DNA from: Hoeflea sp. BAL378
Lineage (GTDB): Bacteria > Pseudomonadota > Alphaproteobacteria > Rhizobiales > Rhizobiaceae
DNA: 64,000 bases
Direction of reading: 5' to 3'
Assembly (NCBI RefSeq): GCF_000759435.1
Contig: NZ_JRJG01000038.1
Coordinates: 62,001 to 126,000 of the forward strand
Shown here: positions 1 through 64,000 of the stretch, in pieces
Position numbering within the stretch: the first letter of the stretch is position 1
Layout of the letters: each line of letters opens with the position of its first letter
Notes under the pieces: generated by a model
Told to the model about the DNA's origin: nothing
The model's database searches: none
Seen by the model: the letters and a program-made list of their open reading frames with translations, nothing else
Position numbers and translations under genes: made by a program

Positions 1-690
1 CAGCGCGTGAAAATGATAGTCGGGCTCGGTGAAAGCCTCCGGCTCGATCGTGGCGCCGTAGCCGGCCTGCGCGTGGCGGCGCTGGATCCAGGCGTTGGTC
101 ATGCCGAGCGCCCGCGATATCCCGATGTCGTGATACTGGCTTTGCGCCGTGTGCAGGATATCATCCTTGTCGCCGCCATCCTTCGCAACATGCTCGAAGA
201 CCTGGTGAAAGAAGGCCGGGTCGGGCTTTTCGGTGCCGGTATCGTCCGTGGTGAAGCCTGCCCAGAACGGAAAACCCAGCTTTGCCTCATATTTCTCGAA
301 GGCCCAGCGGCGCGCGTTGGTCATGGCGATGAGCTTGTAGCGGGCCTTGAGCTTCATCATCGCCGCAACCGAGTCCGGGAACGGGCTGGCGTCGCCGACC
401 CGGTCAATCATCAACTGGCGATACGCTTCCGTGTCGGGCAGATCGAAGGCCGCCGCGATCTTCGAATAGCAGCGCCCCAGATCGTCCGGGTAGCGCCCCG
501 CCCCCGGCTCGTAGCGGGCGTCACGATAGACCGAGAGCGCGGCCTCGCCATCGATCTCACGGCCCTCGAGCGCGGCGATTTCGGCCAGCCCGCCCTTGAT
601 CGCACCCTCGAAGTCGATCAACGTGCCCACCACATCAAATGTGACGTAGGAAAATGCGGTCAGTGGTTTTACGGCGGGTTCTCTCACCAT
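1..690 (-). CDS. HAD-superfamily hydrolase (haloacid dehalogenase type II), 3' end outside window
   Basis: This gene reads leftward off the start of the window, so only the first 230 codons are present. The N-terminus carries the HAD motif I block FDVVGTLIDF with the nucleophilic aspartate at about residue 19. It continues with the motif II region (IAMTNARRW) and a lysine/aspartate segment (EKPDPAFFHQVF) typical of 2-haloacid-dehalogenase-like phosphatases. The family hydrolyses haloacids or small phosphate esters through an aspartyl intermediate; the substrate here cannot be told. The ATG at 690 was chosen because an AGAGAGGA ribosome-binding site lies about 8 bases upstream. A second HAD protein of similar type lies at 4589, so the two flank the aminotransferase and deacylase genes. 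Confidence 0.85.
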   Translation of the reverse strand, partial: MVREPAVKPLTAFSYVTFDVVGTLIDFEGAIKGGLAEIAALEGREIDGEAALSVYRDARYEPGAGRYPDDLGRCYSKIAAAFDLPDTEAYRQLMIDRVGDASPFPDSVAAMMKLKARYKLIAMTNARRWAFEKYEAKLGFPFWAGFTTDDTGTEKPDPAFFHQVFEHVAKDGGDKDDILHTAQSQYHDIGISRALGMTNAWIQRRHAQAGYGATIEPEAFTEPDYHFHAL

Positions 691-867
691 CGCGGCAGTC
701 CTCTCTGCAATCGGCCGCGCTTGGCGGCATTGCCTTTTGCCTGGGGTTCAGACCGCCCATCGGGTGCGTTTTGCATCCGCAACAGGGTCGACGTCCCCTA
801 TTTGTTTTTTTGTTTCGGTGTTTTCACCGTTCCCATCCACTTCAGTTTCATCCCGGCGATCCTGTTA

Positions 868-917
868 ATTTCTCCGAAACGGGGTGGATCCGCAGCAGAT
901 TCTTCCGAAATCGGGTG
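868..917 (-). promoter_or_regulatory. Imperfect 19-bp direct repeat, 31-bp period, upstream of the HAD gene
   Basis: Two copies of a 19-mer occur at 868-886 and 899-917 and match at 15 of 19 positions. On the minus strand both read CACCC, two variable bases, TTTCGGA, two variable bases, AAT. Each contains a short dyad (CCGA..TCGG in the distal copy). A 31-bp spacing is close to three helical turns, as expected for two protein dimers on one DNA face. The function as an operator for the HAD gene is inferred from position, about 180 bases upstream of its start. Confidence 0.35.
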
Positions 918-1273
918 TTCGGCGGTATTTCGCTCCACCCGGACTGTCGCCTCGCCCGCCGCGCCCAGGATCGACGGCCGCAAGACATGCGGCAGGGCGG
1001 GGGACCCGGGCCACCCTGAAGCCTGGTCGCTGCCGCGGCGATGACAGATGGAAACTGTGAATTGCGGGGCGTGCCGGGGAACCGCACAACGGTTCCGACC
1101 CGGTAAAAGCTGCTGCCGCTCCGTGCGAGGTCAGTCAGGCACCCCGGGGCGAGTCTGGAATAGCGGGCCCGGCAGGAGCGGCGTCCGATCCGCCCTGCGC
1201 CACCCGCCGCGACATCCGCAGGACTGGGAAGCGTCAGACGCTCCGGCGACGGCACTCAGCGGGCCCGATGCCG

Positions 1274-1293
1274 GGTCCGGTTAATTCCGGACC
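1274..1293 (-). terminator. Hairpin downstream of the aminotransferase gene
   Basis: GGTCCGG at 1274-1280 pairs with CCGGACC at 1287-1293 around a TTAATT loop. It lies about 95 bases past the aminotransferase stop and has no strong T tract, so it is a weak terminator candidate. Confidence 0.3.
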
Positions 1294-1386
1294 GGATCGA
1301 GGCGCATCTCCGTTGTTCATTTGCCCGGGAAAGGGTGCGCGCGCGCACTGCGGCGCCATCGGCGACCCTTTGCGATAGCGGCCCCG

Positions 1387-2760
1387 TCAGCCCAGGATCG
1401 CGCGGATTTCCGGATCTTCCAGCGTCAGGTCCAGGACCTTGCGGGTGCGGTCGACGATGGCGTCGATTTCGTCCAGTGTGCAGCACAGCGGCGGCGCATA
1501 GCCGAAGACGCCCTGCGCGAATGACCGGATCACCAGTCCCTGCTCCCAGGCGCGGTCAAACAGCCGGGTCGCGGGCTGCAGCGCCGCCGGCAGCGGCGTC
1601 TTCTTGTCCTTGTCGGTGACGAGTTCGACGGCGCCCAGCATGCCGCGCCCGCGCACGTCGCCCACCAGGGGATGGTCGCGCAGGGTTTCGAGCCCCTCCA
1701 TCAGCCGCGCGCCGGCCTTGCGGCCGTTGTCCAGCAGCCCGCCATCATAGAGCGCCAGAACCGCCAGCGCGACCGCGGCCGAGACCGGATGCGCCGAGTA
1801 GGTGAAGCCGTGGCCGACCGCCTTGGCGCCCGCGCCGTCTGCAATGGTCTCGTAGACATGATCGGACATCAACACCGCGCCCATCGGCGCGTAGCCCGAG
1901 GTCAACCCCTTGGCGATGGTCATCAGGTCCGGCACGATGTCCTCGTCAGAGCTGGCGAAGAGCGGCCCGGTGCGGCCAAAACCGGTGATCACCTCGTCGG
2001 CGATGAACAGGATGCCCGCCTCGGCGCAGACATCCCGCATCGCCTTGATCCAACCCTTGGGCGGGACCAGCACGCCGCCCGAGCCCTGGATCGGCTCCAC
2101 GTAGAAGGCGGCGACGCGATCTTCGCCGATCCCGGCGATCTTTGCCTTCAGTTCGGCGACGGAGGCGTCGATCACCGCCTGCGGATTGCCGCCTAGCGGG
2201 TTGCGATAGAGATAGTGTGACGAAATCTTGTGCTGCCAGCTATAGGGCACGCCGAAGCCTTCATGGAAGCCCGGCAACGCGGTCAGCCCCGCGCCCATCG
2301 TGGTCGAGCCGTGGTAGCCCTGCTCCACCGAGATGAACTGGTCGCGGCTCGGCTGGCCCTTGGAATGCCAGTAATAACGCACGAAACGGATGGTGCTGTC
2401 GACCGCGTCCGATCCGCCCAAGGTGAAATAGACATGGTTGAGATCACCCGGCGCACGCTCGGCCAGAGCGGCGGCCAGCCGGATGGGCGCTTCGGCGCCC
2501 AGATCGAAATAGCCCGTCGCATAGGACAGGTTGCGCATCTGTTCGGCGGCGGCCTCGACCACGCTTTCCTGACCATAGCCGGCGTTCACGCACCAAAGAC
2601 CCGCAAAACCGTCGATCAGTTCGCGGCCCTCGGCATCGGTCACTGTCGCGCCCTTGCCGCCGGTGAGAACACGAACACCACGCGTCTCATGACCGCGAAA
2701 CGAGGATACCGGGTGGATCAGATGGCGCCGGTCGAGTTCGACAAGGGAGTTGGAAAGCAT
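1387..2760 (-). CDS. Class III (omega-amino acid:pyruvate type) aminotransferase
   Basis: This 457-residue PLP-dependent fold-type I transaminase probably moves an amino group from an omega-amine or beta-amino acid to pyruvate. Visible landmarks are the small-domain opening (TDAEGRELIDGFAGLWCVNAG), the phosphate-binding GGSDAVD segment near residue 116, the PLP-ring aspartate in ADEVITGFG (D255) and the Schiff-base lysine in IAKGLTSGY (K284). The ATG at 2760 starts MLSNSLVELDRRHLIHP, the normal family N-terminus; the open frame extends 52 residues further but with atypical Arg/Pro-rich sequence. A homologous aminotransferase lies at 45408. Both have an N-terminal HP(V/L/M) gate region typical of omega-transaminases. 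The exact amine donor is unknown. Confidence 0.9.
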   Translation of the reverse strand: MLSNSLVELDRRHLIHPVSSFRGHETRGVRVLTGGKGATVTDAEGRELIDGFAGLWCVNAGYGQESVVEAAAEQMRNLSYATGYFDLGAEAPIRLAAALAERAPGDLNHVYFTLGGSDAVDSTIRFVRYYWHSKGQPSRDQFISVEQGYHGSTTMGAGLTALPGFHEGFGVPYSWQHKISSHYLYRNPLGGNPQAVIDASVAELKAKIAGIGEDRVAAFYVEPIQGSGGVLVPPKGWIKAMRDVCAEAGILFIADEVITGFGRTGPLFASSDEDIVPDLMTIAKGLTSGYAPMGAVLMSDHVYETIADGAGAKAVGHGFTYSAHPVSAAVALAVLALYDGGLLDNGRKAGARLMEGLETLRDHPLVGDVRGRGMLGAVELVTDKDKKTPLPAALQPATRLFDRAWEQGLVIRSFAQGVFGYAPPLCCTLDEIDAIVDRTRKVLDLTLEDPEIRAILG

Positions 2761-3125
2761 GTCAGTCTCCGCAGAATGAGCCCAAGGCCTGTGACACAAA
2801 GGAAAAGTTGGATATTCGGCAATCAGGTAGAGGCAGGGCGCACAGACCCTCGGGCCGCCGCCCGGCGGCGAACCCGACGGCAAGGCGTCATCGGTCCGTG
2901 CCTCACCGCGGAACATGCCGATATGCGCAGGCGCGCGGCGGTGAACGCGTGAAACACAGTGTGCCGGGATGCAGCGCGGGTCATGAAAGCTCCGGTGGTC
3001 GTCCTGTCCGGATCGACACTAGGTTATGGACTTCGGCATGTTTGCCCTGATTGCCGCATCACACGGCAGTTTGCTTTGCCACCGGCCGTCCGGACCGCAG
3101 GAAAATTCGCGCGTCAGCATCCGGC
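2761..3125. other. Intergenic region upstream of the aminotransferase
   Basis: About 365 bases separate the minus-strand aminotransferase start from the minus-strand deacylase stop. It must hold the aminotransferase promoter, since the upstream gene is far away. I see no gene and no clear dyad. An A-rich stretch around 2795-2815 is the only compositional deviation. Confidence 0.4.
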
Positions 3126-4235
3126 TCAGGCCGACAGGTGCCGGCCGAGCGCCAGAACCATGGCGCGGGTGCTCTCCAGCTCGCCGCGGGTGATGTATTC
3201 CTCGGGGCGATGCGCCCGGGCGATATCGCCCGGACCGCAGATGATGGCCGGGATGCCCGCCTGCTGGAACAGCCCCGCTTCCGTGCCGAAGCTGACCGCG
3301 CCGAGCGGGGCGTGGCCGGAGACCGCTTCGGCGAGGGCCGCAAGCGGCGCAGCGGCATCCAGCGCCAACGCCGGATAGGAGGAGAGTATCTCGCTCTCCA
3401 CGCCCATCTCCGCGGCCTTCGCAATCACGGGCTCCAGTAGCGTCCGGGGGTCGACGCCGGCAATGGCCCGCGCCTCCAGCCGCGCCTCGGCCCGGTCGGG
3501 AATGATGTTGACGGCCTGGCCTCCCGCGACGGTGCCGATCTGCAGCGTCGAACAGGGCGGGGCGAAGCGCGCATCCTGCGGCCCGCCCTTGAGCGCCTCG
3601 GCCTGGACGATCGCCTCCGCCAGGACCGGAACAAGCGCATGAATCGCGTTCCGCCCGAGATCGGGGCGGGAGCTGTGGCCGGATATGCCCCTGGCGCTCA
3701 GCCGGACGGCGGCCTTGCCCTTGTGCGCGAGCACCGGCACCAGCCCCGTCGGCTCGCCGATGATCGCGCCGAGCGGCGGCGCGCACAGTTCGGGAAGTGC
3801 TGCCAGTAGATGCGGCACGCCCTTGCAGCCTGCCTCCTCGTCATAGGACAGGGCAATATGGACCGGCGCGGCCAGGTCCATCGCGGCCAATCCAGGCGCC
3901 GCCGCAAGCACGGCCGCGACAAATCCCTTCATGTCGCAGGCGCCGCGCCCGATCAGCCGTTCGCCGTCCGTGCGCAGCAGGAAAGAATCGGCCAGCCACT
4001 CGGGTTCGCCCGCCGGCACCACGTCCACATGGCCTGACAGGACGTAACCGGGCCTGGACGCGTCGCCGATGGTGGCAAACAGGTTGGCGCGATCTCCCTC
4101 CGGGCCCGGCAAGATGCGGCAGGAAATGCCGTGGCTGGCGAGATACTCGCGAACGAAGGCCATCACGGTCAGGTTCGGGGTGCCGACGACCGAGGCAAAT
4201 CCGACCAGGTCGGACAGGAGCTTTTCAGCAGACAT
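3126..4235 (-). CDS. M20-family deacylase, acetylornithine deacetylase (ArgE) type
   Basis: The 369-residue protein is a dizinc amidohydrolase of the M20 family, which removes an N-acyl group from an amino acid. Metal and catalytic residues are visible: GHVDVVP (H69, D71), GACDMKGF with the bridging aspartate D101, YDEEAGCKG with the general base glutamates E133/E134, and a late histidine in the RAHRPEEY motif. The overall order fits ArgE better than succinyl-diaminopimelate desuccinylase, but the acyl substrate is unproven; in this catabolic setting an acylated amine or opine is as likely as acetylornithine. The ATG at 4235 was chosen because CTGAGGA lies 8 bases upstream. It is divergent from the HAD/amine oxidase pair at 4589. 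Confidence 0.85.
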   Translation of the reverse strand: MSAEKLLSDLVGFASVVGTPNLTVMAFVREYLASHGISCRILPGPEGDRANLFATIGDASRPGYVLSGHVDVVPAGEPEWLADSFLLRTDGERLIGRGACDMKGFVAAVLAAAPGLAAMDLAAPVHIALSYDEEAGCKGVPHLLAALPELCAPPLGAIIGEPTGLVPVLAHKGKAAVRLSARGISGHSSRPDLGRNAIHALVPVLAEAIVQAEALKGGPQDARFAPPCSTLQIGTVAGGQAVNIIPDRAEARLEARAIAGVDPRTLLEPVIAKAAEMGVESEILSSYPALALDAAAPLAALAEAVSGHAPLGAVSFGTEAGLFQQAGIPAIICGPGDIARAHRPEEYITRGELESTRAMVLALGRHLSA

Positions 4236-4588
4236 AGGCAGGTTCCTCAGTTGGCGACGATCCAAATCGCGAAGGCGGCATTGCCCGCAATGAGCCGTTC
4301 AGGCGTGGGGCTTTGCTGATGCGATGCCCCTGCAGGCGCGGTGTCGAGCGGCGCTAAACGCATCATCGGAATGTCCTTGTCCATCGGTCGCGGGCGCGCC
4401 GGCAAGGCGCCCTGCAAGTGTGCTGCGAAGGCCGTGGCAGGAGCCGCCGAAGCCGCTCCCCCGACGGCATCGGATGCCGGTTGGCTTGCTGGAAACGGAA
4501 TTATCTGCGACGAAACAGACAAACGCGGCACGCCCTGTCGCCCCGAACAGGCGATGCTGGAGGCAGACAAGACCTCACGGAGAGACCT
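4236..4588. other. Divergent intergenic region between the deacylase and HAD genes
   Basis: This 353-base gap must contain back-to-back promoters. The segment just before the plus-strand gene (about 4490-4530) is the most A-rich part. No gene or strong hairpin is evident. Confidence 0.4.
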
Positions 4589-5254
4589 ATGACCTTTCGT
4601 CCGAAATTCATCACCTTCGACTGCCACGGAACCATGATCTTCTTCGACATGGGCGGCGCCGCGCGCGACCACTATGCCGGCCAGCTTTCGCCCGAGAAGA
4701 TGGAGGTCTTCATCAAGAATTTCACGGCCTACCGGCTGGACGAAGTGCTGGGCGCCTGGAAACCCTTTGGCGAGGTCGTCCACAACGCGCTCGAACGCAC
4801 CTGCAAGCGCAACGGCGTCGCCTTCGATCCGGCGGTCGCCGAGGACATCTCCAACCGCATTCCGACCTGGGGACCGCATCCCGACGTGCCGGCGGGCCTT
4901 GCCAAGGTCGCCAAGGAATTTCCGCTTGTGGCGCTGACCAATTCCATGAACGCGCAGATTCCCCACAATATCGCCAAGCTGGGCGCCCCGATCGCCCATG
5001 TCTTCACGGCTGAAAGTGCGGGCGCCTACAAGCCGCAGATGCGCGCGTTCGAATATATGTTCGACCAGCTCGGGTGCGGCCCGGAAGATGTGCTGCATGT
5101 CTCGTCGAGCTTCCGCTACGACCTGATGACCGCGCACGATCTCGGGATCAAGAACAAGGTCTGGGTGAACCGCGGTCACGAGCCGGCAAATCCCTATTAC
5201 GGCTACACCGAGATTGCCGACATTTCCGGCCTTCCCGGCGTCGTCGGGCTCTAG
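4589..5254 (+). CDS. HAD-superfamily hydrolase (haloacid dehalogenase type II)
   Basis: This 221-residue HAD protein has the nucleophile motif FDCHGTMIF with D11, a motif II threonine/serine segment (ALTNSMNAQ), a lysine in SAGAYKPQMRAFEYM and a terminal acidic motif around HVSSSFRYDLM. The family members are haloacid dehalogenases or phosphatases. The cap residues near 40-100 suggest a type II dehalogenase-like cap. The ATG at 4589 follows an ACGGAGAGA ribosome-binding site. It lies 22 bases before the FAD oxidase at 5277, so the two are almost certainly one operon. Such HAD/amine-oxidase pairs recur in amine utilisation loci, but the role is not established here. Confidence 0.88.
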   Translation: MTFRPKFITFDCHGTMIFFDMGGAARDHYAGQLSPEKMEVFIKNFTAYRLDEVLGAWKPFGEVVHNALERTCKRNGVAFDPAVAEDISNRIPTWGPHPDVPAGLAKVAKEFPLVALTNSMNAQIPHNIAKLGAPIAHVFTAESAGAYKPQMRAFEYMFDQLGCGPEDVLHVSSSFRYDLMTAHDLGIKNKVWVNRGHEPANPYYGYTEIADISGLPGVVGL

Positions 5255-5276
5255 TCCTCCATTCCCGGAGGGCCGG

Positions 5277-6566
5277 ATGAAGTTCACATCCTATTGGCAT
5301 GACAGCTCCGCCCCCTTCGACCAGGCCCAAAGCGGGCGGGTCGAGGGGAGTTTCGATGTCGCGGTCATCGGCGGCGGCTTCACCGGCCTCAACGCCGCCC
5401 GCAAGATGGCGCGCGCCGGCGTGCGGGTCGCCCTGCTGGAAGCGGACAGGATCGGCGCCGGCGGTTCGGGCCGCAACGGCGGCCATCTCAACAATGGCAT
5501 CGCCCATGGCTATGCCGAGGCGAAGGCGCATCTGGGCGCCGAGCGGGCGTATGCGCTCTATCGCGCCTTCGACCGATCCATCGACATGATCGAAGAGGTG
5601 ATCACTGAAGAAGGGATCGACTGCAATTTCCGTCGGGCGGGCAAGCTGAAGCTCGCCTCGAAACCGGGCCATGTCGCGGGGCTGCGGGCCAATTTCGAAC
5701 TGATCCACACGGAGGTCGATGCGGACACGCGCTGGATCGACGCGTCCGATCTGCCCGGTGAGATCGGCTCGCAGGCCTTCCATGGGGGGATGCTCTATGA
5801 AAAGGCGGCGATGATGCACATGGGCCGCTATGCCAGGGGGCTCGCCGATGCCGCCCATCGCCACGGCGCCCAGATATGGGAAGGCGCCCCGGTGCAGGCC
5901 CGTGCCCGGGCCGGCTCGGCCTGGGAGCTGACCACGCCGAAAGGCAGGCTCCGCGCAGAGCGGGTCATCCTGGCCACGGGCGCCTATACCGGGCAGATCA
6001 AGACGGCGCCTTTCCACTGGTTCCGGCGGCGCATCATCCCGGTGGGGTCGTTCATCATCGCAACCCGCCCGCTGACGCCCGGGGAAATCGCCGTGACGAT
6101 GCCCGGCAACCGCAACTGTGTCACGTCGATGAATATCGGCAATTATTTCCGCCTGTCGCCGGACAACCGCCTCATTTTCGGCGGCCGCGCGCGGTTTTCG
6201 GCGGTGTCGGACCAGCGCTCGGATGAAAAATCGGGCAGGATTCTGCGCGAAGGGCTGGCGCGGATCTTCCCGCACCTGGCCGATGTCCCCATCGATTACT
6301 GCTGGGGCGGTCTCGTCGGGATGACGAAGGACCGCTATCCCCGCGCGGGCGAGCATGACGGGCTGATCTACGGCATGGGCTATTCGGGCCACGGCGCGCA
6401 GATGTCGACGCTGATCGGCCAAAGCCTGGCCGACATGGCGATGGGACGGGCGGACACCAACCCGCTGGCCGGTCTCGACTGGCCGGCAATCCCGGCGCAT
6501 TCCGGCAAGCCCTGGTTCCTGCCCCTGGTCGGATTGTGGTTCGGTCTCAAGGACCGGCTGTCCTGA
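5277..6566 (+). CDS. FAD-dependent amine/amino-acid oxidase (PuuB/DAO family)
   Basis: The 429-residue flavoprotein opens with a Rossmann dinucleotide fold (VAVIGGGFTGLNAARKMA, glycine motif at residues 32-37). This is followed by ADRIGAGGSGRNGGHLNNG, the arginine/glycine-rich segment of gamma-glutamylputrescine-oxidase-like DAO proteins. The C-terminal GMGYSGHGAQMSTLIGQ motif closes the FAD site. Members oxidise a C-N bond of polyamine derivatives, sarcosine or D-amino acids, releasing peroxide. The ATG at 5277 is preceded by CCCGGAGGG. There is no export signal, so the enzyme is cytoplasmic. It follows the HAD gene and ends convergent with the GNAT gene. Confidence 0.88.
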   Translation: MKFTSYWHDSSAPFDQAQSGRVEGSFDVAVIGGGFTGLNAARKMARAGVRVALLEADRIGAGGSGRNGGHLNNGIAHGYAEAKAHLGAERAYALYRAFDRSIDMIEEVITEEGIDCNFRRAGKLKLASKPGHVAGLRANFELIHTEVDADTRWIDASDLPGEIGSQAFHGGMLYEKAAMMHMGRYARGLADAAHRHGAQIWEGAPVQARARAGSAWELTTPKGRLRAERVILATGAYTGQIKTAPFHWFRRRIIPVGSFIIATRPLTPGEIAVTMPGNRNCVTSMNIGNYFRLSPDNRLIFGGRARFSAVSDQRSDEKSGRILREGLARIFPHLADVPIDYCWGGLVGMTKDRYPRAGEHDGLIYGMGYSGHGAQMSTLIGQSLADMAMGRADTNPLAGLDWPAIPAHSGKPWFLPLVGLWFGLKDRLS

Positions 6567-6596
6567 TTTCCCCCGGATCCCCTTGCGCGATGGCGC

Positions 6597-6617
6597 GGAT
6601 GCATCCCCTGTGCATCC
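6597..6617. terminator. Convergent hairpin between the FAD oxidase and GNAT genes
   Basis: GGATGCA at 6597-6603 pairs with TGCATCC at 6611-6617 over a 7-base loop, inside the 64-base gap between two convergent genes. It has no clear T tract on either side. Confidence 0.35.
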
Positions 6618-6630
6618 CGGTGGGCGCGCT

Positions 6631-7554
6631 TTATCCCAGCGAATGGGCCGACAGACCGAACAACTGGGCGCCCTCTGTGGCGCGGCGCTGCGGACCGATC
6701 CGCATCTCCGTGACGGTATCGTAGATCCCCATTCCCGACGCTGCGAGGAAGCTTGCAAACAGCTCGTTTCGCAGTGGGACATCCAGCCGAAGGAAGGTGC
6801 CGACATTCGCCTGAATCAAAGGGGCGATCAACTGCATTGCGATCCGCTCATCTTCTGCGATCACCGGCCCGATCACCTTGCCGCGTCCGAAGTGCCGTAT
6901 CAGAGCGTAACCGACGATCTCGCCATCGCGAACCGCGACGCGGCCTTCGGACAGACCGAGCAGGACCGTCAGGATCCGGGATCGGTCTGCCCCGAAGGCG
7001 GGACCGTCAAGTGCGAGGATCGCCGGCGTGTCGGCCGCGCACATGACTCGGGTCTCGATACCGGCAACAGGGGTCGGCAGATGAATGTCGCGCGCAATCC
7101 CCTGATGCTGCCAGATCGTGGCGACCGGTACGAATCCTTCGGTTTCGTAGAGCCAATATGCGGCGCGCGTGGCGTTCAGGCGCAGATCGCTGCCGGCGCA
7201 ATCGGCCATGATCTGGCTCAGCAGCCAGCGCCCGGCGCCCTGCGTTTGCAGGCGCGGAGCGGTGATCATCATGCCGAACATGGAAAAATCGTCGCCCATC
7301 GGGAAATACATCGCCGAGCCCATCGGCCGGCCGATCTCGTCAATCGCGAGATATCCGTGGCCGAGCGAGATGAACAGATCGAGGTCACGGTCGCGGTGCG
7401 GCCAGAACACACTCACCGTCAGTTGGTACAGAAGCCCACTGTCATCTGGCCTGATCTTGCGGACGGTCGCCTGAAAATTGTCAAGAACCAGATGGCTCTC
7501 TTCCGCATCGGGCTGCGGGGAGCCATTGGCCGTTGTCTCGCTGATTTCACTCAT
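6631..7554 (-). CDS. GNAT-family N-acetyltransferase, two-domain
   Basis: This protein of about 307 residues has an N-terminal GNAT domain: VRKIRPDDSGLLYQLTVSVFW, then the acetyl-CoA site region around TAPRLQTQGAGRWLLSQIM with its Q/R-x-x-G-x-G/A pattern, and YETEGFVPVA as motif B. A C-terminal second domain (about residues 160-307) resembles the acetyltransferase-associated half found in YitH-like proteins. Acceptor substrates are small amines or unknown. The ATG at 7554 starts MSEISETTANG; an AGGTGG lies about 11 bases upstream. The gene is transcribed away from the AraC gene and converges with the amine oxidase. Confidence 0.82.
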   Translation of the reverse strand: MSEISETTANGSPQPDAEESHLVLDNFQATVRKIRPDDSGLLYQLTVSVFWPHRDRDLDLFISLGHGYLAIDEIGRPMGSAMYFPMGDDFSMFGMMITAPRLQTQGAGRWLLSQIMADCAGSDLRLNATRAAYWLYETEGFVPVATIWQHQGIARDIHLPTPVAGIETRVMCAADTPAILALDGPAFGADRSRILTVLLGLSEGRVAVRDGEIVGYALIRHFGRGKVIGPVIAEDERIAMQLIAPLIQANVGTFLRLDVPLRNELFASFLAASGMGIYDTVTEMRIGPQRRATEGAQLFGLSAHSLG

Positions 7555-7821
7555 TGATCTCTGCACCACCTTTGATGCACCGCTCCGCGACAGAATCGCA
7601 CAACCTCTCATACTGCTTGGTCTCATTATCGCGCGTTGCGCATGATTTAATATGCCGTATCCAACCGCACAAAAACAGAATCTGCGGAGCGGCGGTTTCA
7701 GAGGCCAACACCGCTTTCGTCCTGAACGCCGGAATTCAGCTTAGGCGCGGTCATCCTGCTTGAATGGGCCTGTGCCAGCCCTTCCGTGGCATCAACGGCC
7801 TTGAACAGGGACGCCTTGTGC

Positions 7822-8955
7822 TCAAGTGCCCTGTTCGTCTGCACCGGCCTCATCATTGTCGCCGACGGCGCCGCTGCGCCGCGCCCGGCGCAGGGCGGCG
7901 ATGGGTGGTTCGCCTGTCCACTCGCGGAACGCTCTCGAGAAGGCAGACTGGTTTGCGTAACCGAGATGGGTCGCCAACTGGCTGAGCTTGATCGTTCCGG
8001 TGCTCAGCAGCATTTCCGCCTTCTTTCGACGTTGGCGGTTGAGCACTTCGCTGAAGCTGGTTCCGAAGGTGCCCAGTTGGCGGCGAAGCGTCCGGGGCGC
8101 TATGCCGAGCTTCTCGGCCAGGGCCTCCAGATCCACGCTCTCCCTGCCCAGCCGCTGGTCGATCAGTCGGGACAGCCGTTCATGGATCGGCTGAAACGTA
8201 TCTTCCGGCGGTCGAAGGAGATCGAAAAGGTGCATCTCGACAATCGCCCGCGCAGGGGCGTTGGAATTGACCCAGGCATGCATCGGCCGGTCGAGCTCCG
8301 CGTCACGCAGGAGAATGCTGTTGGACTCATTGTTGCCCCTGACGGGACAGCGGAAGAACCGTTCGAGCGGCTCTTGGCGTCCGGTGATGTCGTGCTCGAA
8401 GCAGACTTCGACGGGGCTCCAGCGCTCGGAGAGAAGCTGCCGGGTGAGCGCGCACAGGCCGCCTATTGCATTCTCCGCATCCTGGACGCGTGGCCAGATG
8501 TCCATGTCGTCGATCACGTAGCTGTATTTCGTCTCCTCGAACCCCCGCTCGATGTTGAGGGTCGTGTGCGTTTGCCAGCTCGCCTGAAACCGCGAAAACA
8601 CGCCGAGCGCTTCCCTGAGCGTCGGAGCCGTCGCCAGAAGGGGATAGACCGGGCCGATTTCCCAAAGCCTGAAATTCTGTCCCAGCTCCAGGCCGAGATG
8701 GGGTCTGTGCAGTGCCCTTGCAGCCTCTTCGAAGAACTCGACATAGGATTTGAGCGGGTAGGTTGCGTAGGGATTGAGGGGCTTGCTGTCCTTCAGCTTG
8801 AACCTGGTCAGGACATGGACACATTCGGGCGAGCCGCCATTCATTTCGCTGATGATCATATCGAGGAAAAAACAGCGCACGGTCGCGTTGCGGGTTCCAG
8901 CGCGCCTGCCAGGCCTGGGTCCTGAAGCCGTCATTTTCGTTTTGATGCCACTCAT
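7822..8955 (-). CDS. AraC-family transcriptional regulator
   Basis: The 377-residue regulator has an N-terminal ligand-binding region of the arabinose-binding-like type seen in OruR/VirF-like regulators (about residues 40-230). A C-terminal double helix-turn-helix runs from about residue 274 to 350, with the family signature LSQLATHLGYANQSAFSRAFREWTG. The start ATG at 8955 has a strong AGGAGGG site. It is divergent from the peptide-type ABC importer operon. Upstream of it lie an AT-rich operator-like element (8982) and one copy of a composite direct repeat (9053-9087). That repeat recurs before two other catabolic units, so this protein is the natural candidate for its binding factor. This is inferred from position only. 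Confidence 0.9.
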   Translation of the reverse strand: MSGIKTKMTASGPRPGRRAGTRNATVRCFFLDMIISEMNGGSPECVHVLTRFKLKDSKPLNPYATYPLKSYVEFFEEAARALHRPHLGLELGQNFRLWEIGPVYPLLATAPTLREALGVFSRFQASWQTHTTLNIERGFEETKYSYVIDDMDIWPRVQDAENAIGGLCALTRQLLSERWSPVEVCFEHDITGRQEPLERFFRCPVRGNNESNSILLRDAELDRPMHAWVNSNAPARAIVEMHLFDLLRPPEDTFQPIHERLSRLIDQRLGRESVDLEALAEKLGIAPRTLRRQLGTFGTSFSEVLNRQRRKKAEMLLSTGTIKLSQLATHLGYANQSAFSRAFREWTGEPPIAALRRARRSGAVGDNDEAGADEQGT

Positions 8956-8981
8956 GCCGATACCCTCCTGCCGAAATCTCC

Positions 8982-9001
8982 TTTATATATGAAAAAATGC
9001 A
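8982..9001. promoter_or_regulatory. AT-rich operator-like element upstream of the AraC gene
   Basis: TTTATATATGAAA at 8982-8994 is the exact reverse complement of TTTCATATATAAA at 54236-54248. In both places the plus-strand text continues, after a few A-rich bases, into ATGCAA. The element lies 27 bases upstream of the AraC start codon. In a GC-rich region such an exact match is unlikely to be random. MarR-type repressors often bind AT-rich dyads of this kind, but the binding protein is inferred. Confidence 0.45.
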
Positions 9002-9052
9002 AGGGCATGGTTTTGATTTCATGGGCGAGAGTGTGACGACAGGTCCGAAATA

Positions 9053-9087
9053 GCGGAAACATTGCCGATTCCGCACAAATAATGGCC
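9053..9087 (+). promoter_or_regulatory. Composite direct-repeat element, copy 1
   Basis: An upstream half at 9053-9072 (GCGGAAACATTGCCGATTCC) is followed directly by a downstream half at 9073-9087 (GCACAAATAATGGCC), giving a 20-base repeat period. The downstream half matches copies at 16681-16695 and 21502-21516 with consensus GCACAAWTWAYGGCC, allowing T at the Y position here. It lies 98 bases upstream of the AraC start and about 490 upstream of the importer operon. Two helical turns between halves is the arrangement expected for an AraC-type activator. Confidence 0.5.
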
Positions 9088-9576
9088 TGAATTGGTATGG
9101 ACGCTAGATTAGCGGCAACGTAGTCTTTCTTCAACAACCAAAAACTGGTGGAACGAAGTTGACGATTTCTCTGGGTCAGATTGGGCGCGCCCGACACGCG
9201 GTTTTCGCGGACGGCGGCGCCAGCGGATTTCAAGTCGCGTGTCAGGGAAACCAGCCTGCGACGGCGTCGCCACGACTGCGAAAGGCCGGGACATGCGGTT
9301 CGAGACAGCGCCGACCAGCGCGGTGCAATGACCGCTGACGGCGTGACGGCAAGCGCGCCTGCAGGGCACCTTTCCGGACCGGTTGCGGACGATGCTCGTC
9401 GTCGCGTCAGGTCCTGTGCGCGGCGCACGCAGTGCACCCGCGCTTGCTGAGGTGAAGGTGAGGGCAGCGGAGCTTGGATGTGGTTTGCATGACAGGCCTC
9501 CGGGCCCACACCGATACAAAGGCGGTCCGCCCAGGGCAGCAATCAGAACGCTAGAACGAACAAGAGGGGTTCCAAG
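9088..9576 (+). other. Long intergenic or leader region ahead of the importer operon
   Basis: About 490 bases lie between the composite element and the binding-protein start. No open frame here has a convincing ribosome-binding site or plausible composition. The region is GC-rich except around 9120-9180. It may be a long untranslated leader, or the true promoter may lie close to 9577. I see no recognisable riboswitch. Confidence 0.35.
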
Positions 9577-11103
9577 ATGAATGAGATCGACAGGCGTCTG
9601 TTTATGAAACTCGCCGGCGTCGCCGGCTGTGCACTGCTCGTTCGGCCGGGTCTTGCATTCGCGGACGACATCGAGAATGTCTCGATTGCGTGGATGACCG
9701 ACCCGGTCACCTGGGATCCCAACCAGCGGCTGGCGCCCGACCCGCAAACGATCCTGAAAACCGTTTTCGACCAACCCATCGACCAGGCTCACGACCTCAC
9801 GCTCCAGCCCGGGCTGCTGACCGAGTGGACAATGGCGGACGACGCCATGAGCATGCATGTCAAGCTCCGTGACGATGTGACATTCTCGGACGGAACGCCG
9901 ATGACGGCGGAAGACTTTCGCTACACCTATTATGAGCGCGTCGCGAATGGCGACGAGATCGACCTTGTCGTCGGCTTCGGCGCCGTTTCGGACATCGAGG
10001 TGGTCTCCCCGACCGAGGCGATCATGCGGTTCTCGAAACCGTTCCCGACGGCTCCGCAATGGCTCAGTTTCAGCACCAGCTACATCGTCTCGAAAGCCTA
10101 TGCGGAGAAGGTCGGCGTAAAGGGTCTCCAGACCGACCCGATGGGATCCGGTCCCTATGTGCTCAAGGAGTACAAGCGGGACAGCCGCATCGTCCTGACG
10201 CGCCGGGACGATTACTGGGGCGAGTTGCCTTCCATCAAGCAACTGACATTCGAAATCATCCCGGATCCGACGGCCCGTCTTGCCGCCCTTGAATCGGGCA
10301 CCGTCGACATCGCAACGGAGCTGTCGATCCGTGACGTCAAGCGCTTGAAGCAAAGCGGCAACTACAATGCGGTCGCCAATCCGATCGCGCGCATCATCTA
10401 TGTCACCATTCGGGCCGACGGTACGTTCGCGGACAAGAACATTCGCCTCGCCGCGCACCACGCGGTCGACAAGAAGCTCCTGTCGAAAGCGTTCTTTGGC
10501 GGCGACGCCGTCACGATCGACGTGCCGACCATTCCCGGCATGCCAAGCTTCCCGCCGGACTTCCATTTCGACCACGACCCGGAGAAGGCCAAGGAACTGC
10601 TTGCGGCTTCGGGCTACAGCCCGGACAATCCCGTCAGCCTCGACTTCGCCACGACCAACGGCCAGTTTCCCGGCGACTACGACATCGCCCGCGCCATCGT
10701 GACGATGTGGGAAAAGGTGGGGATCAAGGCCAATCTGACCGTCATCACCGAAGCGCAGTGGTACGACCTCAATGCCTCGGGCAAGCTTCCCGACGCCTCG
10801 CTCTTCGTCTGGGAGAACGGAACCGGGGATCCGGAGATTTTCGCCGGGAACATGTTTGACGCGGACCTGCCCTTTTCCACCTACCGGACCCCGGAAGTCA
10901 CCGCCATGGTCAAGCCGCTCCTCAAGGAGCCGGACTACGACAAGCGCATCAAGGGCTACGAAGAACTCAACAAGTACCTCATCAACGAAGGGGCGATGAT
11001 TCCCCTGCTCCAGGCCATCCAGACCATTGGCTATAGAAAGGGCATCGCGCTGACGCCCTGGGCCAACGGTTTGATCCGGCCCGGCGCGATCACCTCCGAA
11101 TAA
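9577..11103 (+). CDS. ABC transporter substrate-binding protein, family 5 (peptide/opine type)
   Basis: The 508-residue periplasmic solute-binding protein has a twin-arginine-like signal (DRRLFMKLAG, then a hydrophobic stretch and ALAFA-type cleavage near residue 28). It also has the family-5 pattern WDPNQRLAPDPQTILKTVFDQ and the later DPMGSGPYVLKEY. Family 5 proteins bind peptides, opines, nickel complexes or modified amino acids. ATG 9577 is preceded by AAGAGGGG. It heads an operon with two permeases, a fused ATPase and an aldehyde dehydrogenase, so the ligand is probably an amine-containing compound used as carbon or nitrogen source. A strong hairpin separates it from the permease genes, which would favour higher binding-protein expression. 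Confidence 0.9.
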   Translation: MNEIDRRLFMKLAGVAGCALLVRPGLAFADDIENVSIAWMTDPVTWDPNQRLAPDPQTILKTVFDQPIDQAHDLTLQPGLLTEWTMADDAMSMHVKLRDDVTFSDGTPMTAEDFRYTYYERVANGDEIDLVVGFGAVSDIEVVSPTEAIMRFSKPFPTAPQWLSFSTSYIVSKAYAEKVGVKGLQTDPMGSGPYVLKEYKRDSRIVLTRRDDYWGELPSIKQLTFEIIPDPTARLAALESGTVDIATELSIRDVKRLKQSGNYNAVANPIARIIYVTIRADGTFADKNIRLAAHHAVDKKLLSKAFFGGDAVTIDVPTIPGMPSFPPDFHFDHDPEKAKELLAASGYSPDNPVSLDFATTNGQFPGDYDIARAIVTMWEKVGIKANLTVITEAQWYDLNASGKLPDASLFVWENGTGDPEIFAGNMFDADLPFSTYRTPEVTAMVKPLLKEPDYDKRIKGYEELNKYLINEGAMIPLLQAIQTIGYRKGIALTPWANGLIRPGAITSE

Positions 11104-11118
11104 GTTGCATTCACCAGA

Positions 11119-11152
11119 GGCCCGTCATCGCCAAGGGCGGCGATGACGGGCC
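11119..11152 (+). other. Perfect 14-bp stem-loop between binding protein and permease genes
   Basis: GGCCCGTCATCGCC at 11119-11132 pairs perfectly with GGCGATGACGGGCC at 11139-11152 over a 6-base loop. It stands 16 bases after the binding-protein stop and only 24 bases before the permease start. It is followed by GTTTC rather than a T run. It probably acts as an mRNA 3'-end stabiliser or partial attenuator that sets a high binding-protein to permease ratio, as known for maltose-type operons. Confidence 0.7.
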
Positions 11153-11176
11153 GTTTCGGCGCTATGGAGATGGGTC

Positions 11177-12193
11177 TTGATCAAAGCAGTCATCCGCGTC
11201 ATCGGCCGAAGGCTCATGGCGATCGTCCCTGTTTTCGCCATCGTGACGATCCTCGTCTTTGGGGCATTGAGAATCCTGCCCGTCGATCCGGCTCAGATGT
11301 CTCTCCCGCCGTCGGCAACGATCCAGCAGGTCGAGGAGAAGCGCGAACAGATGGGTTTGAACAAGCCCATCTGGGAGCAGTATGCGATCTGGTTCAAGCG
11401 GGCGGTGGCCGGGGATCTGGGCGAGTCCGCCCAGTACAGGATGCCGACGTCGAGCGTGGTTTTCGAACGTCTGCCTGCCACGATCGAACTGGTGATCTGC
11501 TCGCTGATCCTTGCCGTTTTCGTGGGGACGGTTGGCGGAATTCTGCTTTTCTCGGCCCGCGGCACGCCTTTTGAATCCGTTGGAATGACGCTCACCTCGG
11601 CGGTCATGGCCCTGCCCGATTTTCTGCTCGCTCTGCTGTTCATCCTGCTGTTCGGGGTGTTGCTGCCCATCTTTCCGGTGAATGGACGCCTTGATCCGGG
11701 TCTTCAGGTTCCCGCCCAGACCGGGTTCCTGCTGCTGGATTCGCTGCTGACCGGCGATATCGGGATCTTCGCAAGCGCCCTCAGGCACATCGCGCTTCCG
11801 GTCATGGCGCTGGGACTGGCGTTTTCCCCGACCATTGTCCGCGTGCTGCATTCGAGCCTGATCAACACCTATCAGCAGAGCTATATCCGCCAGGCCCGGC
11901 TTCGCGGGTTGAGCGACCGCGAGATCCTTTTCGGCCAGGCGCTGAAGAATGCCATCTTGCCGGTGGTCATCCTGGTCGGAACCCAGTTCGGCAGCCTGTT
12001 CGGCGGCACGCTGCTTGTCGAAATGATCTTCTCCTTTCCCGGGCTCGGCAATCTGATGGTGAAAGCCATGCAGACGGCCGATCTGTCGGTGATCATGGCC
12101 ATTGCCCTGATCTATTGCGCCACCACGCTGATCTTCAATTCGCTCGCAGATGCCGCCGCGTATCTATTGAACCCGAAGCTGAGGACCGGATGA
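11177..12193 (+). CDS. ABC transporter permease, DppB/OppB type
   Basis: This inner-membrane permease of 338 residues has the conserved N-terminal helix (RRLMAIVPVFAIVTILVFGALRILPVDPA), the periplasmic MGLNKPIWEQYAIWF segment and the EAA cytoplasmic loop YIRQARLRGLSDREILFGQALKNAILPVV that docks on the ATPase. Five to six further helices are visible. The start is a TTG at 11177; the nearby ATGs at 11164 and 11170 are out of frame. A GGAG lies 8-11 bases upstream. It follows the stem-loop at 11119 and overlaps the next permease by an ATGA junction, so the two are translationally coupled. Confidence 0.9.
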   Translation: MIKAVIRVIGRRLMAIVPVFAIVTILVFGALRILPVDPAQMSLPPSATIQQVEEKREQMGLNKPIWEQYAIWFKRAVAGDLGESAQYRMPTSSVVFERLPATIELVICSLILAVFVGTVGGILLFSARGTPFESVGMTLTSAVMALPDFLLALLFILLFGVLLPIFPVNGRLDPGLQVPAQTGFLLLDSLLTGDIGIFASALRHIALPVMALGLAFSPTIVRVLHSSLINTYQQSYIRQARLRGLSDREILFGQALKNAILPVVILVGTQFGSLFGGTLLVEMIFSFPGLGNLMVKAMQTADLSVIMAIALIYCATTLIFNSLADAAAYLLNPKLRTG

Positions 12194-13047
12194 TGCGCAT
12201 TTCGTTTCGTCTGCCGGATCTGAGCCTTCTGATCGGGGGAAGCGTTGCTGGGCTTATCCTCCTGTGCGCCCTCTTCGCCCCATGGCTTGCCCCGTACCAT
12301 CCCAATGACCAGGAGCTTCTCTATATCCTGGCCCCGCCGGTCTGGTCCGCGGACGGCTCGGCGGAGCATCTCCTAGGCACCGACAGTCTTGGCCGCGACA
12401 CGCTCTCCCGTCTCATCTACGGCGCCAGAACGGCCATGACCGTCGCGGCCGCCGCGTCCTTCGGCGCCATGATCCTGGGCGCCTTCTTCGCCCATCTGGC
12501 GGGATATTTCGGCGGCTGGGTCGACTGGATCATCAGCCGGACCGTGGAGGTCTGGCTGTCGTTTCCACCGGTGGTGCTGTCGATGCTCCTGATCATCGGC
12601 CTGGGGGTCGGGACCGACAAGGTCATCCTGGCGATTGTGCTGGTCGACTGGACCCGTTTCTGCCGTGTGTTGCGCAGCGAGGTGCAGGTGGTGCGGGGGC
12701 AGGACTATGTCGCCTTCGCCCGTCTCATCGGCTTCTCGCATGCGCGGGTGATCGTCAAGGAGATCCTCCCGGCGACGCTGCCGATGCTGATCACCCTGCT
12801 CAGCCTGCAGATGGGGATTTCGGTCGTCGTCGAGGCGATCCTTTCCTTTGTCGGAATGGGCGTGCCGTCCGACGTGCCGGCCTGGGGCCAGATGATCGCA
12901 GATGCGCGGATTGACATGTACGACGCGCCCTGGGGGCTGGCCCTGCCGATCTTTGCGATCTTTGTGACGGTCCTGAGCTTCAACCTTTTCGGCGATGGCC
13001 TGCGACGGACGCTTGACCCGCGTCACACCGCAAATCGGGGCGCCTGA
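12190..13047 (+). CDS. ABC transporter permease, DppC/OppC type
   Basis: This 285-residue second permease of the importer starts at ATG 12190, overlapping the upstream stop codon. It has a hydrophobic N-terminal helix, LAPYHPNDQ with the periplasmic DSLGRDTLSRLIYGAR motif diagnostic for DppC/OppC, and the EAA loop YVAFARLIGFSHARVIVKEILPATLP. The C-terminal FNLFGDGLRRTLDPR is the usual end of the family. It pairs with the DppB-like subunit and the fused ATPase that begins 3 bases downstream of its stop. Confidence 0.92.
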   Translation: MMRISFRLPDLSLLIGGSVAGLILLCALFAPWLAPYHPNDQELLYILAPPVWSADGSAEHLLGTDSLGRDTLSRLIYGARTAMTVAAAASFGAMILGAFFAHLAGYFGGWVDWIISRTVEVWLSFPPVVLSMLLIIGLGVGTDKVILAIVLVDWTRFCRVLRSEVQVVRGQDYVAFARLIGFSHARVIVKEILPATLPMLITLLSLQMGISVVVEAILSFVGMGVPSDVPAWGQMIADARIDMYDAPWGLALPIFAIFVTVLSFNLFGDGLRRTLDPRHTANRGA

Positions 13048-13050
13048 TCG

Positions 13051-14898
13051 ATGACAGAGCGGAACATTCTCCACATCAGGGATCTCGATATTTCGCTGGG
13101 GACTGGCGACAAGATCCTGAATGGCGTCGACCTGGCGATCGCTCCGGGCAAGATCCTCGGGGTCATCGGTGAATCGGGCGCCGGCAAGTCGATGATCGGC
13201 AGCGCCATCGCCGACACCCTGCCGGTGGGGCTCGCGATTTCCCGCGGCTCGATCGAGTTCGACGGCCTGACGCTGACGGATATGACCGCGAAGACGCGCC
13301 GGGACCTGCTCGGCCGGGACATCGGCTTCATTCCGCAGGAGCCGATGACGGCGCTCAATCCGACGTTGACGATCGGCCAGCAGGTGGGTCGCCATCTTGC
13401 ACGTATCGGGATCGGAAGTGCGCGAAAGCGTGAACAGCGGGCGATCGAACTCTTCACCGAAGTGGGGCTGAACCGTCCGGGGGAGCTTCTGAAAAACTAC
13501 ACCCATCAGCTCTCGGGCGGCATGCTGCAGCGGGTCCTGATCGCGATGGCCTTCGCCTCCAACCCCCGCCTTGTCATCGCCGATGAACCGACGACGGCCC
13601 TCGATGTCACCGTCCAGTTGAAGGTCATCGACCTCATCGCGAAGATGCGCGAAGCCCACAACACATCCGTGCTGTTCATTACGCACGACCTGCAGCTTGC
13701 CGCCGAAGTGTGCGACGATGTCGCGGTGCTGTATGCCGGGCAAATCGTCGAGAGGGGCGAGGCTCGCAGCATCATCAATGAGCCCAGGCATCCCTATTCC
13801 CGCTGCCTGAACCTGGCCACTCCGAACCTGGCGGGCCCGAAAACCCGTCTGATGATCCTGCCAAAGGCGATGCCGAGCCCGCTGGAACGCACCGCCATGG
13901 CCGGCTGCAAGTTCACGCCGCGCTGTCCCATCGCCGGCGACCTTTGCATCGGTACGCCGCCTCCGTTGAGCGAAATATCCGCCGGGCATCGCAGCGCGTG
14001 CCATTGGCCGGAGCGGACAGAAACGATCACGCCGCCTCCGCTCAAGGCAGACGACGAGAACACCGTGCTGGGAGCCGATCTGGTGATGAAGGCGACGGGG
14101 CTCGGGAAGGCCTATCGCCAGCACGATTGGCTCGGCCGGGTGCGCCGGGTCGAGGCATTGCGGGGGCTGGATTTCGAGGTTCGTGAACGCGAATTCGTCG
14201 GCATCGTCGGTGAAAGCGGGTCCGGAAAGAGCACGCTGACGAAACTCATTGTCGGTCTGGAAGACATCACAGCCGGCGTTCTCGACGTCGTCGGCATGGA
14301 CCGCGCCACGACGCCGCGCGAGAGATTTTTCGATCGGGTCCAGCTTGTCTTCCAGGACCCGCAATCCGCCCTCAATCCGCGTCGCCGGATCGGCAGTCTC
14401 GTGACGCAGAGCCTGGAGTGCCGGGGCAGCGGGCTGTCCGCGTCGGCCCGCAAGCAACTGGCCAAGGACCTGCTGGCCAAGGTCATGCTGCCGCCGGACA
14501 TGATCGACCGCTTCCCCGACCAGCTTTCCGGAGGGCAGAAGCAACGCGTCAACATCGCGCGGGCGCTGTGTTCCAATCCGCGCCTGCTGATTGCCGACGA
14601 GATCGTCTCGGGCCTGGACGTGTCGGTGCAGGCGCAGATCCTGGAATTGCTCAGGGAGCTTCGCAAGCAGGCATCGTTCTCGCTTCTGCTGATCTCGCAC
14701 GACCTCGCCGTTGTCCGCCACATCTGCGACCGGACCCTGGTGATGTACCGGGGCGAGATCGTCGAACAGGGTCCCGTGGAAGACATCTTCACCAACCCGC
14801 AACACGCCTACACGAAGAAGCTTGTCGCAGCGGCGAGAGGGAACTCCGGGCTGTACGCCGACGCGACCGAACAGGAAGCCGAGAATGAAGCATTTTGA
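13051..14898 (+). CDS. Fused double ATP-binding protein of the importer (DppD-DppF type)
   Basis: The 615-residue protein joins two complete ABC ATPase domains that are separate genes in classical dipeptide importers. Domain 1 has Walker A GESGAGKS (about 40-47), the signature LSGGMLQR near 152 and Walker B LVIADEPTTALD. It is followed by the oligopeptide-type C-terminal extension with a cysteine cluster (CKFTPRCPIAGDLC). Domain 2 has Walker A GESGSGKST near 387, LSGGQKQR near 490 and LLIADEIVSGLDVS. In domain 2 the position after the Walker B aspartate-glutamate is I-V-S rather than P-T-S. The extension's four cysteines may bind an iron-sulfur cluster, as reported in some DppD proteins. It overlaps the aldehyde dehydrogenase gene by 14 bases. 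Confidence 0.92.
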   Translation: MTERNILHIRDLDISLGTGDKILNGVDLAIAPGKILGVIGESGAGKSMIGSAIADTLPVGLAISRGSIEFDGLTLTDMTAKTRRDLLGRDIGFIPQEPMTALNPTLTIGQQVGRHLARIGIGSARKREQRAIELFTEVGLNRPGELLKNYTHQLSGGMLQRVLIAMAFASNPRLVIADEPTTALDVTVQLKVIDLIAKMREAHNTSVLFITHDLQLAAEVCDDVAVLYAGQIVERGEARSIINEPRHPYSRCLNLATPNLAGPKTRLMILPKAMPSPLERTAMAGCKFTPRCPIAGDLCIGTPPPLSEISAGHRSACHWPERTETITPPPLKADDENTVLGADLVMKATGLGKAYRQHDWLGRVRRVEALRGLDFEVREREFVGIVGESGSGKSTLTKLIVGLEDITAGVLDVVGMDRATTPRERFFDRVQLVFQDPQSALNPRRRIGSLVTQSLECRGSGLSASARKQLAKDLLAKVMLPPDMIDRFPDQLSGGQKQRVNIARALCSNPRLLIADEIVSGLDVSVQAQILELLRELRKQASFSLLLISHDLAVVRHICDRTLVMYRGEIVEQGPVEDIFTNPQHAYTKKLVAAARGNSGLYADATEQEAENEAF

Positions 14899-16387
14899 AA
14901 ATGATCTGGAATTGCTGAGCGCGGAGGCCCGGTCCTTCCTGAACCGGGAGCACGGCGTCTTTATCGACGGCAAGATGGTGCTGGGCGAAGAGCGCTACGA
15001 CATCGTTGACGCCACCACAGGTCGAACGGTCTCCACCGCCACGGACGCCACCCTCGCTGACGTCGACCTTGCGGTGGCCGCCGCGCGCAAGGCGCTCGAG
15101 GGAGTCTGGGCGCAAAGGCGTCCGCACGAGCGCGAGGCCTGCCTGCTGCGCCTGGCGGACCTGCTGCAGCAGAACAGCCGCGAGATCTCGGAGATCGCCT
15201 CGATCGAGTCCGGCAGGTTGCTGACCAATACCCGTGGGATTGACATCGAGCATTCGATCCTGGTGTTGCGGTACATGGCCGGAATGGCGACCAAGATCAA
15301 GGGCGCCACGCTGCCGCTGTCGATTCCGTACATTCCCCGCGGCGAGTTCGATGGCTACACCTACCGCGAGCCGATCGGCGTCGTTGCGGCGATCGTGCCC
15401 TGGAACGTTGCGCTCGGGATCGCGATCTGGAAGATCGCACCGGCACTTGCCGCCGGATGTACGGTCGTGCTCAAGCCGTCACCGCAGACGCCGCTGACCG
15501 CGTTGCGCCTGGCGGAGCTGGCGACGGAAGCGGGCATCCCGGACGGGGTCGTCAATGTCCTGACCGGAAGCGGATCCCAGGTCGGCGCGGCACTGGTGCG
15601 GCACCCGGACGTCGACAAGATCTCCTTCACCGGTTCCACCGGAACCGGAAGGCGCATCGCGGAAGCCGCGGCCTCGCAGTTCAAGTCCGTCAGCCTGGAA
15701 CTGGGGGGAAAGTCACCTTTCATCGTGCTGGAGGATGCCGATCCCGCCGTGGTGATTCCGGCGGCCGCGTGGGGGATATTCGCCAATCACGGCCAGAACT
15801 GCTGCGCCGGCTCGCGCCTCTATGTCCATGCCAACCGGTACGACGAGGTTGTCGAGGGCGTCGCCGAAATCGCACGCTCCATCCGGCTGGGTTCGCCTTT
15901 GCTGGCGGAGACGCAGATGGGACCGCTCACCAATCTTGGGCACCGCGATCGCGTGCTTCAACTGGTTGAGGCCGGAAAATCAGAAGGCGCGCGGCTGGTG
16001 ACCGGAGGCGGACGCCCGGATCATCCGGGCGCCTATTTCGAGCCGACGATCCTGGCGGATGTGACATCCCGCATGACGCCTGTGGCCGAAGAGATCTTCG
16101 GCCCGGTTCTCGTGGCCGCGTCGTTCAAGACGGAGGAAGAGGCGTTGCTGCTGGCCAATGACACCGAGTTCGGGCTCGGCGCCAGCATCTGGAGCAACGA
16201 CACGCGCAAGATCCGCAAGATGAGGCGCGGCATCAAGGCCGGCTCGGTCTGGGTGAATGTTCACAACGCGCTGGACATGGCGCTCCCATTCGGAGGCTGG
16301 AAAAATTCCGGTCAGGGATTCGATCTCGGCGAAGAGGCCGTTCTCGGCCACACCAGGGTCAAGGCGGTCGTGGAGCACTTTTCCTAG
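14885..16387 (+). CDS. NAD(P)-dependent aldehyde dehydrogenase
   Basis: This 500-residue aldehyde dehydrogenase shows PWNVALGIAIWKIAPALAAG for cofactor binding, the FTGSTGTGR Rossmann turn, the general base glutamate in LELGGKSPF and the catalytic cysteine C306 in GQNCCAG. Its start at 14885 lies inside the end of the ATPase gene, so it belongs to the importer operon and probably oxidises an aldehyde derived from the imported compound. It resembles the betaine-aldehyde and gamma-glutamyl-aminobutyraldehyde branches, but sequence reading cannot fix the substrate. Two further paralogues lie at 19892 and 43869. A long hairpin follows the stop codon. Confidence 0.92.
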   Translation: MKHFENDLELLSAEARSFLNREHGVFIDGKMVLGEERYDIVDATTGRTVSTATDATLADVDLAVAAARKALEGVWAQRRPHEREACLLRLADLLQQNSREISEIASIESGRLLTNTRGIDIEHSILVLRYMAGMATKIKGATLPLSIPYIPRGEFDGYTYREPIGVVAAIVPWNVALGIAIWKIAPALAAGCTVVLKPSPQTPLTALRLAELATEAGIPDGVVNVLTGSGSQVGAALVRHPDVDKISFTGSTGTGRRIAEAAASQFKSVSLELGGKSPFIVLEDADPAVVIPAAAWGIFANHGQNCCAGSRLYVHANRYDEVVEGVAEIARSIRLGSPLLAETQMGPLTNLGHRDRVLQLVEAGKSEGARLVTGGGRPDHPGAYFEPTILADVTSRMTPVAEEIFGPVLVAASFKTEEEALLLANDTEFGLGASIWSNDTRKIRKMRRGIKAGSVWVNVHNALDMALPFGGWKNSGQGFDLGEEAVLGHTRVKAVVEHFS

Positions 16388-16400
16388 CGCCGACACCGGG

Positions 16401-16459
16401 AATGATCCAGCAGGCCTGTCGCGCGCAGTCGTGACAGGCCTGCCTGTTGCGTGATCATT
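16401..16459 (+). terminator. Extended hairpin after the importer operon
   Basis: GCAGGCCTGTC at 16410-16420 pairs with GACAGGCCTGC at 16433-16443, and an outer stem AATGATC (16401-16407) pairs with GATCATT (16453-16459). It has no T tract, but the long stem directly after the aldehyde dehydrogenase stop supports a transcript end. Confidence 0.6.
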
Positions 16460-16660
16460 CGCCGTGCGCAGGTTCGCAGGCCTTCACAGCCTGGTAAACC
16501 TCATCATTCTGCACGTCACGCCGCACCCGTGGAATGCCGATCCATGACCTCACACAGGCTCTGTGGGTGCCGTGGCGTGGGCAACGCCGTGGCGTTTCTC
16601 TCGCCCGTAGGAACCGTTCCGAAACAACGTGTCCCAAGGCCCGACGAAGAGGATATTCGG

Positions 16661-16695
16661 GCAAAATTCTGGCCTGATCCGCACAATTATCGGCC
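16661..16695 (+). promoter_or_regulatory. Composite direct-repeat element, copy 2
   Basis: The upstream half GCAAAATTCTGGCCTGATCC (16661-16680) abuts GCACAATTATCGGCC (16681-16695), again with a 20-base period. The two halves also resemble each other: GCA, one variable base, AATT, then GGCC. It lies 70 bases before the start of the ornithine-cyclodeaminase-like gene, and the 21482 copy lies 74 bases before its gene. This near-equal spacing supports a promoter-proximal activator site. Confidence 0.55.
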
Positions 16696-16764
16696 GCTTC
16701 GGTCATTCCTTGTTGTGCCTCTTCATGACAGCTTTTGCAGATCAAAAACAGAAGAGTAGTCTCC

Positions 16765-17940
16765 ATGCTTCAAGAAAATCGCGAGCCTTCCGTCGACGCG
16801 CAGCGCTCGCCGACACGGATCGACTTCATCTACCTTTCGGAGCCGGACATGATCCGCGCGGGCGTCACCGACATGGCGGCGTGCGTGGACACGATGGAAG
16901 AGATGTTCGGGTTGCTCTACCACGGCGACTACCGCATGGCCGGGGCGAACAACAATTCTCACGGCTCGGTGGTGATCTTCCCGGAGAGTTCGCCTTTTCC
17001 CGACATGCCGAAGCCGACCCCCGATCGCCGTTTCATGGCGATGCCGGCCTATCTGGGCGGCCGCTTTTGCACGGCCGGCATGAAGTGGTACGGCTCCAAC
17101 ATCGAGAACCGGGCGAAGGGCCTGCCGCGCTCGATCCTGATGTTCATCCTCAATGACGCCGACACCGGCGCGCCGCTGGCGGTGATGTCGGCCAATCTCC
17201 TTTCCGCCTATCGCACGGGTGCGGTGCCCGGCGTCGGCGCGCGCCATCTCGCCCGCAAGGATTCGCGCGTCGTCGGCATCCTCGGACCGGGAGTGATGGC
17301 CAAGACCTCGCTCTCGGCCTTCATGGCGGTCTGCCCGCAGATCGACACGGTCAAGGTCAAGGGCCGCGGCCAGAAGAACCTCGACGCCTTCCTGAGCTGG
17401 ATCTCGGAGACATTTCCGCAGATCACCAAAGTCGATGTCGTCGACAGCGTCGAGGCGGTGGTCCGGGAGTCCGATATCGTCACCTTCTGCAATTCGGGCG
17501 CGACGGGCGATCCTTCGACCTATCCCATGGTGAAGCGCGAATGGGTCAGCCCGGGCACCTTCCTGTCGATGCCGGCCCTGAGCAATATCGACGAGGGCAT
17601 GGAATCGCCCGAGATCCGCAAGGTCCTTGATAATCCGGGCCTTTACGAAGCCTGGTACGAGGAAAATCCCAAGCCGGCGCACAATTCGATTCCCGTTGTC
17701 GGCATCCGCTTCATGGACCTGATCGCCGAAGGCAGGATGTCTCACGATCAGTTGGAAGACCTCGGCAAGATCGTGGCCGGCGAAGCGCCGGGACGCCGCG
17801 ATGATAACGAGATCATCATCATGTCAGTGGGCGGCATGCCGGTGGAGGACGTGGCCTGGGGCACGGTTGTCTACCGCAATGCAGTCAAGGCAGGGATCGG
17901 CGTCTCATTGAATCTCTGGGACGTTCCCGCCTTGAGATGA
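16765..17940 (+). CDS. Ornithine cyclodeaminase/mu-crystallin family protein
   Basis: The 391-residue protein has the OCD-type catalytic arm (RRFMAMPAYLGGRFCTAGMKWYGSN, with the substrate-contacting lysine) and a Rossmann domain with VVGILGPGVMAKTSLSAFMA. The turn here is GPGVMA rather than the usual GxGxQA. DSVEAVVRESDIVTFCNSG follows. Family members reduce imines or deaminate cyclic amino acids using NAD(H). Some database relatives are labelled tyramine oxidase subunit B; I recall that name and cannot verify it. It is longer than classical OCD (about 350) owing to an N-terminal extension. It leads a probable operon with a RidA homologue, an FAD amine oxidase and an aldehyde dehydrogenase. 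Confidence 0.82.
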   Translation: MLQENREPSVDAQRSPTRIDFIYLSEPDMIRAGVTDMAACVDTMEEMFGLLYHGDYRMAGANNNSHGSVVIFPESSPFPDMPKPTPDRRFMAMPAYLGGRFCTAGMKWYGSNIENRAKGLPRSILMFILNDADTGAPLAVMSANLLSAYRTGAVPGVGARHLARKDSRVVGILGPGVMAKTSLSAFMAVCPQIDTVKVKGRGQKNLDAFLSWISETFPQITKVDVVDSVEAVVRESDIVTFCNSGATGDPSTYPMVKREWVSPGTFLSMPALSNIDEGMESPEIRKVLDNPGLYEAWYEENPKPAHNSIPVVGIRFMDLIAEGRMSHDQLEDLGKIVAGEAPGRRDDNEIIIMSVGGMPVEDVAWGTVVYRNAVKAGIGVSLNLWDVPALR

Positions 17941-18004
17941 TGCAGGCGGGCCGAACCCACGGCTTTGCAATTCCCAATCCGATATTTCCAGAAAAGTGAC
18001 CACC

Positions 18005-18427
18005 ATGACCGATATCGTCAAAGTCAAGACCGGAAACAAGTATGAAGAGCTTGGCAGCTATTCCCGCCTTGTCGCCATCGACAACCTGATCCTGGTGTCG
18101 AACACCGCCGGCCGCAATCCGAAGACCAAGCTGATTTCTGAGGATCTGGCCGAGCAGACGCTGCAGGCGCTCTCCAACATCGAAGGGGCGCTTGCCGCTG
18201 TCGGGGCCACGCTGGCGGATGTCGTGCGGGCCCGCGTCTTCGTTCAGTTCCCGCAAGACATCGACACCATCATGGCGGCCTATGGAGAGAAGATGCGCGG
18301 CATCAATCCGGCCCTGACGATGACATGCCCGCCTCTGGGGTCGACGGACTACAAGGTCGAGATCGAAGTCACGGCCTATCGCGGTTCCTCCAAGGCGAAC
18401 GTCACCGAGATGACCATCTCCCTCTGA
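18005..18427 (+). CDS. RidA-family protein lacking the canonical arginine
   Basis: The 140-residue protein has the YjgF/RidA/UK114 trimer fold pattern (LVAIDNLILVSNTAGRNP, ALSNIEGALAAVGATLADVVRARVFV, VEIEVTAY). In enamine/imine deaminases a conserved arginine follows the P-A dipeptide (E. coli RidA R105). Here that position is leucine (NPALTMTCPP, L104). Proteins lacking this arginine belong to Rid subgroups without demonstrated imine deaminase activity, so this one may bind or protect an intermediate instead. A GTG start 9 bases upstream is possible. It lies 64 bases after the OCD-like gene and 67 before an FAD oxidase. Confidence 0.88.
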   Translation: MTDIVKVKTGNKYEELGSYSRLVAIDNLILVSNTAGRNPKTKLISEDLAEQTLQALSNIEGALAAVGATLADVVRARVFVQFPQDIDTIMAAYGEKMRGINPALTMTCPPLGSTDYKVEIEVTAYRGSSKANVTEMTISL

Positions 18428-18494
18428 CCCAGGATCTGCGCGCGGGTCTGCAGGTCCACGCGCAATCTGATGCACTCATTCAAGGATTAGGACC

Positions 18495-19787
18495 GTGGCT
18501 CCCGTTATCGTTCCGGTGCAGACTTCAATCGACTTTCCGCCCTCGACGACAGTCGTCGTGATCGGCGGCGGAATCATAGGTCTGACCGCTGCGCTGACTT
18601 TGGCCGAACGGGGAATTCCCGTGGTCGTTCTCGAGAAAGGCCGAATTGGCGCGGAACAATCCTCGCGCAATCTGGGCTGGATCCGGAAAACGGGGCGCGA
18701 CAAGCACGACCTGCCGCTTTCGGTCGAGTCGGACCGGCTCTGGTCCGAGATGCCGCAAAGGCTGGGCGCCGACGTCGGCTACAGCCAGGCCGGCATCATG
18801 TATGTCGCGCGCACCGAAGCGGAAATGGCCGGCCATGAAACCTGGATCAAGTCGGTTGGCGGCCGGTCGCTCGATTCGCGCCTGCTGAGCCCGGCGAACA
18901 TCGCCGAACTGGTTCCCGGAGGCTCGGGCAAATGGGTCGGCGGGATTTTCACTCCGTCGGACGGGCGCGCGGAGCCGCAATTCGCGAGCAGCGCCATCGC
19001 CAGGGCGGCGATGGCAAAAGGCGCCGTCATCGTCGAGAACTGCGCCGTCCGGACGCTGGAGATGTCGGCGGGGCGGGTGAGCGGCGTCATGACCGAGCGC
19101 GGCGAAATTCGCTGCGAACAGGTCCTGCTGGCCGGCGGCATGTGGTCCAGGCGCTTTCTCGGCAACCACGGCGTCTCGCTGCCGACCCTTCCGCTGGTGG
19201 CCTCGGTGTTCAGAACGGCGCCGATGCAGGGGCCGACGGACATCGCCGTCGGCGCCTCGGATTTCTCGTTCCGCAAACGCCACGACGGCGGCTACACGAT
19301 CACCCAGCGCGGGGCCCTGTATGCGCCGCTGGTCCTTGATCACCTGCTGATCGGCTACCGGTATCTGCCGACGCTGAGGGCGCAGTGGAACAATGTCCGC
19401 CTCTCCTTCGGCAGGGATTTTGTCAACGACCTGTCGCTGGCTCGCCGCTGGACCGCGGGCGCGAGGTCGCCTTTCGAGCGCGTCCGGACGATGGACCCGC
19501 CGGTCAACGAGGGCCTGAATGCCGAAGCCCTGCGAAACCTCAGCAAGGCATGGCCTGTCTTCAACTCGGTCGAGGTGAAACAAAGCTGGGCCGGAATGAT
19601 CGATGTCACGCCGGATTCGCTACCGGTCATCTCCCCGGTCGCGCGGATCCCCGGGCTCACGCTCGCCTCGGGGTTCTCCGGTCACGGATTCGGCACCTCA
19701 CCCGCGGCAGGACAGCTTGCGGCGGACCTGGTGACAGGCAGCGCCCCCATCGTCGATCCCACTCCCTATCGGCTGGAGCGCCTCTGA
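18495..19787 (+). CDS. FAD-dependent amine/D-amino-acid oxidase (DAO family), paralogue A
   Basis: The 430-residue flavoprotein has the FAD-binding motif VVVIGGGIIGLTAALTLAERG (glycines near 24-29) and the active-site entry segment EKGRIGAEQSSRNLGWIRK. DPPVNEGL, SVEVKQSWAGMIDVTPDSLPVI and the C-terminal GFSGHGFGTSPAAGQLAADL complete the DAO fold. The start is GTG at 18495 with AAGGA about 10 bases upstream. It is clearly paralogous to the oxidase at 22388: the two share long stretches such as GAEQS-RN-GW-RK and DGRAEPQ. Substrates may be secondary amines or opine-like amino acids. It is the third gene of the OCD-RidA unit. Confidence 0.9.
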   Translation: MAPVIVPVQTSIDFPPSTTVVVIGGGIIGLTAALTLAERGIPVVVLEKGRIGAEQSSRNLGWIRKTGRDKHDLPLSVESDRLWSEMPQRLGADVGYSQAGIMYVARTEAEMAGHETWIKSVGGRSLDSRLLSPANIAELVPGGSGKWVGGIFTPSDGRAEPQFASSAIARAAMAKGAVIVENCAVRTLEMSAGRVSGVMTERGEIRCEQVLLAGGMWSRRFLGNHGVSLPTLPLVASVFRTAPMQGPTDIAVGASDFSFRKRHDGGYTITQRGALYAPLVLDHLLIGYRYLPTLRAQWNNVRLSFGRDFVNDLSLARRWTAGARSPFERVRTMDPPVNEGLNAEALRNLSKAWPVFNSVEVKQSWAGMIDVTPDSLPVISPVARIPGLTLASGFSGHGFGTSPAAGQLAADLVTGSAPIVDPTPYRLERL

Positions 19788-19796
19788 GGAGAGCAT

Positions 19797-19828
19797 GAGC
19801 CTGGGCGGCCAAGCGGCCGACCAGGCTC
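19797..19828 (+). other. Stem-loop between amine oxidase and aldehyde dehydrogenase
   Basis: GAGCCTGG (19797-19804) pairs with CCAGGCTC (19821-19828), with an inner GGCC/GGCC stem over a 4-base loop. It lies in the 104-base gap between two cotranscribed-looking genes and may tune downstream expression. No T tract follows. Confidence 0.5.
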
Positions 19829-19891
19829 CTGCGGGTGAAGTTTCAATCCCGGATCCGGCCGATGCCGATCCGAACCTGGAGTGAATGTGAT

Positions 19892-21403
19892 ATGGCTGCG
19901 ATGATCGAAAGGGCAGGCGGGTCGGCGGTGCGGATTCCCGCCAGCAAGATGTTGATTGACGGACAATGGTGTGACGCCGCGGACGGGCGGACGATCCCGG
20001 TTTTCGATCCCGCCACCGAGGACAAGATCGCCGACATCGCCGCCGCCGGCGCCGCCGATGTCGACCGCGCGGTCCGGGCGGCGCACCGCACCTTCGAAAG
20101 TGCCCTGTGGCAGAAGATGCGACCGCTCGACCGCGGCCGCATTCTGGAGAAGCTCGCGCTTCTCATCGAACGCGACGCCGAGGAACTGGCGCGGCTCGAG
20201 ACGCTCGACAACGGCAAGCCATACGCGGTTTCGAAAAATATCGACATGAAGTTCGCTGTCGACGCCCTGCGCTATTATGGCGGCTGGAGCTCCAAGATGG
20301 CCGGCGAATACATCCAGCTCTCGCCGTTCTTCGACGATGGCGGCACCTATCGCGCCTATACCGAGCGCAAGCCGGTCGGCGTCGTCGGCGGCATCACGCC
20401 CTGGAATTTCCCGCTCGGACAGGCGATCCAGAAGATCGCGCCCGCCATCGCCTTCGGCTGCACCATCGTCCTCAAGCCCTCTGAAGAGGCGTCGCTGACC
20501 ACCCTGCGCCTGGGCGAGCTCATTCTGGAGGCGGGCATTCCGGACGGCGCGATCAACATTGTCACGGGCTACGGCCATGAGGCCGGCCAGGCCCTCGTCG
20601 ACCATCCGCTGGTGCGCAAGATCGCCTTCACGGGGTCCACGGCCACCGGCCAGAGGATCCTCGAATCCTCGGCGCGCCAGATGAAGCGCGTGACGCTGGA
20701 ACTGGGCGGCAAGTCTCCGACGATCGTCCTCGCCGATGCCGATCTCGACAAGGCGATCCCCGGTGCGGCGAACGCCATCTTTCCCAATTCGGGGCAGGTA
20801 TGCACCGCGGGCTCCCGGCTTCTGATCGAGGCCTCGGTCTTCGACGAGGTCACCACGGGCGTGGCCCGGATCGCCCAGGAGCTGAAGCTCGGCAACGGCT
20901 TCGATCCCTCGGTTCACCTGGGTCCGCTGATTTCCGCCCGCCAGATGGATCGGGTCGCTTCGCTCGTCGCCAGCGGCGTCGAGCAAGGGGCGGAACCGCT
21001 CTGCGGCGCAGAGCGAGACGACCGCAAGGGATATTTCTATCGTCCGACCGTGCTGACCGGCGGCCGACCGGACATGCGCATTGCCCGGGAGGAAGTGTTC
21101 GGCCCGGTGGTTCTGGCCATGCCCATCAACGATCTCCGCCAGGTCAAATCGCTCGCCAACGACACCGAATTCGGGCTCGGCGCCAGCATCTGGACGAGCA
21201 ATCTCGACAAGGCGCATCTGCTGGCAAGCCAGATCGACTGTGGAACCGTCTGGATCAACACCCACAATGTCCTGGACGTGGCGATGCCGTTCGGCGGCAC
21301 AAAGCTCTCCGGCCTTGGCCGCGAGTTCGGCACCGAAGCCGTTCACGCCTATACCGAGCCGCGCGCCGTCTGCATGCGCCTGGAAACGGCCGATTTCGGA
21401 TGA
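19892..21403 (+). CDS. NAD(P)-dependent aldehyde dehydrogenase
   Basis: The 503-residue enzyme has the N-terminal KMLIDGQWCDAADGRTIPVFDPATED, ITPWNFPLGQAIQKIAPAIAFG for cofactor binding, FTGSTATGQ, the general base in LELGGKSPT and the catalytic cysteine C304 in SGQVCTAGSR. Its closest-looking group is gamma-aminobutyraldehyde/betaine aldehyde dehydrogenase. The ATG at 19892 has a GGAG about 11 bases upstream; upstream in-frame codons lack a site. It ends the OCD-RidA-oxidase unit and is followed by a nested hairpin. The logical role is oxidation of the aldehyde released by the FAD oxidase. Confidence 0.92.
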   Translation: MAAMIERAGGSAVRIPASKMLIDGQWCDAADGRTIPVFDPATEDKIADIAAAGAADVDRAVRAAHRTFESALWQKMRPLDRGRILEKLALLIERDAEELARLETLDNGKPYAVSKNIDMKFAVDALRYYGGWSSKMAGEYIQLSPFFDDGGTYRAYTERKPVGVVGGITPWNFPLGQAIQKIAPAIAFGCTIVLKPSEEASLTTLRLGELILEAGIPDGAINIVTGYGHEAGQALVDHPLVRKIAFTGSTATGQRILESSARQMKRVTLELGGKSPTIVLADADLDKAIPGAANAIFPNSGQVCTAGSRLLIEASVFDEVTTGVARIAQELKLGNGFDPSVHLGPLISARQMDRVASLVASGVEQGAEPLCGAERDDRKGYFYRPTVLTGGRPDMRIAREEVFGPVVLAMPINDLRQVKSLANDTEFGLGASIWTSNLDKAHLLASQIDCGTVWINTHNVLDVAMPFGGTKLSGLGREFGTEAVHAYTEPRAVCMRLETADFG

Positions 21404-21419
21404 TCGCAGCCCGGTGAGA

Positions 21420-21467
21420 CGCCGGACGGACCCCCGGCACCTGGTGCCGGATGCGGTCCGTCGGGCG
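21420..21467 (+). terminator. Nested hairpin after the aldehyde dehydrogenase
   Basis: An outer stem CGCCGGACGGACC (21420-21432) pairs with GGTCCGTCGGGCG (21455-21467) at 12 of 13 positions. It encloses a second perfect stem CCGGCAC/GTGCCGG at 21434-21450. It lies 17 bases after the stop codon. It has no T tract but high predicted stability. Confidence 0.65.
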
Positions 21468-21481
21468 TGCCGGCGCACCGC

Positions 21482-21516
21482 ATTCGATGGTGGCCGGAAC
21501 CGCACAAATTACGGCC
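21482..21516 (+). promoter_or_regulatory. Composite direct-repeat element, copy 3
   Basis: The downstream half GCACAAATTACGGCC (21502-21516) matches the copies at 9073 and 16681. The upstream half at 21482-21501 keeps the register, with TGGCC then GGAACC where copy 2 has TGGCC then TGATCC. It lies 74 bases before the exported SnoaL-like gene. Confidence 0.5.
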
Positions 21517-21589
21517 GCAAGCGAAATGGACAGCCAAAGTCCCCGTGGCTAGCCTGACTTCAATCGAGGGACCGGGAGAGGTGACGACG

Positions 21590-22156
21590 ATGATTACATC
21601 CATCTACAGGACATGCCGGAGCTTGCTTCCAGGCCATGCCGGACATCCCGGCGCGAATGCCGGACCGGCAACCGCTCTGACCCGCTCGGATTTTCTCCGC
21701 TTCATGGCCCTCGGGCTTGCATCCGCCGGTGTCGGGCTGTCAGCCGACCGTGCGTTTGCCCAGATGGCCAGCGACACCGCGCCGGTCACCGACCTGGACA
21801 AGGTCTATGACGCCTGGCAGGACCGGTTCAATGCCGGCGATCTCGACGGGCTGCTCGCGCTCTATGCCGCGGACGTCACCTACGTCAATCCGGACGGGGT
21901 CGAACTCGCGGGCCAGGAGGCCACGCGCGCCGACTATGCGGGACTGCTGGCCCTGAAGCCGAAGATCGAGATCGGCGACCGCAAGCACGTGGTTTACCAG
22001 AACATTGCCCTGACAACCAATCACTGGACGCTTGAACTCACCGATGCCGCCGGCGTCGTGCAGACCCTGACCGGCGGCGGCATCGAGGTGCTGCGCAACG
22101 AGGATGGCGCGGGCTGGCTCTTCATCATCGACGACGCGTCGCGCTCGGCGTCGTGA
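21590..22156 (+). CDS. Exported SnoaL/NTF2-like protein
   Basis: This 188-residue protein has an N-terminal region ending in a hydrophobic segment FLRFMALGLASAGVGLSADRAFA with a plausible cleavage after AFA (about residue 61). A SnoaL/DUF4440-type domain follows: VYDAWQDRFNAGDLDGLLALYAADVTYVNPDG, then GGGIEVLRNEDGAGWLFIID. The long segment before the hydrophobic core resembles a Tat leader but shows R-S rather than twin arginine, so the route is uncertain. NTF2-like cone folds bind small hydrophobic ligands or act as isomerases or dehydratases. GGGAGAGG lies 9 bases before ATG 21590. It stands alone behind its own copy of the composite element, implying coregulation with the importer and amine oxidase units. 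Confidence 0.78.
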   Translation: MITSIYRTCRSLLPGHAGHPGANAGPATALTRSDFLRFMALGLASAGVGLSADRAFAQMASDTAPVTDLDKVYDAWQDRFNAGDLDGLLALYAADVTYVNPDGVELAGQEATRADYAGLLALKPKIEIGDRKHVVYQNIALTTNHWTLELTDAAGVVQTLTGGGIEVLRNEDGAGWLFIIDDASRSAS

Positions 22157-22387
22157 CGCCTCCCGGCCGATCCGCGGGGTGACTGTCGCCCGGATGAGGC
22201 AATGGCCGAACGGGATCGCGGCAGCGCGCTTCACGGGTTTCATGGCTCTCCGGACTCTGAACAGGTCCCGGAGAGCCGCCCAGGCCGGCGGCGGCTCAGC
22301 CTCTGAGGTCATCCTCGCAGACGACCGGATTGCCGTCGTTGTCCGGCATCGTCCAGCGACCTGTCTCTGTCCCCGGGTTTGAACACC

Positions 22388-23722
22388 ATGCGCATCGACC
22401 TCGATCCTGTCCCAAGTGACGCCCAACTGCCCTCGCGCGTCGATGTCGTTGTCATCGGCGGCGGCATCCTCGGGGTGTCGACCGCCTACTTCCTCGCCAG
22501 GCGGGGCGTATCGGTCGCCGTGTGCGAGAAAGGGGAAATCGGCGCCGAGCAGTCGGGGCGCAACTGGGGCTGGGTTCGCAAGCAGGGGGGCGATCCCTCG
22601 GAGATTCCCCTGACCCTGCACAGCGTCGAGCTGTGGGAGGGCATGAACCAGGACATCGGCGCCGAAACCGGCTTTCGCACCTGCGGGAGCGTCTCGCTGG
22701 CCTCGAGCGCGAAGGACATCGCCGCCTGCGAGGGGTGGGTCGATTCGGTCCGGGAGTATCTGCCGGATCTTGGAACCAGGGTCCTGTCGACGCGGGAGCT
22801 GCAAACCATCCTGCCGGGCGCGCCCAGGCATTTCCTCGGAGGACTGTACACCGCCACGGACGGCCGCGCCGAGCCGCAACTGGCCGCCCCGGCTCTTGCG
22901 AAGGCGGCACGGTCGCGCGGCGCCGCGATCATGACCCATTGCGCCGTCCGCGGGTTCGAGACCAGCGCCGGGCGGATATCGGGGGTGGTGACCGAGAAGG
23001 GATCGATTGCCTGCGACTCGGTGGTTCTGGCAGGCGGCGCCTGGTGCCGCATCTTCTGCGCCAACATGGGCATTTTCCTTCCGCAGTTGAAGCTGCGGAC
23101 GTCGGTCATGCGCACCGGACCGCTGGAAGGCGGACCGGCGAGCGCCGCGATGGCGCCCGGCTATTCGTTCCGGCGTCGCCTGGATGGGGGGTACACGATC
23201 GGCACCGGCTTCATGAACTATGCCGACCTTGTGCCGGACAGCATCCGCATGCTGTCCCTGTTCTGGCCGACGATCCGCCATGAATGGAGCACGATCAGGC
23301 TCCGCCTCGGCAGGCGTTTCCTGGACGAATTGACCGCCCCCTCCCGCTGGCGGCTCGACCGGGTCAGTCCGTTCGAGGCTACCCGCGTGCTTGATCCGGA
23401 TCCCGTTGCCGGCGATCTGGATCGGGTGCTGGAAACGCTCTCGGCAGATTTTCCGGTCTTCCGGTCGGCCCGGATTGCCGGGCAATGGGCGGGCATGATC
23501 GATGTCTCGCCGGATGCGATGCCTTTCCTCACGGACGTGCCATCGACGCCGGGATTTTTCATCGCGACGGGCTTTTCGGGACACGGTTTCGGCAACGGAC
23601 CCGGGGCGGGGCACCTGATGGCCGATCTGGTGACGGGGGCGAAGCCGCGTGTCGATCCGCGTCCGTTTCGGTTCTCACGCTTCACCGACGGCCCGAGGCC
23701 GGAATACCGGGCCAGGGTCTGA
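22388..23722 (+). CDS. FAD-dependent amine/D-amino-acid oxidase (DAO family), paralogue B
   Basis: The 444-residue flavoprotein has VVVIGGGILGVSTAYFLARRG at residues 21-41, EKGEIGAEQSGRNWGWVRKQGGD, TATDGRAEPQLAAPALAKAA and the C-terminal GFSGHGFGNGPGAGHLMADL motif. It is paralogous to the oxidase at 18495. The start chosen is ATG 22388; an in-frame TTG occurs 9 bases earlier and neither has a clear ribosome-binding site. It is separated from the SnoaL-like gene by 231 bases without obvious elements, so it may be read through from there or have an unseen promoter. It converges with the sensor kinase gene. Confidence 0.9.
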   Translation: MRIDLDPVPSDAQLPSRVDVVVIGGGILGVSTAYFLARRGVSVAVCEKGEIGAEQSGRNWGWVRKQGGDPSEIPLTLHSVELWEGMNQDIGAETGFRTCGSVSLASSAKDIAACEGWVDSVREYLPDLGTRVLSTRELQTILPGAPRHFLGGLYTATDGRAEPQLAAPALAKAARSRGAAIMTHCAVRGFETSAGRISGVVTEKGSIACDSVVLAGGAWCRIFCANMGIFLPQLKLRTSVMRTGPLEGGPASAAMAPGYSFRRRLDGGYTIGTGFMNYADLVPDSIRMLSLFWPTIRHEWSTIRLRLGRRFLDELTAPSRWRLDRVSPFEATRVLDPDPVAGDLDRVLETLSADFPVFRSARIAGQWAGMIDVSPDAMPFLTDVPSTPGFFIATGFSGHGFGNGPGAGHLMADLVTGAKPRVDPRPFRFSRFTDGPRPEYRARV

Positions 23723-23793
23723 GGGGCGGAGCAGCCCCGGCGCGGTTCTCCTGCAGGCGCAATGCCATCTTCTGGAAAACCCGGCGCGCGATT

Positions 23794-24855
23794 TCAGTCT
23801 GTCGCGGTCGCCGGCAGCCATATTTCGATCGCGGCGCCCTTGCCGCCCGTGTCGATGAAGGCCGCGTCGCCGCCATGGGCGCGGGCGATCGCCTGCACGA
23901 TCGGCAGACCAAGCCCCGAACCGCCGCGGGCGCGGGTCCGCGAATCGTCGGCGCGCCAGAAGCGATCGAAAGCCCGCTCTTCCGCGCCGGGGGGCAGGCC
24001 GGGGCCTGTGTCGGAGCAGCGGATCACCGCCCTGTCCTTGGTTCGGCGCGTCCGGATGACCACTGTGCTGTTCGGCGCGTAGCGACGGGCATTGTCGAGG
24101 ATCGCAAACAGGATTTGCCGGACTCTCGCTTTGTCGGCGAGAACGACGGCGGATTCGAGGTCCCGCTCGACCGTAATGCCCGCGCCGATCAGATCCTGCT
24201 CGACCGAGGCGATGGCGGCTTCCGCTTCGTCGGCCAGGTCGATCTGGTCGAGCGTGAGATCCAGGCGATCCGCATTGGACAATCCCAGGGTCCGGAGGTC
24301 CTCGACGATCCGGGTCAGGTCTTCGACATGGGCGAGCAGACGTCCATAGATTTCCGGGCTCGGTGTGAACACCCCGTCGGACAGGCCCTGGAGGCGGCCG
24401 CGCAGAATGGTCAGCGGCGTGCGCAACTCATGCGCAATGGCAGAATTCGAGTATCTCAACTCGGCCTCCGCGCTCTCCAGCCGGGAGGCCATGGCGTTGA
24501 AGTCGGATATCAGGCTCTCGGCCTCGCCGAACGAGGTTTGCATCGGTTCGGCGCGAATGGAAAAATCCCCGCCCGCGATCGAGCGGGCAGCGCTCGCCAC
24601 CGCTTTGAGCGGCCGCACAATCGTGAGCGCCAGCCGCCAGCCGACGAGTGCTGCCGCGGACAGACCGATCGCCAGGATCAGGCCGAGGACGATGAAGTCC
24701 CCGGTGTTCCATTTCTCGCTGTAGGAGGCGTCGGTGTAAAACCACTCGTAGATCACGGTGTAATAGAACATCCAGCCAAAGAACATGACCCCGAAGGCTA
24801 CGAGTGTCAGCGCGCTCAGGGCGCGAACCATCTGTGTGTTGAGGCTTTTAGCCAT
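23794..24855 (-). CDS. Sensor histidine kinase (BaeS/AdeS-like)
   Basis: The 353-residue membrane kinase has two transmembrane helices (about 13-32 and 54-75) around a short periplasmic loop, then a HAMP domain (RPLKAVASAARSIAGGDFSIRAE). The dimerisation box is AHELRTPLTILRG with phospho-acceptor H142. The ATPase lid motifs are N-box LDNARRYAP, G1 DTGPGLP and G2 GGSGLGLPIV. The start is ATG 24855, which overlaps the regulator stop by 8 bases (ATGGCTAA). It pairs with the response regulator upstream. Given the divergent efflux operon it likely senses envelope stress or a toxic compound. Confidence 0.92.
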   Translation of the reverse strand: MAKSLNTQMVRALSALTLVAFGVMFFGWMFYYTVIYEWFYTDASYSEKWNTGDFIVLGLILAIGLSAAALVGWRLALTIVRPLKAVASAARSIAGGDFSIRAEPMQTSFGEAESLISDFNAMASRLESAEAELRYSNSAIAHELRTPLTILRGRLQGLSDGVFTPSPEIYGRLLAHVEDLTRIVEDLRTLGLSNADRLDLTLDQIDLADEAEAAIASVEQDLIGAGITVERDLESAVVLADKARVRQILFAILDNARRYAPNSTVVIRTRRTKDRAVIRCSDTGPGLPPGAEERAFDRFWRADDSRTRARGGSGLGLPIVQAIARAHGGDAAFIDTGGKGAAIEIWLPATATD

Positions 24856-25543
24856 GACGATCCGCCAATCGGTAGCCGACGCCACGGACGCCTGACAGCA
24901 ACTGCTCGGCGCCGGCGGCGGACAGCTTGCGCCGCAGATTGCTCATGTGGCTGTCGACCGTTCTCTCCAGGGCGTCGCCCTCGGGCAGGCAGGCGTCCAC
25001 AAGCTCGGAGCGCTCGAACACCCGGTTTGGCGAAGCCGCCATGTAGGCAAGCAGGCGGAACTCGGTGCGTGTGAGCTCCAGCACCACGGGGCCCGAAGGC
25101 TGGTCGATCGTGGCCACATAGGCCTCGGCGTCGACAGTGAGCGGTCCGACGCGGATTGCCTGTCGCCGGTCGCGGCCTAGGCTACGGCGCAGCACCGCCT
25201 TGGCCCGCGCCACCACCTCAAGCGGATTGAACGGCTTGACGACATAATCGTCGGCGCCGATCCGCAGGGCCTGCAGCTTGTCGAGATCCTCGGCCAGCGC
25301 CGTGACCATGATCACCGGCGTGTCGCCGTGCCGTCGGATTGCCGCCAGGACTTCATAGCCATCCTGGCCCGGCAGTTTCACATCGAGGATCACCAGGTCG
25401 GGCTTGAGTCGCCGGTGATGGGCAAGGCCGATCGTGCCGTCATTGGCGCTGACGGTGCGGAAGGCCTCCCGCTGGAAGTAGGTCTCGAGGATATCGACGA
25501 TTTCCGGTTCGTCCTCGATGATGAGGATCAGGGCATTGTCCAT
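24848..25543 (-). CDS. OmpR-family response regulator (BaeR-like)
   Basis: The 231-residue regulator has a receiver domain with acidic pocket E10/D11, phospho-acceptor D54 in LVILDVKLPG, the switch threonine T81 and lysine K103 in YVVKPF. A winged-helix DNA-binding domain follows (about 130-228; LTRTEFRLLAYMAASPNRVFERSELVDAC and SHMSNLRRKLSAAG, ending GVRGVGYRLADRHG). It is first in a two-gene minus-strand operon with the sensor kinase. It is divergent across about 150 bases from the small protein and MacAB operon, which it probably controls. Confidence 0.93.
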   Translation of the reverse strand: MDNALILIIEDEPEIVDILETYFQREAFRTVSANDGTIGLAHHRRLKPDLVILDVKLPGQDGYEVLAAIRRHGDTPVIMVTALAEDLDKLQALRIGADDYVVKPFNPLEVVARAKAVLRRSLGRDRRQAIRVGPLTVDAEAYVATIDQPSGPVVLELTRTEFRLLAYMAASPNRVFERSELVDACLPEGDALERTVDSHMSNLRRKLSAAGAEQLLSGVRGVGYRLADRHG

Positions 25544-25694
25544 TTTGGTCCATCTCTGTCGGCGATCTCTCCTTAGAGAAGCGACGGACGAGGCAAGGTC
25601 AACCGTGAATCGCCCGCCTCCACACGATCTCCATGTTCCCTGCGCCTAGGCTGAAGGAAAGAAAAGACATTGGCGCTGAGCAAAGGAGACCCAG

Positions 25695-25832
25695 ATGCTT
25701 GTTCGCAATTTCACCCTCATCTGCATCGTCGTGGCTGTCTTCGCCATCCTGTTCTCGATGCTGGTCAACAGTACCCGCCGGTCCGCCAGATTGCCGGAGT
25801 CATTCCCTGTCATCCTGGTCCCGGTTGAATGA
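25695..25832 (+). CDS. 45-residue single-pass membrane protein, coupled to macA
   Basis: This short gene encodes MLVRNFTLICIVVAVFAILF followed by a basic segment and ends in PVILVPVE. It has a textbook AAGGAG ribosome-binding site 8 bases before ATG 25695. Its stop overlaps the macA start in an ATGA junction (ATG 25829, TGA 25830). The first 25 residues form one transmembrane helix with a short positive tail (NSTRRSARL). It is the first gene of the MacAB efflux operon, directly opposite the two-component system. It may be a small accessory subunit of the pump, in the way AcrZ serves AcrB, or a coupling leader peptide. No homologue is recognised by eye. Confidence 0.72.
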   Translation: MLVRNFTLICIVVAVFAILFSMLVNSTRRSARLPESFPVILVPVE

Positions 25833-27019
25833 GACTTTCGAAGCGGTTCGTTGGGCTGGCGGTCGGGACCCTGGCGATCGGGACGGCGTTGCTCGCCGTC
25901 GCCTGGGTCACGGGCGCGTTCGAGGACAGGCAGCAGACTTCGGTCTTCACCGAACCGGTCGTGCTCGGTTCGATCGAGGAGACGGTTCTGGCCAATGGCG
26001 TGCTCGAGCCCTCGCGAATGGTCAGCGTCGGCGCGCAGGTTTCGGGACAGTTGAAGTCCCTGCATGTGGAACTGGGGCAATCGATCAAGGCCGGCGACCT
26101 GATCGCCGAGATCGATTCCACGCCGCAGGCGAATGCGCTGCGCATCGCCGAAGCAGCCCTTGCCAACGTCAGGGCCCAGCGCAAGGCACGCGCCGTGCAG
26201 CTTCGCCAGGCCAAGCAGGCCTATGAGCGTCAAAGGAGCTTGAGCGGGCAGGGGGCCGCGTCGGCAGCCGACTTCGAAACTTCCGAGGCGGCGTTCCATG
26301 TCCTCGAGGCGGAAGTCGAAGTGCTGGAGGCGCAGATCGCCCAGGCGACGGTGGAGGTCGAGAACGCGCGCACGAATCTCGGCTACACCATGATCCGGGC
26401 GCCGATGGATGGCGTGGTCGTCGCCGTCGTCACCAAGGCCGGCCAGACACTGAACGCCAACCAGGCGGTGCCGACCATCGTTGTTCTCGCCCAGCTCGAC
26501 GTCATGAACGTGAAGGTGCAGATCTCGGAAGCCGACATCGGCCGGGTGCAGGTCGGGCAGAAGCTGCGCTTCACGATCATGGGCGACGGCCGCGCGCCGA
26601 CCGCCGGCGTGCTTTCCCGGATCGAACCGGCGCCGACGTCGATCGCCACGGAGGCGAACACCGGCACGGCCGCGTCAGTCCAGCCGGCGAGCCAGGCGGT
26701 CTATTACAACGGCCTCTTCGAAACGCCCAACCGCGACGGAAGGTTGCGGCCCATGATGACGGCGCTGGTCACCATCGTGGTCGGCTCGGCGGCGGATGTG
26801 CCCCTGGTCGCATGGGCGGCGCTGACAGACCAGGACGCCGATGGCCGCTACCGGGTCCAGGTCCGCTCGCGCTCGGGCGACCTGTCCGAGCGACGCGTCA
26901 CCGTTGGATTGACCGACCGGCTGAAGGCCCAGGTTCTCGACGGGCTAGCAATTGGCGACGATGTCGTCATTCCCGCCGATGGACAGGTGTCCGAAGGCGT
27001 CGACGCGGTGATGATGTGA
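25829..27019 (+). CDS. macA: MacA-type periplasmic adaptor (HlyD/MFP family)
   Basis: The 396-residue adaptor has an N-terminal membrane anchor (FVGLAVGTLAIGTALLAVAWV) and a lipoyl half-motif GSIEETVLANGVLEPSRMVSVGAQVSGQLKSL. An alpha-hairpin coiled coil runs from about residue 85 to 180 (ALRIAEAALANVRAQRKARA and later), followed by the returning lipoyl segment ARTNLGYTMIRAPMDGVVV and beta-barrel/membrane-proximal domains. It links the MacB ATPase to an outer-membrane factor. The start overlaps the 45-residue protein's stop, and its own stop overlaps the MacB start (GTGA), so all three are translationally coupled. Confidence 0.88.
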   Translation: MRLSKRFVGLAVGTLAIGTALLAVAWVTGAFEDRQQTSVFTEPVVLGSIEETVLANGVLEPSRMVSVGAQVSGQLKSLHVELGQSIKAGDLIAEIDSTPQANALRIAEAALANVRAQRKARAVQLRQAKQAYERQRSLSGQGAASAADFETSEAAFHVLEAEVEVLEAQIAQATVEVENARTNLGYTMIRAPMDGVVVAVVTKAGQTLNANQAVPTIVVLAQLDVMNVKVQISEADIGRVQVGQKLRFTIMGDGRAPTAGVLSRIEPAPTSIATEANTGTAASVQPASQAVYYNGLFETPNRDGRLRPMMTALVTIVVGSAADVPLVAWAALTDQDADGRYRVQVRSRSGDLSERRVTVGLTDRLKAQVLDGLAIGDDVVIPADGQVSEGVDAVMM

Positions 27020-28965
27020 CCGCGCTGCTGGAGCTCGATCGCGTTTCGCGCGTCTTCCATGCCGGCGAGCAGACCGTCACCGCGCTCGACGCGATCGATC
27101 TTGTCATCGAGAGCGGCGAGTTCGTCGCCATCGTCGGCGCCAGCGGCTCCGGAAAGTCGACGCTGATGAACATCCTGGGCTGCCTTGATCAGCCCAGTTC
27201 CGGTGACTACCGGGTCGATGGGCGCAGCATCGCCGGGCTGACGGCGGACGAGCTTGCCGCCCTGCGGCGCGAGCATTTCGGCTTCATCTTCCAGCGCTAT
27301 CATTTGCTCGCAACGATGAGCGCCGCGGACAATGTGGCGATGCCGGCCGTCTATGCCGGTCTCGATCCCGTTTTGCGGCGCAAGCGGTCGATAGCGCTGC
27401 TTCAGCGATTGGGCCTCGGAGACCGGCTCGACCACCGGCCGAACCAGCTTTCGGGCGGCCAGCAGCAGCGCGTTTCCATCGCCCGCGCCCTGATGAATGG
27501 CGGCCGCATCATTCTCGCCGACGAACCGACCGGCGCCCTCGACAGCAAGAGCGGTGAGACCGTCTTGGAAATCCTCAAGGAACTGCATCGCGACGGCCAT
27601 ACCGTCATCCTCGTCACGCACGACATGGAGGTGGCGGGTCATGCCGACCGCATCATCGAGATCCGCGACGGGCTGGTCGTGTCCGACCGGCGGTCGGAGG
27701 CGACGGCTGCGAGCGCTGGCGCCGCGCTGGTCGCCCAGGGGCAGCCGGTCACGGCGCTTGCGGGATTCCAGCGCCGCTTGAGGGAAGCCTTCCCGATGGC
27801 GCTGCGGTCGATGGCGGCGCATCAGGTCCGCACCTTCCTGACGATGCTGGGCATCATCATCGGCATCGCCGCCGTCGTTGCGGTTGTCGGGCTGGGGGAG
27901 GGAACGCGCCAGAAGGTGCTGGCGCAGATCAGCGAGCTCGGCGCCAGCACGCTGGCGATCTATCCTGGGCGAGACTGGGGCGACGAACGGGCGGACAGCA
28001 TCACCACGCTCGTCGTCGCCGACGCAAAAGCTCTCGCCGCACAGACCTATGTCGACAGCGTCACCCCGGAACTGTCGACCTCGAGCAAGATCCGCGCCGG
28101 CCGCCTGTCGCTCACCGCCAACGTCAATGGCGTGGGCAAGGACTATTTCAGGGTGAACGGCCTCACCCTGGTCCGGGGCGCGGCTTTCTCCGAACAGAGC
28201 ATCAGCGAGCGCCGGCAGGAAGCCGTGATCGACGACAGGACCGCCGCGACGCTGTTTCCCAACGGCCGCTCGCCGCTGGGCCAGGTCGTCATGATCGGTC
28301 GGGTGCCGGTCGTGGTCATCGGCGTGGTGGCGCGGCGCTCGAGCGCCGGCGGCGACAGGAACCTGCAGATCTATCTTCCCTATACCGGCGTCGGCGGCAG
28401 GCTGCTCGGCGCGGCAACCAGCCTGGCCGGGCTCACCGTGCGGATCGCCGACAATGTCGACACCGCCCTGGCCGAAAGGGCGGTCACCGGCCTGATGACC
28501 CGCCGGCACGGCACGAAGGATTTCTTCGTCTTCAACAGCGACCAGCTCCGTCGCACCATCGAGAGCACGGCGCGGACCATGACGCTGCTGATCTCCTCGG
28601 TCGCCGTCATTTCGCTGATCGTGGGCGGCATCGGCGTCATGAACATCATGCTCGTGTCCGTGACCGAACGGACCCGGGAAATTGGTCTGCGGATGGCGGT
28701 CGGTGCGCGCCGGCTCGACATCATGCTTCAGTTCCTGATCGAGGCGGTCACCATCTGCATTGCCGGCTCCATGCTCGGCGTCGGGCTGGCGCTCGGAATC
28801 GCCACCGCCTTCGGCGGCAGGACCAGCGACTTCCCGATGATCATCTCGCTCGATGCAATTCTCGCCGCCTGCACGGTCGCCCTCCTCATCGGCGTCGTCT
28901 TCGGTTTCCTGCCCGCCCGCAACGCCTCCCGCCTCGACCCCGTCGACGCGCTTTCCAGAGAGTAA
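27016..28965 (+). CDS. macB: MacB-type ABC exporter, fused ATPase and permease
   Basis: The 649-residue protein combines an N-terminal ABC ATPase with a MacB-type permease. The ATPase shows Walker [10 protein letters not shown] near residue 39, signature LSGGQQQR near 144 and Walker [14 protein letters not shown]. The permease has TM1 at about 272-295, a large periplasmic MacB-PCD domain and three C-terminal helices (after about 515; [31 protein letters not shown]). The length matches E. coli MacB. It mechanotransmits substrate or lipoprotein export through MacA and TolC-like channels. The start is GTG 27016, overlapping the macA stop; no internal ATG better fits the ATPase N-terminus. Confidence 0.92.
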
Positions 28966-28971
28966 TTTGCC

Positions 28972-30390
28972 GTGACAAGATGGATCGTTCCCCTATCGCT
29001 CGTGGTGCTGACCGGTTGCACCACGCTCTCCACCGAATACCTGCGGCCGGACGTTCCGCGAGCGCCGGCCTGGCAGGCGGCCGCGTCCAAAAGCGCGGTG
29101 CTGGCGAATGCCGACAGATGGTGGCTGGCGTTCGGCGACGCCAATCTCGACCGGCTGGTGAGCGACGTCGCGGCAAGCAACAATGACGTCTTTGCTGCGG
29201 CGTTGCGCGCCCGCCGCAGCCGTCTCCAGGCGGATCTGGCCGCCAACGCGCTGTTTCCCAAGCTGAACGGCAATCTCGCGACAGGCAACACGCAGCCGCT
29301 CGACGGCAAGGCGAGCGCCTCTTCGACTTCATCCCTCTCGTTGGGGGTCGCCTACGAAGTCGACCTGTGGGGCAGGCTGGCGTCGACCCGCGACGCCGCC
29401 GACTGGGAGGCGAGGGCGTCGCTGGAAGACTACGAGGCTGCGCGCCTGGCCACCACCGGGATCGCCATCGAGACCTATTTCCGGCTCGCCCACGCCAACC
29501 AGTCGATTGCCTCCGCGCAAAGCAGCCTGGCCTATGTCCGGCAGGCCCAGGAACTGGTCCGCACGCAGATGGCCGGAGGCGCCGCCTCCGAGCTCGAGCT
29601 CAAGGAGGTCGAGCAGACGGTCGAGGTCCAGGCCGCGCGCATCTCCGAACTGAAACAGGCCCGCCTCGTGCTGCGAAACAGCCTCGCCGTCCTCCTCAAT
29701 GGAGCGCCCAATACGGTGCGGGAGCCGCCGCGCCTTCCGCGCAAGAAACTGCCGGTCATCGCCGCCGGACTGCCGGCCGAGCTCCTGGCCCGCCGCCCGG
29801 ATCTGCGCGCCGCCGAAGCCCGGCTGCGCGCAACGCTTAAAGGCGTCGATGCGACGCGGGCGAGCTTCTACCCGCCGATCTCGCTCACCGGCGCGCTCGG
29901 CACCAGCAGCCAGCAGTTGCTCTCCTTTGCCTCCAACCCTGTCGCCACGATGGGCGCCGGGGTGGTCTTGTCCTTCCTCAACCTCAAGGACATGAAGCTC
30001 ACCGTTGCCGTCTCCAGAACGCAGTACGAAGAGGCTGTCGCGGGCTTTCGCGGCAGCCTGCTCAACGCCTTAGCCGATGTCGCCAATGCGCTCGGGGCGC
30101 GCGCCGATTACGCCGAGCGGGCGCGCCACCTGCGCAATGCGCTGGCGGCGGCGCAGGAGGTCGAGCGGCTGACCGAAGCGCGCTACCGCGCCGGCGCCGT
30201 CACCCTTCGCGTCTGGCTCGACGCCCAGGAGCGCCGGCGCGCGGCCGAAACCGCGCTCGCCGATGTGCGTCTGGCGCAGATCGTCAATGAATCGCTGCTC
30301 TACCGCGCGCTCGGTGGCAGCACCACGCCGGCTGACGGGGCGACCAGCCTGGCGGGCGCCGAGGCACCCCGCGCCGTGCGGGTCCCCTAG
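28972..30390 (+). CDS. NodT-family outer-membrane efflux lipoprotein
   Basis: The 472-residue TolC-like factor has a lipoprotein signal with lipobox VLTGC (lipidated cysteine C16). Then come the NodT opening WWLAFGDANLDRLVSDVAASNNDVFAAALRARRSRLQ and the repeated OEP helical hairpins (IAIETYFRLAHANQSIASAQ and LAARRPDLRAAEARLRATLKG). The start is GTG 28972, six bases after the macB stop. It gives the MacAB pump its exit duct. It probably also serves the RND pump immediately downstream, which has no outer-membrane factor of its own. The C-terminal 20 residues are low-complexity. Confidence 0.9.
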   Translation: MTRWIVPLSLVVLTGCTTLSTEYLRPDVPRAPAWQAAASKSAVLANADRWWLAFGDANLDRLVSDVAASNNDVFAAALRARRSRLQADLAANALFPKLNGNLATGNTQPLDGKASASSTSSLSLGVAYEVDLWGRLASTRDAADWEARASLEDYEAARLATTGIAIETYFRLAHANQSIASAQSSLAYVRQAQELVRTQMAGGAASELELKEVEQTVEVQAARISELKQARLVLRNSLAVLLNGAPNTVREPPRLPRKKLPVIAAGLPAELLARRPDLRAAEARLRATLKGVDATRASFYPPISLTGALGTSSQQLLSFASNPVATMGAGVVLSFLNLKDMKLTVAVSRTQYEEAVAGFRGSLLNALADVANALGARADYAERARHLRNALAAAQEVERLTEARYRAGAVTLRVWLDAQERRRAAETALADVRLAQIVNESLLYRALGGSTTPADGATSLAGAEAPRAVRVP

Positions 30391-30452
30391 CCGCCGCTCT
30401 GTCGCCATCGACGCCTGTGTTCGCCCTGCCGCGTCCCTCGGCAGGGGACGTC

Positions 30453-30480
30453 TCCACATAACCTCCACATAACCTCCACC
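30453..30480 (+). repeat. 11-bp tandem repeat before the RND adaptor gene
   Basis: CTCCACATAAC occurs twice in tandem (30453-30463, 30464-30474) followed by a partial CTCCAC (30475-30480). The period is about one helical turn. It lies 32 bases before the RND adaptor start and could be a protein-binding array or a slippage product. Confidence 0.5.
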
Positions 30481-30511
30481 GTCTCCCGGCTCGGGCGGGC
30501 GAGGAGGGGAC

Positions 30512-31723
30512 ATGCAACGAGCGCCGCTGCCGCTCACCGTTTGGATTCATGCAATGCTTCGCAAAAACGCCCTTGTCTCTGTTCTTCTCTGCGCCGTCAT
30601 GGCCGGTTCCCTCGCAGCCTGCAGCGAGCAGGAACAGTCCGCCGTGCAGACATCGGAAGCCGTGCCGGACCCCGCACTGGTCACCGTCATCGCCGTGAAG
30701 CCGGAGACGGTGATCCTCGCGGACGAGCTGCCGGGCCGTGTCGCGGCCTTCCGGACTGCGGAGATCAGGCCGCAGGTCGGCGGAATCATAGAGAAGCGCC
30801 TGTACGAGCAGGGATCGGAAGTTAAGGCCGGACAGCAATTGTTCCAGATAGGGGCGGCCACCTTCAAGGCCGAACTCGACAGCGCGGCCGCAGCGCTGCA
30901 AAGGACGGAAGCCGGCCTCGTTCGCTCCCAGGCGAAGTTCGACCGCGCCAAAAAGCTTCTCGATTCGGTGGCCATCAGTCTCGAGGCCTATGACGACGCC
31001 GTCGCCGACCTTGCCGCGGCCAAGGCCAATGTCGCGGAAGCGCGCGCGACGGTGCAGCGCCGCCAGCTTGAAGTGGAATTTGCGACCGTGCGCGCGCCGA
31101 TCAACGGCCGGATCGGTCAGGCGCTGGTCAGCGAGGGCGCGCTCGTCTCGGCGTCCGGGGCGACCCCGTTGGCGATCATCCAGCAGATCGACCAGGTCTA
31201 TGTCGATGTCCGGCAACCCGCCTCGCAGATCGACGTGATACGGGAGGCGGCCGAATCCGGACAGCTCGAGGATGCCTCGAAGATCCCGGTCGTCATCCTC
31301 GGCGCGAGCGGCAAGCCCTATCCGACGACGGGACGGGCCCTGTTTTCCGAGGTCAGCGTCGATCCCGGAACCGGCAATGTCACCGTCCGCGTCGAAGTCA
31401 AGAATCCCGATCGCTTGCTGCTGCCGGGCATGTATGTCCGCGCCCGCCTGCCGCGCGGCGTGCTGCACGACGCCCTTCTCGTGCCGCAGGAAGCACTCGT
31501 CCGCGACGCGGCCGGAAAGCCGCAGCTCGTCATCGTGAACCAGGACAAGACGGCCGCGCGCCGGGCGGTCGACATCGGCGCGACCGTCAACGGCCGCACC
31601 ATCGTCACATCAGGCCTCGAGGCAGGCGAGAGCGTGGTCGTGCAAGGCCAGGACCGCGTCCAGGACGGCGCCATCGTCGACCCGAAGCCCTTCACCCCTC
31701 TCGTAGCATCCGCAAAGAACTAG
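30512..31723 (+). CDS. RND-type periplasmic adaptor lipoprotein (AcrA/MexA family)
   Basis: The 403-residue adaptor ends its signal sequence in the lipobox SLAAC (C37). It has the lipoyl half DELPGRVAAFRTAEIRPQVGGIIEKRLYEQGSEVKAGQ, a short coiled-coil hairpin and the returning VQRRQLEVEFATVRAPINGRIGQALVSEG. The barrel domain is VTVRVEVKNPDRLLLPGMYVRARLP. ATG 30512 was chosen because GAGGAGGGG stands directly upstream. An in-frame ATG at 30554 gives a more usual signal length (cysteine at 23) but has no ribosome-binding site. It partners with the RND pump 17 bases downstream. Confidence 0.9.
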   Translation: MQRAPLPLTVWIHAMLRKNALVSVLLCAVMAGSLAACSEQEQSAVQTSEAVPDPALVTVIAVKPETVILADELPGRVAAFRTAEIRPQVGGIIEKRLYEQGSEVKAGQQLFQIGAATFKAELDSAAAALQRTEAGLVRSQAKFDRAKKLLDSVAISLEAYDDAVADLAAAKANVAEARATVQRRQLEVEFATVRAPINGRIGQALVSEGALVSASGATPLAIIQQIDQVYVDVRQPASQIDVIREAAESGQLEDASKIPVVILGASGKPYPTTGRALFSEVSVDPGTGNVTVRVEVKNPDRLLLPGMYVRARLPRGVLHDALLVPQEALVRDAAGKPQLVIVNQDKTAARRAVDIGATVNGRTIVTSGLEAGESVVVQGQDRVQDGAIVDPKPFTPLVASAKN

Positions 31724-31740
31724 GCGGACAGGATCATCTC

Positions 31741-34700
31741 ATGCCCCAGTTCTTCATCAACCGGCCCGTCTTCGCATGGGTCATCGCCATCTTCATCGTG
31801 CTCGCCGGCGTCATCTCGATCCCGCAACTGCCGGTGTCGCGCTTTCCCACGATCGCGCCGCCGAGCGTCAGCATCTATGCGACCTACACCGGCGCGACGC
31901 CCCAGACGATCAACGACAGCGTCGTCAGTCTCATCGAGCGCGAGCTGTCCGGCGTGAAGAACCTGCTGTACTTCGAATCAACCGCCGACACTTCGGGCAG
32001 CGCCACCATTTCCCTCACCTTCAAGCCGGGCACCAACCCGGAGATGGCGCAGGTCGAGGTTCAGAACCGGCTCAAGGCCGTCGAGCCGCGCCTTCCCGAG
32101 CCCGTCCGCCGGTCCGGCCTTTCGGTCGAATCCGCCGGATCAGGCTTTCTGATGATCGTTTCGCTCGGGTCTAAGGACGGCCGCTACGATGCCCTCGCGC
32201 TCGGCGACTACATGAGCCGCAACCTCACCGAAGAACTGAAGCGGATCCCCGGTGTCGGTCGGGTTCAGTCCTTCGGTTCGGAAAAGGCGATGCGTGTCTG
32301 GGTCGATCCGTCGAAGCTCGTTTCCTATTCGCTTTCGCTGGCTGATATCGTCCAGGCGATCCAGTCCCAGAACGCCCAGATCGCGCCGGGACGGGTGGGC
32401 GACGAACCCACGGTGAACGGCCAGAAGATAAGCATACCGCTGACGGTTCAGGGACAGTTGACGACGCCTGAAGAGTTCGCGGCGATCGTGCTGCGCGCCG
32501 GGCCGGACGGCTCGAAGCTTCTCCTGGGCGATGTCGCGCGGATCGCGATCGGTGCGCAAAGCCTGGCCTTTTCGATCCGCAGCAACGGGCAGGAAGCCAC
32601 GGCTGCCGCGGTCCAGCTTGCGCCGGGAGCAAATGCCGTGCGCACGGCGGACGCGGTGCGTGCGCGGCTCGTCGAACTCTCGGCGGCAATGCCCGCGGGA
32701 ATGGCCTATGACGTTTCCTATGACACGGCGCCGTTCGTCAAGATCTCGATCGAGAAGGTCGTCCACACCCTGCTCGAGGCGATGGCGCTGGTGTTTCTGG
32801 TCATGCTGCTCTTTCTGCAGAAGATCCGGTACACGCTCATCCCCGCGATCGTCGCGCCGATTGCCCTGCTTGGCACCTTCGCGGTGATGATGGCGGCCGG
32901 CTACTCGATCAACGTCCTGACCATGTTCGGCATGGTGCTGGCGATCGGCATCGTCGTCGACGATGCGATCGTGGTGGTCGAGAATGTCGAGCGCATCATG
33001 GCCGCCGAGGGCCTGCCGCCACGGCAGGCCACGCAAAAGGCCATGAAGGAAATCACGGGCGCGATCATCGGCATCACCCTGGTCCTTGCCGCCGTGTTCA
33101 TTCCGATGGGTCTGGCGGGGGGATCCGTCGGCGCGATCTATCGCCAGTTCACACTGTCGATGGCGGTATCCATCCTGTTTTCGGCCTTCCTGGCGCTGAG
33201 CCTGACGCCGGCCCTGTGCGCCACGCTGCTCAGGCCGGTCGATCCGTCACACCACGAAAAGCGCGGCTTCTTCGGCTGGTTCAACCGCGGCTTCGAACGC
33301 CTGACCGCGGGATATGCCGGATGGGTGACCGCCCTGATCCGCCGCGGCGGACGCATGATGGTCCTCTACGCGGTCATTCTGGGCGCCCTCGCCTACGGCT
33401 ACATGCGGGTGCCGTCCGCTTTCGTGCCCGGGGAAGACCAGGGCAATTTCATGTCGTCGTTCTCCCTTCCGGCGGACGCAACGGCGGAGCGCACGCGCAG
33501 CATCGTGGGCATGTATGACCGCCATGTCGCGTCGCGGCCAGATGTCGCCAACAACCTGTCGATCCTCGGGTTCGGCTTCTCCGGCTCGGGCCCGAACACG
33601 GCGATGTCTTTCACCACGCTCAAGGATTGGAGCGAGCGGACGACGACCATCGACGAGGAAATCGGGGCCGCGACCGCCGCAATGGCGGCCGCTCCCGAAG
33701 GCTCCGTCATGATCCTGAAGCCGCCGGCGATCGATGAACTCGGGACCACGTCGGGCTTCTCGCTGCGGCTCGAGGATCGCGCCAACAGCGGAAGTGCCGC
33801 GCTCCAGGCAGCCCAGGACCAGCTTGTCGACCTGGCGGCCAAGAGCAAACTGGTGACCGGCGTCTATCAGGAAGGCCTGCCCGCGGGACCCGGCGTTTCG
33901 CTCAAGATCGACCGGCAGAAGGCCGAGGCGCTGGGCGTACCGTTCGCCGTCATCAACGACACGCTGTCATCGGCGATCGGATCGACCTATGTCAACGATT
34001 TCCCCAATGCCGGACGACTGCAGCAGGTGATCGTGCAGGCGGATGCCGAAAGCCGCATGCAGGTGGAGGATGTGCTCAAGCTCTATGTCCGCAACACCGC
34101 CGGCGGCATGGTCGCGCTGTCCGAGGTCGTCACCCCGGTCTGGGAGGCGAGCCCGCTCCAGCTTGCGCGCTACAACGGATATCCCGCCGCGCGCATTGCC
34201 GGGGAAGCCGCGCCCGGCGTCTCCAGCGGCGACGCCATGGCGGAAATGGAGCGGCTTGCCTCGCAATTGCCGCGCGGCTTCATGATCGAATGGACGGGAC
34301 AGTCCCTGCAGGAAAAACAATCGACCTCGCAGGCGCCCGTTCTGCTGGCGATCTCGATGCTGGTCGTCTTCCTGGTGCTCGCGGCGCTCTACGAAAGCTG
34401 GTCGATCCCGCTGTCGGTCATGCTCGTCGTGCCGCTTGGCATTGTGGGCGCGGTCACCGCTGTCCTGCTGCGCGGACTGGAGAACGATGTCTTCTTCAAG
34501 GTCGGCCTGATCACGATCATCGGCCTGTCGGCGAAGAACGCGATCCTGATCGTCGAGTTCGCCAAGAACCTGCAGGGCGAGGGCAAGAGCCTGCAGGAGG
34601 CGATCGTCGAGGCGGCGCGGCTGCGCCTGCGCCCGATCCTGATGACCTCGCTCGCCTTCGCGCTCGGAGTCGTCCCGCTGATGATCGCCCGCGGCGCAAG

Positions 34701-34896
34701 CGCGGAAACCCAGCACGCGATCGGAACCGGCGTCTTCGGCGGAATGGTCTCCGCCACCGTGCTCGCGGTGCTGTTCGTTCCGATCTTCTACGTCGTGGTG
34801 ATGACGCTCTTCGGCGGGCGCCAAGCGCATGCCGCACCGCCCGCGCCGGGTTCGGCAGAGCCCCGGGTCCCGGATCACGAGACGGTGCACCGCTGA
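31741..34896 (+). CDS. RND multidrug efflux pump, HAE1 (AcrB/MexB) family
   Basis: The 1051-residue inner-membrane proton antiporter has the full AcrB architecture. TM1 is FFINRPVFAWVIAIFIVLAG, large periplasmic loops follow, TM4 carries the paired aspartates (GIVVDDAIVVVENVER) and TM10 carries the essential lysine (GLSAKNAILIVEFAKN). The phenylalanine-rich pocket is less obvious than in AcrB. The length matches the family (1030-1050). No TolC-type gene lies downstream; the NodT lipoprotein at 28972 is the likely channel. The gene is closely spaced with its adaptor. Confidence 0.95.
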   Translation: MPQFFINRPVFAWVIAIFIVLAGVISIPQLPVSRFPTIAPPSVSIYATYTGATPQTINDSVVSLIERELSGVKNLLYFESTADTSGSATISLTFKPGTNPEMAQVEVQNRLKAVEPRLPEPVRRSGLSVESAGSGFLMIVSLGSKDGRYDALALGDYMSRNLTEELKRIPGVGRVQSFGSEKAMRVWVDPSKLVSYSLSLADIVQAIQSQNAQIAPGRVGDEPTVNGQKISIPLTVQGQLTTPEEFAAIVLRAGPDGSKLLLGDVARIAIGAQSLAFSIRSNGQEATAAAVQLAPGANAVRTADAVRARLVELSAAMPAGMAYDVSYDTAPFVKISIEKVVHTLLEAMALVFLVMLLFLQKIRYTLIPAIVAPIALLGTFAVMMAAGYSINVLTMFGMVLAIGIVVDDAIVVVENVERIMAAEGLPPRQATQKAMKEITGAIIGITLVLAAVFIPMGLAGGSVGAIYRQFTLSMAVSILFSAFLALSLTPALCATLLRPVDPSHHEKRGFFGWFNRGFERLTAGYAGWVTALIRRGGRMMVLYAVILGALAYGYMRVPSAFVPGEDQGNFMSSFSLPADATAERTRSIVGMYDRHVASRPDVANNLSILGFGFSGSGPNTAMSFTTLKDWSERTTTIDEEIGAATAAMAAAPEGSVMILKPPAIDELGTTSGFSLRLEDRANSGSAALQAAQDQLVDLAAKSKLVTGVYQEGLPAGPGVSLKIDRQKAEALGVPFAVINDTLSSAIGSTYVNDFPNAGRLQQVIVQADAESRMQVEDVLKLYVRNTAGGMVALSEVVTPVWEASPLQLARYNGYPAARIAGEAAPGVSSGDAMAEMERLASQLPRGFMIEWTGQSLQEKQSTSQAPVLLAISMLVVFLVLAALYESWSIPLSVMLVVPLGIVGAVTAVLLRGLENDVFFKVGLITIIGLSAKNAILIVEFAKNLQGEGKSLQEAIVEAARLRLRPILMTSLAFALGVVPLMIARGASAETQHAIGTGVFGGMVSATVLAVLFVPIFYVVVMTLFGGRQAHAAPPAPGSAEPRVPDHETVHR

Positions 34897-35131
34897 TGCC
34901 ACAGGAACGTCGGAAAACGCGCCGGGACGCGATTCAACCTGGCCAATCGTCAAGCGGATGGTTACGCGATCATGTGTTTGAAAGAATATCTGAATCAAGG
35001 TTCCTGACGGGCAATCTGGCAGCGGGAACCTCTCGTGTCAGGCCGCTGGCCGATGCCATGGCATCGCAGGCGCGCGCTGTTGCGCAAACAGGTACATGCG
35101 GCGGCTGCCGCAGACAATTTGGTGACTTTTT
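34897..35131. other. Gap between RND and MFS pump genes
   Basis: The 235-base gap contains no gene or clear terminator. A less GC-rich stretch at about 34965-35010 could hold a promoter for the MFS-ABC pair. Confidence 0.35.
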
Positions 35132-36628
35132 ATGACCTCCAGTAACCGCTGGCTCATTCTGTCGATCGTGTCGGTCGCCCTGTTCCTCATCGTCATCGAC
35201 ATGACGGTGCTCTACACGGCGCTGCCGCGCCTGACCCATGATCTTGGCGCGACGGCGAACGAGAAACTGTGGATCATCAACGTCTATCCGCTGGTGATGG
35301 CGGGTCTCTTGCCAGGGCTCGGAACGCTGGGCGACAGGGTCGGGCACAAGAAGCTCTTCGTCGGCGGCCTTCTGGTCTTCGGGATCGCCTCGCTCTTTGC
35401 CGCCTATGCCTGGACGCCGTCGCTGCTGATCGCGGCGCGGGTGCCGCTGGCTATCGGCGGGGCGATGATGATGCCCGCGAGCCTCTCGATCATCCGCCTC
35501 GTCTTCACCGACGAGCGCGAACGATCTTTTGCCATCGGGATCTGGGCCGCCGTCGCCTCCGGGGGCGCCGCATTGGGTCCCATCGTCGGAGGCCTGTTGC
35601 TCGAGCATTTCTGGTGGGGATCGGTCTTCCTCATCAATGTGCCGATCGTGGCCGTTGCCTTGGCATTCGCGGTGGTCGTCATTCCGGCACTTGCCCGGAA
35701 CGGAGACCGCCCCTGGGATCTGGTCGCCTCGATCCAGTTGCTGGCGGGCCTCGTCGGGATCGTCTTCGCCATCAAGGAACTGGCGAAGCCGCTGCCCTCC
35801 TACGGGAGCATCGGGCTTGCTGCTCTCGTCGGTTCGCTGGCTCTGGTCCTGTTCATCCGGCGACAGCAGCGCTCCGCCCATCCCTTGATCGATTTCAGCC
35901 TGTTCCGCAACGAGCTCTTTTCGGCAGGCGTCGCAACGGCGGTGCTGGCCTCATTCGCCATCGTCGGGGTCGAGCTGGTGGTCAGCCAGCGGCTGCAACT
36001 GGTTCTCGGGATGTCGCCGCTCGAGGCGGGACTGTCGATCCTGCCGATACCGCTGGGCGCCTTCCTGGGCAGCCCGATAACGGGCCTCCTGCTGCCGCGG
36101 TGGGGCGGGGCCGAAACCCTGTGGCGCGCCATCGAGCTGGCCGCCTTCGGGCTTGCCGGCTATCTCGTCGTGTACGACGCGGGGGTCATCCAGCAGATTG
36201 CGTGCCTTTCGGTGCTCGGCGTCGGCCTGGGGGCCGCCATGACGGCGGCATCCAGCCTGATCATGCTGTCGGCCCCGCCGGACCGGGCCGGCATGGCCGC
36301 GTCGCTCGAAGAAGTCTCCTTCGAGTTCGGCGGGATGCTCGGCATCGCCCTTCTGGGCAGTCTCATGTCCGCCGTCTACTCGGCCTCCCTGGTGCTGCCG
36401 GCTTCGTGGAAGACAGATGAGATCGCCCGCGACGGGCTCGATCAGGCGCTCATTGTCGCGGACCGGCTGCAGGGCGCGGCCGCGGACGAGCTGAGAGCCC
36501 TGGCGAGGAGCGCCTCCGACGAAGCGTTCGTGGTGGTCATCGCCGTCGCGACGGCCATCCTCTTCGTCACGGCCGCCCTCATCCGCGCCCGCGCGGTGCG
36601 GGTCCACCCCACCGGAGAGCAGCAATGA
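35132..36628 (+). CDS. MFS drug exporter, DHA2 (14-TMS) family
   Basis: The 498-residue transporter has about 14 hydrophobic helices. The DHA2 signatures are an acidic TM1 motif (LIVIDMTVLYTALPRL), motif A between TM2 and TM3 (LGDRVGHKKLFVGG) and motif C-like GAALGPIVGGLLLEHFWWGSVFLINVP. It exports cationic or amphiphilic drugs by proton antiport. The start is ATG 35132. Its stop overlaps the ABC exporter start (ATGA), so the two pumps are cotranslated, an uncommon pairing of secondary and primary exporters. Confidence 0.93.
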   Translation: MTSSNRWLILSIVSVALFLIVIDMTVLYTALPRLTHDLGATANEKLWIINVYPLVMAGLLPGLGTLGDRVGHKKLFVGGLLVFGIASLFAAYAWTPSLLIAARVPLAIGGAMMMPASLSIIRLVFTDERERSFAIGIWAAVASGGAALGPIVGGLLLEHFWWGSVFLINVPIVAVALAFAVVVIPALARNGDRPWDLVASIQLLAGLVGIVFAIKELAKPLPSYGSIGLAALVGSLALVLFIRRQQRSAHPLIDFSLFRNELFSAGVATAVLASFAIVGVELVVSQRLQLVLGMSPLEAGLSILPIPLGAFLGSPITGLLLPRWGGAETLWRAIELAAFGLAGYLVVYDAGVIQQIACLSVLGVGLGAAMTAASSLIMLSAPPDRAGMAASLEEVSFEFGGMLGIALLGSLMSAVYSASLVLPASWKTDEIARDGLDQALIVADRLQGAAADELRALARSASDEAFVVVIAVATAILFVTAALIRARAVRVHPTGEQQ

Positions 36629-38418
36629 CCGACGACCTCAACCGGGAAGACGACTTCTCCTATGAGGAACTGACGTCCAGGCACGTCTCCGTGCGCCGCA
36701 TCCTCGGCTTGTTCCGGGCCTACCACTCCCGGCTGGCGCTGGTGTTCGTCCTGATCCTGCTGTCATCCATGGCGGGGATCGCCGCCCCTTTCCTGTTGCG
36801 TGGCATTATCGACGTCGCGCTGCCCAGCTCCAATCTTGCGCTGCTCTCGGTTCTGGCGGGCGGGCTGATCGTCCTTGCCTGCGTCAGCACGGCGATCGGC
36901 GTGCTCCAGGTGCTGATCACCACGAAGGTCGGGCAGGCGATCATGCACGACCTCAGGGTGCGCGTGTACGGGCACCTTCAATCGCTGTCGCTCGGCTTCT
37001 TCACCACGGCGCGATCCGGCGAGATCCAGTCCCGCATCGCCAGCGACATCGGCGGGCTGCAGGCGCTCGTCACCCACACGGCCAGCGAACTCACGCGCAA
37101 TGTCAGCATGGTGGTGATGACCATGATCGCCATGCTGGCGCTGGAATGGCGGCTGGCCTTGTTCTCCTTCCTGGTCTTGCCGGTGGCGATCGGCATCAGC
37201 CATCGGGTGGGGAAATCGCGCGAGGCGCTCACCTACGAGCAGCAACTGCGGATCGCCGACATGTCCTCCGCGGTGCAGGAAACCCTGTCGATCTCCGGCA
37301 TCATCCTGGCGCGGACCATGGGGCGGAGCGACGACCTGACCCGCCGGTTCATCCGTACGTCAAAGCGCGTCGCGGCGCTCGAGGTGCGCTCGCACACGGC
37401 CGGGCAATGGGAATGGTCGATCATCGATCTGGTGCTTCATGCGCTGCCGGCGTCGACGCTGCTGCTCGGCGGGTTTCTGATGCAGGACGGGGCGACGGCA
37501 ATCACCATCGGGACCCTCGTCGCGATGATCGCGCTACAGGAACAACTGCTCTGGCCGCTGGAGGAGGTTCTGCAGTCCGGTGTCCAATTGAGGACCACCC
37601 GCGCCCTGTTCGCGCGGATCTTCGACTATCTTGACCGCCCCGCCGAGATCGTCGAGCGGACCGATCCCGTTACCCTTGACCGGAAGACCCTTCGCGGCGC
37701 CGTCCGCCTGGAGGACGTCCGTTTTTCCTACGACACGTCCCAGCAGCCGACGATCGACGGCGTCTCGATCGACATTCCGGCCGGATCGCACACGGCGATC
37801 GTCGGCGCCACGGGGTCGGGCAAGACGACGCTCGGCTATCTCCTGGCCCGCCTGTATGACGTCGATTCCGGCGCGATCCGCTACGATGGCGTCGATGTGC
37901 GAGATCTGAGCTTCCAGTCGCTGACCGAGATGCTCGGCGTGGTCACGCAGGAGCCGTATTTGTTCAATGCCTCCATCGCCGACAATCTGCGCTTCGCCAA
38001 GCCGGAGGCGACGGATGGCGAATTGATCGCCGCGGCGAAAGTCGCCCAGATCCATGCGACGATCTCGGCGCTCCCGGACGGCTACGACACGCTGGTGGGC
38101 GAACGCGGCTACCGCTTTTCCGGCGGCGAAAAGCAGCGCCTCTCCCTGGCGCGCACGATCCTGTGCAATTCCCGCGTCCTGCTGATGGACGAGGCAACAA
38201 GCGCGCTGGACACGGCCACGGAGCGGGCGATGGCGCAGGCCCTGGAAACCCTGGCCGAAGGCCGCACCACCATCACCATCGCGCATCGGCTGTCGACCGT
38301 CCGTCACGCGGACCAGATCATCGTGCTGGACAAGGGACGCGTCGTCGAGCGCGGCAGCCACGAGCAACTGCTCGCGCTCGACGGAGTCTATGCGGGACTG
38401 GTCAGAGCCACGCATTGA
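36625..38418 (+). CDS. ABC-type multidrug exporter half-transporter
   Basis: The 597-residue exporter has an N-terminal transmembrane domain of about six helices (residues 30-330) and a C-terminal ATPase. The ATPase has Walker A GATGSGKTT near 393, signature FSGGEKQRLSLAR near 498, Walker B VLLMDEATSALD and H-loop IAHRLSTVRH. It functions as a homodimer or with an unseen partner. The cytoplasmic N-terminus is acidic (DDLNREDDFSYEEL). It is the last gene of the efflux island and converges with the MarR pair. Confidence 0.93.
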   Translation: MTDDLNREDDFSYEELTSRHVSVRRILGLFRAYHSRLALVFVLILLSSMAGIAAPFLLRGIIDVALPSSNLALLSVLAGGLIVLACVSTAIGVLQVLITTKVGQAIMHDLRVRVYGHLQSLSLGFFTTARSGEIQSRIASDIGGLQALVTHTASELTRNVSMVVMTMIAMLALEWRLALFSFLVLPVAIGISHRVGKSREALTYEQQLRIADMSSAVQETLSISGIILARTMGRSDDLTRRFIRTSKRVAALEVRSHTAGQWEWSIIDLVLHALPASTLLLGGFLMQDGATAITIGTLVAMIALQEQLLWPLEEVLQSGVQLRTTRALFARIFDYLDRPAEIVERTDPVTLDRKTLRGAVRLEDVRFSYDTSQQPTIDGVSIDIPAGSHTAIVGATGSGKTTLGYLLARLYDVDSGAIRYDGVDVRDLSFQSLTEMLGVVTQEPYLFNASIADNLRFAKPEATDGELIAAAKVAQIHATISALPDGYDTLVGERGYRFSGGEKQRLSLARTILCNSRVLLMDEATSALDTATERAMAQALETLAEGRTTITIAHRLSTVRHADQIIVLDKGRVVERGSHEQLLALDGVYAGLVRATH

Positions 38419-38495
38419 AGCGGCGCAGGCGGCGACGCGGCCATCGCGGCGGCGGATAGCTTTCGGATGGGCGGTGAAGATGGAATCAGTCGGCG

Positions 38496-38987
38496 CTAGA
38501 TCTTGGTGAGGCAGATCTTGTCGGTCATCTTCTGAAGAACCCGGATGCAGATCATCAGCTCTTCCTCATCCAGATCCTCGACCAGCCGGTTATAGAGGGC
38601 ATTGACCAAGGGCGCGATCTCTTTCAGTTTGGCCTTGCCGAGTTCCGTGAGCACCACAGTACGGACACGCTGGTCGCTGTCGCTTATTTCCCGTCCGACA
38701 TAGCCCGCCGTCACGAGAGCCTCGATGGTTCTGCTTGTTGTCGACTGCTCGGTCACGGACAGGACCGCGAGTTCGTTGATCGTCAGTTCCTTGTAGGCGG
38801 ACAATGACGACATGATTCGCATCATCGTCCCGTTCCAGCCGAGGTCGGCAAGGGCTGCGCTCTGGTCGGCGCCCCAACGGTGAGCCAGCCGGGTGATCAG
38901 ATAGGGGGCGTATTGCCGGAGGCTCTCGCGGGACTTGAACGGGAAACGGTTTTTCCGCTTGGCTTTCGGCCGGTCTTGATCGGTCAC
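38496..38987 (-). CDS. MarR-family transcriptional regulator (second of a tandem pair)
   Basis: The 163-residue winged-helix regulator has the MarR core: AYKELTINELAVLSVTEQSTTSRTIEALVTAGYVGREISDSDQRVRTVVLTELGKAKL (recognition helix SVTEQSTTSRTIEAL, wing SDSDQRVRT). The basic N-terminus (KAKRKNRFPFKSRESLRQY) is unlike the partner's. Its start overlaps the preceding MarR stop by four bases, so both are made from one message. A heteromeric or two-signal repressor is possible. The probable targets are the ior operon and the divergent gentisate operon. Confidence 0.9.
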   Translation of the reverse strand: MTDQDRPKAKRKNRFPFKSRESLRQYAPYLITRLAHRWGADQSAALADLGWNGTMMRIMSSLSAYKELTINELAVLSVTEQSTTSRTIEALVTAGYVGREISDSDQRVRTVVLTELGKAKLKEIAPLVNALYNRLVEDLDEEELMICIRVLQKMTDKICLTKI

Positions 38988-39502
38988 GCGTTCACTTCTT
39001 CTTCAACGCCGCTTCGGGTCTTCATCGACATAGCCCTGAGCCCGGAGGTCACCGCATCGATGTCCGACAGGGATACGTTCTGCAGCTTTTCCGACACGAC
39101 CTGCCTGTGCAACTTGATTGCTTCTTCAAAGACCTTGCGTCCCTTTTCGGTGAGCGATGCCCGGAAGGACCGACGGTCAGCCTTGGTCGCCAGCCTGTCC
39201 ACCAGGCCGTCTTTGCGCAACCGGGACACGAGCCCGGACACATTGCCGTTGCTCACCTTCAGGCTTCTGGAGAGCTCGCCCATGGGCACGCCCTCCGGGT
39301 GTCGGTGGAGCTGTGCAAGAACATCGAACTTGGCGACGGACAGGCCGAAATGGTCATTGAGCGCCGAATTCAGGTCGCCGTAGATCAGCTTGTTGACATT
39401 CAGAACCTGAAGCCAAAAGCGCGTCTCGGCTTTCTGACGGGCAGTCAGATTGGGTTCGTCATCAAGGGGCCGCGCCGAATTCTGAATGTCTGGTGTCTGC
39501 AC
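38984..39502 (-). CDS. MarR-family transcriptional regulator (first of a tandem pair)
   Basis: The 172-residue regulator has HRHPEGVPMGELSRSLKVSNGNVSGLVSRLRKDGLVDRLATKADRRSFRASLTEKGRKVF, a classic MarR winged helix-turn-helix (wing ATKADRRSFRA). It resembles the branch that controls aromatic acid operons through aryl-CoA or aromatic ligands; that assignment is inference. An element with GTTCATATATTCG lies 35-47 bases upstream and could be an autoregulatory site. It follows the thioesterase gene by 36 bases and is probably in the same transcript as iorAB. Confidence 0.9.
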   Translation of the reverse strand: MQTPDIQNSARPLDDEPNLTARQKAETRFWLQVLNVNKLIYGDLNSALNDHFGLSVAKFDVLAQLHRHPEGVPMGELSRSLKVSNGNVSGLVSRLRKDGLVDRLATKADRRSFRASLTEKGRKVFEEAIKLHRQVVSEKLQNVSLSDIDAVTSGLRAMSMKTRSGVEEEVNA

Positions 39503-39530
39503 AGATCGCTCCGTCCTCAGGTCATCATCA

Positions 39531-39549
39531 GATAACGTTCATATATTCG
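39531..39549. promoter_or_regulatory. Possible MarR site at the thioesterase/MarR boundary
   Basis: GTTCATATATTCG at 39537-39549 shares TTCATATAT with the AT-rich elements at 8982 and 54236. It overlaps the end of the thioesterase gene, just upstream of the first MarR start. The match is partial, so this is tentative. Confidence 0.3.
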
Positions 39550-40027
39550 TCTTTTCTCCATATGCTACAAGCGCCCGCCTGATGTCATCTGGTATCTGTA
39601 TGGAGCCATGCGTTTCCAGGGATGTCGTCACCGTGACAAATTGACCGCGCAGTGCTTCCTCTTCGCCCTTCATGGCGTGCAACGTCAGAGCGTAGGATTT
39701 GTTGCCTATCTTGGCGAGGCGAACGAAAATCTCCAGCTCGTCCCCCATTCGGCAGGGAACGAAGAACTCCGCCGATGCACTGACATAGCCTAGACCGATT
39801 CGGCGCGCTCCCAGAATGTCGTAGTAGTCGAGCCCCAGATGCTCGCAGAACCATTGTTCAATCATGCGGTTGAAGACGTCGAAAAACTGAGGCGTGTAGA
39901 CAATGCCGGCGGGATCGCATTGCCCGTGCCGGAACGTGGTCCTGGCGGACCAGAGTTCGGCCGGACGGCTGGTGAGCGGGGGCGCCGACGTTCGGGCTGC
40001 CGACTGGGCCGTGTAGGGTGCTGTCAT
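39539..40027 (-). CDS. 4HBT-fold acyl-CoA thioesterase
   Basis: The 162-residue hot-dog-fold thioesterase carries HGQCDPAGIVYTPQFFDVFNRMIEQWF. The catalytic aspartate is D38, closely matching the FGDCDPAGIVYYP signature of 4-hydroxybenzoyl-CoA thioesterases. The remaining strands (ASAEFFVPCRMGDELEIFVRLAKIGNKSYAL) fit the family. The likely reaction is hydrolysis of an aryl- or arylacetyl-CoA. Start ATG 40027 overlaps the iorB stop (ATGA), tying its job to the arylacetyl-CoA made by IorAB, either releasing free arylacetate or relieving CoA trapping. Confidence 0.88.
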   Translation of the reverse strand: MTAPYTAQSAARTSAPPLTSRPAELWSARTTFRHGQCDPAGIVYTPQFFDVFNRMIEQWFCEHLGLDYYDILGARRIGLGYVSASAEFFVPCRMGDELEIFVRLAKIGNKSYALTLHAMKGEEEALRGQFVTVTTSLETHGSIQIPDDIRRALVAYGEKTNI

Positions 40028-41589
40028 GCTATTGTCTCTATCGTTTTGATTGTTCCGTCGAGCCCGTCCTGGGCATGATCCTTCACGGCGGAGGCCAGCA
40101 GAAGGCGCGCCCATTGGGCAGCGTCTTCGCGTTCGGCGATCCTGAGCGTCGTGCGCATGACCTTGTCGAACTTGGACAGGCCGCGAACATGGGTGTCCGA
40201 ATAGCCCTTGATGAGCCTGCGGAAGCGGAGGACCTCGACCCCCAGTTCATAATTCGTCTGAAGCAACATCTTCGCGTTTTCAAGCCATTCGTCGCGATGG
40301 GTAGTCTCTTCCAGATGGCGCAATGTCAACCGGCGGATCCGCTTCATGGAGCCAACGAAATAGAGCATCAGGAACCAGTGCAGCGAGTAGGTCTTGACCC
40401 GTCGGCCCTTGTTGATCCTGCGGTCCAGCCAGCGGTACAGGGCCTTGCGTGCGATAATCCAACGCGCCAGGCCGACTGGCAAGGCGGACACGAATTCCTC
40501 CATCCGCGGGTGCATGAATTCCGTCGTCTGCAGCACATGCTTGTCTGAAACGCCCAGTTCCTGCTCGATTCGCTGGCGGCGCTTGAGGCGCGTTTTCAGG
40601 CTTGCGACCCGCATCAGGTCGTCATAGGTCATGGCGTTGGCGACATATTTGGCGGCCTGCTCGGTGAAGAGCCAGCCCTTCGCCTCGCCCCCGGCCGAGC
40701 GGTCATGGGCGTGCAGCCGGGCGAGAAGATCGAGATACTCCTCGCCATAGTCGGTATCCTGGAAATCCACGACCTTCTTGAGCCCCAGAAAGGCCATCTC
40801 GTGCGCCTCCGGCGGCAGTTCGCTCCTGAGCCGCTGCAGCAGATGGTTGGCGCGGGGCGCCGCCAGACGTTCCGGCAAAGGCGGCTTCGCCGGGACGGCT
40901 GCGGGCTCTTCCTGCCGCGCCGGGCCGGACGAGGCGCGCGCATGGGCGGCATCGAATGTCCGAATGCTGGCTTCGACACCCTTTCCGCCTTCGCGGATGA
41001 CCGCATAATAGGCTTCCCGCTCGAAAGGCAGGGCGCCCGATGCCGCGAGGCTGCCGAACAGGGCCGCGGAAATCACGCTGCCGTTCTCGACGGCGATGGC
41101 GTTCATGTCGAAGATGATCTCGCGCAGGGCAGCGACGCCCACCGCGTCGGTCACGGCGGCGCTGTCGGCGATGCTGTCGCCCGGCGCCATTTTCTCCGAT
41201 ATGGCCAGGGACCTATGACTGGAGGCAATCAATGTGGTCCGTTCCGGCGTGACAATCCCGCGCAGGATCGATCGTCCCGCCTCCATGTATTCCGAGGCCA
41301 TGACCACGTCGACATCGCCGGGTGTCGGCATCTGCGCCAGGATCGGCTGCCGGCCGGCCTCGTCGGGCGGCATCATCTCGACATAGTAGATCGTCGCGCC
41401 GGTGCGTTGCGCCACGCCCGGGACCGATGTCGATTGGGCAACCCAGCCCTGGCTTTCCGCCAGGCTGACGATCCACCCGGTCAGCACGCCGCCGCCCTGA
41501 CCGCCCATGGCGACGATCGCGACGGAGATCGGGCGTTCCGTGGCAGGGGCAACGGCTTGCAGGTTCAGCTTGACGGTATCGTCCTTCAT
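40024..41589 (-). CDS. iorB: Indolepyruvate oxidoreductase, beta-type subunit (large form)
   Basis: The 521-residue subunit begins with the gamma-domain fold of 2-oxoacid:acceptor oxidoreductases (SVAIVAMGGQGGGVLTGWIVSLAESQGW, VPGVAQRTGATIYYVEM). It continues into a long C-terminal helical extension of the large IorB forms found in aerobic proteobacteria (about residues 260-521), two to three times the archaeal size. Together with IorA it decarboxylates arylpyruvates to arylacetyl-CoA. The start ATG 41589 lies 9 bases after the iorA stop; the open frame continues upstream but inside iorA. Confidence 0.9.
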   Translation of the reverse strand: MKDDTVKLNLQAVAPATERPISVAIVAMGGQGGGVLTGWIVSLAESQGWVAQSTSVPGVAQRTGATIYYVEMMPPDEAGRQPILAQMPTPGDVDVVMASEYMEAGRSILRGIVTPERTTLIASSHRSLAISEKMAPGDSIADSAAVTDAVGVAALREIIFDMNAIAVENGSVISAALFGSLAASGALPFEREAYYAVIREGGKGVEASIRTFDAAHARASSGPARQEEPAAVPAKPPLPERLAAPRANHLLQRLRSELPPEAHEMAFLGLKKVVDFQDTDYGEEYLDLLARLHAHDRSAGGEAKGWLFTEQAAKYVANAMTYDDLMRVASLKTRLKRRQRIEQELGVSDKHVLQTTEFMHPRMEEFVSALPVGLARWIIARKALYRWLDRRINKGRRVKTYSLHWFLMLYFVGSMKRIRRLTLRHLEETTHRDEWLENAKMLLQTNYELGVEVLRFRRLIKGYSDTHVRGLSKFDKVMRTTLRIAEREDAAQWARLLLASAVKDHAQDGLDGTIKTIETIA

Positions 41590-41597
41590 GTCCCGCC

Positions 41598-43751
41598 TCA
41601 CGCTTCGAAGCTTGCCGCAAGGCGGTGTTGACGGTTTTGCAGGAAGCGGATCACGGGCATGGTCAGGCTGCTTTTGAGTTTGTCCCAGAAGCTGGGGTTG
41701 TGAACGATGTCGGCCTGATAGAACGACGGACAGAGAACGGCGGCGTCTGCCACCTCGCCGCAATTGCCGCAGGCGACGCAGGTGTTGTCGATGGAGGCGA
41801 CCGGATCGTCGCGCAGCGGGTCTCCAAGATCCTTCACCGACAGGGACGGGCAGCCCGACAGCCGGATGCAGGCATGATCGCCGGTGCAGACGTCTTCATC
41901 GACGCCGAACCGGGCCGTCACCGTTCGCTTGCCGCCCTTGATCGCCTTGCTGATCTGCGGTTTCACCCGGCGTTGCTTGTTGAGCATGCACTCGGAAGAG
42001 GCCACGATGATCTTCGGCCCTTCCGCTTCAGTCGTCAGGGCTTCCTTGAGCACCGCGCGCATCTGGGTGACATCATAGGTGTGATCGATCTGGCGCACCC
42101 ATTTGGCGCCGATGCCCTTCACCGCGTCGACGATCGTGTTGTTGGTGTTGCGGCGCTTGTTGAACGCCCGGGACGAGAGAACGTCCTGCCCGCCGGTCGC
42201 GGAAGAGTAGTAGTTGTCGACAATCAGGAAGACGCCGTCGTGCTTGTTGAAGACGGCGTTGCCGATGCCGCTGGTCAGGCCGTTGTGCCAGAAGCCGCCG
42301 TCGCCCATGATCGCGATCGAGCGCTTGTCGGCCTTCACATTGAATGCCGCCGCCGAGGCGGCCCCCAACCCGTAGCCCATGGTTGTCGCGCCGATATTGA
42401 AGGGCGGCAGGATCGAGAACAGATGGCAGCCGATGTCGGCGGAGACATGATGCTGGCCGAGTTCCTCCTCGACGAGCTTCATCGCCGCGAAGATCGGCCG
42501 CTCGGGGCAGCCGGTGCACAGTCCCGGCGGCCGCGAAGGGACGACCCCCTTGAGCTTCTGGATGACGGGGTCGGCGAGGATCGGCTGGGATTCGGGCACC
42601 GGCGGCCGGTTGCCCAGTTGCACCGGATCGAAATCCCTGAGGAAGCGGCCGATGCCATCGCTCAGCACGGCCGCGGTGTAATCGCCGCCCATCGGCAAAT
42701 AGGCCTTGCCGCGGATCTTGGTCGGCGCCGACACCCGCGACAGCGCGGTGGAGATCGACTGCTCGATATATTCCGGCTGGCCCTCTTCGACGATCAGGAC
42801 CGCGTCCAGGCCGTCGCAGAATTCCTCGACTTCCGAATTGATGGTAGGATAGCCGACATTCATCACATAGATCGGGATCTTGGTGTTTCCGTAGGCGTCG
42901 CTCAGGCCCAGGAACTGCAGGGCGCGGATCAGGCTGTTGTACATCCCGCCCTGGGTGATGATCCCGGTCTTCCCGGTTTTTTCGCCGAAGAATTCGTTGA
43001 GCTTGTTGTCGCGGATGAAATTGATCGCGGCCGGCATGCGGTGCTTGATCTTCTCCTGCTCATGTTCGTAAGCGGCAGGCGGCAGCACGATCCGGTCGAG
43101 ATCGCGCTTCGGACTGTTGAGCGCATCCTTGAGCGTGAACTCCGGGCGCTTGTTGTCTTTGCAGACGAAGCTGCCGGTCATGTGGCAGGAGCGGACCCGC
43201 ACGGCCAGCATGACCGGCGTGTTGGATGCTTCCGAAAGCTCGTAGCCCTTTTCGATCAGGTTGACGATGCATTCGTGCTCGGGCCTCGGATCCAGCAGCC
43301 ACATCTGCGACTTCATCGCGAAGGCGTGGGTCCGTTCCTGCATGATGGAGGAGCCTTCGCCGTAATCCTCGCCGATGATCACCATCGCGCCGCCGGTGAC
43401 GCCGCCGGAGGCGAGATTGGCGAGGGCGTCGGAGGCGACGTTGGTCCCCACCGTTGACTTCCAGGCCACGGCGCCGCGCAGCGGATACATCACCGATGCC
43501 GAGAGCATTGCCGCAGCGGTGGCTTCGCTGGCCGAACTCTGAAAAGTCACGCCGAGCTCTTCGAGAATGTCGTTGGCGTCGGCCAGGACGTCCATCAGGT
43601 GCGAGATGGGAGAGCCTTGGTAGCCGCCGACATAGGACACGCCGGCCTGGAGAAGACCCTTTGTAATGGCAAGGATTCCTTCCCCCCGGAAAATGTCGCC
43701 TTCGCCGAGACGGAGATCCTCCACCTCTTTCGCAAATGAACGTTCAGCCAT
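41598..43751 (-). CDS. iorA: Indolepyruvate oxidoreductase, alpha-type subunit
   Basis: The 717-residue thiamine diphosphate enzyme has the pyrimidine-binding domain first (GEGILAITKGLLQAGVSYVGGYQGSP), a TPP/Mg site with GDGGFWHNGLTSGIGN, and a C-terminal ferredoxin-like segment. The cysteines are at about 622, 628, 634, 658, 661, 664 and 674 (DVCTGDHACIRLSGCPSL and CVACGNCGEVADAAVLCPS). It catalyses oxidative decarboxylation of aryl pyruvates from Phe, Tyr or Trp, passing electrons to ferredoxin or another acceptor. ATG 43751 follows TTGGAGA. It is divergent from the gentisate operon across 117 AT-rich bases. Confidence 0.92.
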   Translation of the reverse strand: MAERSFAKEVEDLRLGEGDIFRGEGILAITKGLLQAGVSYVGGYQGSPISHLMDVLADANDILEELGVTFQSSASEATAAAMLSASVMYPLRGAVAWKSTVGTNVASDALANLASGGVTGGAMVIIGEDYGEGSSIMQERTHAFAMKSQMWLLDPRPEHECIVNLIEKGYELSEASNTPVMLAVRVRSCHMTGSFVCKDNKRPEFTLKDALNSPKRDLDRIVLPPAAYEHEQEKIKHRMPAAINFIRDNKLNEFFGEKTGKTGIITQGGMYNSLIRALQFLGLSDAYGNTKIPIYVMNVGYPTINSEVEEFCDGLDAVLIVEEGQPEYIEQSISTALSRVSAPTKIRGKAYLPMGGDYTAAVLSDGIGRFLRDFDPVQLGNRPPVPESQPILADPVIQKLKGVVPSRPPGLCTGCPERPIFAAMKLVEEELGQHHVSADIGCHLFSILPPFNIGATTMGYGLGAASAAAFNVKADKRSIAIMGDGGFWHNGLTSGIGNAVFNKHDGVFLIVDNYYSSATGGQDVLSSRAFNKRRNTNNTIVDAVKGIGAKWVRQIDHTYDVTQMRAVLKEALTTEAEGPKIIVASSECMLNKQRRVKPQISKAIKGGKRTVTARFGVDEDVCTGDHACIRLSGCPSLSVKDLGDPLRDDPVASIDNTCVACGNCGEVADAAVLCPSFYQADIVHNPSFWDKLKSSLTMPVIRFLQNRQHRLAASFEA

Positions 43752-43770
43752 GTCAGTCTCCAAAAAAATG

Positions 43771-43807
43771 TATGGTAATGAATAAATTTATATGTAAAAT
43801 AGGTCAA
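43771..43807. promoter_or_regulatory. AT-rich divergent promoter/operator between iorA and the gentisate operon
   Basis: The gap of 117 bases contains a run of A/T-rich sequence including TTTATATGTAAAATAGGTCA (43787-43806). It matches the 8982 element at about 15 of 21 positions (TTTATAT, spaced T, AAA, terminal CAA). A site here could coordinate both directions. Assignment to the MarR pair at 38496-39502 is inferred from proximity. Confidence 0.45.
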
Positions 43808-43868
43808 GTTGTTTCGGCCCGATGAGGTCGAAAATGTTTTGGGACCCTTACGGCAAAGAGCGAAGACC

Positions 43869-45383
43869 ATGCAGATTGCAGCTCCACAAACACCCGTCTC
43901 TCGAATTGAAAGCGCGGTCGCGGATTTCCTGAGTTCGCCGGTCAAAATGACCATCGGCAAGCACAGGCTGGGCGCGGCGGGCGGCAAGACCCTCGATGTT
44001 TTCAACCCGGCGACCGGCGAAATCATCGCTTCCGTTCCGCGTGGCGGGGTCGAGGACGTCGACAAGGCGGTGAAGGCTGCCCGGGCCGCCCTGAATGGCG
44101 AGTGGTCGTCCATGTCGCCGGTCGACCGGCAGCGGGTGATGCTGAAGATCGCGGACCTGATCGAGGCGAATGGCGAGGAGCTTGCCCAGCTCGAAACGCT
44201 CAACAACGGCAAGTCGGTGATGCTGTCGCGGCTGATCGAGGTCGGCGCCTCCGCCGATTACATGCGCTACATGGCCGGATGGGCCACCAAGATCGAAGGC
44301 TCCACGATCGACATCTCGGTTTCCGTCCCGCCGGGCACGAAGTACAATGCCTATACCCGCAAGGAGCCCGTGGGCGTTGTCGGCGCGATCACGCCGTGGA
44401 ATTTTCCGTTGAACATGGCGGTCTGGAAAATCGCGCCGGCGCTTGCCTGCGGCTGCACGGTCGTGATCAAGCCGGCCGAGGAGACGCCGTTGACCACCGT
44501 CCGCCTGGTCGAGCTTTGCCTCGAGGCGGGTCTGCCGGAGGGCGTGGTCAATGTGGTGACCGGCACCGGCGAGGAAGCCGGCGCCGCCCTGACGGCCCAT
44601 CCCGATGTCGACAAGCTGGCCTTCACCGGATCGACCGAAGTCGGTAAGCGCATCGGCATCCAAGCCATGCGGGACATGAAGCGGGTGACCCTGGAGCTGG
44701 GCGGCAAGGCTCCGATGATCATGTTCGATGACATGGATCTCGACCAGCTCGGCATTGCCGCGGGCGTGGGCGTGTTCTTCAATTCGGGACAGACCTGCTG
44801 CGCCGGGACGCGGGTCTACGCCCAGAAGGGCGTGTACGAAAAGGTCTGCGAGATCATGGCGCAGGTGACGCAGTCCCTGCCGATCGGATCGGGCCTCGAT
44901 CCGGCCAACCAGATCAATCCGATGGTCTCCGCCAAGCACCAGGCCCATGTGTCGGCCTGCATCGCCGGCGGCATCGCCCAGGGCGCTACGCCGCTTCTGG
45001 ATACGAGCCCCTATGCCGGCGCGGGCTATTTCGTCCGCCCGCAGATCTTCACCAACGTCAACCGGGACATGGCGATCATGCAGGAGGAGGTCTTCGGACC
45101 TGTCTTCACGATCACTCCGTTCGAGGATCCCGAGGACGCGGTCCGGATGGCCAACGACACGAAATACGGGCTCGGCGCCTCGATCTGGTCGACCAATATC
45201 AATACGGTGAACCGGTATGTCCCGCGGATCAAGGCGGGAACCGTGTGGGTGAACACCCACAACCTGCCGGACCAGAACATGCCCTTCGGCGGATACAAGC
45301 AGTCCGGGATCGGCAGAGAGCACGGGCGGTCCGCGCTGGACAACTATCTCGAGACCAAGTCAGTCTGTATCGCACTGGGTTAA
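43869..45383 (+). CDS. NAD(P)-dependent aldehyde dehydrogenase, possibly arylacetaldehyde-specific
   Basis: The 504-residue enzyme shows KTLDVFNPATGEIIASVPRGG, ITPWNFPLNMAVWKIAPALACG, FTGSTEVGK, LELGGKAPM and the catalytic C310 in SGQTCCAGTRVY. The middle segment STIDISVSVPPGTKYNAYTRKEPVGVVG resembles phenylacetaldehyde dehydrogenases (StyD/FeaB type). That would suit a locus also carrying IorAB, but substrate prediction from sequence alone is uncertain. It is the first gene of a six-gene plus-strand unit ending at maleate isomerase. Confidence 0.9.
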   Translation: MQIAAPQTPVSRIESAVADFLSSPVKMTIGKHRLGAAGGKTLDVFNPATGEIIASVPRGGVEDVDKAVKAARAALNGEWSSMSPVDRQRVMLKIADLIEANGEELAQLETLNNGKSVMLSRLIEVGASADYMRYMAGWATKIEGSTIDISVSVPPGTKYNAYTRKEPVGVVGAITPWNFPLNMAVWKIAPALACGCTVVIKPAEETPLTTVRLVELCLEAGLPEGVVNVVTGTGEEAGAALTAHPDVDKLAFTGSTEVGKRIGIQAMRDMKRVTLELGGKAPMIMFDDMDLDQLGIAAGVGVFFNSGQTCCAGTRVYAQKGVYEKVCEIMAQVTQSLPIGSGLDPANQINPMVSAKHQAHVSACIAGGIAQGATPLLDTSPYAGAGYFVRPQIFTNVNRDMAIMQEEVFGPVFTITPFEDPEDAVRMANDTKYGLGASIWSTNINTVNRYVPRIKAGTVWVNTHNLPDQNMPFGGYKQSGIGREHGRSALDNYLETKSVCIALG

Positions 45384-45407
45384 TCGTCAAAAGGGAAAGA
45401 CATTAGC

Positions 45408-46778
45408 ATGCCTGTCAGGGACGACAATTTCCTCCGCGAGCACAATGCGCGCCACCAGCTTCATCCGATGATCCATCCGCTGATCTCGGATCAGCATCCG
45501 CCGCAGATCATTGTCAAAGGTGACGGCGTGTTCGTCACCGACATCGATGGCGGCACCTATCTCGACGGCATCGGCGGGCTTTGGAATGTGAATGTCGGGC
45601 ACAACCGGCCCGAGGTGAAGGCCGCCATCGTCGAGCAGATGGACAAGATCAGCTATTATTCGAGCTTCGCCGGCACCACCACCGGACCGTCGATTGCGCT
45701 GTCGGCCAAGATCATGGAACTGGCCGCCGAAGAAGACATGGTCAAGGTGCTGTTCTCGGCGAACGGCTCGGATGCGGTGGAGACCGCGCTGAAGCTGGCG
45801 CGGCAGTATTGGCATCTCGTCGGCGAGCCGGGCCGCTATAAATACATCTCGCTCAAGCAAGGCTATCACGGCGTCCATTTCGGCGGCACGTCGATCAATG
45901 GATATGTCGGCTACCGCGCCGCCTATGAGCCGCTGATGGCCGGGTGTATCCAGATCGACAGCCCGTGGACCTATCGCAATCCCTATACGGAAGATCCCGA
46001 GGAGCTTGCGGACGCGATCGTGGTTCAGCTCGAGCGCGCGATTGTCAATCAGGGGCCGGGCACGGTCGCGGCCTTCATTGCCGAGCCGGTGCAGGGCGCC
46101 GGCGGCGTCATCGTTCCGCCTGCGAGCTTCTGGCCGAAGATGCGCAAGGTTCTGGACAAATACGGCATCCTGCTGATCTCGGACGAAGTCGTCACGGGTT
46201 TCGGCCGTTCGGGATCGATGTTCGGAGCCCGCGGCTGGGGCGTCAAGCCTGACATCATGTGCCTGGCGAAAGGCATCTCCGCCGGCTACATCCCGATGGG
46301 TGCCACCGTCCTGAACAGGCGGGTCTACGAGGCCTGGACCAAGGGCGTGTCGCCGATGGGGTTCATCTTCCATGGCTACACCTCGACGGGCCATCCGCTG
46401 GGCTGCGCCGCGGCAAACGCGGTGCTCGACATCGTCGAGCGCGAGAACCTGCCCGAGAACGCCAGGATCCAGGGCGAGCGGCTGCTCAAGGGCCTTGCCG
46501 GCATCCCGTCCTGGTCTTCGCTTGCCGGAGAAGTGCGCGGCAAGGGGCTGATGGTCGGCATCGACATGGTCGCCGACAAGAAGACGCGCGAGCCCATCGA
46601 TCCCGGCAAGGGCCAGGGCGAGATGATCGCCGCCTTCGCGCGCGACGAAGGGGTCATCGTCCGTCCCGCCGGCAGCAACATCATCATATCGCCGCCGCTG
46701 ACGCTGCAGGCCGAGCATGTCGACCAGATCGTGGGCGCGCTCGTCACCGCGTTCAAGCGCTACGAAGACAACCGGTAG
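45408..46778 (+). CDS. Class III omega-aminotransferase
   Basis: The 456-residue PLP enzyme has the N-terminal HPLISDQHPPQIIVKGDGVFVTDIDG, SANGSDAVETALKLARQYW (phosphate site), the PLP aspartate D259 in ISDEVVTGFGRSG and the Schiff-base lysine K288 in LAKGISAGYIPMG. The C-terminal substrate arginine region (AFARDEGVIVRPAGSNIIISPP) is typical of omega-amino acid:pyruvate aminotransferases. In this operon it could produce an aldehyde for the dehydrogenase at 43869 from an arylalkylamine or amino acid. It is distinct from the homologue at 1387. Confidence 0.92.
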   Translation: MPVRDDNFLREHNARHQLHPMIHPLISDQHPPQIIVKGDGVFVTDIDGGTYLDGIGGLWNVNVGHNRPEVKAAIVEQMDKISYYSSFAGTTTGPSIALSAKIMELAAEEDMVKVLFSANGSDAVETALKLARQYWHLVGEPGRYKYISLKQGYHGVHFGGTSINGYVGYRAAYEPLMAGCIQIDSPWTYRNPYTEDPEELADAIVVQLERAIVNQGPGTVAAFIAEPVQGAGGVIVPPASFWPKMRKVLDKYGILLISDEVVTGFGRSGSMFGARGWGVKPDIMCLAKGISAGYIPMGATVLNRRVYEAWTKGVSPMGFIFHGYTSTGHPLGCAAANAVLDIVERENLPENARIQGERLLKGLAGIPSWSSLAGEVRGKGLMVGIDMVADKKTREPIDPGKGQGEMIAAFARDEGVIVRPAGSNIIISPPLTLQAEHVDQIVGALVTAFKRYEDNR

Positions 46779-46786
46779 GAGCCGCC

Positions 46787-47833
46787 ATGTTACCCGATAA
46801 GGAATTTCCCCGTTTCAAGGCGGCTGCGGTGCAGGCCAGCCCGGTCTTTCTCGATGCCGCGGCAACGGCGAGAAAGGCCGCGGACCTGATCTCCGAAGCC
46901 GCCGGCAACGGGGCCCGCCTGATTGTGTTCCCCGAGGTCTTCATCCCCGGCTATCCCTATTGGAGCTGGATCACCGATCCGGTGACCGGCAGCGCCTGGT
47001 TCGAGAAACTGGTACGGGCTTCGGTGTTCCTGCCCGGTCCGGAAATCGAGACGGTTTGCGCCGCGGCCAGGGCAAACGACGCCTATGTGGTGATCGGCGT
47101 CAACGAACGAAGCCCGATCTCGCTTGGCGCTCTCTACAACACGCTGGTGTTCATCGGCCCGGATGGCGCCATCCTCGGCAAGCATCGCAAGCTTGTCCCG
47201 ACCTGGGCCGAAAAGCTCACCTGGACCGGCGGCGACGGATCCACCCTCAAGGTCTACGACACCGAGATCGGACCTCTCGGCGGGCTCGCCTGTGGCGAGA
47301 ACACCAACACCCTGGCGCGGTTTTCGCTGCTTGCCCAGGGCGAGCTGGTGCATGCGGCAAGCTACATCTCGCTGCCGGTGGCCCCACCCGATTACGACAT
47401 GGCCGAGGCGATCAAGCTGCGCGGGCAGTCGCACAGCTTCGAGGGCAAGGTCTTCACGATCGTCTCGACCTCGACCATCTCCGACGAGATCATCACCGAG
47501 ATGGAAAAGGTGCGGCCGGACGCACGCGCGCTGCTGGAACGCAAGTCGAGCGCGTTTTCGGGGATCATCGGGCCCGATGGCCGGGTCGTGGGCGACAGCC
47601 TTATCGATGACGAGGGGATCGTGTACGCCGAGATCGATCTGGCGCGCTGCATCCAGCCCAAGCAGATGCACGACATCATCGGGCACTACAACCGCTTCGA
47701 TGTCTTCCAGCTTCATCTGAATACCGCACCGCAAAGCGCCTTGGCGACAAAGCCCGCGCGACAGGAAGCCGATGGAGCGCCTGAAGGCGATCTGCCGTCG
47801 TCTGAGCCTCTTCACCTGGACAAACTCAAGTAG
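46787..47833 (+). CDS. Nitrilase (carbon-nitrogen hydrolase, branch 1 type)
   Basis: The 348-residue enzyme has the Glu-Lys-Cys triad: E50 in VFPEVFIPGYPYW, K135 in KHRKLVPTWAEKLTW and C169 in GGLACGENTNTLARF. CGENTN rather than CWE at the nucleophile is a pattern seen in aliphatic and arylaceto-nitrilases of rhizobia-like bacteria. It converts R-CN to the acid plus ammonia. AGGAG overlaps the aminotransferase stop. The C-terminal 30 residues are a disordered, Ala/Pro/Glu-rich tail, as in helical-filament nitrilases. Its presence suggests that the operon accepts a nitrile substrate or detoxifies one. Confidence 0.9.
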   Translation: MLPDKEFPRFKAAAVQASPVFLDAAATARKAADLISEAAGNGARLIVFPEVFIPGYPYWSWITDPVTGSAWFEKLVRASVFLPGPEIETVCAAARANDAYVVIGVNERSPISLGALYNTLVFIGPDGAILGKHRKLVPTWAEKLTWTGGDGSTLKVYDTEIGPLGGLACGENTNTLARFSLLAQGELVHAASYISLPVAPPDYDMAEAIKLRGQSHSFEGKVFTIVSTSTISDEIITEMEKVRPDARALLERKSSAFSGIIGPDGRVVGDSLIDDEGIVYAEIDLARCIQPKQMHDIIGHYNRFDVFQLHLNTAPQSALATKPARQEADGAPEGDLPSSEPLHLDKLK

Positions 47834-47848
47834 GGAAGGAACATTGCA

Positions 47849-48967
47849 ATGACCAATGCTGCACACAGCGATGACGTGCTCGGGCGCGCCCGTGTTGCGG
47901 ACAACGCGGAGCTGAAAGCCTATTATGACGATCTGGCACAGCTCGACACCGGCGCCCTCTGGACGGTCGCCAATTCGATTGAGCCTTGGGAGCCGACGCC
48001 GGTTTCCGATCCCGTTCTGTGGCGCAATTCGGATCTGCGCCACCAGGTGCTGCGCGCCATCGAGCTGGTCCGCCCCGAGGACGCCGGGCGGCGCGTGGTC
48101 TATCTGCGCAATCCCAAGCGCAAGGATGTCAGCGCCGCCTGCGGCTGGCTGTTCTCCGGCATCCAGGTGATGAAGCCGGGCGAGAAGGCCGGCGCGCACA
48201 AGCATGCGGCCTCCGCCTTGCGGTTCATCATGGAGGGCAAGGGCGCCTATACCATCGTCGACGGGCACAAGATGGAACTGGGCGGAAGAGACTTTGTGAT
48301 CACGCCCAACGGTACCTGGCACGAACATGGAATCGCCGAGGATGGCGAGATCTGCATGTGGCAGGACGGCTTGGACATCCCGCTGACCAATGCGCTGGAA
48401 GCCAATTTCTACGCCGTGCATCCCAACGACTACCAGACGACCAATCTTCCGGTGAACGGCAGCCCGCTGACCTACGGCGCACCGGGGCTGCTGCCGCTGA
48501 TGGACAAATGGGACAAGCCTTATTCGCCGCTGTTGCAGTATCGCTGGGAACCGACCTACGAGGCGCTCTTGAACTACGCAAAGGTCACCGACGGCTCGCC
48601 CTATGACGGCGTGATCATGCGCTACAGCAACCCGCATACCGGCGGCGACCCGATGCTGACCATGGGCGCCACGATGCAGCTCCTGCGTCCGTCTGAGCAC
48701 ACCCAGGCGCACCGCCACACCGGCAACATCATCTACCAGGTTGCCAAGGGGGAGGGCTATTCCGTCATCAACGGCAAGCGCTTCGACTGGAAGGAGAAGG
48801 ACATCTTCTGCGTTCCGCCGTGGATGTGGCACGAGCACTGCAACACCGCGACGGGCGACGATGCGTGCCTTTTCTCTTTCAATGATCTTCCTACCATGAA
48901 AAAGCTCGGCTTCTACGCCGAACAGGCGCTGAACGAAAATGACGGTCATCAGATCGTCAAGCAATAA
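47849..48967 (+). CDS. Gentisate 1,2-dioxygenase family bicupin
   Basis: The 372-residue dioxygenase has an N-terminal cupin with Fe(II) ligands H117 and H119 in AGAHKHAASALRFIMEGKGAYT and H158 or H160 in TPNGTWHEHG. A second cupin follows (QAHRHTGNIIYQVAKGEG). It closely fits gentisate 1,2-dioxygenase, which opens the ring of gentisate to maleylpyruvate. Salicylate or 1-hydroxy-2-naphthoate dioxygenases share the fold and cannot be excluded. The next two genes encode the hydrolase and isomerase expected for the product, which strongly favours gentisate. AGGGAAGG precedes the ATG. Confidence 0.88.
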   Translation: MTNAAHSDDVLGRARVADNAELKAYYDDLAQLDTGALWTVANSIEPWEPTPVSDPVLWRNSDLRHQVLRAIELVRPEDAGRRVVYLRNPKRKDVSAACGWLFSGIQVMKPGEKAGAHKHAASALRFIMEGKGAYTIVDGHKMELGGRDFVITPNGTWHEHGIAEDGEICMWQDGLDIPLTNALEANFYAVHPNDYQTTNLPVNGSPLTYGAPGLLPLMDKWDKPYSPLLQYRWEPTYEALLNYAKVTDGSPYDGVIMRYSNPHTGGDPMLTMGATMQLLRPSEHTQAHRHTGNIIYQVAKGEGYSVINGKRFDWKEKDIFCVPPWMWHEHCNTATGDDACLFSFNDLPTMKKLGFYAEQALNENDGHQIVKQ

Positions 48968-48988
48968 CGACAGTTTGGGAATCCAGAA

Positions 48989-49906
48989 ATGAAACTTGTA
49001 ACCTATCGTGCCGCGGCAGCGGCAGAAGGACGTCTTGGTGTTGTCTGGGACGGACTGGTCATCGACGTCGAGCGCCTCGGCCACGTCGTCGGGGAAGACT
49101 TTCCGACCTCGATGCTGGACCTGATCGACCAGGGTCCGGATGCCCTGGCGGCCTTGGCCCGCGCCATCGCCGAAACCGACGGCAAGCGCCCGGCCGGCAT
49201 CGCCGTGCCCGTCGAAAACGTGAAGATGCTGGCGCCCATTCCGCGCCCGCGCAAGAACATCTTCGGCATCGGCCTCAATTATGTCGAGCATGTCGCCGAA
49301 TCGGCGCGGACGCTCGACACTTCCAAGGAGCTTCCGGACAAGCCGGTGGTGTTCTCGAAACCGCCGACGGCCGTCATCGCCGACGGCGAGCCGATCCAGC
49401 ACAACGCCGCCATGACCCAGCAACTCGACTGGGAAGTCGAGCTGGCCGTGATCATCGGCAAGCGGGCGACCCGTATCTCCAAGGAAGACGCGATGAGCCA
49501 TGTCTTCGGCTATTCGGTCATCAACGACGTTTCGGCGCGCGACAACCGGCGGGCCGGACAGTGGATCTTCTCCAAGGGGCAGGACAGCTACGCGCCGTTC
49601 GGTCCGGCGATCGTGACGGCGGATGACATAGCCGACCCGCACAATCTCGTCCTGTGGCTCAAGAAGAACGGCGAGGAAAAGCAGCGCTCGAACACCAAGT
49701 TCCTGCTGTTCGATATTCCGACCCTGATCGCCGACCTGTCTTCGGGCATGACGCTGGAGCCCGGCGATATCATTGCCACCGGAACGCCCGCGGGCGTTGG
49801 CGCCGGACGCAGTCCGCAGGAATTCATGTGGCCCGGAGACGTCATCGAATGCGGCGTCGACGGGATCGGCGTGCTGCGCAATCCCGTCGTCAAGATCGGG
49901 GACTGA
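48989..49906 (+). CDS. FAH-family hydrolase, probable maleylpyruvate/fumarylpyruvate hydrolase
   Basis: The 305-residue protein has the fumarylacetoacetate-hydrolase core: NIFGIGLNYVEHVAE (catalytic H101), metal ligands E149 and E151 in DWEVELAVIIG, D180 in VINDVSARDNR and GDIIATGTPAGVG. It cleaves the C-C bond of acylpyruvates. Because a maleate isomerase follows and no glutathione-dependent maleylpyruvate isomerase is present, direct hydrolysis of maleylpyruvate to maleate and pyruvate is the best-supported role. Fumarylpyruvate hydrolysis is the alternative. One base separates its stop from the next ATG. Confidence 0.87.
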   Translation: MKLVTYRAAAAAEGRLGVVWDGLVIDVERLGHVVGEDFPTSMLDLIDQGPDALAALARAIAETDGKRPAGIAVPVENVKMLAPIPRPRKNIFGIGLNYVEHVAESARTLDTSKELPDKPVVFSKPPTAVIADGEPIQHNAAMTQQLDWEVELAVIIGKRATRISKEDAMSHVFGYSVINDVSARDNRRAGQWIFSKGQDSYAPFGPAIVTADDIADPHNLVLWLKKNGEEKQRSNTKFLLFDIPTLIADLSSGMTLEPGDIIATGTPAGVGAGRSPQEFMWPGDVIECGVDGIGVLRNPVVKIGD

Positions 49907-49907
49907 C

Positions 49908-50660
49908 ATGAACCAGACCATCAAGATCGGCCAGATCGTTCCCTCGTCAAACCTGACCATGGAACGCGAAATCCCGGCCATGCTGCGCGCCCGCGAAACC
50001 ATCTTTCCGGAGCGTTTTTCCTTCCATTCCTCGCGGATGCGGATGAAGAAGGTCACCCCGGAAGAGCTCAAGGCCATGGACTGCGACAGCGACCGCTGCG
50101 CCTATGAGCTTTCCGACGCCGCCGTCGACGTGATGGGCTACGCCTGTCTCGTCGCCATCATGGCCATGGGCAAGGGCTATCACAGGGAGAGCCAGGAGCG
50201 GTTGCACAAGATCACCGTCGAAAACGGCCATCCCGCACCGGTGGTCAGTTCCGCCGGGGCGCTTGTGGACAGTCTCAAGCTGATGGGGGCAAAGCGCATT
50301 TCGATCGTGGCGCCCTACATGAAGCCCCTGACCAAGCTGGTGGCCGAGTACATCGAAGCCGAAGGCGTCGAGGTCAAGGACTACATCGCGCTGGAAATCC
50401 CGGACAATCTCGAGGTCGCGGCGCAGGATCCGATGAACCTCGTGGAGATCTACAAGCGCCTGGACCTCAAGAACATCGATGCGCTGGTGCTTTCGGCCTG
50501 CGTGCAGATGCCTTCGCTGGCGGCGATCCAGCGGGTCGAGGATGAATGCGGCGTTCCGGTTCTCTCGGCCGCGGTGGCGACGACCCACCAGATGCTGGTG
50601 CGCCTGGGCCTCGAGCCCAAGGTGCCCAATTGCGGAACGCTGCTGGCCGGCAAGGCCTGA
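49908..50660 (+). CDS. Maleate cis-trans isomerase (Asp/Glu racemase superfamily)
   Basis: The 250-residue enzyme has two catalytic cysteines, C80 in MGYACLVAIM and C198 in VLSACVQMPS, plus the N-terminal VPSSNLTMEREIP carboxylate-binding segment. These are hallmarks of maleate isomerase (NicE/MaiA), which converts maleate to fumarate. Start ATG 49908 gives the standard N-terminus. It completes a route from gentisate to fumarate plus pyruvate with the two preceding genes. A rho-independent terminator follows immediately. Confidence 0.9.
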   Translation: MNQTIKIGQIVPSSNLTMEREIPAMLRARETIFPERFSFHSSRMRMKKVTPEELKAMDCDSDRCAYELSDAAVDVMGYACLVAIMAMGKGYHRESQERLHKITVENGHPAPVVSSAGALVDSLKLMGAKRISIVAPYMKPLTKLVAEYIEAEGVEVKDYIALEIPDNLEVAAQDPMNLVEIYKRLDLKNIDALVLSACVQMPSLAAIQRVEDECGVPVLSAAVATTHQMLVRLGLEPKVPNCGTLLAGKA

Positions 50661-50665
50661 TCTTG

Positions 50666-50701
50666 CGGACGCGCCGGGACATCGGCGCGTCCGTTCTTTT
50701 T
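50666..50701 (+). terminator. Rho-independent terminator after maleate isomerase
   Basis: CGGACGCGCCG (50666-50676) pairs perfectly with CGGCGCGTCCG (50683-50693) over a 6-base loop and is followed by TTCTTTTT. It ends the operon that begins at 43869. Confidence 0.9.
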
Positions 50702-50801
50702 CCGGTGCAGCAAACCGGCGCTTGACGGCAGGCGAGCGGGATGACGTTTGCCTCTGCCTCTCTGATCGGCCAACCGGAAACGAATTGAGGGAGAACAGGT
50801 G

Positions 50802-51341
50802 ATGAGCAGGTTGAGATCCTATCTGGATGTGCTTCAACGGGAGCGCCCGCCGGGCGACCTCGTCTTCGCTCTGGGGTTCCTGGCCTTCTGCCTGTTCCTG
50901 TTCGCCAACCTCGGCGAGGAAGTCGAGTGGGTGTCGGGCATGGGGCTGGTTTCGCAACCCGCTTTCTGGCCGACGGTCTCCGTTCTCGGAATGCTGCTGT
51001 TCGCGATCCTGCATGTGTGCGGATCGCTGGTTTCGCCGAGAACGCCCGGCCGGCTGCAGGAGACGGTGTTCTGGATGCGGTCGCTGGAATATGTGGCCTA
51101 TCTGCTCGTCTATGTCTGGAGCGTGCCGTTTCTCGGATACCTTCCGGCCACGGTGCTTTTCTCGCTGCTGGTCACCTTCCGGCTGGGCTATCGGAAACCC
51201 GTTGCCTATGGAGCAGCGCTGCTCTTCGCCATTTCGGTCGTGCTGATCTTCAAGTCCATTCTGCAGGTGAACATGCCGGTCGGCGAGCTGTACGAGCATC
51301 TTCCGGCCTCATTGCGCCGATTTGCCATGTCTTATCTCTAG
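50802..51341 (+). CDS. TctB-family small membrane subunit of a tripartite tricarboxylate transporter
   Basis: The 179-residue protein has four hydrophobic helices (FALGFLAFCLFLFANLG; FWPTVSVLGMLLFAILHV; SLEYVAYLLVYVWSVPFLGYLPATVLFSLLVTF; AYGAALLFAISVVLIFKSIL) in the TctB order. It is the small permease subunit pairing with TctA. GAGGGAG lies about 8 bases before ATG 50802; a GTG sits one codon earlier. It is preceded by the gentisate operon terminator, so it needs its own promoter within 50702-50795. Confidence 0.87.
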   Translation: MSRLRSYLDVLQRERPPGDLVFALGFLAFCLFLFANLGEEVEWVSGMGLVSQPAFWPTVSVLGMLLFAILHVCGSLVSPRTPGRLQETVFWMRSLEYVAYLLVYVWSVPFLGYLPATVLFSLLVTFRLGYRKPVAYGAALLFAISVVLIFKSILQVNMPVGELYEHLPASLRRFAMSYL

Positions 51342-51353
51342 GGGAGCAGACCG

Positions 51354-52853
51354 ATGGAAGCTGTAATCGGCGGGATCGAGATCCTTCTCAACTGGCAGGT
51401 CCTGCTTGCCCTCTTCGTGGGCTCGGTGGGCGGCGTGATCATCGGCGCGATCCCCGGGGTGGGGGCGCCGACCGCCATCGCCATCCTGCTGCCTGCGACA
51501 TTCTCGATGGAGCCGGTCGTCGGACTGACCATGCTCCTGGGCATCTACGGATCCTCCATGTATGGCGGCGCCATTCCGGCGGTGCTGCTCAACACGCCGG
51601 GAACCCCGGTCAATGCCCTGACGACCTATGACGGCTTCCCGATGACGCAACGCGGCGAAGCGCACCGGGCGTTGTCGCTGGCCTATTCGGCGAGCTTCTT
51701 CGGCGGAATTTTTGCGATTCTCTGCCTGATCCTGTTCGCGCCGGTGCTGGCGATGGTCGCGCCGAAATTCGGCAGCCGCGAAATCTTTCTGGCGGCGTTG
51801 CTGGGCATCGTGCTGGTCATCGTCGCGCACCGGGGCCAGGCCATGGCGGCGGGCATGCTGGCCTTTCTCGGCATCTTCCTGAACAGTGTCGGGCTGGAGA
51901 CGGTCAAATACACCCAGCGCTTCACCTTCGATCAGGCGTGGCTGTCCTCGGGGTTCGATCTGATCGTCGTGGTGCTCGGCCTGTTCGGGATCTCACAGGC
52001 GCTGGTGCTGATGGTCGACAGCGACGCGGTTCCAAAGCCGATGACGGTGCAGGGCAATCTGTTTCGCGGATTCGCGGAGCTGTTCAGGCACAAGCGGGTT
52101 GCGTCGGTCTCGTCAGGCTTCGGGGTGGCGATGGGCATCATTCCGGGCGTCGGCGAGTTCACCGCGCAATTCCTGTCCTATACCTATGCCCGCAAGACAT
52201 CGAAGCAGCCGGGAATGTTCGGCAAGGGGTCCCCGGAAGGCATCATCGCCTCCGAAGCCTCCAACAATGCCGTCCCGCCCTCGGCCATGATACCGCTGCT
52301 TGCCCTGGGCATTCCCGGCGAAGCGCTCACGGCCATGATGCTGTCGGTGTTTTATGTCCACAACGTGGTGCCGGGGCCGCAACTGTTTCGCGACCACATG
52401 GACTTCATCATGGCGCTGTACCTGTCGCTGCTGATCCTCAATGTGCTGGTCGTTATCTTCCTTCTGTTCTCGACCAATGCCCTTATCAAGGTCACCCAGG
52501 TTCCCACCCGCTTCCTCGGCATGACCATCATGGCGCTGAGCTTCGTCGGGGTTTACAGCCTGCGCAATTCCATCACCGATTGCGCCATCGCATCGGGCTT
52601 CGGCGTCTTCGGCCTGATCCTGAAGCGGCTCGGCCTGCCCGTCGTCCCGATCATCCTCGGAATGGTCCTGGGGGGCATCATGGAAGTCAAGCTGCGCGCA
52701 TCCATGGCGCGCATCGACAGCCCGCTGGACTTCTTCGACCGGCCGATCTCGGTGGTGATCATTCTTGCGATCGTCTTCGTCATCGTCCAGCACCTGCGCA
52801 CACTCCGCGCCGAAGGCAAACAGCCCGGCACGACTGCCGGCGACAGCGTCTGA
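51354..52853 (+). CDS. TctA-family large permease of a tripartite tricarboxylate transporter
   Basis: The 499-residue integral membrane protein has about 12 helices and the two TctA signature blocks, GAIPGVGAPTAIAILLPATF and IPGVGEFTAQFLSYTYARKTSK. The substrate loop is NTPGTPVNALTTYDGFPM. It imports carboxylates (citrate, terephthalate, phthalate and relatives are known) with a periplasmic TctC. GGGGAGC precedes the ATG. Here it could import the aromatic or dicarboxylic acid handled by the flanking operons. Confidence 0.93.
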   Translation: MEAVIGGIEILLNWQVLLALFVGSVGGVIIGAIPGVGAPTAIAILLPATFSMEPVVGLTMLLGIYGSSMYGGAIPAVLLNTPGTPVNALTTYDGFPMTQRGEAHRALSLAYSASFFGGIFAILCLILFAPVLAMVAPKFGSREIFLAALLGIVLVIVAHRGQAMAAGMLAFLGIFLNSVGLETVKYTQRFTFDQAWLSSGFDLIVVVLGLFGISQALVLMVDSDAVPKPMTVQGNLFRGFAELFRHKRVASVSSGFGVAMGIIPGVGEFTAQFLSYTYARKTSKQPGMFGKGSPEGIIASEASNNAVPPSAMIPLLALGIPGEALTAMMLSVFYVHNVVPGPQLFRDHMDFIMALYLSLLILNVLVVIFLLFSTNALIKVTQVPTRFLGMTIMALSFVGVYSLRNSITDCAIASGFGVFGLILKRLGLPVVPIILGMVLGGIMEVKLRASMARIDSPLDFFDRPISVVIILAIVFVIVQHLRTLRAEGKQPGTTAGDSV

Positions 52854-52920
52854 TCGGATCGGGATCGGCACCGCTTGCCCGCTCTCAGGCGAGCGTCCTT
52901 GGCTTGCGTCCCCGGACATG

Positions 52921-52959
52921 AAGAGCCCCCCGACCCTGCAACAGGGTCGGGGGGCTCTT
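52921..52959. terminator. Perfect 18-bp convergent terminator between TctA and TctC
   Basis: AAGAGCCCCCCGACCCTG (52921-52938) is exactly complementary to the arm at 52942-52959 with a 3-base loop. It lies between convergent genes and begins with AA and ends with TT, so it can serve both strands. Confidence 0.9.
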
Positions 52960-52988
52960 GAGTTCGGCAGGTCTTCACAAGCGGCGGA

Positions 52989-53933
52989 TCAGTTTCCGTT
53001 CATTTCCGCAATGTGGCCGAGCGTGGCCCGGTCGGTTTCGATTTCCGCCGCCGCTTGCGTCGCGTCCAGCCAGTAGATCTGGGCGCCGGTCTGGTCCGCC
53101 AGCTTCTTCGCTGCCTCGCTGGCGATGACTTCCTTGGCAACCGCGGCAATCTTCTCCCGCGCTTCCGCAGGAACTTCCTTGCGGACGAACAGCCCGTTCC
53201 AGGTGGCCAGTTTCAGTTCCGGACGCAGCTCGCCCAGGGTGGGGACATCCGGCAGGGTGGCTATACGGCTAGTGGTGAACGCCGCTAAGGGCTTGATCTC
53301 GTCCAGGCAGGGCTGGATCAATTGCAGCGTGGTGTTGATCACGTCGGCGTCGCCCGAAGCCAGCGTATTGCAGTCGAGCGCATCAAACGCCGCGTCGGCG
53401 CCCCATTTGAAGCCGAAAGCGGACTGGGCCGCCATGGTGATCTCGGTCGGGGTGGCGCCGGCGCCGAAATGCCCGACGACGACCTTGTGGTCCTGCGCAT
53501 AGGCCGCGAGCTCTTCCATGGTGCTGAAGGGGGCGTCCTTGCCGGCGGCAAGGATGAAGGGATAGGTCAGGAAGATGCCGACCGGTTCGAAAGGCTGGTC
53601 GGCGAGGTCCGGGATGCCGATCATGTGGCCGATCAGCGGCACATCGAGCACGAAGGAGCCAATGGTGTACCCGTCGCCCGGCGCCTGGGCGACGCTCACC
53701 GCGCCGGGGAAGGGACCGCCGCCGCCGCCGGGCCGGTTCACGACCGCCGATGGCACGCCGTAGGTTTCCTGGAATTTGTCGGCGATCATCCGGGTCAGGA
53801 TGTCCTCGAGATCCCCGGGAGGGAACGGCACGACGAATTCGACCGGCTTCTCCGGATATTCCGCCAGCGTCGTCTGGCTGCCGGCGAAGATGGCGGCAAC
53901 AGCCGTGGCGGCCATCAGTGTTTTCTTTAACAT
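52989..53933 (-). CDS. TctC-family periplasmic binding protein
   Basis: The 314-residue solute-binding protein has a Sec signal (MLKKTLMAATAVAAIFAGSQ, cleavage near TLA at 27) and the Bug/TctC opening YPEKPVEFVVPFPPGD. VVNRPGGGGG is the carboxylate-binding loop. Later KDAPFSTMEELAAYAQ and WNGLFVRKEVPAEAREKIAAV follow. Two cysteines (in DALDCN and IQPCLDE) may form a disulfide. It faces its presumed membrane partners and shares a divergent promoter region with the Rieske oxygenase cluster, suggesting that the transporter feeds that pathway. GGGAGAATGAAA precedes ATG 53933. Confidence 0.92.
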   Translation of the reverse strand: MLKKTLMAATAVAAIFAGSQTTLAEYPEKPVEFVVPFPPGDLEDILTRMIADKFQETYGVPSAVVNRPGGGGGPFPGAVSVAQAPGDGYTIGSFVLDVPLIGHMIGIPDLADQPFEPVGIFLTYPFILAAGKDAPFSTMEELAAYAQDHKVVVGHFGAGATPTEITMAAQSAFGFKWGADAAFDALDCNTLASGDADVINTTLQLIQPCLDEIKPLAAFTTSRIATLPDVPTLGELRPELKLATWNGLFVRKEVPAEAREKIAAVAKEVIASEAAKKLADQTGAQIYWLDATQAAAEIETDRATLGHIAEMNGN

Positions 53934-54222
53934 TTCATTCTCCCAGTTTGGTTTGACATTGCTGTTCGCGGTGTCCGGGCCCGACCACCCTTGGTCGTTT
54001 CTTCGAGAGCGCCCTTCCACTTCACCCTGTTCATGGCCGCCGGTCCTCCGAAGCCTCGGAGAAGGACGCCATTCGCCGCATGTGCCGCGTTCTCCCTCGG
54101 ATTGGCCGGGTGCCCGGAAGGAGCCCGGAGGCCCGGCCGGAATTGCAATACATGCTAATGCATAATTTTACAGCTAAAACGATGGAAATCAATCCGAGTC
54201 CTGCAATTGCCGAGCAAATAGC

Positions 54223-54257
54223 TTGACAGGCATTATTTCATATATAAAACTATGCAA
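54223..54257 (+). promoter_or_regulatory. Promoter/operator of the Rieske oxygenase cluster
   Basis: The 342-base divergent gap (53934-54275) is AT-rich from about 54150. TTGACA at 54223-54228 is a candidate -35 box. TTTCATATATAAA at 54236-54248 is the exact reverse complement of the element at 8982 and continues to ATGCAA in both places. A TATAAA overlaps the element but is only 14 bases from TTGACA, so the -10 box is uncertain. An operator overlapping the core promoter implies repression. Confidence 0.5.
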
Positions 54258-54275
54258 AACCATAAAGTGTGTGAG

Positions 54276-55220
54276 ATGCGGACCAACACCTACCAGCTCC
54301 GGTCATCGGCGTATGAGACCGTTGACATAAAGAGGCTTGAATTCGTCGGCGTGGACGGTGCGGAAGTGGCCTGGTCCGCGGGTGCGCATGTTCGCGTGCA
54401 CCTGACCGACGGAACCAGCCGGGCCTATTCGCTGCTCGCTCTGCCCGGGCCGGACTTGGGAGGCCTGGTGCTGGGCGTTCTGCTTGAGAAGGGCGGCCGG
54501 GGCGGGTCCCGCTTCATGCACGCCCTCAAGCCGGGCGACAAGGTCCGGATCTCGGACCCGGTCAACCAGTTCGCCCTGCAGGACCATGACGGGCCCGCAA
54601 TCCTGATCGCCGGTGGCATCGGGATCACGCCGATCCTGTCGATGGCCGACGAGCTTTCGCGCGCGGGCCGGCGGTTCGACGTGCATTACGCGGGACGAAG
54701 CGAGGGCAGGCTGGCGTTTGTCGACGACATGAAACGGATCTGCGGCGACCGGCTGCATCTCCATTACGACGATCAGGACACCGCGCTCGATATCGCCGCC
54801 GTGCTGAAAGCGGCAGCCAGGAACGCCCACGTCTATTTCTGCGGGCCGACCGGCATGATCGAGGCCGTCAAGGCGATCGCGGGCAGTCAGGGATTCCCGC
54901 CGGACCAGCTCCACTACGAGCTCTTCTCAGCCGAGATCGACCACGCATCGGACACGGCCTTCGATGTTGTCGTGAAGAGTTCGGGGCAGGTGGTTCACGT
55001 CCCCGCCGACAAGACGATCATCGAGGCGCTGGAGGAGGCGGGTCTCGACCCGCTCTACGACTGCAAGCGGGGCGATTGCGGGATCTGCCAGTGCGAGGTG
55101 ATCGAGGGCGAGCCCGATCACCGGGACATCATTCTCACCGACGCCGAAAAGGCTTCGGGGAAAGTCATGCAGATTTGTGTTTCGCGGTCGAAGACGCCGC
55201 GACTGGTTCTGGATATTTGA
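54276..55220 (+). CDS. VanB/phthalate-dioxygenase-type oxygenase reductase
   Basis: The 314-residue reductase has an FMN/FAD-binding barrel (SAGAHVRVHLTDGTSRAYSL, with R-x-Y-S at 49-52) and an NAD domain (GPAILIAGGIGITPILSMADEL). A C-terminal plant-type [2Fe-2S] ferredoxin domain has cysteines at about 263, 268, 271 and 301 (DCKRGDCGICQC and QICVS). It passes electrons from NADH directly to the Rieske oxygenase, so no separate ferredoxin is needed. I prefer ATG 54276; an ATG at 54252 would add eight residues but lies within the promoter element. It lies 18 bases before the oxygenase gene. Confidence 0.92.
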   Translation: MRTNTYQLRSSAYETVDIKRLEFVGVDGAEVAWSAGAHVRVHLTDGTSRAYSLLALPGPDLGGLVLGVLLEKGGRGGSRFMHALKPGDKVRISDPVNQFALQDHDGPAILIAGGIGITPILSMADELSRAGRRFDVHYAGRSEGRLAFVDDMKRICGDRLHLHYDDQDTALDIAAVLKAAARNAHVYFCGPTGMIEAVKAIAGSQGFPPDQLHYELFSAEIDHASDTAFDVVVKSSGQVVHVPADKTIIEALEEAGLDPLYDCKRGDCGICQCEVIEGEPDHRDIILTDAEKASGKVMQICVSRSKTPRLVLDI

Positions 55221-55238
55221 TCCGCAAGGGAGGTTGTC

Positions 55239-56579
55239 ATGGACCGATACCGTGGGAATGCGAAAGCCATACGAGACCTGGTGAAAGGCTATGCCGTTCA
55301 CCGGGATACCTATGTGGACAAGGAGATTTTCGACCTGGAGATGGAAAGCCTGTTTCCAAACACCTGGGTCTATGTCGGCCATGCCAGCCAGTTGAAGAAT
55401 ACGGGCGATTTCATCACCTCGAAAATCGGCCACCAGCCGCTGCTGATCTCCCGCCATCGCGACGGCGAGATCTACGTCCTGCACAACCGGTGCCCGCACA
55501 AGGGCGTCAAGATCGCCTCCGAGGCCTGCGGCAACACCGGCAAGTTCTTCCGCTGTCCCTATCACGCCTGGTCGTTCAAGACCGACGGATCGATTCTCGC
55601 GATCCCGCTGAAAAAGGGATACGAGGGAACCGGGTTCGATACGGATGCCGCATCCGAAGGACTGGCCCGCGTCAGGAACGTCAAGATCTATCGCGATTTC
55701 ATCTTCGCCCGGCTCGCCGACAACGGGCTCTCCTTTGAAGATTATTTCGGCGAGTCCCTGTCGACCATCGACAACATGATCGACCGGTCTCCCGAAGGCA
55801 AACTCGAGATCATTGCCGCGCCGATCCGCTATATGCACCAGTGCAACTGGAAGATGCTGGTCGACAACCAGACCGACACTTGCCATCCGATGGTCGCCCA
55901 TGAAAGCTCCGCCGGCACGGCGGTCAGCGTCTGGGAGCGCGAGAAGCACAAGTTCACCGAAACCCCGATGGCCGTGCAGCTCTATGCGCCGTTCATGTCG
56001 CCCTACGAGTTCTATGAGGGAGCGGGCATCCGCGTCTGGCCGAACGGCCATGGCCATACCGGCGTCTCTGGCTCGATCCACCAGGACTATGACGACGTGT
56101 CCGAATACATGACCAGGATGGAGGCGGCCTATGGACCCGAAAGGGCCAGGGCGATCCTGGGCGATGTCCGCCACAACACGATCTATTTCCCCAATATCAT
56201 GGTCAAGGGGCCGGTTCAGATCCTGCGCAACTTCATCCCCCTCGCCGTCGACAAGACCCTGGTCGAGAGCTTTGTCTTCCGTCTGGTCGGGGCGCCGGAC
56301 AAGCTATATGAGCGATCTCTTATGTACAACCGCTTCATCAATGCGCCCACCTCGATCGTCGGCCACGACGACCTCGAAATGTACGAGCGGGCCCAGGAAG
56401 GGCTGCGCTCGGACGGCAATGAATGGATCGACCTTCACCGCCTGTACGAGGCGGACGAGCCGCGCGACGCGAACGAGGTGGTCAACGGAACCTCCGAGCG
56501 GCAGATGCGCAACCAGTTCTATGCCTGGAGCAAGTTCATGACCCTCAACATGGATCAAAGCGTGGAGGCCGCGGAATGA
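55239..56579 (+). CDS. Rieske non-heme iron ring-hydroxylating oxygenase, alpha subunit
   Basis: The 446-residue subunit has the Rieske motif C85-x-H87 in NRCPHKGV and C106-x2-H109 in RCPYHAWSF. The mononuclear iron site N/D209-213, H216 and H221 lies in MLVDNQTDTCHPMVAH. A beta subunit follows, so it is an alpha3beta3-type oxygenase. Salicylate 5-hydroxylase, anthranilate and benzoate-type dioxygenases share this layout. The substrate is unknown; the adjacent gentisate genes make a hydroxybenzoate-type substrate conceivable, but the CoA-dependent downstream genes argue for something else. Confidence 0.92.
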   Translation: MDRYRGNAKAIRDLVKGYAVHRDTYVDKEIFDLEMESLFPNTWVYVGHASQLKNTGDFITSKIGHQPLLISRHRDGEIYVLHNRCPHKGVKIASEACGNTGKFFRCPYHAWSFKTDGSILAIPLKKGYEGTGFDTDAASEGLARVRNVKIYRDFIFARLADNGLSFEDYFGESLSTIDNMIDRSPEGKLEIIAAPIRYMHQCNWKMLVDNQTDTCHPMVAHESSAGTAVSVWEREKHKFTETPMAVQLYAPFMSPYEFYEGAGIRVWPNGHGHTGVSGSIHQDYDDVSEYMTRMEAAYGPERARAILGDVRHNTIYFPNIMVKGPVQILRNFIPLAVDKTLVESFVFRLVGAPDKLYERSLMYNRFINAPTSIVGHDDLEMYERAQEGLRSDGNEWIDLHRLYEADEPRDANEVVNGTSERQMRNQFYAWSKFMTLNMDQSVEAAE

Positions 56580-57049
56580 AACCGGACCGGATTGTGGACT
56601 TCATCTATGATGAGGTCGCGGCTCTCGACGAGATGCGCTGGGAAGACTGGCTGGCGTTGTTTCACGAGGAGGGGCGCTACTGGATGCCGCTCGAATGGAA
56701 GCAGCAGGATCCGATCATGCAGCCGTCGCTGATGTATGAAGACCGGCTGCTGCTGACGGTGCGGGTCGAGCGCCTTGCCGGCGAACGCACCTTCAGCCAG
56801 AAGCCCAAGAGCCGTTGCCACCACCTGCTCGAGCGGCCGCGCGTCCTGTCGCTCGGCGAGGACGACGGCGTCTGCAAGGCCAGGACCTCCTTCATCTACA
56901 CCGAAACCCGCGGCGATCAGCTCGAGCGCTATTCGGGCTGGGTGTCGCATCACCTGGTCGACGTGGACGGAGCGCTGAAGATCAAGCTCAAGCGGATCGA
57001 CCTGATCAATTTCGATGCCCCCTTCGGCAATCTCCAACTCTTCATCTAG
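56576..57049 (+). CDS. Ring-hydroxylating oxygenase, beta subunit
   Basis: The 157-residue NTF2-fold subunit has DFIYDEVAALDEMRWEDWLALFHEEGRYWMPLEW and SRCHHLLERPRVL, with C-terminal KLKRIDLINFDAPFGNLQLFI, all typical of BenB/NagH-like small subunits. It provides structure to the oxygenase. ATG 56576 overlaps the alpha stop (ATGA). Confidence 0.92.
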   Translation: MKPDRIVDFIYDEVAALDEMRWEDWLALFHEEGRYWMPLEWKQQDPIMQPSLMYEDRLLLTVRVERLAGERTFSQKPKSRCHHLLERPRVLSLGEDDGVCKARTSFIYTETRGDQLERYSGWVSHHLVDVDGALKIKLKRIDLINFDAPFGNLQLFI

Positions 57050-57057
57050 GGCGGCGC

Positions 57058-58671
57058 ATGTCCCACCAAACCGTTTTCGAACGCTTCTCTGACGCCGTCC
57101 ATCGGCGTGGCGACGCGCCCTTTCTGCAGGTTCTGGACGAGACCGCCCGCATCTACGCGATCCCGGCCGGTGAAGTCTCCTATGCCGAAATGGGGGAACG
57201 CGTCGGCCGCTGGGCCAAGCGGTTCGCCGGGGCCGGCTACGGGGCAGGGCACCGCGTCGGATTGCTGCTGCAGAACCGGCCGGTCTATCTGGAGATCTGG
57301 CTGGCGCTCAACAGCCTCGGCGCTTCGGTCGTGCCGATCAATCCCGACCTGCGGCTGGCGGAGCTCGAATACCTGGCCGCCCACTCGGAAATGATCCTGG
57401 CGATCGTCCTGCCCGAGAGGGCAGACGAAGTGCGCCAGGCGGCCACAAATGCGGGTCTCACCCTGCCGGTCATCTCCCCCGGAGACACGCTGCCCGAAGC
57501 GACCCTCCCCGCTTCGGGCGGCGTGAATCTGGGGAGTTCCACCGAATGCGCCCTACTCTACACGTCCGGAACCACCGGCCAGCCCAAGGGCTGCATCCTG
57601 AGCAACGAGTACTTCCTGCATTCCGGCGACTGGTATGAGACGACCGGCGGATATATCAGCCTGCGCAAGGACTGCGAGCGGATGCTCACGCCCCTGCCGG
57701 TGTTCCACATGAATGCCATGGCCGTCTCGGTCATGGCGATGATCACGGTTGGCGGCTGCATCATCCTTCTGGACCGGTTTCATCCCCGGAGCTGGTGGCA
57801 GTCGGTGCGCGAGAGCCGCGCCACGGTGGTTCACTATCTGGGCGTCATGCCGTCGATGCTGAGCGGCGCAGAACCATCGCCGGCGGACCGGGATCATTCG
57901 GTGAGGTTCGGGTTCGGCGCCGGCGTGGACAAGAAGCTGCACGAGCCCTTCGAACAGCGCTTCGGCTTCCCGCTCATCGAGGCCTGGGCGATGACGGAAA
58001 CCGGCAGCGGCGGGGTGATCTGCGCTTTTGAAGAGCCGCGCAAGACCGGCACGTCCTGCTTCGGCCGCGCCGAGCCGGACGTCGAAGTGCGGGTGGTTGA
58101 CGATGCCGGGCACGACGTCGAGGGCGATGCGCCCGGCGAACTGCTGGTGCGGCGGGCCGGGGACAATCCCCGCTACGGGTTCTTTTCCGGATATCTGAAG
58201 AACCGGCAGGCCACCGACGAGGTCTGGGAAGGGGGCTGGTTTCACACCGGCGATATCGTCTCGCGGGATGCGGATGGCTCGTTTCATTTCATCGACCGCA
58301 AGAAGAACGTCATCCGCCGGTCGGGCGAAAACATCGCCGCGGTGGAAGTTGAGACCATCCTTAATCGCCATCCCGACATCCGCATGACCGCGGCTGCGGC
58401 GACGCCGGACGAGACCCGCGGCGACGAGGTTGCCGTCGTCATCGTCCTTGGCGCCGGCGACGGGTCGGCCGGCAAGGCGGAGGAGATCGTGCAGTGGGCG
58501 CTGGACCAGATGGCCTATTACAAGGTCCCGGGCTGGGTGTCCTTCGTCCCGGAACTGCCCTTGACCGCCACGCAGAAAATCCTGCGGGGAAAGGTCAAGG
58601 ACCTGGTCGCCGACCTCATGGCCAGGGGCGAGTTCCATGACACGCGCGCGCTCAAGAGGCGGCGGGTTTGA
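57058..58671 (+). CDS. AMP-dependent acyl-CoA synthetase/ligase
   Basis: The 537-residue adenylate-forming enzyme has the P-loop LLYTSGTTGQPKGCIL near residue 167, AWAMTETGSGG, the hinge aspartate region WFHTGDIVSRDADGSFHFIDRKKNVIRRSGENI and the C-terminal catalytic lysine in LTATQKILRGK. It activates a carboxylic acid as its CoA thioester. Its placement after a Rieske oxygenase suggests that a hydroxylated or dearomatised acid is converted to CoA for thiolytic or beta-oxidation-like steps. The related crotonobetaine/carnitine-CoA ligase branch is similar in sequence. The next gene overlaps its stop. Confidence 0.92.
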   Translation: MSHQTVFERFSDAVHRRGDAPFLQVLDETARIYAIPAGEVSYAEMGERVGRWAKRFAGAGYGAGHRVGLLLQNRPVYLEIWLALNSLGASVVPINPDLRLAELEYLAAHSEMILAIVLPERADEVRQAATNAGLTLPVISPGDTLPEATLPASGGVNLGSSTECALLYTSGTTGQPKGCILSNEYFLHSGDWYETTGGYISLRKDCERMLTPLPVFHMNAMAVSVMAMITVGGCIILLDRFHPRSWWQSVRESRATVVHYLGVMPSMLSGAEPSPADRDHSVRFGFGAGVDKKLHEPFEQRFGFPLIEAWAMTETGSGGVICAFEEPRKTGTSCFGRAEPDVEVRVVDDAGHDVEGDAPGELLVRRAGDNPRYGFFSGYLKNRQATDEVWEGGWFHTGDIVSRDADGSFHFIDRKKNVIRRSGENIAAVEVETILNRHPDIRMTAAAATPDETRGDEVAVVIVLGAGDGSAGKAEEIVQWALDQMAYYKVPGWVSFVPELPLTATQKILRGKVKDLVADLMARGEFHDTRALKRRRV

Positions 58672-59840
58672 CCCGGCGCCCGGCCGCCTATGACGGCGTC
58701 GCGGTCTGCTGCCCCGTCACCGTGCCCTATGTCCGCTACTCGCCTGAAACCGCGCATTGGTGGGCCGGCGCCGCGTTGAGCGCGCTCGGCGAACGCACTG
58801 GTCTCGGGCCGGCCGATATCGACGGGTTCTGTTTCGCCAGCTTTTCGTCGGGACCCGACAGCGTGGTCGGCATGATCCAGCATCTGGGGCTCTGCCCGAG
58901 ATGGATGGACCACATTCCCACAGGCGGCGCCAGCGGGGTCATGGCACTCCGACGTGCGGCGCGCGCCGTCCAGTCGGGCGACGCCGACCTTGTCGTCTGC
59001 CTTGCCGCCGACACCAACCAGGTCGACAGCTTCCGCCAGACCCTTGCCGGGTTCTCGCGGTTTTCCCAAGACGCGATGTATCCCTATGGCTTTGGCGGGC
59101 CGAACGCGACCTTCGCGCTGATCACCGACAATTTCATGCGCACCTATGGGGTCGGGCGCGAAAGCTTCGGCAAGCTCTGCGTGGCGCAACGGGCAAACGC
59201 CCTGTCCAACCCGCATGCCTTGATGAAGCGCCCGCTGAGCCTTGACCAATACATGTCGTCCCGGGCGATCAGCGACCCGGTACATCTTCTCGATTGCGTC
59301 ATGCCCTGCGCGGGCGCCGAAGCCTTCATCGTAACAACGGAAGAGAAGGCGGCATCCCTGGGGCTTGCTGCAGCCTCGATCAAGGCGACGATCGAGCGCC
59401 ACAACGCCTTTCCCGAAGACCCCATCCAGGTCCGTGGCGGATGGGTCAGGGATGTTGACACGCTGTGGGAGGCAGCCGGCTGCAGTCCCGAAGACATGGA
59501 TACGATCCAGTTCTACGACGATTATCCGGTGATCGTGGCCATGCAGATGGAGGATCTCGGCTTCTGCCGGAAGGGCGAAGTCGCGGGCTTCATCGACAGG
59601 CATGATTTCACGATCTCGGGATCGTTGCCGCTCAACACCAATGGCGGCCAGCTCTCCGCAGGCCAGGCGGGTGCGGCCGGCGGGTTCCAGAACGTCACCG
59701 AGGCGTTGAGGCAGGTGCTGGGGTGCCCGCTGGGCGACCAGGTTCCCGACGCCAGGCGGGCGCTGGTGTCGGGATTTGGACTTGTGAATTACGACCGCGG
59801 CGTCTGCACCGGCGCCGCCGTGCTGGAAGGGGCGACCTGA
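58668..59840 (+). CDS. Thiolase-like protein without nucleophilic cysteine
   Basis: The 390-residue protein has the thiolase fold (GERTGLGPADIDGFCFASFS, GDADLVVCLAADTN, LPLNTNGGQLSAGQAGAAGGFQNVTEA). Where canonical thiolases have a nucleophilic cysteine in CxSG it has GGASG (residues 86-90). That pattern is seen in SCPx-like or nondecarboxylating thiolase-family proteins that need a DUF35 partner. The HDAF histidine region reads FYDDYP. The start is TTG 58668 overlapping the ligase stop (TTGA). The DUF35 partner is the next gene. BbsB, half of benzoylsuccinyl-CoA thiolase, is a functional analogue. Confidence 0.85.
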   Translation: MTRRPAAYDGVAVCCPVTVPYVRYSPETAHWWAGAALSALGERTGLGPADIDGFCFASFSSGPDSVVGMIQHLGLCPRWMDHIPTGGASGVMALRRAARAVQSGDADLVVCLAADTNQVDSFRQTLAGFSRFSQDAMYPYGFGGPNATFALITDNFMRTYGVGRESFGKLCVAQRANALSNPHALMKRPLSLDQYMSSRAISDPVHLLDCVMPCAGAEAFIVTTEEKAASLGLAAASIKATIERHNAFPEDPIQVRGGWVRDVDTLWEAAGCSPEDMDTIQFYDDYPVIVAMQMEDLGFCRKGEVAGFIDRHDFTISGSLPLNTNGGQLSAGQAGAAGGFQNVTEALRQVLGCPLGDQVPDARRALVSGFGLVNYDRGVCTGAAVLEGAT

Positions 59841-59841
59841 C

Positions 59842-61080
59842 ATGAGCAATCCCCTTTCTCCCCCTAAGCGCAAGGATCCGCTGACGCCGTCCCGGCTGGG
59901 CCATGTCCCGCCGCGTCTGCGCAGCCGCGCCGCCAAGGCGATGGCGGTCCGCGCCGGGCAGGGGCGGTTCGTCCTGCAGGTCTGCGAGGGGTGCAGCGAA
60001 GCGACCTATCCGCCCAGAGACCGCTGCCCTCACTGCTGGGGGGAGTTGCGCTGGGCCGACCAGCCGCAGACCGCGGTCCTGCTGGCGGAAACCGTCGTGC
60101 GCGCAACCACCGACAACTTCTTTCGCGAACATCTGCCCTGGCGGATCGGGACGGTTCAGCTCGACGCCGGCCCCACCGCGGTGGCGCATCTTCACGGCGA
60201 CGTCGCGATCGGTGACCAGGTGAGAATGCGCCTGGTCCTGGATCGCGGCGGCAATCCCGCCCTGTTCGCCCTGCCGTTGAAGGAGACACCGCATATGCAG
60301 GATGACCCGCAACTGCGCGTCTTCACCTCGGCGCCGAAGCACCGCCGTATTCTCGTCACCGACGGACGGACCAGGCTTGGGCAGGATGTCGCGCAGGCGC
60401 TGCTTGCGGCCGGCGCGGGCACGGTCTTTCTTGGCAATTCCGACCCGCTGCTCCGCCATGACGGGGAGGAGTGGATCGCGTCGACGCCCAATATCGACAT
60501 GGTGCCGCTGGACCTGACCGACAGCCGCAGCGTGAGCGAGCTGGCCGGCACGCTTGGCGGCCGCGTCGATATCATCGTCAACACCGCAGGCTATGTCCGC
60601 CCCGGGGGCGTGTCGTCCGGCAGCAGGCTTGCGACGCTGCAGACGGCCATGGACATCAATGCCTTCGGGCTGCTGCGGCTGGCGCAGTCCTTTGGCCCGG
60701 CCCTGGGCGCGCGCTCGGATGACGGCGTGAATTCCGCCGCCGCCTTCGTCGACATCAATTCCATCTATGCCATGACCGGCAACGCGGGATTTGCCGGGTT
60801 CGCGGCAAGTGCCGCGGCCAGGCTGTCGCTGGTCGCCGGTCTTCGCGGCGAGATGGCGTCCGTCGGCATCCGTGTTGCGAGCGTGCTGTGCGGACCGATT
60901 GACGATGCGTGGCATCAGGCGGTGCCGCCGCCCAAGGTCGCGACATCCAGGGTCGCGCAGGCTGTCGTCCAGGTGCTTCAGGACGGGTTGGAACAGGTGT
61001 GCGTCGGCGATGTCGCCGAGGACCTGGCGGCGCGCTGGCAGCAGGATCCATTTTTGACCATCCGAGAGGAAAACCTATGA
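59842..61080 (+). CDS. Fusion of DUF35 zinc-ribbon/OB protein with a degenerate SDR domain
   Basis: The 412-residue protein has two parts. Residues about 40-150 form a DUF35 module: a zinc ribbon with C48, C51, C62 and C65 (CEGCSEATYPPRDRCPHC), then an OB-fold (AETVVRATTDNFFREHLPWR to VRMRLVL). Residues about 168-405 form a short-chain dehydrogenase fold with NTAGY and MDINAFGLLRLAQ. The glycine-rich turn is TDGRTRLG rather than TGxxxGxG. Counting 13 from S307, the catalytic tyrosine is F320 and the lysine is A324. The SDR half therefore looks catalytically dead and may dimerise with the live SDR at 61874. The fusion recalls BbsA plus BbsC joined. Confidence 0.85.
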   Translation: MSNPLSPPKRKDPLTPSRLGHVPPRLRSRAAKAMAVRAGQGRFVLQVCEGCSEATYPPRDRCPHCWGELRWADQPQTAVLLAETVVRATTDNFFREHLPWRIGTVQLDAGPTAVAHLHGDVAIGDQVRMRLVLDRGGNPALFALPLKETPHMQDDPQLRVFTSAPKHRRILVTDGRTRLGQDVAQALLAAGAGTVFLGNSDPLLRHDGEEWIASTPNIDMVPLDLTDSRSVSELAGTLGGRVDIIVNTAGYVRPGGVSSGSRLATLQTAMDINAFGLLRLAQSFGPALGARSDDGVNSAAAFVDINSIYAMTGNAGFAGFAASAAARLSLVAGLRGEMASVGIRVASVLCGPIDDAWHQAVPPPKVATSRVAQAVVQVLQDGLEQVCVGDVAEDLAARWQQDPFLTIREENL

Positions 61081-61868
61081 GCAATTCCGGTTCGTTGTGC
61101 GCTGAGATGGCCGCGGCCCTGGTCAGCGGAAAGCTGAAATGCGTCGACTTGACCAATACACTGTCCCCCGATTTTCCGGTGATTGTGTTGCCCGCCGAGT
61201 TCGGCCAGTGCGCGCCTTTCCGGGTTGAGACCGTGTCGCGCTACGACGACAACGGCCCGGCCTGGTACTGGAACAACATCAGCATGAATGAACATACCGG
61301 CACCCATTTCGATGCGCCGGCTCACTGGGTGACGGGCAGGGACCTGCCGTCCAACACGGTCGATGCAGTCCCGGTCAGCGACTTTGTCGCGCCTGCGGTT
61401 GTCGTCGATATTTCCGCGGAAGCTGCCGCGGATGCGGATTTCGTGCTGACCCGGGCCTTTCTCGAGGACTGGGAAACCCGCAACGGCAAGATCCCGCCCC
61501 GGCACTGGGTCGCCCTGCGCACCGACTGGTACAAGCGGGTCGGCACCCCGGACTATCTCAACCTCAAGAAGGACGGCGCGCATTCGCCCGGTCCGGATGC
61601 AGGCGCCATGGAGTTCCTGGTGCATGAGCGGGACTGCATCGGCCTGGCTGTCGAGACGGTGGGAACCGATGCAGGACAGGGCTCCCATTTCAACCCGCCG
61701 ATGCCCGCCCATTCGATCCTGCACGGCAATGGCCGCTATGGGCTCCAGTGTCTCACCAATCTTGACAAGCTGCCGACCTTCGGCGCGATGATCGTTGCGG
61801 CACCGTTGAAAATTCAGGGCGGCTCGGCCAGCCCCTTGCGCGTCTTCGCGCTCTATGACGCGGAGTAA
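61077..61868 (+). CDS. Cyclase-family metal-dependent hydrolase
   Basis: The 263-residue protein has the family zinc motif H-x-G-T-H-x-D-x-P-x-H at H73, H77, D79 and H83 (NEHTGTHFDAPAHW), preceded by CVDLTNTLSPDFPV. Known members are kynurenine formamidase, isatin hydrolase and (putative) cyclases. They cleave amide or lactam bonds or open rings. ATG 61077 overlaps the fusion gene's stop (ATGA), so it acts in the same pathway. It may open a lactone or N-heterocycle generated after oxygenation; the substrate is unknown. Confidence 0.88.
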   Translation: MSNSGSLCAEMAAALVSGKLKCVDLTNTLSPDFPVIVLPAEFGQCAPFRVETVSRYDDNGPAWYWNNISMNEHTGTHFDAPAHWVTGRDLPSNTVDAVPVSDFVAPAVVVDISAEAAADADFVLTRAFLEDWETRNGKIPPRHWVALRTDWYKRVGTPDYLNLKKDGAHSPGPDAGAMEFLVHERDCIGLAVETVGTDAGQGSHFNPPMPAHSILHGNGRYGLQCLTNLDKLPTFGAMIVAAPLKIQGGSASPLRVFALYDAE

Positions 61869-61873
61869 GGCGC

Positions 61874-62599
61874 ATGGCGGGGCGGACGACGCTGATAACC
61901 GGCGGCAATTCCGGGATCGGGGCGGCAATCGCACAACGGCTGCTGGCCGCCGGCGAGGCGGTCGTCTCCCTAGGCCTGGAGCTGCCCGGCTGGGAGCATG
62001 AGAAGCTCTCGGGCTATGCCGCCGATCTCACCGATGCGGCCGCGACAGCCGAGATCGCCGCACGGATCGCCGCCGACCACAGGGTCAGCGCACTTGTGCA
62101 CAATGCCGGCATGATCCTGCCCAATCTGATTGCCGATGCGAAGCCCGAGGATGTTCTCACGCTCGCCCAGCTGCATCTGGCGGCCCCGCTGGCGCTGACG
62201 CAGGCGATGCTGCCGGGAATGAAGGAGAGCGGCCAGGGCCGCATCCTGTTCATCAGTTCCCGGGCCTCGATGGGGATGCCGACCCGCTCCGCCTATGCCT
62301 CCACCAAGGCCGGCGTGCATGGCCTTGCCCGGACCTGGGCGCTCGAACTGGCAGGCCAGGGCATCACCGTCAACGTCATCGCTCCGGGACCGGTGAAGAC
62401 CGAAAATTTCTGGGGCATCGTGCCGAAGGGCGGGGAACTCGAGGACAAGATCGCCAACTCCGTGCCGGTCAGGCGCATCGGCACGGCGGACGATATCGCC
62501 AATGCCGCCCTGTTCTTCCTCGACCCGAAGGCGAGCTTCGTGACCGGCCAGGTGCTCTATGTCTGTGGCGGAACCAGCCTGGGCGGGCTTGGAAGCTGA
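61874..62599 (+). CDS. Short-chain dehydrogenase/reductase, catalytically intact
   Basis: The 241-residue SDR has the cofactor motif TGGNSGIG (residues 9-16), HNAGM, and the catalytic triad S128, Y141 and K145 in FISSRASMGMPTRSAYASTK. The C-terminus VTGQVLYVCGGTSLGGLGS is standard. It oxidises or reduces a hydroxy/keto substrate with NAD(P)(H). It lies five bases after the cyclase gene and is last in the plus-strand cluster. With the dead SDR domain at 59842 it could form a BbsCD-like heterodimer. Confidence 0.92.
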   Translation: MAGRTTLITGGNSGIGAAIAQRLLAAGEAVVSLGLELPGWEHEKLSGYAADLTDAAATAEIAARIAADHRVSALVHNAGMILPNLIADAKPEDVLTLAQLHLAAPLALTQAMLPGMKESGQGRILFISSRASMGMPTRSAYASTKAGVHGLARTWALELAGQGITVNVIAPGPVKTENFWGIVPKGGELEDKIANSVPVRRIGTADDIANAALFFLDPKASFVTGQVLYVCGGTSLGGLGS

Positions 62600-62603
62600 A
62601 GCC

Positions 62604-62672
62604 TGCCGCGCAATGACGCGCGGCATGTCGCAACAGATCTGCCGGGCGTGCCGGGTCAGCCGGCGCTGACCC
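62604..62672. terminator. Two hairpins between the SDR and monooxygenase genes
   Basis: TGCCGCGC (62604-62611) pairs with GCGCGGCA (62618-62625), and GGGTCAGC (62653-62660) pairs with GCTGACCC (62665-62672). They stand side by side in the 85-base gap between convergent genes, each suited to stop one strand. Confidence 0.6.
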
Positions 62673-62684
62673 AGCCGTGCCCAT

Positions 62685-63914
62685 TCATGCATTCACCCTG
62701 GCTTGCGAGAAACCGGCTGTTTCGGCGTATTCGTTCGAAAGCCTCAGGCGTTCCGGGTACGGCAGAAGGGCCTCGATGTCGTCGAACCCGTCGGGGGCGA
62801 GTTCCTCGACGCGATCGATAACCATTTCCGGCCCGCCCAGGCGATTGCGCCGCACGACCTCGGCTGTGAGGGGAAGCCGTTCCGCCTCATAGGCCTTGAA
62901 GGCGTCGATCACGGTCTTGCGCGCGCCGAGTTCGCGCGACAGGCATGCGGCGTCGAGGATTGCCTGACCGGCGCCGTTCGAGCCCATTGGATACATCGGA
63001 TGGGCGGCGTCTCCCAGGAGCGTGACGCGGTCCTTGGACCAGAAAGGCAGCGCATCGCGGTCGCACATCGGATGCTCCCAGAACTGGGGTGTGGATTCGA
63101 GCAATCCGCGGACGTCGAGAAGCGGGCTGCTGAACCGGTCGATTCGCTTGAGAAGCGCCTGGCGCGCGCCTTCGCGCGACCAGTCCTCACTCTGGGGCAG
63201 TGGGGACCCGGGCGCGGCAATGCCGATATTGATCACCCAATTGGTCAGGCGCGTGTCCTCGGTCGTGCCGGGCGCAATGGGATAGACCACCAGCTTCTCG
63301 CGCCGCCCGCCCAGGATGGTCATCGAGTTTCCGTCAAGAAATTTGGGCCAGTCGCGGGCGCCGCGCCACATCATCACGCCGCTCCAGAGCGGCGGCCCCT
63401 GATCGGGAAACAGACCCTTGCGCACCACGGAATGGATCCCGTCCGCGCCGATCAACCCGTCCGCCTGCAGGGTGACCGGCCCCTGCGCGGTCTCGAACAG
63501 CGCGGTCGCCGCTCCGTCGGCCTGAACAAAGCCTGTCAGCCTGTGGTCGACCCGCACCACATCCCCCACTCTCTCACGCACGGCATCGAGCAGGATCTTC
63601 TGCAGGCGTCCGCGGTGGATGGAGAATTGCGGGACGTCATATCCCGCCTTGGCGCCGCGCACTTCGCGCCAGACTTCCTGCCCGAAGCGGTTTGCCAGGA
63701 TCAGGGTTCCGGTGGGGATGGCGTTGGCTTCGAGCTCGCCAAGCAGTCCGAGGCGAGCCAGGTGCTTGACCGCATGCGGCAGGATGTTGATCCCGACGCC
63801 AACCTCCCTGATCTCCGGAGCCTGTTCAAGGACGCTGCAACTGATGCCCTGCTCGGCGAGCATCAGGGCCGTGCTTAAGCCGCCGATCCCGGCGCCTATG
63901 ATCAATAAGTGCAA
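62685..63914 (-). CDS. PhzS-like FAD-dependent aromatic monooxygenase
   Basis: The 409-residue group A flavin monooxygenase has GAGIGGLSTALMLAEQG for FAD binding, the DG motif GADGIHSVVR and the GD motif TLLGDAAHPMYPMGSNGAGQAI. Other blocks (EVGVGINILPHAVKHLARLG, SIHRGRLQKILLDAVRERVG, MWRGARDWPKFLDG) match my memory of PhzS and related hydroxylases closely. The substrates of such enzymes are aromatic or N-heteroaromatic carboxylates, sometimes hydroxylated with loss of the carboxylate. The start ATG at 63914 lies below an AT-rich palindrome. Salicylate or 3-hydroxybenzoate 6-hydroxylase (giving gentisate) is an alternative function. Confidence 0.88.
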   Translation of the reverse strand: MHLLIIGAGIGGLSTALMLAEQGISCSVLEQAPEIREVGVGINILPHAVKHLARLGLLGELEANAIPTGTLILANRFGQEVWREVRGAKAGYDVPQFSIHRGRLQKILLDAVRERVGDVVRVDHRLTGFVQADGAATALFETAQGPVTLQADGLIGADGIHSVVRKGLFPDQGPPLWSGVMMWRGARDWPKFLDGNSMTILGGRREKLVVYPIAPGTTEDTRLTNWVINIGIAAPGSPLPQSEDWSREGARQALLKRIDRFSSPLLDVRGLLESTPQFWEHPMCDRDALPFWSKDRVTLLGDAAHPMYPMGSNGAGQAILDAACLSRELGARKTVIDAFKAYEAERLPLTAEVVRRNRLGGPEMVIDRVEELAPDGFDDIEALLPYPERLRLSNEYAETAGFSQARVNA

Positions 63915-63970
63915 GTGAGCTCTCCTTCGCGATTTCCGGGAGGGTAGCAGCTATTTGCGACAATTCTAGA

Positions 63971-63984
63971 TATTTTATAAAATA
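63971..63984. promoter_or_regulatory. AT palindrome upstream of the monooxygenase gene
   Basis: TATTTTATAAAATA is a perfect 14-base palindrome 57 bases before the start codon, in an otherwise GC-rich context. It is a likely repressor site, though it differs from the TTTCATATATAAA elements. Confidence 0.4.
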
Positions 63985-64000
63985 ATTTGACTTTGCGAAA

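Follow-up and report, generated by a model that had tools for sequence, protein, structure and literature searches.

A DUF35–pseudo-SDR fusion in an auxin degradation operon of Hoeflea sp. BAL378 and its proposed part in a redox-free retro-aldol cleavage

The gene at 59842..61080 (+ strand) raises the question of what a protein can do that joins a DUF35 module to an SDR fold without its catalytic Tyr and Lys. It lies in a stretch of 64,000 nucleotides from Hoeflea sp. BAL378, analysed as a whole and called here the window. We consider it likely that the DUF35 half of this protein, IadH, makes up a redox-free retro-aldolase together with its neighbour IadG, converting DOAA-CoA into isatin and acetyl-CoA, and that the SDR half is a scaffold. 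By degrading auxin, bacteria shape the growth of roots, and this ability is being engineered into plant-associated strains. In a 2025 preprint (PMC12633357), the one assigning paper found, a ketothiolase together with an alcohol dehydrogenase is credited with side-chain removal on the basis of annotation. A retro-aldol cleavage free of redox steps, if true, would alter what the pathway costs in cofactors. It would also explain why the enzyme that follows acts on isatin, and an SDR pseudoenzyme would join the domains that DUF35 ties to thiolase-fold aldolases.

Judged by its genes, the segment 54252-62599 is iadCDEFGHIJ, an operon for the aerobic degradation of indole-3-acetate (IAA; auxin, a plant hormone), and the fusion is IadH. 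We identified it by the isatin hydrolase gene (61077-61868) and the Rieske genes upstream. The gene order C-D-E-F-G-H-I-J matches the published iad set (PMC12633357), and the gene numbers in PMC10374108 fit the same order. All genes are on the + strand. The iadC-like gene (54252..55220; Pfam Fer2, NAD_binding_1) encodes an FAD/NAD(P)H-2Fe-2S oxygenase reductase of the PDR/VanB type, and its position is shared with the R. pomeroyi, Variovorax and Roseibium loci. It is followed by iadD (55239..56579), the large subunit of a Rieske oxygenase. Its PDB matches are 9o71 (E 1.5e-162), which is IadDE of V. paradoxus CL014 (PMC12633357), and 7yls/8h2t (E 2.4e-162). The small subunit gene, iadE (56576..57049; Pfam Ring_hydroxyl_B), has an ATGA overlap with iadD, and its orthology is read from Pfam and gene order alone. 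Then comes iadF (57058..58671; Pfam AMP-binding), an acyl-CoA ligase with the position and role of IadF in PMC12633357 and the proposed maker of dioxindole-3-acetyl-CoA. The search queries for iadE and iadF started at 56573 and 57055, each one codon 5' of the start given here.

The second part of the operon begins with iadG (58668..59840), encoding a thiolase-fold protein and proposed acyl-CoA retro-aldolase, followed by iadH. The ATG of iadI (61077..61868) overlaps the iadH stop codon. Its product falls in the isatin hydrolase family (PF04199; PDB 5nna/5nnb, isatin hydrolase A, E ~5e-105). The last gene, iadJ (61874..62599), encodes a live SDR dehydrogenase. The earlier note had placed this SDR directly beside the fusion, overlooking iadI between them. 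It had also given the catalytic residues as S128, Y141 and K145. Y141 and K145 are present in 24/24 aligned homologues; the conserved serine is S129 (24/24), as position 128 is Ser in 6/24.

IadH is a single ORF of 412 aa, with its ATG at 59842 and its stop at 61078-61080. Residues ~1-150 correspond to a Zn ribbon/OB module and residues 166-412 to an SDR fold. Three Pfam domains are over the cut-off: zf-ChsH2 (38-68), OB_ChsH2_C (71-131) and adh_short (170-355). The Zn-ribbon stretch (59983..60036) carries C48, C51, C62 and C65, which are Cys in 114/114 family members. The four-cysteine zinc ribbon/OB module fused to an SDR, as described in the earlier note, is therefore borne out. Its reading of Phe320 and Ala324 in place of Tyr and Lys was also correct: the codons F320 to A324 (60799..60813) replace the SDR Tyr-x3-Lys, and in a profile alignment with the live SDR, F320 aligns on Y141 and A324 on K145. 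Intact catalytic residues in another register were considered and rejected. The spacing from S307 to F320 is already 13, as between Ser and Tyr in classical SDRs, and a motif search over the whole protein found no Tyr-x3-Lys in the IadH of the window. The motif occurs in 3 of the 114 members, at unrelated places. An AlphaFold2 model of the fusion alone (pLDDT 90.9, pTM 0.90) keeps the SDR fold in this half (5u4s_B, TMt 0.92, rmsd 1.9), and 5u4s is also the top match of the IadH profile among PDB sequences. For the DUF35 half, the best PDB match is 6ok1_B, ChsH2(DUF35), with E 2.1e-5.

The fusion is neither a chance event nor an assembly artefact but a family, because full-length IadH occurs at 28 places in 26 of 201 genomes, its own included (41-51% identity outside its own genome). 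A GTDB scan gave 80 IadH loci that were kept, all long matches with 44-67% identity; at E <= 1e-3 the scan counts 500 places, some of which may be ordinary SDRs. The search for other DUF35-SDR architectures that had been suggested thus returned a family, aligned here with 114 loci (L048 cut at 390 residues). All 50 members in a second Pfam scan (50 of the 114) match the three domains at E <= 0.001. Residue counts refer to the 78 members left after removing those at least 90% identical. None of the 78 has the catalytic Tyr and Lys together. The glycines of TGxxxGxG are found in 0, 1 and 41 of the 78 (first, second and third, respectively), in agreement with the altered cofactor turn noticed earlier. 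Across the 114, the catalytic Ser column is Ser in 102 and the Lys column is Lys in 24; these kept columns count against a fully non-redox reading of the SDR half. Neighbours were counted by tblastn in 87 loci (114 minus 27 with short flanks), or 62 after removing those at least 90% identical. IadG adjoins the fusion in 61/62 of these non-redundant loci, and IadI in 59/62.

IadG had been described as a cysteine-less thiolase. The protein has 12 Cys, so the wording fails, although the nucleophilic Cys is indeed missing, with Gly87 at that position. This column is Gly in 107/109 IadG proteins and a gap in the other two. The motif Y283-D-D-Y286 is conserved in 109/109 (76/76 non-redundant), with Y283 itself kept in 109/109. 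Likewise, Asp285 is found in 109/109, where Ltp2 has His (paired with a distant Tyr) and Sal has Cys. Therefore, IadG is neither Ltp2 nor Sal; despite Asp285, it may work like them. The best PDB matches by sequence are 9myr and 6ok1. The same two are the best by fold, under the titles 'Sal-Shy(DUF35) aldolase' and 'Ltp2-ChsH2(DUF35) aldolase'. Many lower-ranked fold matches are titled thiolases, BbsB included, and the reaction of IadG can therefore not be read off its fold alone. In the alignment with 7pxp_C (the BbsB comparison), the active-site Cys is missing in IadG, and BbsB-type thiolysis is therefore not expected.

The steroid aldolases Sal-Shy and Ltp2-ChsH2 resemble IadG-IadH in two respects. 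They have a thiolase fold without the nucleophilic Cys and with a Tyr-Asp-x-Tyr/Phe motif, and their DUF35 partner is fused to another enzyme domain. They are thus precedents for a DUF35 that ties such a domain to a thiolase-fold protein (PMC11321319, PMC12329534). On the other hand, the fused domain there is a MaoC hydratase, whereas in IadH it is a dead SDR. The motif is YDHF or YDCY in the Ltp2/Sal systems and YDDY in IadG. The proposed substrate of IadG-IadH is an oxindole CoA ester instead of a steroid. By analogy with these systems, the DUF35 of IadH probably acts on the neighbouring thiolase-fold protein.

The most likely arrangement is a two-subunit IadG-IadH enzyme that would cut the auxin side chain to isatin; we infer the following chemistry. 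IadCDE would oxidise IAA, and IadJ would dehydrogenate the product to dioxindole-3-acetate (DOAA), which IadF would turn into its CoA thioester. IadG would dock on IadH through the latter's DUF35 half, and together they would split DOAA-CoA into isatin and acetyl-CoA by a retro-aldol reaction without a redox step, with Tyr283 of IadG as the putative base on the C3 hydroxyl. Finally, ring opening of isatin by IadI would give isatinate. We predict that the SDR half of IadH neither binds a dinucleotide nor dehydrogenates and that it is retained as a structural or docking domain. The hydrolase beside the fusion in Roseibium aggregatum IAM 12614 matches isatin hydrolase A over 249/249 residues without a mismatch in the alignment; isatin hydrolase A is the protein whose structure was solved with isatinate (5NNB; PMC6117287). 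Isatin is therefore expected from the preceding step. The identity of the operon, the loss of catalytic residues, the conservation of the family and the place of IadI in the isatin hydrolase family are established by the sequence.

The earlier note had proposed a BbsA/BbsC-like subunit, in which the dead SDR half would pair with IadJ as BbsC does with BbsD and DUF35 would hold the thiolase, all in one channel. BbsAB and BbsCD belong to anaerobic toluene degradation, and BbsAB, like IadG-IadH, combines DUF35 with a thiolase-fold protein. BbsCD includes an inactive SDR within the same gene set, as in iad. Both SDR genes share one operon in the window, and IadJ matches BbsD best among PDB sequences (7pcs_B, E 2.5e-33), with BbsC also listed (7pcs_A, E 1.4e-29). 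IadJ was found near 47 of the 62 non-redundant fusions. However, it was not found near the other 15, and in six fusion-bearing genomes with at least 98% completeness neither IadJ (E <= 1e-40) nor IadD (E <= 1e-60) was found. IadJ is therefore not an obligate partner. It follows the Rieske gene instead (45 of the 62 with both, 13 with neither, 4 mixed). BbsC is absent from the best 60 of 539 PDB matches of the fusion profile, and the SDR half shows no particular likeness to BbsC. The redox logic of BbsAB/BbsCD also differs from that of iad; IadG is without the nucleophile of BbsB. Moreover, the published pathway places IadJ before CoA activation by IadF, two steps upstream of IadG (PMC12633357); a direct IadJ-to-IadG hand-over would therefore skip the ligase. 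We regard this pairing as quite improbable: the combination of DUF35 with a dead SDR stands, but the BbsC/BbsD analogy does not hold as a rule in a family where part of the members lack IadJ. In strains that have both proteins, IadH and IadJ may still be in contact.

The assignment in PMC12633357 takes IadG as a ketothiolase and IadH as an alcohol dehydrogenase, which together with IadF would take off the acetyl side chain in a reductive step that yields C8H7NO2. In Variovorax, anthranilate falls when any one of iadF, G, H, I or J is deleted. Loss of iadF, G, H or I makes a compound build up whose formula is that of DOAA, and C8H7NO2 builds up both when iadI is deleted and in a strain given the set minus iadI; the authors inferred the reductive removal (PMC12633357). 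In the annotated plasmid entries examined, the genes are likewise labelled 'SDR family NAD(P)-dependent oxidoreductase' and 'thiolase family protein'. Nevertheless, the authors themselves state that annotation underlies the assignment of G and H (PMC12633357). It is very unlikely for enzymes of this kind: the dinucleotide Gly motif of IadH is gone along with the Tyr-Lys pair, and IadG has Gly or a gap in place of the thiolase nucleophile. In addition, dioxindole would need re-oxidation before it could serve IadI, given that this enzyme is an isatin hydrolase family member. C8H7NO2 is the formula of dioxindole, and that of isatin is C8H5NO2, which counts against an isatin step; our guess is that C8H7NO2 is isatin reduced off-pathway.

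The SDR half could also be a dying remnant, with aiding DUF35 folding as its sole role. Strongly diverged or missing SDR halves occur near IadG relatives in L139, L141, L142 and L050. L142 and L050 have a stand-alone DUF35 beside a 60% IadG and a 58% second IadG, respectively, and L141 has a strongly diverged SDR half beside a 51% IadG. That some relatives manage without this domain also fits a non-catalytic SDR half in IadH. However, within the main family the two halves are conserved to nearly the same degree (mean pairwise identity 0.540 for the SDR half vs 0.556 for the DUF35 half, n=78), and the SDR half has invariants of its own (R253, R291, P364 and K365 in 78/78; W357 in 77/78). Decay is thus unlikely. 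An extension of the retro-aldolase reading, which we put forward tentatively and hold to be possible at best, sees the SDR half as a selected hub. This former dehydrogenase, recruited to the DUF35 of the retro-aldolase, would dock IadI or IadF, and isatin would be passed on unreleased. The IadG-IadH-IadI core is present in genomes without IadCDE or IadJ, and such a bare core might serve bacteria that use DOAA from plants or other microbes.

The operon type is already known. Among the open-licence papers searched, none was found with the architecture of IadH or this assignment of the side-chain step, and the available sections of the iad literature searched give neither its domain make-up nor a retro-aldol step. 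The claim that no such fusion had been described holds, in the papers searched, for the domain make-up; the gene, however, had already been named iadH, with a deletion phenotype.

Two other identities were considered for the gene set. A benzoate/BenD-like reading of the Rieske and live SDR genes was dropped on the match of IadD to 9o71. The ibuprofen genes ipfABDEF (pIBU218) share with iad a Rieske oxygenase, a CoA ligase, a thiolase-fold IpfD and an OB-fold IpfE (names assigned from record order and PMC9195938). An ipf-type pathway was rejected, with IpfA, B, D and F just 25-28% identical and an isatin hydrolase in the cluster. IpfD keeps the Tyr in its motif YDAF and is just 28% identical to IadG. 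IpfE is a stand-alone OB-fold protein of 132 aa, with no match to IadH at E 1e-3, and the annotated ipf neighbours include neither an SDR half nor an isatin hydrolase.

Complete iadC-J sets are present in marine Ruegeria pomeroyi DSS-3, Sulfitobacter and Roseibium, one of them with iadC beyond the examined stretch. In Variovorax paradoxus CL14, the operon consists of the eight genes found in the window, in unchanged order; CL14 itself was compared via IadD (9o71) alone. Against the Variovorax loci L096, L117 and L132, identity is 60-63% for IadG, 56-58% for IadF, 54% for IadD, 53-55% for IadI, 50-53% for IadJ, 47-48% for IadH, 45-49% for IadE and 44-45% for IadC. Unlike in CL14, genes for a tripartite tricarboxylate-type transporter lie upstream in the window, by reading of the annotation and not by family match. 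With one representative of each as query, neither a MarR regulator nor an ABC substrate-binding gene was found adjoining this iad copy; the sole MarR match in the window has 26% identity (39346-39077). A MarR gene is frequent in iad loci and does not define their chemistry. The second iad copy of the same genome (L143) has a MarR match at 66%.

The fusion protein (IadH, 59842-61080, 412 residues) presents a zinc ribbon at residues 38-68, an OB domain at 71-131 and an SDR fold at 170-355. IadI, encoded at 61077-61868 after the fusion and before the live SDR (IadJ, 61874-62599), has isatin hydrolase A as its PDB match (5nna/5nnb, E about 5e-105). For the Rieske large subunit, the matches are 7yls/8h2t and 9o71 (E 1.5e-162), the latter given as IadDE of Variovorax paradoxus CL014 in PMC12633357. 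According to this preprint, iadC-iadK2 convert indole-3-acetate (IAA) to anthranilate, and IadJ is a dehydrogenase yielding C10H9NO4 (dioxindole-3-acetate). As reported there, deleting iadF, G, H, I or J reduces anthranilate, and C10H9NO4 builds up on deletion of iadF, G, H or I. The gene numbers in PMC10374108 agree with the same iad order. Because of these matches, the described gene set and this order, we assign the window genes at 54252-62599 as iadCDEFGHIJ.

In Roseibium aggregatum IAM 12614, the hydrolase gene immediately 3' of the fusion matches isatin hydrolase A (249/249 residues, 0 mismatches in the alignment). This enzyme was crystallised with isatinate, as reported in PMC6117287. 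The step of IadG and IadH should therefore deliver isatin.

IadG (58668-59840) shows its best PDB sequence matches to 9myr (E 4e-48), 6ok1 (1e-38) and 4u4e. The fold search ranked 9myr, the Sal-Shy(DUF35) aldolase, first, then 6ok1, the Ltp2-ChsH2(DUF35) aldolase, and the Pyrococcus thiolase 7yvy; the model used has a pLDDT of 83.6, with residues 125-143 below 50. As we read the alignment, the nucleophilic cysteine of BbsB (7pxp_C) corresponds to Gly87 of IadG. This column is glycine in 107 of 109 homologues and a gap in two. The motif tyrosine is given as part of YDHF in Ltp2 and YDCY in Sal (PMC12329534). At this position all 109 homologues conserve tyrosine (Y283 in IadG), within an invariant YDDY. 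These aldolases act on beta-hydroxyacyl-CoAs, a class that includes dioxindole-3-acetyl-CoA. Retro-aldol cleavage would split the latter into isatin and acetyl-CoA, without oxidation or reduction. Such a step needs no dehydrogenase, which fits the dead SDR half of IadH. The formula C8H7NO2 is that of dioxindole, and isatin is C8H5NO2. C8H7NO2 is reported to accumulate without iadI (PMC12633357), and both compounds are reported in V. paradoxus (PMC9613470). Our guess is that dioxindole is an off-pathway reduction product; this is the main weak point of the retro-aldol reading.

The AlphaFold2 model of IadH has a pLDDT of 90.9 and a pTM of 0.90. Its SDR half superposes on 5u4s_B (TM 0.92, target-normalised; rmsd 1.9 A; identity 28%), and the longest fold alignment among the 50 matches listed has 279 columns. 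The DUF35 half is covered by none of the 60 profile matches listed. Searched alone, its nearest match is ChsH2(DUF35), 6ok1_B (E 2.1e-5).

We aligned 114 family members (78 once those at least 90% identical were removed). The catalytic Tyr and Lys occur together in none of the 114. Tyr is present in 15 and Lys in 24, every one of these with Phe at the Tyr position. The first glycine of TGxxxGxG is Asp in 107 and never Gly; the second position is Gly in two. From these residues, the SDR half appears dead across the whole family. However, the catalytic Ser column retains Ser in 102/114, which speaks against full loss. The four zinc cysteines of the DUF35 half are conserved in all members. As a control, the live SDR conserves TGxxxGxG, Tyr and Lys in 24/24. 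The SDR half is conserved about as well as the DUF35 half (mean pairwise identity 0.540 and 0.556) and has invariant residues of its own. Therefore, it is probably under selection for some non-redox purpose. The residue claims of the earlier note were borne out, apart from two. It placed the catalytic serine of the live SDR at S128, a Ser in only 6 of 24 homologues; S129 is conserved instead (24/24). It also called the thiolase cysteine-less; IadG has 12 cysteines and lacks the nucleophilic one alone.

Among 62 non-redundant loci with sufficient flank, IadG is near the fusion in all (abutting in 61) and IadI in 61 (abutting in 59). IadJ and a Rieske gene are each near in 47; both occur in 45 loci, neither in 13 and one alone in 4. 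Six genomes that are 98-100% complete (G037, G063, G096, G080, G053 and G137) have the fusion, IadG and IadI; searches for IadJ (E <= 1e-40) and IadD (E <= 1e-60) found neither in them. These counts and genomes indicate that the conserved unit is IadG-IadH-IadI, with IadJ tied to the oxygenase and not to the fusion. They disfavour an obligate pairing of the dead and live SDRs of the BbsC/BbsD type. A contact between IadH and IadJ is possible in strains bearing iadJ.

IadG occurs at 31 places in the 201 genomes (E <= 1e-100), 27 of them beside a full-length fusion (26 abutting, and G188 1.2 kb away). Two others lie at contig ends, one beside a stand-alone DUF35 (G035, L142) and one beside a strongly diverged fusion (G011:C31, L141). 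No SDR half was found in 16 kb around the stand-alone DUF35 at E 1e-5. Sulfitobacter sp. THAF37 carries the fused pair side by side with a second IadG (58%) and a stand-alone DUF35. These cases suggest that the constant partner of IadG is DUF35, not the SDR half.

Several loci (L024/L071, L038, L041, L044, L065) present an iadFGHI-like core, with iadCDE and iadJ not near. A salicylyl-CoA 5-hydroxylase/oxidoreductase-like gene is present in L071, and L044 carries one for an Ohr-type peroxiredoxin; by clustering, L065 and L041 have similar genes. These bacteria may use auxin that has already been oxidised.

Sal and Ltp2 are each described as tied to a hydratase, through Shy (DUF35 plus MaoC) and ChsH2 (MaoC plus DUF35), respectively (PMC11321319; PMC12329534). 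In IadH, by contrast, the tied domain is a pseudo-SDR. The ibuprofen ipfABDEF genes are reported with a similar parts list, but their OB-fold protein is stand-alone (PMC9195938). In the open-licence papers searched, we found no description of a DUF35-SDR protein, nor of retro-aldol cleavage as part of the iad pathway. Plasmid pJP4 carries, at 4457-7607 of locus L140 next to tfdA, an acyl-CoA synthetase, a YDDF thiolase-fold protein and a stand-alone OB-fold protein. The last two may be another DUF35-dependent aldolase pair.

Full-length homologues of the fusion number 28, in 26 of the 201 genomes (its own and 200 relatives). Three are in its own genome. This genome has a second iad set, seemingly split across two contigs (G000:C73 and C78), with 66% MarR-like and 38% TRAP-binding-protein-like matches (labels from L053). 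A third IadG-IadH pair lies at G000:C38:133962-136324, with no adjoining IadI found. In the GTDB scan, at least 500 places matched at E <= 1e-3, a count that may take in ordinary SDRs. The best 80 share 44-67% identity over almost full length, with titles from alpha-, beta- and gammaproteobacteria. Matches occur in 36 plasmid records, 34 with coverage of at least 80%. In the annotated plasmid rows listed, the gene is labelled "SDR family NAD(P)-dependent oxidoreductase"; one example is SPO_RS20475 of Ruegeria pomeroyi DSS-3. The megaplasmid of this model marine bacterium has the full iadC-J set (8431-16749 of locus L049), under generic annotation, which predicts IAA degradation.

An indolepyruvate ferredoxin oxidoreductase-like alpha/beta pair lies at 40030-41538 and 41628-43382 (minus strand). 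Alpha relatives, with both subunits in several loci, occur near iad in Variovorax- and Reyranella-type loci. Isatinate, as an aromatic 2-oxo acid, may be a substrate of the pair; alternatively, the pair may bring in indolepyruvate. Nitrilase-like, gentisate/5-aminosalicylate 1,2-dioxygenase-like and fumarylacetoacetate-hydrolase-like genes stand in a row at 46838-49906, next to an EutA-like gene, and suggest a route from anthranilate via gentisate-like ring cleavage. A like-named set adjoins the iad genes of Sulfitobacter sp. THAF37 and, judged by eye, those of Celeribacter.
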